Source of the DNA: Actinomycetes bacterium
GTDB lineage: Bacteria; Actinomycetota; Acidimicrobiia; Spongiisociales; SHLN01
Assembly: GCA_024638625.1 (NCBI GenBank)
Contig: JAHEJY010000012.1
Coordinates: 1-39,272, forward strand
DNA: 39,272 nt
Direction: 5' to 3'
The notes beneath the pieces are model-generated. The model was given only the letters and a program-made list of their open reading frames with translations, ran no database searches and was not told the origin of the DNA. Positions within the stretch are counted from its first letter, which is position 1; each line of letters starts with the position of its first letter. Shown one piece after another: positions 1 through 39,272 of this stretch. A program made the translations under genes and the position numbers.

Positions 1-632
1 CTGCAGCCAAGAAACCTGCGGCCAAGAAACCTGCGGCCAAGAAGCCCGCCGCCCGAAAGCCCTCCGCCCGCTCGGCCAAGGGAGCACAACACTCGGAAGC
101 CGCTCCGGCACTGCCGAAGAAGAAGAAACCGTCGCGTTTCAAGTCTGGCGACAAGGTCGTGTATCCCCATCATGGAGCTGCAACGATCGTTAAGAAGGAG
201 CGCATACCTGTCGATGGTAAGAAGGTGGAATACTTCGTTCTCGAGGTAGCCACGGACCAATTGATAGTTCGCGTCCCGGTCGATAAGGCCGAGGAATTGG
301 GCACTCGCCCCGTGATCTCGAAGAACATGACCCGCAAGGTGTTCAGCGTTTTTCGAGAAGAGCCAGAAGAAGCTGGGAGTAACTGGAGCCGGTGGTACAA
401 AGTCCTTACGGAAAAGATCAATTCTGGGGACATATTCCAGGTCGCCGAAGTTGTGCGCGACCTGAGTTACGCGCAGCAGACCAAGGGGATCTCACCGGCC
501 CTCAAGCGCATGCTGTCGAAAGCCCACTCGATCCTGTCCAGCGAGCTGCAGTTCTCCCTCAACGTCACCGAAGAAGAGGCACTGGCGAAGATCACGAGAG
601 CGATTCCCAAGGTCGAGATCGAAGAGGATTGA
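1..632 (+). CDS. carD: CarD-family transcription regulator with a basic N-terminal tail (5' end outside window)
   Basis: CarD binds the RNA polymerase beta subunit and upstream promoter DNA and stabilises open complexes, particularly at rRNA promoters. The reading frame is open from base 3 and has no ATG, GTG or TTG before the conserved CarD start FKSGDKVVYPHHGAATI, so the true start lies upstream of the window; the GTG at 159 falls inside the conserved domain and is not credible. The domain runs to the stop at 632 and includes the RNAP-interaction Tudor-like part followed by the helical C-terminal part (ending KAHSILSSELQFSLNVTEEE). The odd part is the N-terminus: at least 50 residues rich in Lys, Ala and Pro, beginning with 15-base repeats that encode AAKKP, like a histone H1 tail. 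Mycobacterial CarD has no such tail. The family call is very secure; the tail's role is unknown. Confidence 0.93.
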   Translation, partial: AAKKPAAKKPAAKKPAARKPSARSAKGAQHSEAAPALPKKKKPSRFKSGDKVVYPHHGAATIVKKERIPVDGKKVEYFVLEVATDQLIVRVPVDKAEELGTRPVISKNMTRKVFSVFREEPEEAGSNWSRWYKVLTEKINSGDIFQVAEVVRDLSYAQQTKGISPALKRMLSKAHSILSSELQFSLNVTEEEALAKITRAIPKVEIEED

Positions 633-669
633 CCCGGCCTCCTCGCCGGCGCCGATCCGGCGGTCGCCC

Positions 670-1701
670 ATGATTGTCGAAGTAGTTCGACTGCTTATCA
701 CCCTCACCGTGACCGCAATGGGCTATTCCATCGGCAGTGAGTTCCAAGCGGAGGTGGTCGGCGCAGTCGTAGGAGCAGGGACCGGGTATGTGCTCGGCGG
801 TGGATTCGGACGTCTGGTCGGACGTGCCCTTAATCTCGCGCCGAAAGCCATTGCGCCCCAGCGATCGAGTGCTGAAGTCCTTATAGGTTCGATCGGTGTG
901 ACCATCGGAATGCTCGTAGGTCTCGTGATGTCGATTCCACTGATCGTCTTTCTACCGGAGCTGTATGCCTGGCCGCTGGGTTCGTTGATCGTGCTGCTAT
1001 CAGCTGCCTTCACCGCCCGGGTGTTCATGGCTCGATCTCAGGGAATGCTTGGCTCCGTCGGGCTGCGGCCCAAGACACCGTTGCCGTCTCACAATCTCGA
1101 GACCAGCACGGACGCCTATGTGCTCGACTCGTCAGCCGCGATTGACGGCCGAATTCTGGACCTCGCCTCATCCGGACTCATGAAGGGCCGCCACTGGCTA
1201 CCCGAGTTTGTCATCGACGAACTCCAAGGCCTCGCAGACGCCACCGCCGAAACCCGGCGACGGCGAGGTCGGCGCGGACTCGACATCCTCGAGGCCCTCC
1301 GGGATGTGGAAGGCATCGAGCTGGCGGTTCTGGAGGCGACCGTCCCCGAATTCGAAGAAGTGGACGCCAAACTTCTCGCGGTGACCGACAGGTCGGGGGC
1401 GACGCTGGTGACGACGGATTCCAACCTGGCCCAAGCAGCGGCTCTTCGCGGCCTGGAGGTTTTGAATCCGCAATCTCTCGGTGAGTCGTTGCGGGCGGAA
1501 GCCGGCGTCGGCGATCGCGTTTCCGTGACCATCGAGCGGATCGGAAACGAGGAGGGCCAGGGCGTAGGCTATCTGAGCGATGGGACCATGGTTGTGATAC
1601 AAAACGCCGAGAACATGGTTGGTGAAACCGTCGACGTGGAGATCTCCAATGCTCTCCGTACCCGCGTCGGTCGTATGCTCTTTGCCCGTCGGGCTGCATG
1701 A
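670..1701 (+). CDS. Membrane-anchored PIN/TRAM domain protein (YacL-like putative RNase)
   Basis: This is a 343-residue protein of the PIN/TRAM family that follows carD in many Gram-positive genomes. Four hydrophobic segments lie within about residues 3-120. The PIN nuclease domain starts near residue 149 and shows the acidic metal ligands expected of PIN folds: D153 (LDSSAAIDGR), E184 (IDEL), D232 (VDAKL) and D250 (TTDSNL). A TRAM RNA-binding domain covers about 276-340 (GDRVSVTIERIGNEEGQGVG). PIN domains are metal-dependent ribonucleases; the substrate of this group is not established. Its stop overlaps the ispD start by 4 bases (ATGA), so translational coupling is likely, and only 37 bases separate it from carD. 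I chose the ATG at 670 because the first membrane segment follows directly. Confidence 0.9.
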   Translation: MIVEVVRLLITLTVTAMGYSIGSEFQAEVVGAVVGAGTGYVLGGGFGRLVGRALNLAPKAIAPQRSSAEVLIGSIGVTIGMLVGLVMSIPLIVFLPELYAWPLGSLIVLLSAAFTARVFMARSQGMLGSVGLRPKTPLPSHNLETSTDAYVLDSSAAIDGRILDLASSGLMKGRHWLPEFVIDELQGLADATAETRRRRGRRGLDILEALRDVEGIELAVLEATVPEFEEVDAKLLAVTDRSGATLVTTDSNLAQAAALRGLEVLNPQSLGESLRAEAGVGDRVSVTIERIGNEEGQGVGYLSDGTMVVIQNAENMVGETVDVEISNALRTRVGRMLFARRAA

Positions 1702-2318
1702 GCAGCGTGCCCCGCGCATGGGGCGTCGTCGTTGCGGCGGGTTCCGGTTCCCGATTTGGTCGACCGAAGCACGCCCTCGAGATCGGTGGTCTTGCGCTCT
1801 GGAAGCGGGCGCGTAACGCTCTGCTGGAAGGCGGATGCGCGGGTGTCGTCGTGGTCGGTGATGTCCCTGACGGCGTACAGGGAGGCGCGCGGCGCCGGGA
1901 CTCGGTTCTGGCGGGCCTCACCGCTGTTCCCCAGGCCGAATACGTCTTGATTCATGACGCCGCCCGCCCGCTCGGGTCGGCGAGCCTCGTTGCATCGGTC
2001 CTCGAAGCATTGCTCGACGGGGCTGACGCCGTTGTCCCGGCGTTACCCATCAACGACGCGCTGAAACGAGTGTCTGGTGAGATGATCACCGGCCACGTGA
2101 ACCGTGTCGGGATGGTTGCGGTACAAACACCCCAGGGTTTTCGGCTCGACCTCCTGCGAGCGGCTCACGCAGCGATGCCAGGCGATGCCCACGACGACGC
2201 GCAGCTCGTGTCGGCTCACGGGCGCAACGTCGTGACGATTCCGGGAGAGGTCACCAATCTGAAGATCACATATCCCGAGGATCTCGCGCTTGCGGAGAAG
2301 ATCTGGAGCGGCGCGTGA
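1698..2318 (+). CDS. ispD: 2-C-methyl-D-erythritol 4-phosphate cytidylyltransferase
   Basis: IspD transfers CMP from CTP to methylerythritol phosphate, the third step of the MEP isoprenoid pathway. At 206 residues it is shorter than the usual roughly 230. The CTP-binding loop VVAAGSGSRFGRPKHAL lies near residues 10-27, with the conserved lysine at 24. Further family motifs are LIHDAARPL (84-92), VQTPQGF (142-148) and NLKITYPEDL (187-196). The start ATG overlaps the stop of the PIN/TRAM gene by 4 bases and the gene end overlaps ispF by 4 bases (GTGA), so the three genes form one coupled operon. Function is secure from the motifs and from the neighbouring ispF. Confidence 0.95.
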   Translation: MSSVPRAWGVVVAAGSGSRFGRPKHALEIGGLALWKRARNALLEGGCAGVVVVGDVPDGVQGGARRRDSVLAGLTAVPQAEYVLIHDAARPLGSASLVASVLEALLDGADAVVPALPINDALKRVSGEMITGHVNRVGMVAVQTPQGFRLDLLRAAHAAMPGDAHDDAQLVSAHGRNVVTIPGEVTNLKITYPEDLALAEKIWSGA

Positions 2319-2785
2319 GAATCGGACAGGGTTTTGATCTTCATGCGATCGGCGGGGACGGTCCGATGAGGCTGCTGGGAGTCGATCTCGAAGCTCCTTA
2401 TGGGCTGGTCGGTACCTCTGATGGCGATGTCGGCGCCCACGCAGTGGCTGATGCTCTCCTGGGTGCAGCTGCAGCCGGGGATATCGGCGACCTGTTTCCA
2501 TCGGACGCCCCGGCTTCCGTCAACGCCGACAGCATGATGATGCTGGCAGAGGTCGCTGCCCACATCGAAGGTTTGGGTTTCAGGATCACGAACGTTGATG
2601 TGACGCTGATCATCGAGAGGGTTCGGATTGCTCCTCACAGAGAATCCATGCGGCTGCGTCTCGCGGAGGCAATGGGCATCGCGGTGGGGAGTGTTTCGGT
2701 TCAGGCCAAAACTGCCGACCGGCTCGGAGTCGTCGGTCGGGAGGACGCGGTGGCAGCTCTGGCGGTTGCGCTGATCGAGTCTTGA
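2315..2785 (+). CDS. ispF: 2-C-methyl-D-erythritol 2,4-cyclodiphosphate synthase
   Basis: IspF cyclises CDP-methylerythritol 2-phosphate with release of CMP, the fifth MEP step. The 156-residue length is normal. The zinc ligands D8, H10 (GFDLHA) and H42 (DGDVGAHAVADALLGA) are present, as are DIGDLFPSD (56-64) and the C-terminal nucleotide-binding segment around KTADRLGVVGRED. One position is unusual: E. coli has GLLAHSDGDV here, where the histidine (H34) is an active-site residue, and this protein reads GLVGTSDGDV, with threonine. All three metal ligands are kept, so I still expect an active enzyme. The GTG start at 2315 overlaps the ispD stop, and the protein begins MRIGQGFDLHA as expected. 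Confidence 0.95.
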   Translation: MRIGQGFDLHAIGGDGPMRLLGVDLEAPYGLVGTSDGDVGAHAVADALLGAAAAGDIGDLFPSDAPASVNADSMMMLAEVAAHIEGLGFRITNVDVTLIIERVRIAPHRESMRLRLAEAMGIAVGSVSVQAKTADRLGVVGREDAVAALAVALIES

Positions 2786-2819
2786 TGCGCCACTGCCCGC
2801 ACCGGGACCCGAACTCACA

Positions 2820-3536
2820 TCATGAATACGGCGATTCGGTACCGGCGTCCACGATGGCTCTCACCCGGGCGGGGTAGTCGCTGATAATCGACGTGATGCC
2901 GCCATTGACGAGTCGGTGGATGTCGGCAAGTTCGTTGACGGTCCAGGGATTGATGAGCACCTCACCGGCAGCCTCCATCAGGGCGGCCACATCATCGATG
3001 GCGAGGTGATAGGGATGGATCGCATGTACTTCGATATTGCCGAGGAGCGCCATGGGGTCAACGTCGCTATCGGTGATGATGCCGCGTGGTAGCGCGGGAT
3101 CAAGCGACCGAACCCGTTCCACCGATGCCGGATCGAACGAAGACACCAGACATCGATCGCGGTGCCGTCCGAGGGTGGCCAGCGTTGCATCGACCAGGCT
3201 GAGTCCGTAGCTCGGCTCCATCGGCGAGTTCTTGATTTCAACATTTATCAGCATGTCGGTGGTCGCCTCCAAGGTTTCCCACAGCGTGGGTACCTCGGGA
3301 TCGGCCGCCCTCAAGTCGGCGAAAAGGACTTCGTTGATCAGTATTCCGTCGCGGGTATCTGCGTCGTGGTGCACGACCACCACCGCATCGGCGGTCTGGC
3401 GTACGTCGAGTTCGAGACCATCTGCTCCCTCCGCCCTGGCAAGTCGAAAGGAGGCAAGGGTGTTTTCCCGGGTAGTAGATCGCGACCCGCGGTGTCCGAG
3501 GACGAGTGGAGTCGTATGGCGAAACCAATCCGGCAT
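2820..3536 (-). CDS. Glycerophosphodiester phosphodiesterase
   Basis: This GDPD-family enzyme hydrolyses deacylated phospholipids (glycerophosphodiesters) to glycerol 3-phosphate and an alcohol. From the ATG at 3536 it is 238 residues. The catalytic set is visible: H15 and R16 (LGHRGSRS), E24 (TRENT), E42 and D44 (LELDVR) and H57 (VHHDAD). An upstream start would extend the frame to 3635, across the start of the divergent cysS, and adds nothing conserved, so the shorter form is preferred. There is no signal peptide, so it is probably cytoplasmic. It is a single reverse-strand gene between ispF and cysS. The exact substrate is unknown. Confidence 0.9.
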   Translation of the reverse strand: MPDWFRHTTPLVLGHRGSRSTTRENTLASFRLARAEGADGLELDVRQTADAVVVVHHDADTRDGILINEVLFADLRAADPEVPTLWETLEATTDMLINVEIKNSPMEPSYGLSLVDATLATLGRHRDRCLVSSFDPASVERVRSLDPALPRGIITDSDVDPMALLGNIEVHAIHPYHLAIDDVAALMEAAGEVLINPWTVNELADIHRLVNGGITSIISDYPARVRAIVDAGTESPYS

Positions 3537-3588
3537 GTCGGACAGTGTATGGACCGTGACGTAGTCCTGAACGAATAGGCTCGCACCG

Positions 3589-4986
3589 ATGCAGGTATTC
3601 AACACCCTGGGTCGGGAGCTGCAGAGCCTCGTCACACGTGATGAAGGTCGGGTGGGGATCTATTTATGCGGTCCGACGGTCCAGGCTGCACCGCATGTCG
3701 GCCATGGCCGGGGTCCCGTGATCTTCGATGTGTTACGCCGCTACCTCGTGTGGCTCGGCCTCGACGTGACGTTTGTCTCCAACGTCACCGACGTCAACGA
3801 CACCATTTTCGAGCGTGCCACCGAACTGGGAGTCGACTGGACCGAAATCGTTTCGGAATCGAGCCGCCAATTCCTCAATGCTTATCGAAAACTCGGGGTG
3901 CTGGATCCTGATGTCCGGCCGAGAGTCACAGACCACATGACTGAGATCGTTGATCTGATCGGGGTACTCGTCGACAACGGCTCGGCCTACGAAGCCGACG
4001 GCGACGTATATTTTCGCGTCCGGGGTTTCAACGACTACGGCAAGCTGTCTGGACGAAGGATCGACGATCTGATCTCAGGGGCCCGGATTGAACCCGGCGA
4101 GCACAAGGAAGATCCGCTGGATTTCGCGCTGTGGAAAGCCACCAAACCAGGCGAATCCGCCTGGCCGTCGCCCTGGGGAGAAGGAAGGCCGGGCTGGCAC
4201 ATCGAGTGTTCGGCGATGGCAACGAAATACCTCGGTGCGTCCTTCGACATTCATGGCGGAGGTATCGATCTCGTGTTTCCTCATCACGAAAACGAGGTCG
4301 CCCAGTCGGAAGCAGCAGCCGGCGTGCCCTTTTGCACGTATTGGATGCACAACGGCTTCATCAACCTGGCGGGTGAGAAGATGTCCAAGTCGGTGGGGAA
4401 CGTCGTGGATCTCAACCAAATCCTGGACGAACATGAGCCACTGGCTGTGCGGCTCTTCTATCTCCGCAGCCACTATCGCAAACCGGTCGACTTCACACCG
4501 GCGAACCTGGCGGATGCAGAAGCGACGCTGGAACGACTGTGGGCGTTTCGCAGGAGAATCGATCCACCGGCCGCCGATGCCCCGGACCCCGTCTCGATTG
4601 ATGCGTTCAAACGCGCCATGGAGAACGATCTCGACACTGCTGGTGCCCTCGGCGTGGCGTTCGAGGTCGTCAAGAAGGGCAATCTGGCGCTGGATGCCGG
4701 TGAACATCCTGGCCCAGAGATTGCTGCTTTCGATCAGATGATGCATGTACTCGGGTTGATTGAACCAAAGGCTGATGTGTCTGATCTCCAAGGTGATCTC
4801 GAAGCATTGGCGGCTGAGGTCGGCTCGTCCGTCGAAGGTGACCTCGTCGAAGGTCTCATCACCAAACGACAAGAGGCCCGTGCCGCGAAGGACTTTGAGA
4901 CGTCCGACCTCATCCGGGACGCGCTCGGCGAAATGGGGATACGTCTGGAGGACGGCGCACATGGCACCCGCTGGCATCGGCTATAG
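3589..4986 (+). CDS. cysS: Cysteinyl-tRNA synthetase
   Basis: CysS charges tRNA-Cys with cysteine in two ATP-dependent steps in the cytoplasm. It is a 465-residue class I synthetase of normal length. The HIGH-like motif is HVGHG at 36-40 and the KMSKS motif is at 264-268 (GEKMSKSVGN). Zinc-site residues are visible at C27 (LCGPTV), C207 (HIECSAM) and in PHHENE (231-236). The C-terminal part has the helical anticodon-recognition region. It starts 52 bases from the divergent phosphodiesterase and its end overlaps the rlmB start by 26 bases. The pair cysS-rlmB downstream of ispD-ispF is a common actinobacterial order. Confidence 0.97.
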   Translation: MQVFNTLGRELQSLVTRDEGRVGIYLCGPTVQAAPHVGHGRGPVIFDVLRRYLVWLGLDVTFVSNVTDVNDTIFERATELGVDWTEIVSESSRQFLNAYRKLGVLDPDVRPRVTDHMTEIVDLIGVLVDNGSAYEADGDVYFRVRGFNDYGKLSGRRIDDLISGARIEPGEHKEDPLDFALWKATKPGESAWPSPWGEGRPGWHIECSAMATKYLGASFDIHGGGIDLVFPHHENEVAQSEAAAGVPFCTYWMHNGFINLAGEKMSKSVGNVVDLNQILDEHEPLAVRLFYLRSHYRKPVDFTPANLADAEATLERLWAFRRRIDPPAADAPDPVSIDAFKRAMENDLDTAGALGVAFEVVKKGNLALDAGEHPGPEIAAFDQMMHVLGLIEPKADVSDLQGDLEALAAEVGSSVEGDLVEGLITKRQEARAAKDFETSDLIRDALGEMGIRLEDGAHGTRWHRL

Positions 4987-5677
4987 GGTCGAGGGCATCC
5001 ACGCAGTGCGCGCGGCGCTGGCCGGTGGGCGGGTGCAGAAGCTCTACGCCGAGCGGGGCCGCAAAGATTTGACAGAACTGACCGATTTGGCTCAGGCGGC
5101 TGGTATTCCCATTGAAGTGATCAAGGATGCCCGCGACCTCGCTGCCACCGATCGGCCACAAGGGGTTGTCGCTGACTGCGTTCCGATTCGTCCTGTGAGC
5201 ATCGACGCCCTCTGTCATGCGGGTGCATTGATCATGGTGCTCGATCATCTCACCGATCCACGCAATGTGGGAGCAGTCGCCCGGTCGGCATTGGCTTTCG
5301 GCGCGACTGGCCTCGTCGTTGCCAATCGCAGATCCGCTCCGCTTGGCCCGCTTGCATTCAAGGCGGCAGCCGGTGCACTCGAATCGATTCCCATCTCCGT
5401 GGTTTCGTCAATCGGCGATACGATCGAGAGGTGTAAGGCCAAGAATGTCTGGACCGTCGGTCTTGATGCCAAAGGGTCGGTCGATATCGCCGACGTCCGG
5501 GTGCTGGACGAGTCCCTCGCCCTCGTATTGGGGGAAGAAGGAACCGGGCTGAGCCGGTTGGTGAGTGAGCGTGTAGACGTGGTGGCCTCGATTCCCATCA
5601 AGGCGGGTGTAGAAAGCTTGAATGCGTCGGTTGCGGCAGCAGTTGCCCTGTACGAGGCATCCCGAGCACGGATGTAG
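4961..5677 (+). CDS. rlmB: 23S rRNA (guanosine-2'-O)-methyltransferase RlmB-like (SpoU/TrmH family)
   Basis: This SPOUT-family enzyme uses S-adenosylmethionine to methylate a ribose 2'-OH; RlmB acts at G2251 of 23S rRNA. From the ATG at 4961 it is 238 residues, with an N-terminal substrate-binding domain (GIGYRVEGIHAVRAAL onward) and the SPOUT knot. The three SpoU motifs are DPRNVGAVARSA (99-110), LVLGEEGTGLS (188-198) and IPIKAGVESLNASVAAAVAL (211-230). The frame is open further upstream inside cysS, but the family N-terminus begins at this ATG. The 26-base overlap with cysS implies coupled translation. The exact rRNA target is inferred from family and context. Confidence 0.92.
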   Translation: MAPAGIGYRVEGIHAVRAALAGGRVQKLYAERGRKDLTELTDLAQAAGIPIEVIKDARDLAATDRPQGVVADCVPIRPVSIDALCHAGALIMVLDHLTDPRNVGAVARSALAFGATGLVVANRRSAPLGPLAFKAAAGALESIPISVVSSIGDTIERCKAKNVWTVGLDAKGSVDIADVRVLDESLALVLGEEGTGLSRLVSERVDVVASIPIKAGVESLNASVAAAVALYEASRARM

Positions 5678-5694
5678 CGCGCACTATTTCGGGA

Positions 5695-6081
5695 TCAGAG
5701 AGCGACCGCAATGATTCCGCAGCTCGCTGCGATCAAGAATGAAACCGGGGCCCACCATCGTTCGACCTTCGATCGTGAGAACGCGTTGACGACGGTCCCG
5801 AGGCCGAAAAAACCACATGTCACCCACATCCAGCCGGCGGCGCCCGATCCCTCGACCAGTCCGAAATCAGCGAGGTCTCCCGCGTCGATGACCAATGCCA
5901 GCATCGTCGGATAGAGCAGCAGGCTTGCCAGACCGCTTGCGAGCCTGAGCCGGTTTGGGAGCCTTTGGGCATGTCTACCTCCCCATGCAGCGGCTCCCCA
6001 GGGCGCGCCCAGGGCCAACCCGGCCTGGAACAAGGTGATGACAACGATCCCGGCGACGGCGATGACGGCAGCGACGCTCAT
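5695..6081 (-). CDS. Small membrane protein of unknown function
   Basis: I do not recognise a named family. The 128-residue product has four predicted membrane segments: about residues 3-25 (VAAVIAVAGIVVITLFQAGL), 48-66 (ASGLASLLLYPTMLALVID), 80-99 (AGWMWVTCGFFGLGTVVNAF) and 109-127 (APVSFLIAASCGIIAVAL). Short charged loops such as SRSKVERWW lie between them. It is convergent with rlmB, whose stop lies 17 bases away, and divergent from the PPOX gene. Similar four-helix proteins are common in actinobacteria, often annotated only as hypothetical. The hydrophobic pattern makes it very likely to be a real gene. Confidence 0.75.
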   Translation of the reverse strand: MSVAAVIAVAGIVVITLFQAGLALGAPWGAAAWGGRHAQRLPNRLRLASGLASLLLYPTMLALVIDAGDLADFGLVEGSGAAGWMWVTCGFFGLGTVVNAFSRSKVERWWAPVSFLIAASCGIIAVAL

Positions 6082-6170
6082 CTCCGAACTCTATGGGTAC
6101 GCGCCTCCGTCATCTGTTGCCCGACAGCCGGCCCCTATCCAGAGGTGCGGCGAAGAACTACCGTCAGGGT

Positions 6171-6572
6171 GTGGACGAGTCAGAGGTGAGGGAACGGTTC
6201 CGTCGGGCCAGGATTGGTCGGCTCGCAACCATTGGGTTCGATGGCCCCCATGTGGTGCCGATTGTCTTCGCCGTCGTCGGCGACCACATCGTTACGGCTG
6301 TCGACCACAAGCCCAAAAAGTCGCGGCAGTTACGCCGGCTGGCCAATATCGAGTCAGACCCTCGTGTTTCGCTCATCGTCGACGAATACCACGACGTTTG
6401 GGATCACTTGTGGTGGGTGCGCGCCGACGGAATCGCCGAGGTTCGTTCGGTGGCGGACGAGCGTCTGTTGGAAGCATTGATAGCCAAGTACCCCCAATAC
6501 GGCGAGATCACCCCGACCGGGCCGTTCATCCAGATCGCCGTCGTTCGGTGGCGAGGATGGACAGCGCAGTAA
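6171..6572 (+). CDS. PPOX-class (pyridoxamine 5'-phosphate oxidase-like) flavin or F420-dependent protein
   Basis: This is a split-barrel protein that resembles the actinobacterial PPOX group annotated as F420-dependent (Rv0121-like). From the GTG at 6171 it has 133 residues, the normal size. It starts DESEVRERFRRARIGRLATI, followed by GPHVVPIVFAVVGDHIVTAVD, then KPKKSRQLRRLANIESDPRV, the stretch that usually contacts the cofactor phosphate, and the conserved DEYHDVWDHLWWVRADG. An in-frame ATG at 6093 would add 26 residues with no family similarity, so the later start is preferred. The reaction is probably redox chemistry on an unknown small molecule; F420 rather than FMN as cofactor is inferred from family memory. 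Confidence 0.85.
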   Translation: MDESEVRERFRRARIGRLATIGFDGPHVVPIVFAVVGDHIVTAVDHKPKKSRQLRRLANIESDPRVSLIVDEYHDVWDHLWWVRADGIAEVRSVADERLLEALIAKYPQYGEITPTGPFIQIAVVRWRGWTAQ

Positions 6573-6627
6573 GGAACGAGCGTTCGGCTGCGGGTGCTTG
6601 GTGCGCTGAAGTACCCTTCGTGCTTAC

Positions 6628-6700
6628 GCTGGCGTAGCTCAGTCGGCAGAGCAGCTGATTTGTAATCAGCAGGTCAAGGGTTCGATTCCCTTCGCCAGCT
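6628..6700 (+). tRNA. tRNA-Thr (anticodon UGU)
   Basis: The full cloverleaf can be drawn. The acceptor stem is GCTGGCG (6628-6634) with CGCCAGC (6693-6699). The D arm is GCTC/GAGC, the anticodon stem GCTGA/TCAGC with loop TTTGTAA, giving anticodon TGT at 6661-6663, and the T arm AAGGG/CCCTT with loop TTCGATT. CCA is not encoded. A hairpin-rich repeat begins 6 bases after the 3' end. Confidence 0.97.
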
Positions 6701-6705
6701 CCGCG

Positions 6706-6768
6706 GGAACCCTCCGGGTTCCTGGGGAGATTTCCGAGGAACGCTCTGCGTTCCTCGGAAACTCCAGG
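6706..6768 (-). repeat. Double hairpin module of the composite repeat (copy A)
   Basis: There are two strong hairpins just behind tRNA-Thr. The first has stem GGAACCC (6706-6712) and GGGTTCC (6716-6722) with a three-base loop. The second has a perfect 14-bp stem, TTTCCGAGGAACGC (6731-6744) with GCGTTCCTCGGAAA (6748-6761), extended by GGAG/CTCC around a bulged A. Read on the minus strand the order is a GGAGTTT hairpin then a GGAAC hairpin, the order seen at 12607-12647. No T-run follows, so a classical intrinsic terminator is not evident, though transcript-end processing is possible. Confidence 0.75.
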
Positions 6769-6776
6769 TCAACGTT

Positions 6777-6880
6777 GTCCGCAGCCTCGACCAACCGACA
6801 TTGACGCAAAGGGGCTCGATCCATCTGCGCATGCCATCAGAAAATACGGGGCTCCTACACCCAGCGCATGCCATCAGAAA
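6777..6880 (-). repeat. Composite repeat copy A: two tandem units of about 37 bp
   Basis: This stretch holds two tandem units that each begin GGGGCT (6811 and 6848) and contain the exact 17-mer GCGCATGCCATCAGAAA (6827-6843 and 6864-6880). It also holds GTCCGCAGCCTC (6777-6788) and TGACGCAAAGGGGCT (6802-6816). All of these recur on the opposite strand at 12495-12596. No credible gene lies here. Confidence 0.8.
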
Positions 6881-6884
6881 CGGG

Positions 6885-7295
6885 CTAGCCCGATGCCTCG
6901 TTGAGATCGGCGGCCGCGCGGACGAGGTCCCTCAAGGCACCCTCGTCGATGTGGTCGCCCTCGCGGACGTCGATGGCACGCCGAACCTTGCCCTCGAGGC
7001 TTGAGTTGAACAGTCCAGTCGGGTCGGCGAGCGCCGCGCCACGGGCAAAGGTGAGCTTCACTTTGTCTTTGTACGTTTCGCCGGTGCAGATGATCCCGTT
7101 GAATTCCCATACGGGGACTCCCAGCGGGTTCGAGGGTTTTCTCCACTTCACCTCCTCGACCACGTCCGGCACTGCCTGGCGTATCAGCGAGCGAAGTCGA
7201 GCCAGCATCTCGCCGCGCCAGTCATCCAGCTGTTCGATCTGTGCATCGATCAATTTCGTCGGGGACCCGGTTGGGCCGGGTTGTGAGTCAGCCAT
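6885..7295 (-). CDS. DUF1801 (YdhG-like) domain protein
   Basis: The 136-residue product has the DUF1801 pattern: DWRGEMLARLRSLIRQAVPD, then VVEEVKWRKPSNPLGVPVWEF, and the segment GETYKDKVKLTFARGAALAD near the middle. The domain is small and soluble with no established biochemical activity; some relatives are linked to iron-chaperone-like (frataxin-like) folds. The start ATG at 7295 is preceded by AGAGGTG about 7 bases upstream, a good ribosome binding site, so the longer upstream frame to 7514 is rejected. It is transcribed away from the DUF3263 gene. The gene is secure; its function is unknown. Confidence 0.88.
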   Translation of the reverse strand: MADSQPGPTGSPTKLIDAQIEQLDDWRGEMLARLRSLIRQAVPDVVEEVKWRKPSNPLGVPVWEFNGIICTGETYKDKVKLTFARGAALADPTGLFNSSLEGKVRRAIDVREGDHIDEGALRDLVRAAADLNEASG

Positions 7296-7447
7296 CTTGT
7301 TCACCTCTCTTTCGATCGCGGCTGGGTGAGCTGGATGTACACGATACCGGCGGCTGCACCTGTTCGATGCGAGACCGGATCGATTGATGAGCTGGGCCGG
7401 TTCTGTAAAAACACATGCTTGTAATTCATCCTGGTTAACCTCTCGCC

Positions 7448-7708
7448 GTGCTTTCCGAACGCGAGAAACAGGTTCTGGACTTTGAGGGCTCGTGGTGGCT
7501 CTTCCCCGGTCCAAAAGACCGAGCCATCAGAGAACAGTTGACGATGTCGGCCACCCGCTATTACCAAGTATTGCGGCGCCTGGTCGACTCTCCGGCCGCG
7601 TTGCTGCACGCCCCTTTGACCGTGAAACGGCTGCGCAGGCTACGGGAAGAGCGGAAGACCGCCGATATGGTGGAAACCCTCGAACAATGGGATCCGGGGC
7701 ACCGGTAG
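7448..7708 (+). CDS. DUF3263 family protein
   Basis: This 86-residue protein matches DUF3263, a short family found almost only in actinobacteria. The characteristic stretch is LSEREKQVLDFEGSWWLFPG, followed by KDRAIREQLTMSATRYYQVL and LRRLVDSPAALLHAPLTVKR. The arrangement resembles a helix-turn-helix (the REQLTMSATRYYQVLRRL region), so DNA binding is conceivable, but this is inference. The start is the GTG at 7448. No close Shine-Dalgarno is seen. It lies 51 bases before the transporter gene on the same strand. Confidence 0.85.
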   Translation: MLSEREKQVLDFEGSWWLFPGPKDRAIREQLTMSATRYYQVLRRLVDSPAALLHAPLTVKRLRRLREERKTADMVETLEQWDPGHR

Positions 7709-7759
7709 CAGCGCTTCGGTAGTAGCCGCATCGGTAGCAGCTATCGGTAAGCTCGCTCG

Positions 7760-8938
7760 ATGAATGTCGAGAGCATCAAGCGGGTAGGCACGATCTCGTG
7801 GCATCTCATCGGCATCACTGCTTTCTTCGGGATTGTCATCTGGGTCGGATCCCATGTGGCCATCATCTTCCCCCCTCTGGTTTTTGCGGCGGCTCTCATC
7901 TACATCATCAACCCGTTTGTTGATCAGTTTGAGAAGTGGGGCCTTCACCGCTTGCTCGGTTCCTGTCTCTCCTACCTCATGGTCGGAGCCGTGTTCACGA
8001 TCATCGGCATGTTGGTGATCCCCATCATCGCCGACCAGGGGAGCCAGTTCATCGATCGTTTCCCCATGATCGTCGAAGATGCCAGTGCTGCCCTCGAGGA
8101 TCTCACCAGCCAACTCCCGGGCGACGTGGCACTTCCGACCCTCGAAGAAGTTGGCGACTGGCTGGGAAGCTCCGAAAACGCGGGCCTGATCGGCGAGCAG
8201 GTGGGTCGCCTCGGTGAGCTGACGTTGAGTCTGTTCGAATGGCTGATCATCATTCTGCTGGTGCCGGTGCTGGCGCTCTACATCCTGGCCGACCTGCCCA
8301 AGACACGGGAGGCCTTCAAAGGGCTGGTGCCCGCAGAGTGGCGCAACGAGGCGCTTTTCCTCGGGCGCGAGGTGAACAACGTTGTGGGAGGGTTTGTCCG
8401 GGGCCAGCTCCTGGTCGCATTGCTCGTCGGCATTGCGATGAGCCTCGGGTTTCTGGTCATCGATCTTCCCTTCTGGCTCATCATCGGGCTACTCAGCGGC
8501 ATTCTCAACGTGATTCCGTTCGTAGGGCCCTGGGTCGGTGGGCTCCTCGGCGCATTGGCCGGCTTGTCTTCAGGTGACCCATCGAAGGCGCTCTACGCGG
8601 GGCTGATTGCGATCGTCGTACAGCAGCTGGACAATCATGTGGTGAGCCCGCTCGTGATGCGGGTGGTCGTCCGTCTCCATCCGGTGGTGGTCATTGTGGC
8701 ATTGCTTGCAGGTGGGCAGTTGGCCGGCCTGTTGGGGGTTCTCCTGGCGGTTCCCACCGTTGCGGTGATCAAAGTCCTGCTCGGGCATTGGTGGCGCACC
8801 CGGATGCTCGGCCAATCGTGGGAAGAAGCCAAAGAGGCTTTGTTTGAAACCTCAACGTCTCCGGTTGCAGAGCGGATCAAATCACGGTCGGAAGGTGGCT
8901 CCGACGATCGGCCTGTAGCGGAGGATGACAGTGGCTGA
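7760..8938 (+). CDS. AI-2E family transporter (PerM/YdiK-like)
   Basis: This 392-residue protein has the topology of the AI-2E exporter family. There are two N-terminal membrane helices (about 13-48), a third near 70, a soluble segment with a DEGSQFIDRFPM-like region (about 90-155), and a C-terminal block of helices. The family signature is visible as LPFWLIIGLLSGILNVIPFVG followed by VGGLLGALAGL and QQLDNHVVSPLVMR. The C-terminal 40 residues are charged and probably cytoplasmic. Family members export autoinducer-2 or small ions; the substrate here cannot be told. It stands alone after the DUF3263 gene. The ATG at 7760 places the first helix normally. Confidence 0.88.
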   Translation: MNVESIKRVGTISWHLIGITAFFGIVIWVGSHVAIIFPPLVFAAALIYIINPFVDQFEKWGLHRLLGSCLSYLMVGAVFTIIGMLVIPIIADQGSQFIDRFPMIVEDASAALEDLTSQLPGDVALPTLEEVGDWLGSSENAGLIGEQVGRLGELTLSLFEWLIIILLVPVLALYILADLPKTREAFKGLVPAEWRNEALFLGREVNNVVGGFVRGQLLVALLVGIAMSLGFLVIDLPFWLIIGLLSGILNVIPFVGPWVGGLLGALAGLSSGDPSKALYAGLIAIVVQQLDNHVVSPLVMRVVVRLHPVVVIVALLAGGQLAGLLGVLLAVPTVAVIKVLLGHWWRTRMLGQSWEEAKEALFETSTSPVAERIKSRSEGGSDDRPVAEDDSG

Positions 8939-9011
8939 ACGGCAAGTCTCCATCAGCTAGCACAATCCGACAATCACGCGAGAGCGCGAAAACTTCGCCT
9001 AAGGTGTCGCG

Positions 9012-9977
9012 GTGCTCAACATGTTGTTGGGCGCCTTATTCGCGCTGCTGGCGCTTCGCGGATACTGGCGGGGCTTTGTACGGGAGGCCATGGATCTGGC
9101 GGGCGCACTTGCCGGTCTGCTTCTCGCATTTCGATTCAGCTACCCGACCGGCGATGCGCTGAGCGGCGTCATCGGCGCATCGCCGTGGGCTGCACGACTT
9201 GTGTCGGGCGGATTGATCTTCGTCGCCGTCGGTGTGCTGGCATCACTGATCGCCGGGAGGCTGCAGGTACTTGTCGACCTCCCAGGACTGCGCCTCAGCA
9301 ATCGGCTGGCCGGGGCCGGCCTGGCAGTTGCTTGGGGCGGTCTCGTCGCGACTCTCCTGCTGTCGCTCGGCATGCTGGTGCCGATTCGGGCGGTCGAAGA
9401 ATCAATCGATGGCTCATCGGTGGCGACTGCCCTCGTGGAATCCGACAGTCCGACGCAGCGGTTGTTGTCGTTGATATCCGGCGACCGGGCCATCGAGATG
9501 ATGCTCAATCTCCAGGAGGTCATCGGGGCCGAGCGCGTGACCGTCGCCGGCGATGAGTCGTTCACGGTGCCTCCAGTCCCGACCGGCTCCACCAATCGCG
9601 ATGTTGCTTCCGCCTTGGATCTCTTTGATCAGGTCAACCGGGACCGGAGCGCGGCAGGCTTGCCGGTTTTGACCTGGTCGGCGGAGCTCGCAGATGTCGC
9701 GGCCCGTCACGCCGAGGACATGTATGGCACCGGCGTGCTCTCGCATGAGTCCCCGGGCACCGGTTCCCTATCCGATCGGGTGAATTCGGCCGACATCAGC
9801 GCATCGGTCGTCGGCGAGAACTTTGCGCTGGCCGCTGATCCGTCAGACGTGCAAAGGGGACTCATGGCCAGCCCCGCCCATCGGGAAAACCTTCTGTTCC
9901 ACGGATTCGATGCGATTGGTATCGGCGCCATCGAAGGGCCCTACGGCCTCATGGTTGTGCAGGTGTTCAGCGGCTAA
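9012..9977 (+). CDS. CvpA-family membrane domain fused to a CAP/SCP (YkwD-like) domain
   Basis: The protein has 321 residues and two parts. Residues 1-125 form a CvpA-like domain with four membrane helices (ALRGYWRGFVREAMDLAGAL is typical of CvpA). Residues 199-321 form a CAP domain with ALDLFDQVNRDRSAAGLPVL, ARHAEDM (231-237), SHESP (244-248), VGENFA (267-272) and MASPAHRENLLFHGFDAIGI. A linker of about 70 residues joins them. CAP domains usually work outside the membrane; the same plan of CvpA membrane part plus an extracytoplasmic effector exists in the mycobacterial protease MarP. The start is GTG at 9012. The end overlaps the convergent lipoprotein gene by 4 bases. The precise function is unknown. 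Confidence 0.88.
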   Translation: MLNMLLGALFALLALRGYWRGFVREAMDLAGALAGLLLAFRFSYPTGDALSGVIGASPWAARLVSGGLIFVAVGVLASLIAGRLQVLVDLPGLRLSNRLAGAGLAVAWGGLVATLLLSLGMLVPIRAVEESIDGSSVATALVESDSPTQRLLSLISGDRAIEMMLNLQEVIGAERVTVAGDESFTVPPVPTGSTNRDVASALDLFDQVNRDRSAAGLPVLTWSAELADVAARHAEDMYGTGVLSHESPGTGSLSDRVNSADISASVVGENFALAADPSDVQRGLMASPAHRENLLFHGFDAIGIGAIEGPYGLMVVQVFSG

Positions 9978-10699
9978 GCGGCTTTTGGCAGCTCGGGGTC
10001 GCGTTCGGTAACTGCGCCGGTCCGCTCCTCGAGGTATCCAAAGACACTCCGGAGGAACCATCCACCCAGAGTCGACACGATGACGACCATCACGATCCAG
10101 ATCGGAAACGAAGCGGTATCGGTCTCTGCGAACAGCACCTGGCGTTCGGCGTTGCCGATCGACCATGAGACCGAGTCATCGTCTGTGTCGAGGACGCCGT
10201 TTTGGGCTATGACCTCACCCGGGAGATGAACCGACAGCCTCACATCCACTTCGGAATTGATCTCGGAAGCGTCCACTCCATTGAGAACTTCGTCGATTTC
10301 CTCGCCCTCGGAGAATCCGATGAATTCGGTGGTGAAGGCGTGCCGATCGCCGACCTGGATCGAGACTCTGTCGAAAGCGGGCGACAGGGCTTCGAGCATC
10401 CGCTCCATTTCTTCCGGCGAGCGGGCGTTGCCTTGGATATGCCAGGAAAGGTCGGTTGACTCGATGAGTTGCATCGCCGGTTCCGAAAGCACCCGCCGCC
10501 GCAGTTCGAGATCGAAGTCCCGTCCGGTCAATGCGTAGTTGTTGAGGAATTCTTCGTCGGTTTCGATTGCGACATTCAATAAGCCCGACCCATCCTTGTC
10601 GATTCGGGCCGAAACATCAGCATCGATGCGACAACCCGCCAGGAGCACGCAGGCGAGAAGTAGCCACAGTCTTTTGTGGTGCACGTGCACCCCGCTCAT
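9974..10699 (-). CDS. LppM-like lipoprotein (DUF3153-type)
   Basis: This 241-residue protein begins with a lipoprotein signal: positive start, hydrophobic run and lipobox LLAGC, so C23 would be lipidated. The mature part begins RIDADVSARIDKDGSGLLNV, a pattern of the LppM group (Rv2171-like) in which the bulk is an extracytoplasmic domain. A C-terminal membrane helix (about 203-222, FPIWIVMVVIVSTLGGWFLR) and a charged cytoplasmic tail follow. Mycobacterial LppM has been linked to phosphatidylinositol mannoside biology, but this role should not be assumed here. The gene is divergent from the orphan at 10739, with 39 bases between the start codons. Confidence 0.8.
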   Translation of the reverse strand: MSGVHVHHKRLWLLLACVLLAGCRIDADVSARIDKDGSGLLNVAIETDEEFLNNYALTGRDFDLELRRRVLSEPAMQLIESTDLSWHIQGNARSPEEMERMLEALSPAFDRVSIQVGDRHAFTTEFIGFSEGEEIDEVLNGVDASEINSEVDVRLSVHLPGEVIAQNGVLDTDDDSVSWSIGNAERQVLFAETDTASFPIWIVMVVIVSTLGGWFLRSVFGYLEERTGAVTERDPELPKAA

Positions 10700-10738
10700 T
10701 AGATCTACCCTTATTGCTTCGTCGTAGATGGGCGATCA

Positions 10739-11473
10739 ATGAAGCAGTTTGACGAGGCAGGACGTCAATTGGCAGATGCGATGACGACTGCCTTTCGCCC
10801 CTACCTGATGTCGAGAATCCGGGAGCACGATTATCCAGCTCTGGACGACTCGGTGCTAGATGCAGCCGTCACAACCCTGGAGGCCGAGCTGTCAGAGTTG
10901 CTCGCGCAGCCTGCGAGGCTCCAGCGCAGAAGCCCGCTGGAGGTGTTGCAAGGTGCGTGCGCCGGGCCCAATCAAGCATTGGCCGAGTCTGAAATCGAAC
11001 CGCCCGCTCGTGATCCCATGGCGTCGCAGGCGCTGCCGGGGGATATCTACGATCTGGCGCCGGCATCCTCCTCGGAGCTCGGCGAGACCGTATGGCAGGC
11101 TCATCTGGCGTGGGGTCTTGCCAAAGCCGCTGAGATGAAACAACCGGTGGCCGTGTTGCTCACGGGCAACTTGTTGGACCGTTCCCGGCTGGAACCCATC
11201 TTTGGTTCGCATGGCCTTGTGCTGAGAACCACAGACGATCTCGCCGATTTCGAAAAACTGCTGGCGGGTGCGCCGATACAGGTCGTGATTGATCTGTCGC
11301 ACCCGGCCGCGGAGAAGGCGATTACGGCCGCCGGTGACACTCGTGTGATTGCTTTCGGTCCACACGTCGACGAGGAGGCGATGGCCCGGGCGCGCATGTT
11401 GGGGGCCGACCAGGTCCTGACCCGATCATCCTTCTTCCGTCAGACCGGTTGGATGGTGGGTGGATCGGTTTGA
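10739..11473 (+). CDS. Hypothetical protein, possibly with a receiver-like C-terminal half
   Basis: I do not recognise a named family. The 244-residue product has a helical N-terminal third (KQFDEAGRQLADAMTTAFRP through LEAELSELLAQPARLQRR). Its C-terminal half alternates strands and helices: VAVLLTGNLL, FGSHGLVLRTTDDLADF, IQVVIDLSHPAAEKAI, TRVIAFGPHVDEEAMARARM and GADQVLTRSSFF. This order resembles a degenerate response-regulator fold, with the DL at IQVVIDLS where a phospho-acceptor strand would be and GADQVLTR where the last strand lies. That is inference from pattern only. The gene overlaps the convergent plsC end by 34 bases. Confidence 0.75.
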   Translation: MKQFDEAGRQLADAMTTAFRPYLMSRIREHDYPALDDSVLDAAVTTLEAELSELLAQPARLQRRSPLEVLQGACAGPNQALAESEIEPPARDPMASQALPGDIYDLAPASSSELGETVWQAHLAWGLAKAAEMKQPVAVLLTGNLLDRSRLEPIFGSHGLVLRTTDDLADFEKLLAGAPIQVVIDLSHPAAEKAITAAGDTRVIAFGPHVDEEAMARARMLGADQVLTRSSFFRQTGWMVGGSV

Positions 11474-12210
11474 CGCCACTCTTCGAGCTTGGAAAGCATC
11501 CACGACTCCGCCGCCTGGATCAACGCCACCTCGTCGTCAGCTGACCTGTCCATCGGCGCTCCGATCGCCATCTTCACCGTGATTCCGAACGGGACAGGGG
11601 CAAATCGATTGCGTCCAAGTTTCCAGGTGCCGTCGATCGCCCCGGCAAGCACCGGCACGTCCGGTGCAGCACGTAACAGCGCCTTTGCTCCGGCGATGCG
11701 ATACGGCCCCGGCTCACCGTTCTTGGCCCGGGTGCCCTCCGGAAAGATCAGGGCTGCGACTCCGTCTGCCGCAACGCGTTCCCCGAGCTCGGTTATGGCC
11801 GAGATCGCCTGACGGCGGTCTGAGCGATCGATCAGGGCGTTGCCCCCGTATTTCAGGTTGTAAGAAATACTCGGTATGTAGCCGCCGAGTTCGATCTTGG
11901 CGACATACTTCACGAAGTTGGAAAAGAGTTCGGCCCCGAACAGCGGTATATCCATCATGTCCTGATGGTTGGTGAGGATGAGATAAGGCGTGTTGCCCCG
12001 CACGGCGGGATCTCGCTCGACCTCTATCTTCGTTCCGCAAATGCGGAGGGACCTGGCGAGAGACTTCTGAAGGCTGGCCACAACGGTCGACATGGCCCGG
12101 GGTCCGATACGGCGGGCGATGCGCATTGCCCCGTCGTACACCACGATGATCACGCCGAACGCAATGTAGAACGGGATGGTGAATATCCAGTCCCTGATGG
12201 TTTTCAGCAT
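11440..12210 (-). CDS. plsC: 1-acyl-sn-glycerol-3-phosphate acyltransferase
   Basis: PlsC adds the second acyl chain to lysophosphatidic acid to make phosphatidic acid at the inner face of the membrane. The 256-residue protein has an N-terminal hydrophobic helix (about 10-26), the catalytic NHQDMMD motif (81-87; H82, D87) and FPEGTRAKNG (156-165), which binds the glycerol phosphate. The ATG at 12210 lies one base beyond the 3' end of tRNA-Arg on the same strand, so there is no room for a Shine-Dalgarno outside the tRNA. The next methionine (residue 29) would remove the membrane helix. The gene shares a pathway with plsY, pgsA and glpK some 2-4 kb away. Confidence 0.92.
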   Translation of the reverse strand: MLKTIRDWIFTIPFYIAFGVIIVVYDGAMRIARRIGPRAMSTVVASLQKSLARSLRICGTKIEVERDPAVRGNTPYLILTNHQDMMDIPLFGAELFSNFVKYVAKIELGGYIPSISYNLKYGGNALIDRSDRRQAISAITELGERVAADGVAALIFPEGTRAKNGEPGPYRIAGAKALLRAAPDVPVLAGAIDGTWKLGRNRFAPVPFGITVKMAIGAPMDRSADDEVALIQAAESWMLSKLEEWRQTDPPTIQPV

Positions 12211-12211
12211 G

Positions 12212-12284
12212 CGCCCTCGGTAGGACTTGAACCTACGACACCCGGTTTAGGAAACCGGTGCTCTATCCCCTGAGCTACGAGGGC
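12212..12284 (-). tRNA. tRNA-Arg (anticodon CCU)
   Basis: Read on the minus strand the cloverleaf is complete. The acceptor is GCCCTCG with CGAGGGC, the D arm GCTC/GAGC, the anticodon stem CCGGT/ACCGG with loop TTCCTAA, giving anticodon CCT, and the T arm GTAGG/CCTAC with loop TTCAAGT. The discriminator base is G at 12212. CCA is not encoded. The plsC start codon follows after a single base. Confidence 0.97.
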
Positions 12285-12285
12285 G

Positions 12286-12370
12286 GGAACTCAAAAGGGT
12301 TTCCCTGCGGGAAACACTTTTGAATTCCTTGGAAGATTTGGAACAGCATCAGCTGTTCCAAACTTCAAGG
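12286..12370. repeat. Two long intergenic hairpins
   Basis: The first hairpin has inner stem GTTTCCC (12299-12305) with GGGAAAC (12309-12315) and an outer stem TCAAAAG (12291-12297) with CTTTTGA (12317-12323). The second has TTGGAACAGC (12338-12347) with GCTGTTCCAA (12352-12361), and outer CCTT and AAGG arms reaching 12370. These sit just upstream of tRNA-Arg, which is on the minus strand. The 12285-12666 interval contains no gene; it holds only hairpins and repeats. Confidence 0.75.
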
Positions 12371-12410
12371 CGGAAGGCTAACGAGTTGATAGATGAGAGC
12401 ATCACCGCTG

Positions 12411-12449
12411 GGGAGTTGCGAAGCAAACCCCACGGAACGCGAAGGGTTG
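12411..12449 (+). repeat. Degenerate copy of the double hairpin module
   Basis: This stretch reads GGGAGTTGCGAAGCAAACCC and then GGAACGCGAAGGGTTGCC (12434 onward). It follows the same order of a GGAGTT...GCAAACTCC hairpin followed by a GGAAC...GTTCC hairpin found at 12607-12647 and 37112-37149, with mismatches in both stems. It is a decayed or diverged third copy of the module. Confidence 0.6.
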
Positions 12450-12494
12450 CCGCTAACGAACCGTGAGTAGCCCGGTTCAAGTCTCCTTTCTATC

Positions 12495-12647
12495 GATGGC
12501 ATGCGCAGAGAGTTGAAGCCCCGCTTTCTTACCCATGGCATGCGCTGGGTGTGAAAGCCCCTTTGCGTCAGGTGTCGATTGCGTGAGGCTGCGGACACGT
12601 TCCCCTGGAGTTTGCGGAGCAAACTCCTAAGGAACGCGAAGCGTTCC
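12495..12647 (+). repeat. Composite repeat copy B (inverted relative to copy A)
   Basis: On this strand the order is two units holding ATGGCATGCGC (12496-12506 and 12535-12545), then AGCCCCTTTGCGTCA (12556-12570), GAGGCTGCGGAC (12585-12596), a perfect hairpin GGAGTTTGC/GCAAACTCC (12607-12627) and a perfect hairpin GGAACGC/GCGTTCC (12631-12647) with GAA loop. This is the minus-strand order of 6706-6880. The two tandem units appear in swapped order between the copies. The last hairpin ends 20 bases before the peroxiredoxin start codon. Confidence 0.8.
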
Positions 12648-12666
12648 CCGCGACTAGCGTCAAGGC

Positions 12667-13122
12667 ATGCGTGTTGGTGATTCGGTCGAAGATTTCGCGT
12701 CTATCACCCAGTCTGGGGACGCTGTCCGGTTGAGCGGATTGCTGGAGTCCGGGCCGATCGTCCTCTTTTTCTACCCCAAGGCGTTCACCCCTGGCTGAAC
12801 CCTGGAGAGTCGTCACTTTCGTGACTTGGCTGCCGAGTTCGGCGCCGTGGGAGCTCAACGGATCGGGATCTCGTCAGATGATGTCGCGACGCAGGCCGCC
12901 TTCGCCAGCGAAAACAACCTCGATTTCGTGCTGCTGTCCGACCCGGAACAAGTCGTGGCCCGTCAGTTTGGCGTCAAGCGATTGGGCTCGACGCTCGACA
13001 AGAGATTGACCTTCGTGATCGACACGGATCGAACCCTCGCTGCGATCATCTCATCGAAGGCCGATATGCGAGAGCACGCCGAAGAGGCGTTGCGGTTTCT
13101 GCAGGACCGTTCAGCCGACTGA
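12667..13122 (+). CDS. Peroxiredoxin (AhpC/TSA, BCP-type) with a probable selenocysteine at the peroxidatic site
   Basis: Peroxiredoxins reduce peroxides through one peroxidatic Cys. The frame opens at ATG 12667 (MRVGDSVEDFASI) and runs through the catalytic loop FYPKAFTPG, where the next codon is TGA (12796-12798), followed without frame change by TLESRHFRDLAAEFG and a full domain to the stop at 13120-13122. Family members read TPGC at this point, so the TGA sits exactly on the peroxidatic residue. The codon reads naturally as selenocysteine, giving 151 residues. No cysteine occurs anywhere in the deduced protein, and the usual resolving Cys a few residues later is Arg (ESR), so a 1-Sec mechanism using an external reductant is likely. 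A hairpin follows the TGA. TAGCGT at 12655-12660 could be a -10 box of a leaderless transcript. A nonsense mutation is the alternative, but is far less likely given the position. Confidence 0.87.
12799..12831 (+). promoter_or_regulatory. Candidate bacterial SECIS hairpin behind the in-frame TGA
   Basis: Thirteen bases after the TGA lies a perfect hairpin, GTCAC (12812-12816) with GTGAC (12821-12825) around loop TTTC. An alternative fold starts 9 bases after the TGA and pairs AGTCGT (12808-12813) with GTGACT-side bases (12821-12826) using two G-U pairs. In E. coli fdhF the minimal SECIS hairpin lies about 11 bases after the UGA, so the spacing fits. The E. coli loop bases (a G and U) are not clearly present; bacterial SECIS sequences differ widely between phyla. 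Confidence 0.45.
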
Positions 13123-13386
13123 CCGCTCCTGGCGTCGTGCCAGCGATACCTCGAGGCGGCGGCCGTCTATCTCGCATGCGTGGAGGGAACGGATCGCCGA
13201 GCTCGCTTCCATCGCGTTTGGCATATCGACAAATCCGAAGCCGCGCGACTTGCCGGTGATCGTGTCGACCACGACACTTGCATCGAGAACCTCGCCGTGC
13301 TGCTCAAACAGCCTCGCCAACAATTCGTCGTTGTGCGACCACGGCAGGTTGCCTACGAAGATCTTTGTGGAGATGTCTTTTTGCAC
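13111..13386 (-). CDS. RRM-type RNA-binding protein
   Basis: The product is a single RNA recognition motif, the kind of small glycine-poor RRM protein found in various bacteria. From the GTG at 13386 it has 91 residues. RNP2 is IFVGNLPW and RNP1 is KSRGFGFV, both with the expected aromatic residues. A TTG at 13425 would lengthen it by 13 residues, but that TTG sits where a -35 box would be (see the promoter entry), so the GTG is chosen. Such proteins bind single-stranded RNA and may act as chaperones. The end overlaps the convergent peroxiredoxin gene by 12 bases. Confidence 0.88.
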
Positions 13387-13395
13387 GACCTTGGG

Positions 13396-13425
13396 AGTGT
13401 AAACCGCGCCTGCGACACTCGGCAA
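13396..13425 (-). promoter_or_regulatory. Probable sigma-70-type promoter of the RRM gene
   Basis: On the minus strand TTGCCG (13425-13420) and TACACT (13401-13396) are separated by 18 bases and match the -35 and -10 consensus well. The GTG start at 13386 begins 9 bases after the -10 box, so the transcript would have a leader of only about 2-3 bases. This position decides between the GTG start and the TTG start. Confidence 0.5.
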
Positions 13426-13491
13426 TTGCGATTCCCGATCAAGGACATGAATTTCGGATCGGGTGGAGATGATCCGTTAGGTTGGCTTCTC

Positions 13492-14988
13492 ATGAGAGAG
13501 TTAGTTGGAGCAATTGATCAGGGAACGACATCAACCCGGTTCATCATCTTCGACCGGAACGGAGACATCGTTGCGGTCGATCAGAAGGAGCACGAGCAGA
13601 TCTTTCCTCAGCCTGGCTGGGTCGAGCACAACGCCGAGGAGATCTGGGCGAACACGCGTGATGTGGTTGCGGGTGCCTTAGCCAAAGCCGGCCTGGAGCC
13701 GTCTGACCTTGCAGCCGTGGGAATCACCAACCAGCGCGAAACGACAGTCGTCTGGGATCGGACAACCGGCGAGCCGGTCTACAACGCCATCGTGTGGCAG
13801 GACACCCGGACCGATGAATATTGCACGGAGTTCGCGGGTGAAATCGGCATCGATCGATTTCGTCCAAAGACCGGCCTTCCGCTGGCGACCTATTTCGCAG
13901 GACCGAAGATCAGGTGGATCATCGACAACGTAGACGGGGTACGCGATCGCGCTGCGAGCGGAGACCTGCTGTTCGGGACAACCGACAGTTGGCTTGTCTG
14001 GAACCTGACCGGCGGTATCGATGGCGGCCTGCATATCACGGATGTCACGAATGCGAGTCGAACCCTTCTCATGAACCTGGAGACGCTCGATTGGGATCCT
14101 GAGATTCTGCGCGTAATGAGTATCCCCGTTGAAATGCTCCCCGATGTTCGCGCTTCGTCGGAGATCTACGCGACAGCACTCGGTGTGCTGGAGGGCGTAC
14201 CGCTCGGCGGGATTTTGGGAGACCAGCAAGCTGCTTTGTTCGGCCAGGTTTGCTTCGCTCCCGGCCAGGCCAAGAACACGTATGGGACGGGATGCTTTCT
14301 CCTGCTGAACACGGGCACGAAACCTGTCCCATCTCCGTCTGGTCTGTTGACGACGCTTGCCTACAAACTCGGTGACCAGGAAGCGGTGTATGCGCTCGAA
14401 GGCTCCGTAGCGATTGCGGGGGCCCTGGTCCAATGGGTCCGCGACAACCTTGGACTGATCTCCTCGGCTGCAGAGATCGAGGAGGTCGCCCGTCTGGTCG
14501 AAGACAACGGCGGCGTTTATTTCGTCCCGGCGTTCTCAGGATTGTTCGCACCACATTGGCGCTCTGACGCCCGCGGCGTGATCGCCGGGCTCACGCGGTA
14601 CGTGACGAAAGGCCATCTGGCGCGTGCGGTGCTCGAGGCCACGGCATGGCAAACCCGGGAGGTTCTCGATGCGATGCGTAAAGACTCCGGTGTGGAACTG
14701 ATGTCCCTCCAGGTGGACGGCGGCATGGTCGAAAACCAACTTCTGATGCAATTTCAGGCAGACGTTCTGGCTACCCGCGTGGTCCGCCCGAAGATTGCCG
14801 AGACCACTGCGCTGGGTGCCGCCTACGCCGCCGGGCTTGCGACTGGCGTGTGGGATTCGATGGAACAGCTGACGGCCAATTGGCAGCAAGCGGCGGAGTG
14901 GAATCCGGATATGGACGACGAGGTCCGCGAATCCGAGTACCGCAATTGGAAGAAGGCGGTCGAACGCACCCTCAATTGGGTTGATTGA
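13492..14988 (+). CDS. glpK: Glycerol kinase
   Basis: GlpK phosphorylates glycerol with ATP to sn-glycerol 3-phosphate. From the ATG at 13492 the protein is 498 residues, the usual size of this FGGY-family kinase. The start [20 protein letters not shown] is the phosphate-1 loop of the actin-like ATPase fold, [15 protein letters not shown] is the glycerol-kinase pattern, and [13 protein letters not shown] carries the catalytic Asp region. The frame stays open upstream to 13180, but this extra part is an antisense shadow of the RRM gene. Its product feeds the pgsA and plsY enzymes encoded directly downstream on the same strand. Confidence 0.97.
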
Positions 14989-15084
14989 TCCCGGTCCGGT
15001 CAGTGTTCGGGTGGGCGAACTGGGCTTGGAGCGGAGCCGGATAGCAGGCTGGTCGTGTTGTAGCCTCACCAACGGGAGATCCAT

Positions 15085-15639
15085 GTGAAGCTTTCCGTAC
15101 CAAACGTCCTCGCTCTACTTCGCGTGATAGCTGTGCCAATCGTGATGGTCCTGATCTTTCAGGAGAATTGGACTCCGGCTGCGGTTGTGTTCACGATTGC
15201 GGCGGTAACCGATTTCTTCGACGGCTACATTGCGCGCCGGCTCAATGACACGACCACCTTTGGTGCTTTTCTCGACCTGATCGCTGATAAGTTGCTGACG
15301 GTCGGAACCTTGATGTCCCTTCTGGCGAAAGATCGGGTTTCGCTGATCATTGCTTTTGCGATTATTGGCCGCGAGATGGTCGTCATAAGCCTCCGGTCCG
15401 TAACGGCGGGGCGGGGAGTCAGTATCAAAGCTTCCGACTTCGGCAAGGCCAAGGCCTGGATCCAGTTCGTGGCAGTGGGAATGGTTCTGATCCGGGGCAC
15501 GGAGAAATGGGGCGCGCTATTTCCTGACGAGTGGGCGATGGCAATTGCCGCCGTGTGGACGGTTGCCAGCGGGGTGGAGTACCTATGGCGCTTCCGCAAG
15601 GTGTTGGCCACGGATGAGCCGACTGCGGCAGGTCCGTGA
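15085..15639 (+). CDS. pgsA: CDP-diacylglycerol-glycerol-3-phosphate 3-phosphatidyltransferase
   Basis: PgsA makes phosphatidylglycerol phosphate from CDP-diacylglycerol and glycerol 3-phosphate in the membrane. The 184-residue protein has the CDP-alcohol phosphatidyltransferase signature: D-x2-DG-x2-AR in TDFFDGYIARRL, then G and D-x3-D in FGAFLDLIADK. Multiple membrane helices surround it. The N-terminus MKLSVPNVLALLRVIAVPIV is typical of the family. The start is GTG at 15085; an ATG two bases earlier is out of frame and meets TGA at once. Its stop overlaps the plsY GTG by 4 bases, so the two are translationally coupled. The choice of glycerol phosphate rather than another alcohol rests on overall similarity to PgsA. 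Confidence 0.92.
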   Translation: MKLSVPNVLALLRVIAVPIVMVLIFQENWTPAAVVFTIAAVTDFFDGYIARRLNDTTTFGAFLDLIADKLLTVGTLMSLLAKDRVSLIIAFAIIGREMVVISLRSVTAGRGVSIKASDFGKAKAWIQFVAVGMVLIRGTEKWGALFPDEWAMAIAAVWTVASGVEYLWRFRKVLATDEPTAAGP

Positions 15640-16220
15640 GCACCGTCTTCGGCCTCATCCTGGCCTACCTGGTCGGCAGTATCAGCCTTGCCCGCCTTGC
15701 GACAAGATCTGCCGAGGTCGACATCACGGCGGTGGGCAGCGGCAATCCGGGCGCAACCAACGTGGCCCGGGCTCTCGGTAAAAAAGCAGGCGCCGCTGTG
15801 TTAGTCGGAGATCTCCTGAAAGGGGTTATCGGCTCACTCCTGGGGATGTGGTTGATATCCGACGGTGGAATCGAGGCCGGGTTTCTTGGAGGAGCGGCAG
15901 CGGTCGTCGGGCACTGCCTGCCGGTGTGGTACCGGTTTCGAGGCGGCAAAGGCGTCGCAACGGCCGGGGGCATGTTGCTGGTGAACGCATGGGTCCTGAG
16001 CCTCGTGTTGACCGTTATCTGGGCGGCAATGATCAGGACTGTCAAGATCTCGTCGGTGGCATCGCTGACGGTCGTGACGCTGGCGGTGCCGGGGGTATGG
16101 GTGACGACCGGTTCGACCGGTGCGACGGTCGTAATGGCTGGAGTCGCGGTGTTGGTGGTAGCGCGTCATCGCGAGAATATCGCACGTCTGCTCGCAGGTA
16201 GCGAGGGGAAGGTCGTCTAG
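15636..16220 (+). CDS. plsY: Glycerol-3-phosphate acyltransferase PlsY
   Basis: PlsY transfers an acyl group from acyl phosphate to glycerol 3-phosphate, the first committed step of phospholipid synthesis in many bacteria. The 194-residue protein shows the three PlsY motifs: the GSGNPGATNVARALGKK stretch near residue 35, the GHCLPVWYRFRGGKGVATA stretch near residue 90 and a C-terminal region ending in the VVARHRENIARLLAG segment. Membrane helices separate them. The GTG start overlaps the pgsA stop by 4 bases. A plsX gene was not seen in the window. Confidence 0.96.
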   Translation: MSTVFGLILAYLVGSISLARLATRSAEVDITAVGSGNPGATNVARALGKKAGAAVLVGDLLKGVIGSLLGMWLISDGGIEAGFLGGAAAVVGHCLPVWYRFRGGKGVATAGGMLLVNAWVLSLVLTVIWAAMIRTVKISSVASLTVVTLAVPGVWVTTGSTGATVVMAGVAVLVVARHRENIARLLAGSEGKVV

Positions 16221-16235
16221 TTAGCATCCGCCGCC

Positions 16236-17123
16236 ATGAACGCGGTGATTGTGGAGGGACTCGTAAAGGAATACGGGTCACGCCGCGCAGTGGATGACAT
16301 CGATTTCGAAATCGCGTCGGGGGAAGTGTTTGCGCTGCTGGGGCCGAATGGAGCCGGGAAAACAACCACGGTCGAGATTCTCGAGGGTCATAGATTCCGA
16401 GACGCCGGAGAAGTAGTGGTGCTCGGAATGGATCCCGGCACCGCCGGACCCTATTACCGGCAACGCATCGGCATCGTCCTCCAGTCCAGTGGATTCGAAC
16501 CCAATCTCACTGTCTCCGAATCGGTTTCGATGTATCGGAGTTACTACGAAAACCCGATGGCGGTAGATCAGGTCCTGACGATCGTGGGGTTGCGGGAGCG
16601 CAAGAACGCCCGGGTCAAGACGCTCTCAGGGGGTCAGCAGCGCCGGCTTGATCTGGCGCTAGGTCTCGTCGGAAACCCCGACATGCTGTTTCTGGACGAG
16701 CCCACTACCGGCTTTGATCCATCGGCGCGGCGTCAAGCCTGGGAAGTCGTCAACAACCTGAGATCACTAGGCAAAACCATCTTGTTGACCACTCACTACA
16801 TGGACGAAGCCGAGTATCTGGCAGATACGCTCGCCGTGATTTCAGGCGGCACGATCGTTTCGACCGGATCACCGTCCACCATCGGAGGTTCGGAATACCG
16901 GCGGGCGACCGTTTCATTTCGGGCCACGGGCCGTCCGCCCGGCACCGAGGACTGGAACCATGACGGCGGAATCTTCTCGGTCGTGACAGACGACTCGACG
17001 CGTGTCCTCAACCGGCTCACATCCTGGGCGCTGGCAGAAGGCGTCACGCTCATCGATCTGGAGGTCACGCGACCGAGCCTGGAGGATATCTATCTCTCCC
17101 TCACCGGGGGGAGTGATGTTTAG
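16236..17123 (+). CDS. ABC transporter ATP-binding protein (ABC-2 / drug-exporter type)
   Basis: This 295-residue ATPase carries the standard set: Walker A GPNGAGKTTTVEIL (about residue 33-46), signature LSGGQQRRLDLALG, Walker B MLFLDEPTTGFDP, and the H-loop TTHYMDEAEYLAD. The C-terminal roughly 85 residues after the nucleotide-binding domain match the extra domain of DrrA/CcmA-like exporters. Its stop overlaps the start of the permease gene by 8 bases, so the two form an export system. The substrate is unknown; its position behind plsY, with the desaturase just downstream, makes a lipid or envelope substrate thinkable, but this is inference. Confidence 0.95.
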   Translation: MNAVIVEGLVKEYGSRRAVDDIDFEIASGEVFALLGPNGAGKTTTVEILEGHRFRDAGEVVVLGMDPGTAGPYYRQRIGIVLQSSGFEPNLTVSESVSMYRSYYENPMAVDQVLTIVGLRERKNARVKTLSGGQQRRLDLALGLVGNPDMLFLDEPTTGFDPSARRQAWEVVNNLRSLGKTILLTTHYMDEAEYLADTLAVISGGTIVSTGSPSTIGGSEYRRATVSFRATGRPPGTEDWNHDGGIFSVVTDDSTRVLNRLTSWALAEGVTLIDLEVTRPSLEDIYLSLTGGSDV

Positions 17124-17931
17124 GAGTTTGGCGCAGGTCCTTCGTCAAATCCGCTACGAAAACCGGACATTCTGGCGCAATCCGGCAGCGGCCTTTTTCA
17201 CGATCTTGTTTCCCCTCATGATGTTGCTGATCTTCGCGACCGTCTTTGGCAACGAACCCACAGGCCTCGGGGTGACGACAGCACAGTTCTACGCGCCGGC
17301 CCTCGCGGTGTTCGGTGCGGTATCGGCCGCATACACCAGCCTCGCAATCGGCACGGCGATTGCGAGGGATCAAGGGGTGCTCAAACGGGTCCGCGGAACG
17401 CCCTTGCCACCGTGGGCCTATATGGCGGCGCGAATCTTGTCGTCCGTGTGGTTGGCGGCACTATCGATAGCTCTGATGTTGGCAATCGGCATCCTGCTTT
17501 ATGACCTCGAGATTCGAACGGAGCAGATCCCGACCCTCATCGTCACGTTTGTCGCCGGTGTGGCCGCGTTCGCGGCACTTGGTCTGGCGATCACAGGGGT
17601 GGCTTCGGCAGATTCGGTGCCCGCAATCACGAACGCAACTCTGTTGCCACTGGCATTCATCTCCGGAGTGTTCCTCGGGCCGAGTCTCGAGATGCCCCCG
17701 TGGCTGGATCAGGTGGCTGACCTGTTCCCGCTCAAACATTTTGTCGAACCATTCGTCAACGCGTTCATTCCCGGAACGAGCGCCAGTATTCCGTGGACCG
17801 ACATCGCCTGGTTGGGTGGATGGCTGGCGGTTGGTATCGTTGCAGCAATGCTGTTTTTTCGATGGGATCCCCGTCCCGAGTCAGGGCGGGGAGCCCGCCG
17901 GCGTAACCGCAATGACCGCGTTACGGTCTAA
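17116..17931 (+). CDS. ABC-2 type permease
   Basis: From the ATG at 17116 the protein is 271 residues with six membrane helices and the ABC-2 fold: FRSLAQVLRQIRYENRTFWR, first helix FFTILFPLMMLLIFATVFGN, then ARDQGVLKRVRGTPLPPWAY, the conserved cytoplasmic segment between helices, and LPLAFISGVFLGPSLEMPPW near the end. A GGGGGGAG run stands just before the start as a ribosome binding site; a GTG three bases earlier is an equal alternative. The longer frame beginning at 17002 is inside the ATPase gene and is rejected. It pairs with the ATPase encoded immediately upstream. Confidence 0.9.
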   Translation: MFRSLAQVLRQIRYENRTFWRNPAAAFFTILFPLMMLLIFATVFGNEPTGLGVTTAQFYAPALAVFGAVSAAYTSLAIGTAIARDQGVLKRVRGTPLPPWAYMAARILSSVWLAALSIALMLAIGILLYDLEIRTEQIPTLIVTFVAGVAAFAALGLAITGVASADSVPAITNATLLPLAFISGVFLGPSLEMPPWLDQVADLFPLKHFVEPFVNAFIPGTSASIPWTDIAWLGGWLAVGIVAAMLFFRWDPRPESGRGARRRNRNDRVTV

Positions 17932-18014
17932 GAAGATGAGCGGTCGCATCAATATGATCCCGTCCGGAGTCTGATGAGCGATCGGGCAACCGGTGGACAA
18001 GGAAACGGAGCAAC

Positions 18015-18959
18015 GTGACACAGAAAGGTTCTTCCAACGGCGCGATCGATGGGCCGAACAACGAAGCCCATTACGAGTTGTTGAAAGCCGTCGAGCCTGC
18101 TGTTGAGCAACTGATGGCCGATCACAACGAACGTCGCGAGCACTGGTACGCCCACGAGATCGTGCCGTGGGAGAAGGGACGCAGCTTCCGAGACGAACCC
18201 TGGGAGGAGTCTCAATGCACGATTTCTCCGGTCGCTCGCACCTCGTTGGTACTCAACTTGCTCACCGAGGACAATCTCCCTTATTACCACTCTGAGATCG
18301 AAAGCCACATGAAGCACGCCTCAGAGGTCTTCCAAAAATGGACCAACCAGTGGACGGCCGAAGAGGGTCAACATGCAATCGCGATTCGGAGTTATCTGTT
18401 GACGACCCGTAACTGCGATCCCTACGAGCTCGAAGACGATCGCCTGGCGACAATGTCAACGGGCTTCAACACCGGGGCCCCGAATCCGACGGCGGTTTTC
18501 GCATACACCTCGGCTCAAGAACTGGCGACCCGGGTGAGCCATCGCAATGCCGGCAAGCTGACAGACGACCCCGTCGCCTACGAACTCATGGGTCGAATCG
18601 CGACTGACGAAAACCACCATTTCATGTTCTATCGCGGAGTGATTGCCGCGATGCTGGCTGAGCAACCAGCCCTGGTCTTGCCTTATATCTATCAGCAACT
18701 CGACGATTTCGTCATGCCTGGCGTCGGCATGCCGAATTTCATGCGCCGGGCAGTGGAAATGGCGAAGGCGGGTGTCTATAACCTCCGCATCCATCACGAT
18801 CGCGTGCTCAAGCCGCTCCTACGCGATTGGGACGTGGGCTCGATCACCGGGTTGACCGGTGCGTCGGCAGAAATGCAGGAAAAGATCATGAATCTGCCGG
18901 ATCGGGTACTGCGCAAGGCCGAAATTCTCGAGCGACGAATGGGCATGACACCGGCCTGA
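18015..18959 (+). CDS. Acyl-ACP desaturase (ferritin-like di-iron, DesA-type)
   Basis: Family members introduce a cis double bond into acyl chains on acyl carrier protein using a di-iron centre. The 314-residue soluble protein shows the four-helix ligand pattern: E85 (LLTEDNLPYY), EEGQH (116-120), E169 (AQELATR) and DENHH (198-202). The order fits the type 2 acyl-ACP desaturases known from plants and mycobacteria (DesA1/DesA2). The GTG at 18015 follows GGAGCAAC, a plausible ribosome binding site. It follows the ABC transporter after 83 bases. The position of the new double bond cannot be read from sequence. Confidence 0.9.
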   Translation: MTQKGSSNGAIDGPNNEAHYELLKAVEPAVEQLMADHNERREHWYAHEIVPWEKGRSFRDEPWEESQCTISPVARTSLVLNLLTEDNLPYYHSEIESHMKHASEVFQKWTNQWTAEEGQHAIAIRSYLLTTRNCDPYELEDDRLATMSTGFNTGAPNPTAVFAYTSAQELATRVSHRNAGKLTDDPVAYELMGRIATDENHHFMFYRGVIAAMLAEQPALVLPYIYQQLDDFVMPGVGMPNFMRRAVEMAKAGVYNLRIHHDRVLKPLLRDWDVGSITGLTGASAEMQEKIMNLPDRVLRKAEILERRMGMTPA

Positions 18960-18966
18960 CCACCAC

Positions 18967-19851
18967 ATGCTCCGGGGACTTCATCGAAACGGCGTCATCG
19001 AACGACCGACGAATCCGTGGTTAGCGTTGTTCTTGGCTCCCGTAGTTTCGATCATCGGCAACGTTGCCGGTCTGGTCATCCTGGGCTCCCTGCCCACCTT
19101 GAAGGGCGCGGGTGGGTTCGCAACGGAGCTGATCGCGCTGTTCCTACCCATAACCATCCTGATATGGGTGTGGAGGCGTGGGGTCGAGCGAGGCGATATT
19201 GCGAGCCTCGGGCTGGAGCCGTTCCGGGGCTTGTTTCGGTTTGCGCGCGGATTTGCCATCGGATTCTCGATGTTCTCGGTGGTGGTTGGTGGTCTCAGGT
19301 TGCTGGGCATGATGGAATTGGACCCCTCTCCCATGGCGACAACAGGCCTGTCGGCGATCGGAGCGCTGGTCATTGTTCTAGGCGGCTGGATCGTCCAGGC
19401 GACCACAGAAGAAATTGTTGCCCGTGGCTGGTTGATGTCGACCATCGCGGCCAGGGCCAACGTTCCGCTGGCGATCGTGGGCAGCAGTTTGCTGTTCGCG
19501 TTACTGCATGTGCTCAACGCAAACGTCTCGATACTGGCGATGATCAACATCATGCTCGTCGGACTGTTCTTGGCGGTGTACTCAATTGCGGAGGGCGGTA
19601 TCTGGGGTGTAGCCGGACTTCACACCGCCTGGAATTTCGCGCAGGCCAACGTCTTCGGTCTCGAGGTGAGTGGTAATGCAGTCAGGGTCGGGACGCTATG
19701 GGATCTGCAGGAAGCCGGCCCCGGAGTTATGACGGGTGATCTGTTCGGGCCGGAAGCCGGCCTCGTCGCGAGCCTGGTGATCGGCGTGGCGTTGATGGCG
19801 GCCACTGTGCGCCTGCGAAGGGTTATAGCGGCGGCTGATCAGTTGCGCTGA
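18967..19851 (+). CDS. CPBP family intramembrane metalloprotease (CAAX-like)
   Basis: This 294-residue membrane protein holds the ABI/CPBP motifs on consecutive helices: EEIVARGWLMSTI (glutamate pair plus Arg), FALLHVLN (motif 2 histidine) and AGLHTAWNFA (motif 3 His and Asn). Eight or so hydrophobic segments surround them. Members are related to CAAX prenyl proteases, and many in bacteria have no known substrate. The start ATG at 18967 is 7 bases after the desaturase stop, so they probably share a transcript. The end overlaps the convergent P-type ATPase by 13 bases. Confidence 0.9.
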   Translation: MLRGLHRNGVIERPTNPWLALFLAPVVSIIGNVAGLVILGSLPTLKGAGGFATELIALFLPITILIWVWRRGVERGDIASLGLEPFRGLFRFARGFAIGFSMFSVVVGGLRLLGMMELDPSPMATTGLSAIGALVIVLGGWIVQATTEEIVARGWLMSTIAARANVPLAIVGSSLLFALLHVLNANVSILAMINIMLVGLFLAVYSIAEGGIWGVAGLHTAWNFAQANVFGLEVSGNAVRVGTLWDLQEAGPGVMTGDLFGPEAGLVASLVIGVALMAATVRLRRVIAAADQLR

Positions 19852-22289
19852 TAGAGCTCGCGGATCTGACGCCACGTTCGCTCGACCCAGGATTCAACAT
19901 CGGTTTCCATGCGGCGGAGCCGGGCTTCCAGCCGTTCTGCGCGTCGGGAGCGCAGCAAGCCGGGAACGAGCAACGACCACTCGACGGCCCGGAGGGCCGC
20001 GAACATGATGGCACCCGTCATCGCCGCAATCCCGATGGTCGCCATGAACTCGAGAAAATCGGGTAGAGAGAGTTCAAAGAAGCTGCGCAGGCCGGGCGAG
20101 ATGAAGGCAAACGCTGTCAGGCCGGCCATTGCCATCAAGAGCGTTCTGCGCGCAGGGTTGTAGGGGCGTGAAATCACGGCGAGGACGAACAATCCGATGA
20201 GCGTGAGCACATATGTCGCGGCGGTTCGGGCCTCGATGATGGTGGCGCCGGGCTGTTCCAGGACGAGGCGATACCCGATGAAGGTTGCGGCCGCGGCCAG
20301 GGCCCCGGCAGGTATGGCGAATCGGAGCACCCTCATCAGGAATCCGGTACGGGCCCGTCGAGCCGACGGCGACAGTGCCAGGAAGAACGACGGGATTCCG
20401 ATCGTAACGGTCCCGACCAGTGTGAGGTGCCGTGGTAAAAACGGGAAAGCGATGTTGGCGACACCGATGATGATTGCCAGGGCGAGCGCGTACACCGTCT
20501 TCGTTAGGTAGAGATTTGCAACGCGCTCAACGTTGGCAATCACCCGTCGCCCCTCGGCAACGACGTGCGGCAGCGTGGCGAAGTCTGACTCGAGCAGCAC
20601 GACCTGCGCGGCGGCCCGCGTGGCGGTTGCCCCTGAACCCATGGCAATACCGATGTCTGCATCCTTGAGAGCCAGGACGTCGTTGACGCCGTCTCCGGTC
20701 ATTGCCACCACATGACCGCGCGCTTGAAGAGCCCGCACCATGTCTCGCTTCTGTTGTGGCGATACCCGGCCAAATATGCTCCGGCTCTGCATGAGATCAG
20801 CCAGCTCCTCGGGATCCTTTGGAAGGTGGCGGGCGTCAACCGGAGGTCGCGACAGTTCGATCCCGACCTGTCCGGCTATCGCGGCAACCGTCTCAGGGTG
20901 GTCTCCCGAGATCACTTTGAGTGACACGCTCTGGCTGTTGAAGTACTCGAGGATTCGTTTGACGTCCGGACGTGGAGGATCCAGCAAGAGCACGAAGGCG
21001 GCAGGTTCCAGGTCGGGCGGGAGCCTCGTGTCGGCGAGGGCAGAATTCGACCGGGACAACAACACCGTCCGGTAACCGGAACGCGAGAGCTGTTCGGCCC
21101 GTTCGAGTACATCGGCTCGATCGTGGGCGATGACGTCGGGAGCGCCCATGACCCAGGTCTTGTGACCCTCGAACGTTGCGCCGGACCACTTGCGGGATGA
21201 TGCAAACGGCACCGTAGCAAGTACCCGCCATCCAACCGGCTGCGGATAGGCGTCCTTGACCGCTCGCAACGTGCTATTCGGATTCGGATCCGATGCTGCC
21301 AATGCGCCCAGAGCGGCCGCCAGGTCGTCGACCACGAGCGCCTCGAGATCGACTGCTGAAAGGTGCCCGGTTGTCAATGTCCCCGTCTTGTCAACACAGA
21401 GGACGTCAACCCGGGCGAGTCCCTCCACCGCCATGAGCTCCTGGATCAGCACGCGACGTCGTCCAAGCCTTATGACGCCCACGGCGAATGCGACGCTCGT
21501 GACGAGAACCAGGCCCTGGGGAACCATCGCGACGATCCCCGCGATCGATCCGCGTAGCGAACCGCGGATGTCGGCCGTGCGGAGCTGGCTCCACATGAGC
21601 AACGCCATCGTGGGAACGATGAGCCAGGCGATTCCTTTGAGCATCAGATCGATGCCGCTTCGGAGTTCGGAACGGACGAGAGCGAACTCCTTGGCCTCGG
21701 CCGCCAGGCGAGCTGCGTACGACGCAGCCCCGACCCGCGTTGCCCGCACAGTCCCGGCGCCTGCGACAACAAATGAGCCTGACAAGACCTGATCGCCATC
21801 TCGCTTCGGGACCTGGTCGGGCTCACCGGTGAGCAGAGATTCATCGAGTTCGAGTCCTACAGACGAGATGACCTGACCATCGATGACCACCTGGTCGCCT
21901 GGCTTGAACTCGACGAGATCATCCTGAACGATGTCTTCGGTATTGATCGATCTGCGTTTACCGGCTCTGATCACCGTGGTCCGCGGAGCGCTCAAGACGT
22001 TGAGGCGATCAAGGGTTCGCTTTGCCTTGATTTCCTGATAGATCCCGATGGCGGCGTTTGCGATCATGACGATTCCAAACAGGCTGTCCTGCCACGGGGC
22101 GACGAAGAAGATCGCGATCAATAGGACGCCTATCAGAATGTTGAACGGCGTAACCAGGTTGTCCTGGACGATCTCTTTGATCGTCCGTCCGGTGCCTTCG
22201 GGAGGGGTGTTTACCCGTCCCGCTTCGATGCGGTTCCTGACCTGTTTCTTTGTGAGTCCCGCAACCGCGTACGATTCCGTCTTGGTCAT
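19839..22289 (-). CDS. P-type cation-transporting ATPase (CtpE-like)
   Basis: This 816-residue pump has all P-type landmarks: the actuator loop LDESLLTGEPDQVPK, the phosphorylation site CVDKTGTLTTG (aspartate at about 300) and the hinge MTGDGVNDVLALKDADIGIA. About ten membrane helices are seen, the last six in the C-terminal 230 residues. The overall pattern is closest, from memory, to mycobacterial CtpE, a calcium-linked pump. In helix 4 the usual PEGL reads PQGL (AMVPQGLVLVTS), which may affect the ion site. I chose the ATG at 22289; the frame opens at a TTG at 22325. It lies 42 bases behind the lipoprotein gene on the same strand. The transported ion is not certain. Confidence 0.92.
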   Translation of the reverse strand: MTKTESYAVAGLTKKQVRNRIEAGRVNTPPEGTGRTIKEIVQDNLVTPFNILIGVLLIAIFFVAPWQDSLFGIVMIANAAIGIYQEIKAKRTLDRLNVLSAPRTTVIRAGKRRSINTEDIVQDDLVEFKPGDQVVIDGQVISSVGLELDESLLTGEPDQVPKRDGDQVLSGSFVVAGAGTVRATRVGAASYAARLAAEAKEFALVRSELRSGIDLMLKGIAWLIVPTMALLMWSQLRTADIRGSLRGSIAGIVAMVPQGLVLVTSVAFAVGVIRLGRRRVLIQELMAVEGLARVDVLCVDKTGTLTTGHLSAVDLEALVVDDLAAALGALAASDPNPNSTLRAVKDAYPQPVGWRVLATVPFASSRKWSGATFEGHKTWVMGAPDVIAHDRADVLERAEQLSRSGYRTVLLSRSNSALADTRLPPDLEPAAFVLLLDPPRPDVKRILEYFNSQSVSLKVISGDHPETVAAIAGQVGIELSRPPVDARHLPKDPEELADLMQSRSIFGRVSPQQKRDMVRALQARGHVVAMTGDGVNDVLALKDADIGIAMGSGATATRAAAQVVLLESDFATLPHVVAEGRRVIANVERVANLYLTKTVYALALAIIIGVANIAFPFLPRHLTLVGTVTIGIPSFFLALSPSARRARTGFLMRVLRFAIPAGALAAAATFIGYRLVLEQPGATIIEARTAATYVLTLIGLFVLAVISRPYNPARRTLLMAMAGLTAFAFISPGLRSFFELSLPDFLEFMATIGIAAMTGAIMFAALRAVEWSLLVPGLLRSRRAERLEARLRRMETDVESWVERTWRQIRELYQRN

Positions 22290-22331
22290 TGTCACGCGGT
22301 CCACGCTAATCGAGGGACCCGACAAGGACGC

Positions 22332-23570
22332 CTATCGCGGATCGAAAACGGCCTCAGCTCCCTCTGTCAGATAGGTTGGATCGCTCTCTCCGCCGGCATC
22401 GAGAAGCCAGATGCCCGAACTCCCATCGATGGTGCCGAAGAACAGGAATGATGAACCGTCGGGGCTCCACCACGAATGGCTGAGTGCGTACTGATCAAAG
22501 AACTGCAGATACGTCTGGAGCCAGTAGCGGGAAAGCCTGCCGGAACCGATACTCACGGCTGCGCTGCCGTCTCGAGACCAGGTGTACAGATTGATACTGT
22601 CTCCTTCCTGTTCCATCCATACCAGCGAATTGCGCTGGTCATTCCAGAAGAACCAGAGAGCCTCCGAGCTGAGCTCGATGTCTGTTTCACCCACGACGGT
22701 AAGTGTTCCGGCCAACCCGGTTGTTCGTTCGAGGATTGCGATATTGCCACCTTCGCCGACCGCGAATGATGTGTTCTGTGAGTCGAGCTCGACGGTGTTC
22801 TTGATATTTCCGGCGATGTCGCGTGTTTCCAGTTGTGATCGATCACCATCGAGGCCGACCAGGTATATCCCATCAGCGGTCCAGGCCGGGGCGAAGAACA
22901 CACCGGTCTCGTCTACAAATGAAGTCGGCTCTCCTGAAAGGAGGAGCTCCATTGCCGTGCCCTCATGATGGGTGATAAGACGATCGCCGTCCGGCGACCA
23001 ATCGAAGTACAGCGGTTGCGAGTTGAACACCGGCATGGTGTCCCCCGTGCCGGGGTCCAGGATCGAGAGCTGGAGTCGCGGCGGGGAAGCTCCGAGGTAG
23101 GCGAGCCTTTCGCCGTTCGGCGACCAATACATGTAGAACGGCGGGAAGGATACGAAGTGACTGGAGCGCTCGCCCTCGGGACTTATCACTTCGATCGTAG
23201 CGGAGATGCTTTGCGCGGATGGCCCCCGGGTCTCCACCTCTTGTCCGGAGATTCGCTGCGCATTGGTCGGGTCAACAACCGTGGCTGTGGATGAGGCCTG
23301 GGCAGAGATCCCATCGCCCCCGCCCACGCTGGACCTCGCAAACGCAAGGCTTCCTTGCGCCGACCAGGTCAACTGCGAATAGACCACTCCGAATTCGGCG
23401 TCGGAGGTGAGGGGGCTGAGGTTCGTGCCATCGGCATTGATCGTGGCAACGTTGCCGTCGGGTCCGATGAGGGCAAGTCGTCCTATCGAGCCCTCTGGTT
23501 CGTCCGAGCAACCCGCCAGGGTTACCAGGATCAGGCCAATTGATGCCAGGAGGGGGACTCGACGAAACAC
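22332..23570 (-). CDS. Lipoprotein with WD40/TolB-like beta-propeller repeats
   Basis: The 412-residue protein begins with a lipoprotein signal (hydrophobic LLASIGLILVT, lipobox LAGC), then a short SDEPEG linker. The rest shows repeated blades with TolB/PD40-like patterns: FPPFYMYWSPNGERLAYLGA, SQPLYFDWSPDGDRLITHH, FFAPAWTADGIYLVGLDGD and LSHSWWSPDGSSFLFFGTID. Each blade holds the conserved W(S/T)xDGxxL core. It is exported and anchored outside the membrane; the role is unknown, possibly protein binding. It precedes the P-type ATPase by 42 bases and may be coexpressed with it. The start ATG at 23570 gives a normal signal peptide. Confidence 0.88.
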   Translation of the reverse strand: MFRRVPLLASIGLILVTLAGCSDEPEGSIGRLALIGPDGNVATINADGTNLSPLTSDAEFGVVYSQLTWSAQGSLAFARSSVGGGDGISAQASSTATVVDPTNAQRISGQEVETRGPSAQSISATIEVISPEGERSSHFVSFPPFYMYWSPNGERLAYLGASPPRLQLSILDPGTGDTMPVFNSQPLYFDWSPDGDRLITHHEGTAMELLLSGEPTSFVDETGVFFAPAWTADGIYLVGLDGDRSQLETRDIAGNIKNTVELDSQNTSFAVGEGGNIAILERTTGLAGTLTVVGETDIELSSEALWFFWNDQRNSLVWMEQEGDSINLYTWSRDGSAAVSIGSGRLSRYWLQTYLQFFDQYALSHSWWSPDGSSFLFFGTIDGSSGIWLLDAGGESDPTYLTEGAEAVFDPR

Positions 23571-23666
23571 GCTTCAAGCATGGTGCCGAGGAGATCTCTA
23601 TGCAAAGCGATCTCCCCCCTGACCAGTGGGCGGGACCGGGGGACGTTCTACGGATAGGCTGCCGCC

Positions 23667-24878
23667 ATGCATTTCCGGAGACTGGAATCGGGCGACCTGG
23701 AAGCCCTGGCCCGGGTGGCTCGCCTCGCCTTTGGGAATGACATCGGCCGACCGGCCGATCAGATGCTTGGTGGGATCGAGATGGACCGCTTTTTCGGAGC
23801 GTTCGATAACGATGTGCTGGTCGGCGCAATTGGTGCGTATTCGTTCCCGATGACCGTTCCGGGCGGTAACTCGCTGCCTGTCGCGGGCACCACCCTTGCG
23901 GTGGTAATGCCCACCCACCGTCGGCGAGGGATTCTGACCGAGCTCATGAAGCTTCACTTTGATGAATGTGTCGAGCAGGGGGACCATGCGGCGGGCTTAT
24001 GGGCTTCGGAGGCGGGAATATATGAGCGATTCGGATATGGTCGTGCATTTGATCGCCTCGAAGTCGAGATCGATCGTCCTTCGAAACTCAGACCGCGGTC
24101 GCCCCGGTCGGGCTCGCTGCGGCTTGTAGAGGACGACGAGGCGCGGTCCGCGTTGCGAGAGGCTTGGCGCAACCTTGTCCCGCTCCGATCCGGTCGGTCG
24201 GAACGTTCGGAGGATTGGTGGACGTGGTCCGTTTTCTCCGACCCGATGGAAGAGAGGCTCGGTTACTCGCCTTATCGATTTGCCGTCGTCGATATCGACG
24301 GTCGGCCGGGTGGGTACGTCAAATATCGCTCGAAGCTCGACGTGCCTGGCAATTTTCGACTGCGCGGCAAGATCGAGGTCGAAGAGCTACACGCCGTGTC
24401 CGATGAAGCCGAGGCTGCGTTGTGGGGGTTTGTCGTCGAGCACGACCTCGTGAGCGATGTACATGCCGGCAACCTTCCGACCGATTCGGTGATCGCGTCG
24501 ATTCTGGTCGACCACCGAACCGCCCATCGGCGCCTGGTTGAGGGTGGCTGGTTTCGTCTGTTTGATGTCCCGGCGGCATGGGTAGCGCGCTCGTACTCCC
24601 ATGACGGTCAGCTGGTCGTCTCCGTGACAGATCCCATGGTTCCCGCCAATGACGGAACCTGGAGGTTGACCGTGACGGACGGTATCGGAGTGTGTGAACG
24701 GGTCGATGGTGAACCGGATCTCACAGCCCGACCGCAGGCGCTCGGAGCAACGTACTTTGGAGCCGTGACCTGGCGTGATGCCCATGCTGCCGGCCTTGCG
24801 GAAGCATCGCCCGGCGTGATCGCGCGTGCCGATCGCATATTCGCGGCTGACACCGCACCGTGGTTTGACTTCTTTTGA
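23667..24878 (+). CDS. Eis-like GNAT acetyltransferase
   Basis: Eis proteins are hexameric N-acetyltransferases with broad amine substrates. This one is 403 residues, the family size. The N-terminal GNAT domain contains LPVAGTTLAVVMPTHRRRGI (acetyl-CoA-binding loop) and ASEAGIYERFGYGRAFDRLE, holding the tyrosine thought to act in catalysis. A second GNAT-like fold and an SCP2-like C-terminal domain follow, ending APWFDFF, where the last residue's carboxylate is part of the active site in Eis. The start is ATG 23667. The stop overlaps the hydrolase start by 4 bases (TTGA). The physiological substrate is unknown. Confidence 0.9.
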   Translation: MHFRRLESGDLEALARVARLAFGNDIGRPADQMLGGIEMDRFFGAFDNDVLVGAIGAYSFPMTVPGGNSLPVAGTTLAVVMPTHRRRGILTELMKLHFDECVEQGDHAAGLWASEAGIYERFGYGRAFDRLEVEIDRPSKLRPRSPRSGSLRLVEDDEARSALREAWRNLVPLRSGRSERSEDWWTWSVFSDPMEERLGYSPYRFAVVDIDGRPGGYVKYRSKLDVPGNFRLRGKIEVEELHAVSDEAEAALWGFVVEHDLVSDVHAGNLPTDSVIASILVDHRTAHRRLVEGGWFRLFDVPAAWVARSYSHDGQLVVSVTDPMVPANDGTWRLTVTDGIGVCERVDGEPDLTARPQALGATYFGAVTWRDAHAAGLAEASPGVIARADRIFAADTAPWFDFF

Positions 24879-25672
24879 ATCACAAGTTCGCAACGTCCCG
24901 TGGCTCAATGACGTACGCCACCGCCGGCGCGGGTGATTTGACGCTGCTGTTGATCCACGGGTACACGGGAAGCAAGCACGATTTTGCGCCACATGTCGAC
25001 GCGCTTGGGTCAGGTCGTCGAGTGATTCGCGTTGACCTCGCCGGTCACGGAGAAAGTGAGCATAGGGCGGAGTACTCAACGGCGGCGCTGACGGGGGAGC
25101 TCATCGAGTTCCTCGATGTGGTCGGTGGGCCTGTTCATCTTTTGGGGCATTCCATGGGCGGTCGAATCGCGCTCGAGTTGGTACTTGCCCGACCGGACCT
25201 CGTGTCCTCTTTGATACTGATGTGTACCACGTACACCGACTTCGGCCTCAACCGACCAGAAGCCGAGCGCCAGGCGAGGCTGCGGTTCGCCGCCTGCGGC
25301 GAAGACGATCGATCGCCGGATGATCCGGCCCAGCGGTTGTATCTCGAGTCGGTCGACGATGCCTGGATGCTCGAACAGGATTCAGTGAAATCACGACTCG
25401 ATCCGTTGGCGCGTCAACAACTCGGCGCCGAGATCTTTGGCGGAGGCCTCGCCTCGCTGGAATCGAGATTGGCCGATATCGCCACGCCGACCACCGTCAT
25501 GACCGGTTCACTCGACCTGCCGTATGTCGAGCCATCACGGGTGATGACAACCTCGATCCCGCACGCACGCGCAGCTGTGATCGAGGGTGCCTACCACGTC
25601 CCCCAGTTGACTCACGGATCAACGTGGTTGTCAATTGTCGACGACCATATTGATGGGACTAGAGCCAGATGA
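24875..25672 (+). CDS. Alpha/beta hydrolase (MenH-like)
   Basis: The 265-residue protein has the alpha/beta hydrolase core: oxyanion-region LIHGYTGSKHDF (27-38), VDLAGHGES (53-61), nucleophile elbow GHSMGG (91-96; S93), and the catalytic His in EGAYHVPQLTHG near the C-terminus. The pattern resembles MenH and other small-molecule hydrolases or C-C hydrolases. The start is TTG at 24875, which overlaps the Eis-like stop by 4 bases; an ATG at 24908 is the alternative but would cut the first strand. The coupling suggests a shared pathway with the acetyltransferase. No men genes are nearby, so a MenH role is unproven. The end overlaps uppP by 14 bases. Confidence 0.85.
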   Translation: MNHKFATSRGSMTYATAGAGDLTLLLIHGYTGSKHDFAPHVDALGSGRRVIRVDLAGHGESEHRAEYSTAALTGELIEFLDVVGGPVHLLGHSMGGRIALELVLARPDLVSSLILMCTTYTDFGLNRPEAERQARLRFAACGEDDRSPDDPAQRLYLESVDDAWMLEQDSVKSRLDPLARQQLGAEIFGGGLASLESRLADIATPTTVMTGSLDLPYVEPSRVMTTSIPHARAAVIEGAYHVPQLTHGSTWLSIVDDHIDGTRAR

Positions 25673-26411
25673 GCGTGGCTGCGCCGAGGACGAAGCAGTA
25701 GACGGCGAATGGCCCGAGTCCGAAGCGGGTCAATGCTCGAACGAGCAAGGCAATTGCCGCGTAGCCACTGATTGCCGCTACGACAAAGCCCACCAGGTTC
25801 TCGCCGGACAGATTGAAGGACGTGTCCAAAAGTTGCTTGAGCGTGGCTCCGGCGATAGCCGGTACCCCCAGCAGGAACGAGAATCGGACCGCGTCGTTAT
25901 CCGAGAAATCCCGGAACAGGGCCATGGTGATGGTCGAACCCGATCGCGAAATCCCGGGAATGAGCGCAAAGGCCTGGGCTGTTCCTACGAGCATTGCGTC
26001 GGACATCGTGCTGCTTTCGAACTGTCTGGTTCCCCCCCGGAACCGGGTTGACAGAACAAGGATGACTCCTGTTGCCAGCAGCGCAACTCCCACCCAACGA
26101 GGCTTTCCGAAGGCTTCGTCGAACCAATCCTCAAATGCGAGACCGAGGATTGCGACCGGCAAACTGGCGGCGGCCAGAAGCAGAACCAGCCGCCTTGGTT
26201 CGGGGGCGTTGACCCGAAGTAGCATCCGTAGATCTTTCCAGAAGTACACGACAACGGCGAGTAGCGTCCCAGCGTGGAGGATGACTGAGGTGGTGAGATC
26301 CGGTGCGTCACGGCCGAAAAACTCGGGTATGACAACAAGGTGTCCGCTGGAGGAAATGGGAAGGAACTCGGTGAGCCCCTGTACGAGGCCCCAAAGTATG
26401 GCGTCGAGCAC
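25659..26411 (-). CDS. uppP: Undecaprenyl-diphosphatase
   Basis: UppP removes a phosphate from undecaprenyl diphosphate to recycle the lipid carrier of cell-wall synthesis. From the GTG at 26411 it is 250 residues with about eight membrane helices. The first conserved block is VQGLTEFLPISSSGHLVVIP and the second is IPGISRSGSTITMALF, both catalytic. The GTG gives the standard start LDAILWGLVQGLTEF; TAACCT ends 7 bases before it, which fits a -10 box for a leaderless transcript. An ATG at 26453 would add residues and overlap the divergent dehydratase gene, so it is less likely. The call is secure; the exact start is not. Confidence 0.92.
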   Translation of the reverse strand: MLDAILWGLVQGLTEFLPISSSGHLVVIPEFFGRDAPDLTTSVILHAGTLLAVVVYFWKDLRMLLRVNAPEPRRLVLLLAAASLPVAILGLAFEDWFDEAFGKPRWVGVALLATGVILVLSTRFRGGTRQFESSTMSDAMLVGTAQAFALIPGISRSGSTITMALFRDFSDNDAVRFSFLLGVPAIAGATLKQLLDTSFNLSGENLVGFVVAAISGYAAIALLVRALTRFGLGPFAVYCFVLGAATLIWL

Positions 26412-26437
26412 GACGATCAGGTTAGGTGATCCTTCGA

Positions 26438-27418
26438 ATGTCGCGACCGGCATTGCTTGAGTTTCCTGACATCCTGGCGGCAGCGGGACGGTTGTCCGGT
26501 GTTGCGAACAAAACGCCGGTGCTGACGTCACGCACCTTGAACGAGCTTCTTGGCGCAACTGTCTTCATGAAGGCGGAGCAGTTTCAACGGGGAGGTGCGT
26601 TCAAGTTCCGAGGTGCGTACAACAAGATCTCGCAACTCGAGGACCCGGTTGCGCTCATCGCGTATTCGTCAGGCAATCACGCTCAGGCAGTGGCACTCGT
26701 GGCCCGTATCAAGGGACTGCCTGCGACGATCGTCATGCCTGAAGACGCCCCCGCTGTGAAACTGCGAGCAGTCAAGGAATATGGGGCCGACGTGATCACA
26801 TACGATCCCGTATCCGAGGACCGCGGGGAGATCGCAGCGAGGCTCGTGACCGAACGAGGAGCCGACCTCATCCCGCCCTACGACGACCCGCAGGTGATGG
26901 CCGGTGCCGGAACATCGGCTATGGAACTGATCGACGAGGTCGGAGCCCTCGACGTTCTGGTGGTGTGCATCGGGGGAGGTGGCCTGATCGCCGGATGCGC
27001 GACCGCGGCCCATTCCATGTCGCCAGGTATCCGGGTCATCGGGGTCGAGCCCGAAGATGCGAACGACACGGCACTGTCGATGGCGGCAGGCAAACGGGTA
27101 GTGATCGACGCGCCCCGGACGGAGGCTGATGGACTGAAAGTGATCACGCCCGGCGTTCTCACCTTTCCCATCATTCAGCGTCTGGTGGAATCGGTGGTTA
27201 CGGTGACAGGTCCGGAAATCGTGGACGCGATGGCGTTTTTGTTCGAGCGAATGAGTCTGGTTGTCGAGCCGAGTGGTGCGGTGGCGCTGGCGGCGGCCAT
27301 GGCAGGTCGGGTGAACCTGGAAGGCAAACGTGTCGGAATCATCATCTCAGGGGGAAACATCGGACCAGAGCGGTTTTGTCGTCTGGTTTCCTCACCCTGG
27401 AACAATCAGCACGATTAG
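26438..27418 (+). CDS. Threonine ammonia-lyase (PLP-dependent)
   Basis: This 326-residue fold-type II enzyme deaminates threonine to 2-oxobutanoate, or serine to pyruvate. The PLP lysine sits in QRGGAFKFRGAYNKI, the substrate loop is YSSGNHAQAVALVAR, and the phosphate-cradle glycines are in CIGGGGLIAGCATAA. The C-terminal ACT-like regulatory domain of biosynthetic IlvA is absent, so it is probably a catabolic TdcB-type or a serine racemase-like enzyme. The ATG at 26438 is preferred; a GTG at 26426 would add four residues. The gene is divergent from uppP. Threonine versus serine preference cannot be read here. Its end overlaps the convergent SAF gene by 27 bases. Confidence 0.9.
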   Translation: MSRPALLEFPDILAAAGRLSGVANKTPVLTSRTLNELLGATVFMKAEQFQRGGAFKFRGAYNKISQLEDPVALIAYSSGNHAQAVALVARIKGLPATIVMPEDAPAVKLRAVKEYGADVITYDPVSEDRGEIAARLVTERGADLIPPYDDPQVMAGAGTSAMELIDEVGALDVLVVCIGGGGLIAGCATAAHSMSPGIRVIGVEPEDANDTALSMAAGKRVVIDAPRTEADGLKVITPGVLTFPIIQRLVESVVTVTGPEIVDAMAFLFERMSLVVEPSGAVALAAAMAGRVNLEGKRVGIIISGGNIGPERFCRLVSSPWNNQHD

Positions 27419-27904
27419 CGAACCGGAGATGTTGGCTCTGGCTACGGAGGTCGCGTCTTCGGGCGCCACTGCTATCAGTCCTGTTGGCGGCCCGAATCCA
27501 TCATCGTCTGGTGTCGCAGCAAGAACCAGCGACTCCACTGGTTCTCCGTGCTGGTCGACCAGGAGAACCAGTCGCGTGCCGGGCGAGAGAAACGATGGCA
27601 GCTCGACGGGGAGCGACCACCAACCGTCCGGAGCCAGCACCTCACCCAATACGGCAGGCGTGAGCGGGGTCCCGGCCGGCAGGTCGATACGGGCGACGAA
27701 GGGGAGCCCATCGACCGATGGCAAGACCCCGGCCGGGATCTGGCGCCACTCCACCTCGTCGATCGTTACCCCCGCCGGCACATCTGCCATCAGATACGGG
27801 TGTGATGAGACCGCTTCGGGTCGGTACTCACCGTACAAACCGACAACCACCAATACGGCTGCACCGAACCACCGCCAGATCGGCGGTCTCTTCATCCAAT
27901 ACAT
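27392..27904 (-). CDS. SAF-domain membrane protein
   Basis: This 170-residue protein has a single N-terminal membrane helix (WRWFGAAVLVVVGLYGEYR) followed by an extracytoplasmic SAF-like domain with YLMADVPAGVTIDEVEWRQI and ARIDLPAGTPLTPAVLGEVL. SAF domains occur in CpaB (Flp pilus assembly), flagellar FlgA and antifreeze-like proteins. No pilus genes are nearby, so the role is unclear. I chose the ATG at 27904 because GGTGG stands six bases ahead; ATG 27895 is also possible. The convergent dehydratase gene overlaps its 3' end. Confidence 0.75.
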   Translation of the reverse strand: MYWMKRPPIWRWFGAAVLVVVGLYGEYRPEAVSSHPYLMADVPAGVTIDEVEWRQIPAGVLPSVDGLPFVARIDLPAGTPLTPAVLGEVLAPDGWWSLPVELPSFLSPGTRLVLLVDQHGEPVESLVLAATPDDDGFGPPTGLIAVAPEDATSVARANISGSLIVLIVPG

Positions 27905-27977
27905 CGCACCACCGTATGTGAGAACCGACGGTAAGTAAATGGACCGGTACGGCGCGAAACTCGAGAATAAGGAACGA

Positions 27978-28007
27978 TTGGCGTTGAACACAGAAAGTGG
28001 TTATGTT
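27978..28007 (+). promoter_or_regulatory. Possible promoter upstream of galU
   Basis: TTGGCG (27978-27983) and TATGTT (28002-28007) are spaced by 18 bases in the 273-base gap (27905-28177) before galU. The gap otherwise shows no convincing gene. The match to -35 and -10 consensus is moderate and no experimental support is available here. Confidence 0.25.
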
Positions 28008-28177
28008 GGTGCACAGCCCGCTGGAAGTGCAGATACGCTGATCTGTGACATGCGGACTTGGGACAACAATCGAGCTCTCGGTGACAACGGTCGGGACGGA
28101 CGGAAAGAAGGGGACCAGATGTGTAGGGGATCTAGGACACCGGTTGCGCGCACGACCAGCATCACAGGCGCGAACGT

Positions 28178-29005
28178 ATGACCATCGAGGTTGCGGTTAT
28201 TCCGGCCGCGGGGCGGGGCACGCGCATGCGGCCTATTACACGTGCGCTTCCGAAATCTCTCGTTCCGGTCGTTGACCGGCCCGCCGTGCAATGGGTGGTC
28301 GAAGAGGCAGTCCGGGCCGGGGCCACTGAGGTCTACATCATCGTCGACGCCGAGAGCCAGGAACTCGTCGAACGTCATTTCAACTCGGCAGAAGAAGAAC
28401 CGCTGCCCGGGCTCGAAGACGTAACCGTTCAGACGCTCATACAGCCCGCTCCCCGGGGACTCGGTCACGCGGTGGGTGTGGCGGAGGAGGCCGTTGGGGG
28501 TCGCCCGTTTTATTGCTTGCTGGTTGACAACCTGGCCATCCCGGGCGAGGACGTCCTGGCCGACATGGCCGAAGCGCGCAATGGCGGTTCGGTCGTCTGC
28601 GTCCGTGATCTTCCGGAGGAGTATCTCGATCGATACGGATTCGTGGTTCCCGGTCTGGTCCGTACAGACGCCGTACTCGAGATATCCGGGGCGATTGAGA
28701 AGCCAGGTATCAAGAACGCACCTTCGAAACTCGGCCTGGTCGGTCGGTACCTCTTTTCGGCCGAGATCTTCGATGCGATCTCAGAGTCGGCGCCGAGCGT
28801 GGGCGGCGAGGTGCAGTTGACGGACGCCATCGACAAGGTTGCCGGAGAGGGCCTTTGCCGGGCCTTCATCACGGAGTACGAGCTCCTGGATGTGGGTCTC
28901 CCGGAGTCGTACTTGCAGGCGCTCACGAGGCTGGCATTGGCCCACCCCGATCATGGTGCCCGCAATACGCAGATCATTGAGGATTCGTTGACCGAGAACC
29001 GGTAG
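28178..29005 (+). CDS. galU: UTP-glucose-1-phosphate uridylyltransferase
   Basis: GalU makes UDP-glucose from UTP and glucose 1-phosphate, for envelope polysaccharides and glycolipids. The 275-residue protein starts with the nucleotidyltransferase loop VIPAAGRGTRMRPITRALPK, followed by LVPVVDRPAVQWVVEEAVRA. Later stretches YGFVVPGLV, GAIEKPGIKNAPSKLGLVGR and GGEVQLTDAIDKV are the GalU substrate-contact regions. The ATG at 28178 is the first plausible start. It is followed after 10 bases by moaC and then a membrane protein gene, a set typical of actinobacteria. The assignment is strong. Confidence 0.94.
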   Translation: MTIEVAVIPAAGRGTRMRPITRALPKSLVPVVDRPAVQWVVEEAVRAGATEVYIIVDAESQELVERHFNSAEEEPLPGLEDVTVQTLIQPAPRGLGHAVGVAEEAVGGRPFYCLLVDNLAIPGEDVLADMAEARNGGSVVCVRDLPEEYLDRYGFVVPGLVRTDAVLEISGAIEKPGIKNAPSKLGLVGRYLFSAEIFDAISESAPSVGGEVQLTDAIDKVAGEGLCRAFITEYELLDVGLPESYLQALTRLALAHPDHGARNTQIIEDSLTENR

Positions 29006-29015
29006 CCTCCTGGGC

Positions 29016-29489
29016 ATGGATTTGCCCCACCTGGATGAGAGCGGCAGTGCGCGCATGGTCGATGTGAGCGCCAAGACAGAAACGGTGAGAGTGGCGGTTG
29101 CCGAAGCCGTCGTCGAGATGTCTCCCGACGTTCGGGATCGAATCACTGCTGCCGAGCTCCCCAAGGGCGATGCGGCAGCTGTCGCCCGGATCGCTGCCAT
29201 TCAGGCGACCAAGAAAACGGCCGATCTCATACCGCTCTGTCACCCTCTGTCGCTATCTGGAGTTGACGTCCGGGTCGAGCCGACCGATGAAGGTATCCGG
29301 TTGGTGGTGACGACGAAAACCACCGGCCCAACGGGAGTCGAGATGGAAGCGCTGACGGGTGCCGCGGTCGGGTCGTTGGCTATCTACGACATGATCAAAG
29401 GGATTGATCGTGCTGCTCGCGTCCGGCATGTGCAGTTGCTCGAAAAGAGCGGCGGTCGCAGCGGTCATTGGCGTCGGGATGACTTGTAG
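29016..29489 (+). CDS. moaC: Cyclic pyranopterin monophosphate synthase (MoaC)
   Basis: MoaC converts the MoaA product to cyclic pyranopterin monophosphate, an early step of molybdenum cofactor synthesis. The 157-residue length is normal. The conserved motifs are present: ARMVDVSAKTETVRVAVAEA at the start, KTADLIPLCHPLSLSGVDV, TGVEMEALTGAAVGSLAIYD and the C-terminal MIKGIDRAARV followed by KSGGRSGHWRR. The ATG at 29016 lies 10 bases after galU. moaA and other cofactor genes are not in the window. Catalytic residues are in place, so an active enzyme is expected. Confidence 0.97.
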   Translation: MDLPHLDESGSARMVDVSAKTETVRVAVAEAVVEMSPDVRDRITAAELPKGDAAAVARIAAIQATKKTADLIPLCHPLSLSGVDVRVEPTDEGIRLVVTTKTTGPTGVEMEALTGAAVGSLAIYDMIKGIDRAARVRHVQLLEKSGGRSGHWRRDDL

Positions 29490-29538
29490 CCGGGCTTGCC
29501 GACTAGTAACGTGACGCCGGATTACTGAGGCGGAAGCA

Positions 29539-29949
29539 GTGTTGACAGTCACCATTTGGGTACTCCTGCTGGGGGGTTTGTGGGGAGCGTTCGTGCTCCC
29601 TTCTTTCCTTGATTCCGGAGCCGATTCGCCGGCCCGCTCCACGCGCTCGTTTCAGGGCGAAATCGCAAAACTCGCAGCATTGAATACCTTCGATCCCGTG
29701 GCCAGAGCTCGTCGCGAATTGAGAGCCAGGCGCCGGCGGACGGTTTCGGTCCTGGCGTCGCTGGCTGTCATCACACTTGCCCTCGCGCTGTGGCGTCAGA
29801 GCTGGACGGTGTTTGCGGTCAATGTCATCTTCGATGCGTTCCTCATCGCATACGTGATAAAGCTCGTAGAAATACGCAATCGTGAGCTTTCGCCAGTCAT
29901 CCCGCTGGCTGCCCCCGAAACTCCGATTACCGAAGTGGTCAACGGCTGA
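29539..29949 (+). CDS. Small membrane protein, probably SepX/GlpR-like
   Basis: The 136-residue product has an N-terminal membrane segment (about 3-23, with LLLGGLWGAFVLPSFLDSG), a basic stretch (VARARRELRARRRRTVSVLA) and two more hydrophobic segments (73-91, 95-110). Actinobacterial membrane proteins encoded beside galU and the gephyrin-like moeA gene show this plan; in Streptomyces and Corynebacterium they are SepX and GlpR, linked to cell division. The position next to galU and moaC supports the idea. The sequence similarity is limited to the plan and start motif, so this is inference, not a firm call. GTG at 29539 is the start. Confidence 0.7.
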   Translation: MLTVTIWVLLLGGLWGAFVLPSFLDSGADSPARSTRSFQGEIAKLAALNTFDPVARARRELRARRRRTVSVLASLAVITLALALWRQSWTVFAVNVIFDAFLIAYVIKLVEIRNRELSPVIPLAAPETPITEVVNG

Positions 29950-29967
29950 TACCGCGCCCTGTTGGGC

Positions 29968-30693
29968 TCAGGCGAGGTCATCCAGGTAGAGCGGCAACAT
30001 CTCTCGCCAGGTGGGCCAATCGTGATCGTGGCCCTCGGACCATAGATCAACCCGATTGGGGATCATTTGTTGACCGAGGATGTGGGCCATCTTCCACGTC
30101 TCGCCCTGGTCTTCCCAACGGCCCTGGCCCGTCGCAAGAACAATGAAGCGGGATCGTAGAAGCGCGAGCTGGTCGTCATCGGCCAGGCCAGGAAGGAAAT
30201 GGATTGGAGAGCTGAAATAGAAGTCGTCCTCCCAATGCCCTCTGAGCCAGTTGCTCAGGTCGTAGGTACCACTCATACCTATCGCCGCAGAAAAGACGTC
30301 GGGGTGTCGGCACAGGGAAGCGACAGAGTTGAACGCCCCGATGGATGCTCCCGCTGCGACGAGCTCGATGTGATCAGCTCGAGTGTCGAGGCGCACGGCG
30401 GGCACAACCTCTCGATAGATCATCTCGTCGAACCGGTTCTGCAGCCACATCGAATGGCGCGGGTCGTCGCCCTGCAACCAGGATCTTCCGGCGATGCTGT
30501 CAATGCTGAAAACCTTGATCCTCCCTCCTTCAATCAATGGCGCCAGTGCGTCGATGAGACCATGGCGCTCGATCTCTCTTGCGTCCCCGCCTGCAGTGGG
30601 AAACAAGAGCACGGGCCGGCCGAAGTGACCCCATCGCACCAGATGCACCCAGGATTCCACTCGATCCGAATACCAGCGAGTTTCCTCGATCAC
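29968..30693 (-). CDS. Alpha/beta-fold esterase (COG4947-type)
   Basis: This 241-residue protein looks like the small esterases grouped as COG4947. It has the strand WVHLVRWGHFGRPVLLFPTA, the nucleophile elbow GASIGAFN, and the His in SEGHDHDWPTWREMLPLYL. Other conserved stretches are VFSIDSIAGRSWLQG and IGMSGTYDLSNWL. It has no signal peptide, so it is cytoplasmic. Its start overlaps the ATP-grasp stop by 4 bases, so the two are coupled. Together with the Fes-like gene further upstream this gives two esterases around one ligase. The substrate is unknown. Confidence 0.85.
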   Translation of the reverse strand: MIEETRWYSDRVESWVHLVRWGHFGRPVLLFPTAGGDAREIERHGLIDALAPLIEGGRIKVFSIDSIAGRSWLQGDDPRHSMWLQNRFDEMIYREVVPAVRLDTRADHIELVAAGASIGAFNSVASLCRHPDVFSAAIGMSGTYDLSNWLRGHWEDDFYFSSPIHFLPGLADDDQLALLRSRFIVLATGQGRWEDQGETWKMAHILGQQMIPNRVDLWSEGHDHDWPTWREMLPLYLDDLA

Positions 30694-31937
30694 GCGCCTG
30701 TGAGCCGGTCGGATTCGGTCTGGCGCCAGAATTGGATGAGCCCCCAGAAATGGTCTGTGAACCTCTCGACTTCGTGCTCCGGAAACATGCGGGCGACCTT
30801 TGCATGAACCGTATCGCGCGCTCTGTCGGTTCCAAAGTATTCGAGTGTGAGCTCGTCCAGGTCGCCGAGATGGGCGGCGCAGAACTCATCAAAACGATCT
30901 GACTCGAGCCGGCGGCGCGCGATGTTGCCGTACTCGCTCAGCTTGTCGCGATAGTCGAGGCCCGAATCGGCCACGTCGAAGAACTCGTCCCAATCCAGAT
31001 TCAAACGCATCGGGCGGTCGGTGGCTGCGCAGAACAAGGACCAACGGATCTTGGCCTTGACCAGCCACGGCACGTGGAAATGCAGTGACGTGACCTGAGA
31101 ATCAGGACACGGATTGGCGAAATCAATGGGATGGAACACCCCGTTCACGCGCAATGACTCGCACGAATTGAAATCCCATCCGAAGAATGAATTGATGGTG
31201 AGAACCATGTCTGAGAGCAGTTGCCATTCGTCACCATCGACGAAATCGAAATCGACTTTGTAGCGATCGTGGAGTGGAGCTCCGGGATCGTAACGGATCA
31301 CGTTGACCTGCGGTCCTACCGCGAGGGCTCTCACAAAGAGGTCGAATGGTTCGGCGGCCTTCTGCAGATGCATGAGGCGGACGCCCGACTCGTTGTAAGC
31401 ACGCTCGAGGTCCTCACCGTTTTCGATTCGCGACACGCCCACCCAGGCACCGCCGTCGAAGGGTTTAAGGAACTGGGGGTACCCGATCTTGTCGCCGATT
31501 CCGGCGAGATCAAACATCCTCGCGTAACTCTCGAGCGTGATCTGCAGGTCGGTTGTCGGTTCGTAGTGCTTGGGCGGAATCATCCAGGTCTCCGGAACCG
31601 GCAAACCCAGGCGCATCATCGCGGCATAGGAGGTGTGCTTTTCCATGGACTGGATCGAGAACGGGTTATTGAGAACGTACGTACCGTCCATGATGATCGA
31701 CTTTTTGATCCACTCCCGACTGGTGTGATACCAATGTGTGAGGCGGTCCAACACGACGTCATAGCTCGCATCCTGATGAAGTGCATACGGCTCGATCGTC
31801 ACTCGATCGACGGAAAACCTGATCTCGTCGTCGCCGACCCCCGCAACCGGATCGAGTTGGGCGATGATGTCCTCGTAGAACGTGGGCCAGCAAAGGTCGG
31901 CGCCGAGGGAGAGTCCGATCTTACGAGTAGTCGTCAT
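30690..31937 (-). CDS. ATP-grasp-type ligase of unknown substrate
   Basis: I do not recognise a characterised family, but the 415-residue protein has an ATP-grasp arrangement. A pre-ATP-grasp domain begins KIGLSLGADLCWPTFYEDI. After it come MEKHTSYAAMMRLGLPVPET (start of the ATP domain), FLKPFDGGAWVGVSRIENGE (a Lys and glycine loop expected to hold ATP phosphates) and VFHPIDFANPCPDSQ (the Asp and Asn expected to bind magnesium). Such enzymes join a carboxylate to an amine or thiol. The C-terminal 100 residues are helical with several Trp and Arg. It lies between two esterase genes; a 37-base gap precedes it and the next gene overlaps it by 4 bases. Confidence 0.8.
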   Translation of the reverse strand: MTTTRKIGLSLGADLCWPTFYEDIIAQLDPVAGVGDDEIRFSVDRVTIEPYALHQDASYDVVLDRLTHWYHTSREWIKKSIIMDGTYVLNNPFSIQSMEKHTSYAAMMRLGLPVPETWMIPPKHYEPTTDLQITLESYARMFDLAGIGDKIGYPQFLKPFDGGAWVGVSRIENGEDLERAYNESGVRLMHLQKAAEPFDLFVRALAVGPQVNVIRYDPGAPLHDRYKVDFDFVDGDEWQLLSDMVLTINSFFGWDFNSCESLRVNGVFHPIDFANPCPDSQVTSLHFHVPWLVKAKIRWSLFCAATDRPMRLNLDWDEFFDVADSGLDYRDKLSEYGNIARRRLESDRFDEFCAAHLGDLDELTLEYFGTDRARDTVHAKVARMFPEHEVERFTDHFWGLIQFWRQTESDRLTGA

Positions 31938-31974
31938 TCGAGGCCTTTGTGGGGTGGGGATTCGTCAACCGAGA

Positions 31975-33093
31975 TTACCGGCCGAATGCGTGCAGCAGTC
32001 CCCCCCGGAGTCGGTCGCGCCAGTTCTCCCAGTTGTGCCCATCTGGAACTTCCTCGTACTCGACATCGACACCGAGAGTCTGCAAGTGCTGAGCCATACG
32101 CCGATTCTCGGTGATGAGCCCGTCGAACCGTCCACACGACAGGTGCATGCGCTCCGGTAGTTGCCCAGGAGTCTCCAGGAAGGCATCCATGAACTCCACT
32201 ACCGGCCCGAAGACAGGACCCCGACGATGCTTGCCGCCCAACGCCGCGACAAACGAACCCGACTGGAGGATGAGAGCGGAAAAGGTTCCGGGATGTCGCC
32301 ACGCCGCATGGAGCGAGGACACTCCTCCCAGGCTCGCGCCCAGGGCGACGATATGGCTCGCATCGATGGCAGCCTGTTCCCCGACCGCCGGGATGATTTC
32401 GGAAACAACGTGATCTGCTTGCCGGCTGTCACCCGTGTACTCGTGGACGCGATCTTGCGGGTCGCTGAGAATGCACGCCATGGGCGGAATCTCGCGGGCG
32501 GCGATCAGATTGTCGAGAACCGTCGTCAAAGCGGCATACTCGGCATATTCGGATCCATCATGTGCGATGAGCAACGGCAAGGTTCCCGTTCCGGCCACGG
32601 CCGGAAGATATAGGCGTGTTCGGCGAGTGTCGTCGAACACCTCAGAACGGATTGCCATCTCGGACACAGTGCCCTGCGCGACGCCGCTCGTCGGCAGTGA
32701 CCAGGCGGGACGCTGATAATTCGGGCCCGTCACGACAGAGTTCGTGCCGAACGGATCGCGGGCCCGGTTGGGGTTCAAGTGATCGAGAACAAGCCGGCGC
32801 CGCCCGCCTGACTTGACCGAGATCTTGTACTCGATTCGCGACCGTTCGGGCAAGTCGACGGTGAGGGACCAGAGATCAGTCCCGACGTGACGTGAAAAAG
32901 GCGGCAGAGGCCGGAATACGTCCATCCAGTGCCTGAGGGCTACGGCATCGGCCTCGCCGAGATAGAGGAAGGTGGTGGTCCGCCCGTTCTGGAGCGGGGC
33001 ACCGCCAATTGTGTCCAATGCGGATTTGAGCGCATCCGATCCCGAACGGGCGGCGTCGATGATGTGCTGTGGGGGGGAGACCAGGGTATTCAT
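31975..33093 (-). CDS. Enterochelin-esterase-like (Fes-type) hydrolase
   Basis: The 372-residue protein has an N-terminal E-set/CBM48-like region (about residues 35-120) and a Fes-type alpha/beta hydrolase. Visible stretches are PERSRIEYKISVKSGGRRRL, LNPNRARDPFGTNSVVTGPN, LPLLIAHDGSEYAEYAALTT, the nucleophile elbow GASLGG and DGHNWENWRDRLRGGLLHAF with the catalytic His. Fes cleaves ester bonds of siderophores, but here the two-domain plan only suggests that. The ATG at 33093 has AGGAG seven bases ahead, so the upstream frame to 33492 is rejected. No iron-uptake genes are nearby. It is the first gene of the ATP-grasp cassette. Confidence 0.85.
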   Translation of the reverse strand: MNTLVSPPQHIIDAARSGSDALKSALDTIGGAPLQNGRTTTFLYLGEADAVALRHWMDVFRPLPPFSRHVGTDLWSLTVDLPERSRIEYKISVKSGGRRRLVLDHLNPNRARDPFGTNSVVTGPNYQRPAWSLPTSGVAQGTVSEMAIRSEVFDDTRRTRLYLPAVAGTGTLPLLIAHDGSEYAEYAALTTVLDNLIAAREIPPMACILSDPQDRVHEYTGDSRQADHVVSEIIPAVGEQAAIDASHIVALGASLGGVSSLHAAWRHPGTFSALILQSGSFVAALGGKHRRGPVFGPVVEFMDAFLETPGQLPERMHLSCGRFDGLITENRRMAQHLQTLGVDVEYEEVPDGHNWENWRDRLRGGLLHAFGR

Positions 33094-33353
33094 ATGAGTG
33101 CTCCTAGGAGCCGGATCAGCGTACTCACCGATGATCTGATCGAGAGCGATTGGGTGCGGCTTGGCGGAGGGATCCCATGTGAGGCCCAGTCCGATGGTCT
33201 GCGTCAAGAAGTACCTGCAAAGCGATGATTCCTGACCGGGTGAAATGACTATTGGCTCTTGCGACGAACGGCTTGTTGGGGGATTGTTGGTTCGGGACGT
33301 CCGTCGTCTGCCTGGTTCCTGGCAGGAAGCAGACGGCAGAGAAAGTCGGCGAT

Positions 33354-33968
33354 GTGTTAGCGGTAGTGAACAACGGCACCAGCTTCCTGGAGGATCTGAG
33401 GGAGACCCTCGAGCAGCTGGAAATCGGCTATGACCTGATCTCCGGGTCAGGTCAGCTCTCGCTCGAAGCGATGAACTCCTATGCGGGCGCAATTCTCACA
33501 GGTGGCCGGATCCACGTCTACGAGCCTGATCACGTTGACGAGATCGCGCTCAACATTCAATTCATCACAACCGGCGCTATGCCATTGCTCGGCATCTGCC
33601 TGGGCCATCAGCTCATCGCCCACCATTTCGGCGCAACGGTGGAGCCGCTCCCTCGACCGATAGACGAAGTCGCGATCATCGAGCTGGTTGACCCGGGGGA
33701 TCCGCTCTTCGTGGGTCTACCTGGTCACATCCTCGCCCGGATGGCTCACGGCGACGCGGTGACCGCCCTCTCGAGTTCCCTGATGCGGTTGGCGCGTTCA
33801 CCGGTGGGTGAGTATGAGGCGATTCGCCACGTTTCGCGTCCGGTGTACGGCCTCCAGTTCCACCCCGAGGCACATTCGAAGGTAGGGCTCACCATCCTCG
33901 GGAACTTTGCCACCCTCTGCCGCGAGCGGTTCCGAAGCGATCGAATGCCGGTCGAAGCCGAAGGGTGA
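33354..33968 (+). CDS. Class I glutamine amidotransferase (GATase1) domain protein
   Basis: This 204-residue protein is a stand-alone GATase1 domain. It has the nucleophile elbow GICLGHQLIAHHFG (Cys), GLQFHPEAH (the His and Glu of the triad) and ILTGGRIHVY before the oxyanion region. It resembles GuaA N-terminal, anthranilate synthase component II and GMP synthase subunit A; no synthetase partner is encoded beside it. The GTG at 33354 begins MLAVVNNGTSF, the usual first strand; the upstream frame to 33252 lacks it. Such a protein releases ammonia from glutamine for a partner ligase. The ATP-grasp protein is a conceivable partner, but that is speculation, as its gene is on the other strand. 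Confidence 0.87.
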   Translation: MLAVVNNGTSFLEDLRETLEQLEIGYDLISGSGQLSLEAMNSYAGAILTGGRIHVYEPDHVDEIALNIQFITTGAMPLLGICLGHQLIAHHFGATVEPLPRPIDEVAIIELVDPGDPLFVGLPGHILARMAHGDAVTALSSSLMRLARSPVGEYEAIRHVSRPVYGLQFHPEAHSKVGLTILGNFATLCRERFRSDRMPVEAEG

Positions 33969-34132
33969 ATGAAGCTCCGCGTAGGTCTTCGTGAACCAAC
34001 ACGAAGCCTCCTCGGCCACCGGCATCGAAACCGTCCGCCACTGCGCGGGTGCTGTGCATTGCATCGCTAATCTCGTTGCACCGGCGCCGCCCTGCGGAAA
34101 TCGTCGCGAACTATCAACGAGAGGCTTTAGGT

Positions 34133-35194
34133 ATGGGTGACCAGGCAAAGATCCAGTTTCGCTTCCTTTCCCAGGAAGACCTCCTGCGGGCCGGATGTCT
34201 CGATTTCAATCTGGCGATCGATGCCGCAGAAAACGCCTTGCTCGCCTTCCGCGCGGACGAAGTGTTGTTTCCGGAAAAGATCGTGCAGATCTTCAATGAG
34301 GAGACGCAAGAGCGGATCAATTGCCTGCCTGCGACGCTCAAGAAGGACAAGATCTCCGGCATGAAGTGGGTCTCTGTCTTTCCGCCCAATGTTGAACGAT
34401 TCGGCCTGCAAAACCTGACTGCAGTATTCGTGATCTCGGAAATCGAGAAGGGGTTTCCCATCGCCTTCATGGAAGGCACCCTGGCGTCGAACATCCGGGT
34501 GGGAGCGATGGGCGCGCTGGCGGCCAGGCATCTGGCGCCGCCGGACGCCAAGGTCATCGGCTTCATCGGCAGTGGTGAGCAGGCCAAAATGCATTTGCTG
34601 GCGATGAAGACGGTCCGCCCGTCTTTGGAGGAATGTCGCGTCTCGGCGAAGACGACCGCGGAGGAAGCAACGTTCATCGAGCAAATGTCGCAAGTCGTGC
34701 CTGATATGCGTTTCGTGGCCGCCAATACCGATGGTGAACGGGCAATGTCGGAAGCCGACATCCTGGTGACGGCCACCAGCGCCCAGGCGCCGTTACTGAA
34801 AGCCGACTGGATGAAACCGGGCTCGTTCTACAGCCACATCGGCGGGTGGGAAGATGAATACGCGGTGGCGAAACAATGCGAGAAAATCGTCTGCGATGAC
34901 TGGGAAACGGTCAAGCATCGCACGCAGACACTCAGCCGGATGTACAAGGATGGCGAACTCACCGACAGCGATGTCTATGCCGACCTGGATGCGATCGTGG
35001 CAGGCGACAAGCCGGGCCGCGAAAGTCCGAACGAACGCGTGTATTTCAACGCCGTCGGACTCTCCTACGTCGACCTGGCGATTGCGCTGGCCATGTACCG
35101 CCGCTCAGTCCAAGAAGGTGTCGGCGAAGAACTCACGCTGCAAGAGACGACCATCTTCGAACACGCCGAAATCGGCGATTGGGTGAAGATCTAG
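34133..35194 (+). CDS. Ornithine cyclodeaminase / mu-crystallin family protein
   Basis: This 353-residue protein belongs to the OCD/mu-crystallin family of NAD(P)-dependent imino-acid and amino-acid enzymes. The Rossmann-type dinucleotide loop is VIGFIGSGEQAKMHLLAM, the N-terminal substrate region holds KDKISGMKWVSVFPPN, and SEADILVTATSAQAPLLKAD marks the second conserved part. Family members include ornithine cyclodeaminase, alanine dehydrogenase and ketimine reductases, and the longer type here resembles proteins annotated as tyramine oxidase subunit B. GAGAGG stands 8 bases before the ATG at 34133, so this start is well supported. The substrate is unknown. It follows the amidotransferase gene by 164 bases. 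Confidence 0.87.
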   Translation: MGDQAKIQFRFLSQEDLLRAGCLDFNLAIDAAENALLAFRADEVLFPEKIVQIFNEETQERINCLPATLKKDKISGMKWVSVFPPNVERFGLQNLTAVFVISEIEKGFPIAFMEGTLASNIRVGAMGALAARHLAPPDAKVIGFIGSGEQAKMHLLAMKTVRPSLEECRVSAKTTAEEATFIEQMSQVVPDMRFVAANTDGERAMSEADILVTATSAQAPLLKADWMKPGSFYSHIGGWEDEYAVAKQCEKIVCDDWETVKHRTQTLSRMYKDGELTDSDVYADLDAIVAGDKPGRESPNERVYFNAVGLSYVDLAIALAMYRRSVQEGVGEELTLQETTIFEHAEIGDWVKI

Positions 35195-35203
35195 CTCCTC
35201 AAT

Positions 35204-35386
35204 ATGGTCACCACGCTTATCCGTGTCCGGCCGATGCCGCCCGATCCGTGCGAGCTGGCGGGCCCGGACGGTCCGCCCTTCGTTGACTCGAACGCGGGGT
35301 CTACGCTCGGACTCGGCAACCTGGACGGCGAGGGCGGTACCTGGCCGTCGGAGAGCCGCTGGAAACCGGCAGCTCCGGGAGACTGA
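35204..35386 (+). CDS. Possible small protein of 60 residues
   Basis: A short frame begins 9 bases after the OCD-family stop and ends just before the 8-bp tandem repeat. Most of its codons end in G or C, as in genuine genes here, and the translation (VTTLIRVRPMPPDPCELAG and so on) is not obviously repetitive. No family is recognised and there is no visible ribosome binding site, so this may be chance. The rest of the 35195-35540 interval holds only the tandem repeat. Confidence 0.3.
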   Translation: MVTTLIRVRPMPPDPCELAGPDGPPFVDSNAGSTLGLGNLDGEGGTWPSESRWKPAAPGD

Positions 35387-35391
35387 CTTTG

Positions 35392-35487
35392 CCAGTCGGC
35401 CAGTCGGCCAGTCGGCCAGTCGGCCAGTCGGCCAGTCGGCCAGTCGGCCAGTCGGCCAGTCGGCCAGTCGGCCAGTCGACCGATCGG
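35392..35487. repeat. 8-bp tandem repeat (CCAGTCGG), about 12 copies
   Basis: Ten perfect copies of CCAGTCGG run head to tail from 35392 to 35471, followed by CCAGTCGA and CCGATCGG. The length of the unit is not a multiple of three, so a reading frame through it would change with each copy added or lost. It lies between the OCD-family gene and the 501-residue orphan, 54 bases before the latter's start codon. Slippage could vary the copy number between strains. Confidence 0.97.
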
Positions 35488-35540
35488 CCGGCACGGCGGA
35501 TTCGAGTCAGACCGAGCGCAAACGACAGTTAGGTTGGTAG

Positions 35541-37046
35541 GTGACTACCTCGGACTGGCTGTTTGACTTGAAGTTTGTTCGCGCGGGCCTCGCATACATC
35601 GATGAATCGACCCCGCATGTCGTACGGTTGTCGCTCTTGAACAGCCCCTCAATCGAGGGGGCGCTGGCACCGCGCCTGGCGGGCGAGTGGCGGTGGGAGC
35701 CGGCCGACTACCAGGATGGGCACGTGGTCGGCGAACTGGTCTCCACGTTTTCGCCCAGGACGGCGGCCCTTTTTCGTCCGCTCTGGGCACTGAAGAATGC
35801 GGGAGTCGGGGTTGCAGAGTGCGAGATGCTCGACCTCGAGGATGGTATTTCGGAGCGCGCTCTGCAAAAGGCCATCTCGGCATGGGGCGCGATGGCCAAC
35901 AAGGGTCCCCATCGCCGACGCCTCGAGGCATTGGCAGGTGAGCGCCTCCTTGAAATGGCATTGAGGTTGGCAGTCGAGGGTCCGGATCGCCAGCTACATG
36001 CATCGCGGTTTGCGGTGACGTGCATCTCATTCAACACTCCTGGCAGCGAGCGGAGACTTCTGAAACTGGCCGAGGCTTCCGACAAAAAGCTGGCAGAACA
36101 ATGGGTTGCAGCAGCTATCGATAGATCTCGTCTCACTGCTTTGTCCGGAGGAGATCCGGATATTCCACAAGATGCTCTGTCGATATTGATCGGTCGTCCG
36201 GGTTATCTGGGAGAACGGGCAGTTGAGCTCTTGCCCCTGTTATCAGCCCCGCCCGACGAGTCGCTTTTGGAGATCCTGTGTACGGCCTCGCGTGGCGACG
36301 ACAGCCGTGCTGAGGCCGCGCTCACCGCAATGATCTCGGCACCGGCCACAGAAAGAATCAAGGATGCATTGCGCGATGCTCTTGACTCCTCATCCACGAG
36401 GCGACGGGCGGGCGCATTACCGCCGTTTGCGGCGCACTGGCCGGATGAAGCGCGACCATACTGGATTGAATTCCTTGCCTCGCGCTCAGGGCCGTTGCGA
36501 GAAGTTGCCGAGGTTGTTATTCCCCGACGTGGAGGGCCGCAGGACATTCCCCTGGTCGCTGCCCACGTCTCCAAACTGATTCGAAGCAAGCATCCGACCG
36601 TTGTGTATGTTCCACCCCGCGGATCTGAGTTGATCTCGATGCTGGTGGCGAATAGCCGGCACCCGGATGCTCAACGTGCCTTGGATGACGTGGCCTCCCG
36701 CTGGAATCGTCTCTATCCCGAATTGCGAGCCTGGCTGGAAACCAACCATGGTTCGATCTCGCCGGTGGGCCGAACGGTTCCGCCCTCGGGGATCGACTCG
36801 GAGCCGGAGGAGCGACTCATGTGGCCACCTCCCGAAGTGGAGTTGGAGTCGGATGGCGTACTCGTGTGGTACGAATACACCGACATGTTCGAAACGAGGG
36901 AGTCGTTCGAAAGGTTGATGGGGATGCATTCGGATGTCGAGCTGATCGACGGTGACCGTGAATGGTTGAGATTCACAACGAACGCTGATGATCCGCGTGC
37001 GCTCGTTCTCGATCTCTGGGAGCGAGCCGGTGGTTCTCGAGCCTGA
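35541..37046 (+). CDS. Hypothetical protein with helical repeats
   Basis: I do not recognise a family. The 501-residue product has no signal peptide or membrane helix. Its first half mentions SDWLFDLKFVRAGLAYIDES and LWALKNAGVGVAECEMLDLE. The middle (about 130-400) is a run of amphipathic helices like HEAT or ARM repeats, such as LLEMALRLAVEGPDRQLHAS, LLEILCTASRGDDSRAEAAL and RIKDALRDALDSSSTRRRAG. The end has an acidic, aromatic stretch (VLVWYEYTDMFETRESFERL). A scaffold or protein-binding role is conceivable. It starts at GTG 35541, 54 bases after the tandem repeat. Codon use looks normal for the window. Confidence 0.75.
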   Translation: MTTSDWLFDLKFVRAGLAYIDESTPHVVRLSLLNSPSIEGALAPRLAGEWRWEPADYQDGHVVGELVSTFSPRTAALFRPLWALKNAGVGVAECEMLDLEDGISERALQKAISAWGAMANKGPHRRRLEALAGERLLEMALRLAVEGPDRQLHASRFAVTCISFNTPGSERRLLKLAEASDKKLAEQWVAAAIDRSRLTALSGGDPDIPQDALSILIGRPGYLGERAVELLPLLSAPPDESLLEILCTASRGDDSRAEAALTAMISAPATERIKDALRDALDSSSTRRRAGALPPFAAHWPDEARPYWIEFLASRSGPLREVAEVVIPRRGGPQDIPLVAAHVSKLIRSKHPTVVYVPPRGSELISMLVANSRHPDAQRALDDVASRWNRLYPELRAWLETNHGSISPVGRTVPPSGIDSEPEERLMWPPPEVELESDGVLVWYEYTDMFETRESFERLMGMHSDVELIDGDREWLRFTTNADDPRALVLDLWERAGGSRA

Positions 37047-37100
37047 GACCCGATAGCGGGACAGGTTGGGTTCCTTTCCCAGGTCCACACGAAGGGATAA

Positions 37101-37149
37101 GGGGTTCCCGTGGAGTTACGGAGCAACTCCAAGGAACCCGAAGGGTTCC
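37101..37149 (+). repeat. Partial copy of the composite hairpin repeat
   Basis: GGAGTT (37112-37117) with AACTCC (37125-37130) is followed by GGAACCC (37133-37139) and GGGTTCC (37143-37149) with loop GAA. The arrangement is the same as at 12607-12647, including a preceding GGTTCCCGTGGAG-like stretch, but without the tandem GCATGCC units. It lies between the orphan gene (ends 37046) and the ferric-reductase-like gene; the rest of this 278-base gap shows nothing clear. Confidence 0.7.
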
Positions 37150-37324
37150 CTTGCGCTTGGCCCGTAGGGCCAGACCGGTGTGGAGGTCGTCAGATGACTT
37201 TGAACCTTCTTTGAGCGGCGACCGTCCAACCAAAAGCGACTTTGTTTTTTCGCTCGCGCTTCATACCGATAGGGGTCCCGCGTTCGGTCGATTCCTGTAC
37301 GTTGGAGGTCGTGAGGCAAGTGCG

Positions 37325-38263
37325 ATGGATGCGGTGACTCAACTCGGGCAGACTCGGAGAGGGCCGCCACTCAGTAGGCATGTCGCAGCGGTCAGCTTGA
37401 CCGCCGGATTGATGTTCCTCTTTTTCTGGCTCGACGGTGAGCGGATCCTGCCGCTTTCGCACGCCGTACTTGCCGACACGTCGCTCGCCCTTCTATGCCT
37501 GATACTGATGCTTGGTGCGCTAGCGCGTTTTGTACCCAGATTGAGACCTGTGGTGCCGTGGGGCCGCGAACTCGGCATCGGCATGTTTGTTACAGCGGGT
37601 CTCCATGTCGCCATACTCCTCGATCCGGAATTCTTCTCGGGTCTGATTCCGGAGATCGGCGAGAAGACCAACACTATGTGGACCGCTGCGTGGTGGATAG
37701 GTCTACTGGCGTTTGGGTATGCACTGGTTCTCGCTGCTACATCTAACGATTGGTCTCAGCGGATGCTCGGTCGGGGCTGGAAGTTCGTGCAGCGGCAGGC
37801 GTACACGCTGTTCGTCCTGACCTGGCTACACACAGCGGCATACGTCCTGCTTGGTGCGGGGCACGGCGTGTTTCTCGCTGTCTGGTTCTTCTGGAGTTTG
37901 ACTGCGGCGGCGGTGTTGTCCCAGCTCGCCGGTTTTATCCACACAGTGGGAGCGGTACGAGGACCGTCCCCGTACCGAGTTCCACCCAAGACTGATGCAA
38001 AGGGTTCTGCAGCTGTGCCGTCGGGCACGCCACGGTGGTTCGGAGTCATGGCACTCTGGGGTGCTGTCATCATCGGTTCCTGGCTACTCGCGCATGTCGA
38101 GTCGACTGAGGAGCGGCAAGTCGCCATCCTTTGCGAAAGATACGCAGAACTGCGTGAATTGCCGATGGCCGAGATCCGGGACGAGCTAATGGAGGTCGCA
38201 CCGGAAGACGTTGGCCCTGGGGCCCCACTCGGAGAATGGCTTGAACGGTGTGAGGATGGATGA
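37325..38263 (+). CDS. Ferric-reductase-like transmembrane domain protein
   Basis: The 312-residue membrane protein contains the ferric reductase-like domain (PF01794 type), as in YedZ/MsrQ and NADPH oxidases: GRELGIGMFVTAGLHVAILL, then LAATSNDWSQRMLGRGWKFV and RQAYTLFVLTWLHTAAYVLL. Its histidines (GLH, WLH) are the kind that bind heme. About seven helices are predicted. The FAD/NAD domain found in full ferric reductases is absent; the last 70 residues are soluble and acidic (ERYAELRELPMAEIRDELME). The ATG at 37325 has GAGG eight bases ahead; the frame is open back to 37151 but that part is not conserved. The electron donor and acceptor are unknown. Confidence 0.8.
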   Translation: MDAVTQLGQTRRGPPLSRHVAAVSLTAGLMFLFFWLDGERILPLSHAVLADTSLALLCLILMLGALARFVPRLRPVVPWGRELGIGMFVTAGLHVAILLDPEFFSGLIPEIGEKTNTMWTAAWWIGLLAFGYALVLAATSNDWSQRMLGRGWKFVQRQAYTLFVLTWLHTAAYVLLGAGHGVFLAVWFFWSLTAAAVLSQLAGFIHTVGAVRGPSPYRVPPKTDAKGSAAVPSGTPRWFGVMALWGAVIIGSWLLAHVESTEERQVAILCERYAELRELPMAEIRDELMEVAPEDVGPGAPLGEWLERCEDG

Positions 38264-38462
38264 CCGCTAAGGCAGATGGATTTTGACCGCCACCCACCAG
38301 TAGCTCAATCCGCAGGTCCGACCGCACGGACGACTTAACCGGTGGAGGTGCGTCTTACCGAAGCGAAAGGACCCGCCCTTCGAACCCGGTTCCTGCGAAT
38401 CCCGAGGCCACGACTACTTGTTCCAACGCACACACCGAAGCACATGCCGAGTGGTCACAAGC

Positions 38463-39035
38463 TCAGACGACGCGGTCGTGAGGTTCCTGGGCGGCGCCCA
38501 AGGCACCCAGACCAACAATTGCCCACCCTGCGGCCACGCCTAGGAGCCCTACTTCCCCATAACGCTCGCCAAACAACCCTCCCAGGACAGCACCTACAGG
38601 TATTCCGGCTACAAACAGCCAGGCGAGCAGCCGCGGCCCGAAGTCATACGTTCCCAGCAACTGCTTGTTGTGGACCTCGCCGCCCACCAGAAACAGGAAT
38701 CCAACTATGGAAAGCATCATCGCGAAGGCTGCCGGACCGAACAAGCCCTCGTCGTCGCCATCCAACAAATAAGCCAAAGAAGCGACGCTTCCGGCTACAG
38801 CCGATACCACGCCCAAGATGACTGCCAGACGCGACCTTCTCACTTGGTGATCTATCGCAGACGCCAAGAGAAGGATCGAAACCCCAAACCAGACAGGAGC
38901 CAATTCAAACCAGTAGTCGGGCTGATCATCTGTGACCAATATCACAACGCTCTTGTACGCCCACATCCCGGCTCCTACCAGCGCGGCTATCCCTGATGCA
39001 ATTAGGGGGGTTCTTCTGGATGTTGCGGAGCGCAT
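38463..39035 (-). CDS. Membrane protein of unknown function
   Basis: No family is recognised. From the ATG at 39035 it has 190 residues and about six membrane helices: PLIASGIAALVGAGMWAYKS, ELAPVWFGVSILLLASAI, LAVILGVVSAVAGSVASLAY, GPAAFAMMLSIVGFLFLVGG, LLAWLFVAGIPVGAVLGGLF and VGLLGVAAGWAIVGLGALGA. Short charged loops such as HQVRRSRL lie between them. An upstream ORF start at 39092 would add 19 polar residues. The 199 bases before it (38264-38462) and the 237 bases after it (39036-39272) show no gene or RNA that I can support. Confidence 0.7.
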   Translation of the reverse strand: MRSATSRRTPLIASGIAALVGAGMWAYKSVVILVTDDQPDYWFELAPVWFGVSILLLASAIDHQVRRSRLAVILGVVSAVAGSVASLAYLLDGDDEGLFGPAAFAMMLSIVGFLFLVGGEVHNKQLLGTYDFGPRLLAWLFVAGIPVGAVLGGLFGERYGEVGLLGVAAGWAIVGLGALGAAQEPHDRVV

Positions 39036-39272
39036 CCTCCGATCGTACAGATACCAGGAACCCGATGGCGTGACACCTTGATAGCGGAGCATCCATTCCT
39101 CACAATTTGGTGCATCTACGGCCAGTTGATATACACCGCGTCAATCGCGGGGCAGCCAGGGTGTGGTCGGGAAATAGACCGCCGTGGGGGCTACCAGGTC
39201 AAGGATCGTTCGGAGTGATTGAGATAGAAGCGGTTATGCAGCTAGCGCGTAATGCCGGTTATGTGCTTCTGA

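Follow-up and report, generated by a model that had tools for sequence, protein, structure and literature searches.

A conserved trio of predicted ATP-grasp ligase and esterase genes, found across seven bacterial phyla and often linked to glycogen genes

ATP-grasp enzymes can form esters besides amides, as graspetide synthetases do. The nearest precedent that we found for the gene combination described here is the ATP-grasp/esterase fusion of the metazoan C7orf58 type, in which an ATP-grasp domain is joined to a PC-esterase and which is predicted to modify surface polymers (PMC2824669). Its resemblance to our three-gene cassette lies in the combination of an amino-acid-ligase ATP-grasp and an ester hydrolase, but it is a metazoan fusion, its esterase is SGNH-like and unrelated, and its ligase is TTL-like (PMC2824669). 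Our search of the open-access literature found no description of the trio or of the larger module around it, an earlier mention in Iyer et al. 2009 (amidoligases) being possible, and the terms ATP-grasp and esterase are absent from the accessible portion of a review from 2024 on prokaryotic alpha-glucan enzymes. The system would sit among the ATP-grasp amidoligase pathways; each enzyme class is known, and the constellation is apparently undescribed.

The trio was analyzed in a window of 39,272 nucleotides, by which we mean the whole stretch of DNA studied, from an Acidimicrobiia genome (contig JAHEJY010000012.1 of assembly GCA_024638625.1). The three genes, which we call FES, GRASP and EST (Table 1), are separated by a 37-base gap between FES and GRASP and joined by a 4-base overlap between GRASP and EST, in agreement with the minus-strand spacing given by an earlier, sequence-only reading of this DNA. 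Each of them is one intact open frame. Comparison with the closest relative, locus L051 of an Acidimicrobiia MAG, revealed amino-acid identities of 75% for FES, 87% for GRASP and 82% for EST, with pN/pS values of 0.21, 0.11 and 0.16, respectively, indicating that all three are genuine genes selected as proteins; they are under purifying selection. No signal-peptide-like N-terminus was seen by eye in FES, GRASP or EST, as had been said before of the two hydrolases.

Table 1. Coordinates of the trio, of other features in the window and of related features at other loci
Feature	Position	Strand	Remarks
FES	31975-33093	minus	372 aa; ATG start; AGGAG just 5' of start
GRASP	30690-31937	minus	415 aa; predicted ATP-grasp ligase
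EST	29968-30693	minus	241 aa; GTG start overlaps GRASP stop
FES N-terminal E-set/CBM48-like beta domain	about residues 34-135		from the model
FES C-terminal alpha/beta-hydrolase (CE1/Fes-like) domain			candidate triad S254, D324, H353 (alignments A2/A8)
ABC-2-type ATPase/permease pair	16236-17931	plus	homologous to the pair at second-clade cassettes
Class-I GATase-like gene	33252-33968
Ornithine-cyclodeaminase-family gene	34049-35194	plus	best NCBIfam match SbnB, 188.5 versus 326.9 bits, far below cut-off
501-aa open frame	35541-37046	plus	no Pfam or NCBIfam match
Ferric-reductase-like membrane protein	37151-38263
CBS-domain protein, L096	9904-11973
CBS-domain protein, L118	8618-10576
CBS-domain protein, L083, L086, L090, L105, L119
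GRASP in two overlapping frames, L050 (G201)	3771-5010
GlgA locus unlinked to the trio, L146 (G306)	6262-12473

FES matched PF00756 at 73.8 bits (cut-off 22), and its model (pLDDT 94) comprises a beta-sandwich and an alpha/beta-hydrolase. A whole-chain Foldseek search of this model against the PDB returned CBM48+CE1 (feruloyl esterase) structures at E values of about 1e-24 and Fes equally. FES lies above the CE1/PF00756 gathering score and has a plausible candidate triad; its model is that of a CBM48/CE1-type esterase. It resembles the CBM48-CE1 feruloyl esterases and the enterochelin esterases Fes and IroE alike in its two-domain architecture and in an alpha/beta-hydrolase fold with the candidate triad. 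Plant-fibre CBM48-CE1 esterases are secreted with a signal peptide, whereas FES has none that could be seen. Against the enterochelin-esterase equivalog PRK10439, FES scored 92.4 bits and did not reach the cut-off of 222; siderophore genes, expected in Fes systems, were not recognised among the families recurrently linked to the trio, and on these two grounds an identity as siderophore esterase was ruled out. The earlier label "Fes-like" therefore holds for the fold and a weak sequence similarity, but not for a siderophore esterase. Among the FES members, CBM_48 was matched in 4 of 43 and CBM_20 in 12 of 43, with weak E-values only, and weak AMPK-CBM matches also occurred in some. The N-terminal domain equally belongs to the Enterochelin_N type, so that glucan binding does not follow from the fold alone.

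GRASP reaches no Pfam or NCBIfam cut-off, scoring 17.7 bits against Dala_Dala_lig_C (cut-off 24, E = 0.0026) and 20.5 bits against rimK_fam (cut-off 143). A profile-based model (pLDDT 81.6) carries a C-terminal helical extension of about 100 residues, and a Foldseek search of the PDB with it found RimK, ArgX and Ddl at E values in the range of 1e-9 to 1e-8, reaching down to 4e-9, with MdnC-type structures also among the fold matches. K100, K158 and the candidate metal ligands E260, D272 and N275 are invariant in an alignment of 20 sequences (A1). Sequence and model together assign GRASP to the ATP-grasp superfamily. With RimK/LysX/ArgX and the D-Ala-D-Ala ligases it shares the ATP-grasp core and the conserved lysine and acidic or asparagine positions, but unlike RimK and Ddl it lies below the family cut-offs, has no curated family and bears the helical extension. 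EST matched PF00756 weakly (28.1 bits, cut-off 22), and its profile aligned with that of FES at a probability of 97.3% (E = 2e-11); the positions of its candidate triad, S117, E194 and H224, are conserved in alignment A3. EST is, as judged from these comparisons, a putative single-domain alpha/beta-hydrolase akin to the FES catalytic domain.

The genes flanking the trio in the window do not recur beside it in the other genera compared and are common only to the near relative L051. The GATase-like gene and, beyond it, the ornithine-cyclodeaminase-like gene, which diverges from the trio, were both ruled out as partners because neither is recurrent with the trio in those genera; L051 ends before that side. 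The ABC-2-type pair in the window was likewise ruled out as the transporter of the cassette, being unlinked, 12 kb away and on the opposite strand. The 501-aa open frame of the window adjoins the gene for a ferric-reductase-like membrane protein. PADLOC models gave no match for the trio or for the partner families X7 and G2a-c described below, and an anti-phage defence system was rejected as a reading; plasmid-borne spread was rejected likewise, tblastn against 72,556 plasmids having given no match.

Relatives of GRASP were sought in 84,980 genomes, one per species, and at least 560 were found. We analyzed the loci of the best 80, which, being the most similar matches, do not sample the family at random. 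They span Actinomycetota, Acidobacteriota, Myxococcota, Planctomycetota, Pseudomonadota, Gemmatimonadota and Eiseniibacteriota, and all belong to the clade of the window (type A). The order FES-GRASP-EST, with the three genes adjacent as in the window, occurs in 50 of these 80 loci and in all seven phyla; one esterase adjoins GRASP in 21 loci and none in 9, some of which lie at contig ends. At L050, GRASP is split between two overlapping frames, a frameshift, a pseudogene or an assembly error. Within the window's phylum, GRASP was found in 26 of 297 genomes, and this set contains a second, deeply separated actinobacterial clade of 18 sequences (support 100/100) that mostly keeps the order FES-EST-GRASP. 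In six second-clade loci an ABC-2-type ATPase and permease lie directly upstream of the cassette; no transporter pair directly adjoins the type-A trio. The sequence-only reading had proposed a functional unit of unusual composition, to be checked by searching other genomes for the triple and its order and to be abandoned if most relatives carried the ligase without the esterases and in no conserved order. Both esterases adjoin GRASP in 50 of the 80 loci, so the unit stands, and the same triple recurs in another order in the second clade. There is good support for the trio as one functional unit.

The trio usually stands within a larger module, whose members were found by unsupervised clustering of the open frames of at least 90 aa in the loci followed by profile searches; no recurrent family of short frames, as a graspetide precursor-peptide gene would be, was noticed. 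A family named X7 is present in 45 of the 80 loci, in 40 of them as the gene immediately upstream of FES, and the families G2a, G2b and G2c occur in 36, 27 and 36 loci, respectively. X7 passes PF03575 (peptidase S51) just over the gathering score (26 versus 23.9 bits) and carries the conserved serine motif WSAGAM, two features shared with cyanophycinase and other S51 peptidases; a search of its sequence against the PDB gave no S51 match. In contrast to cyanophycinase systems, no cyanophycin synthetase was recognised among the families linked to the trio. G2a-c fall in ATP-grasp families of Pfam, G2b just below the cut-off, and G2a has a weak, sub-threshold match to LAL_C2, the C-terminal domain of L-amino-acid ligases. 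These matches liken them to ligases of the BacD type, from which the module differs in having up to three paralogues (G2a-c) adjoining GRASP and a motif of their own, E-(I/V)-G-x-R-P-P-G. The sequence-only reading had noted no peptide-synthesis genes nearby, which is correct for the window but does not extend to most relatives, where the trio is accompanied by an S51-like peptidase and additional ATP-grasp ligases, and often by glycogen genes. In cultured Nannocystis species (L071 and L075), a duplicated G2c pair lies inside the module.

GlgA, the TIGR02095-type bacterial glycogen synthase, lies within 8 kb in 25 of the 80 loci, against about 1% per locus expected by chance on a rough estimate with two copies in 4 Mb, so that coincidence is untenable. 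GlgC, GlgP, GlgB, GlgX, GH57 and a CBS-domain protein are less frequent neighbours. The CBS-domain protein, of about 620-680 aa, has two CBS domains, and its N-terminal portion resembles, by eye only, a glutamate-cysteine-ligase (GCS2) domain; it adjoins the module in 8 loci. A genome of the same order as that of the window (G178, loci L031/L060) unites GlgP, GH57, GlgB, GRASP, EST, GlgA, GlgC, FES, X7, G2b and G2a in one island of 16 kb.

Co-occurrence across genomes extended these linkages. Strong X7 matches were found in 4 of the 297 phylum genomes, and each of these 4 is one of the 26 with GRASP (P = 5e-5). Two of them, G086 and G184, hold X7 far from GRASP, at a locus that also contains FES, EST and at least one G2 gene. 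Of 33 genomes selected for having no X7 near GRASP, 15 carry it elsewhere. All 22 type-A carriers tested gave a GlgA match, which was above the cut-off in 20 and mostly unlinked, as in the window genome. At the level of Acidimicrobiia, 10 of 10 carriers have GlgA against 8 of 25 non-carriers (Fisher p = 2e-4), or 9 of 10 when one partial match is left out (p = 0.002); the compared genomes include close relatives and are not independent, so these p-values overstate the evidence. In G306, which has the trio alone, an unlinked GlgA locus holds a second copy of FES besides G2c, G2a and G2b. Not all carriers show the glycogen link: at least seven second-clade carriers (family f15) have neither a TIGR02095 (GlgA) nor a TIGR02149 (GlgM-type) glycogen synthase, so the core chemistry of the trio cannot need those enzymes everywhere. 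Second-clade carriers with X7 (G076, G086 and G184) have a TIGR02149-type synthase. A minimal form, the trio only, is kept in several Acidimicrobiia, and the window genome apparently has this form: its single glycogen synthase is on another contig, and a search for X7 and a true G2b found neither in this 86.5% complete genome, so the product there may be simpler.

The data show the gene content with its conservation, linkage and co-occurrence, the fold classes and the conserved active-site positions; from these we infer catalytic activities, an ester or amide chemistry and glucan docking that would fit together as follows. A cytosolic ligase-hydrolase pathway would have the trio as its conserved core, and in it GRASP would use ATP to turn a carboxylate into an acyl-phosphate and pass the acyl group to an amine, or to a hydroxyl as graspetide ATP-grasps do. 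FES and EST would cleave ester bonds in the product or an intermediate, as a make-and-break or proof-reading pair; since ATP-grasp enzymes are able to form esters, the ligase and the esterases could share one bond as target. It is plausible, as the sequence-only reading predicted, that the trio makes and cleaves one amide or ester product. In most relatives the L-amino-acid-ligase-like G2a, G2b and G2c and the peptidase-like X7 would join in, and with their participation the product would most likely be a short conjugate of aminoacyl or peptidyl type. In the type-A lineage the pathway would be tied to the metabolism of alpha-glucan (glycogen), and the CBM48-like domain may let FES dock on a carbohydrate acceptor. 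We give this reading as a whole, an aminoacyl- or peptidyl-type conjugate coupled to alpha-glucan metabolism in type A, an even chance of being right.

A free small molecule, such as a short peptide, an osmolyte or an exported metabolite, is a tentative but serious alternative, in which the linkage to glycogen genes would reflect shared regulation of reserves rather than reactions on the glucan itself, and FES and EST would trim an ester intermediate. The ABC-2-type genes upstream of six second-clade cassettes suggest export, the f15 carriers do without both glycogen-synthase families tested, and four ATP-grasps with an S51-like peptidase fit a peptide or peptide reserve as well. This explanation leaves aside the CBM48-like module of FES, however, and has to accommodate GlgA in every type-A carrier tested, unlinked ones included, and a type-A trio that no transporter pair directly adjoins.

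Repair or detoxification, with the esterases stripping unwanted acyl adducts off sugars or glucans and the ligase recapturing the acid as an amide, appears improbable: the two related hydrolases per ligase of the minimal form, and its persistence in several Acidimicrobiia, would suit such a role, but the three extra ligases and the peptidase of the full module would go unexplained. That the genes are chance neighbours or a fortuitous operon with no joint function is scarcely credible. The patchy distribution of GRASP (26 of 297 phylum genomes) and the 9 of 80 loci where no esterase adjoins it could be read that way, but the idea is refuted by the adjacency of the three families in two deep clades, in differing orders and in seven phyla.

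The preferred reading, a cytosolic ligase-hydrolase pathway, concerns a widespread module of conserved order, often tied to glycogen synthase, for which we found no assigned function. With eight co-varying genes now named, its product should be directly findable in cultured carriers (Nannocystis, Aliiruegeria and Oceanibium). Of these, Nannocystis pusilla and N. poenicansa have the fuller module, and Aliiruegeria and Oceanibium have FES-GRASP-EST. A more specific version, rather unlikely in our estimation, is that in at least seven phyla up to four ATP-grasp ligases attach amino acids or short peptides to glycogen or a glucan-derived acceptor, a decoration that a glucan-binding esterase, a second esterase and the S51-like peptidase would take off again. 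If true, glycogen decoration would be a new covalent modification of a storage polysaccharide.
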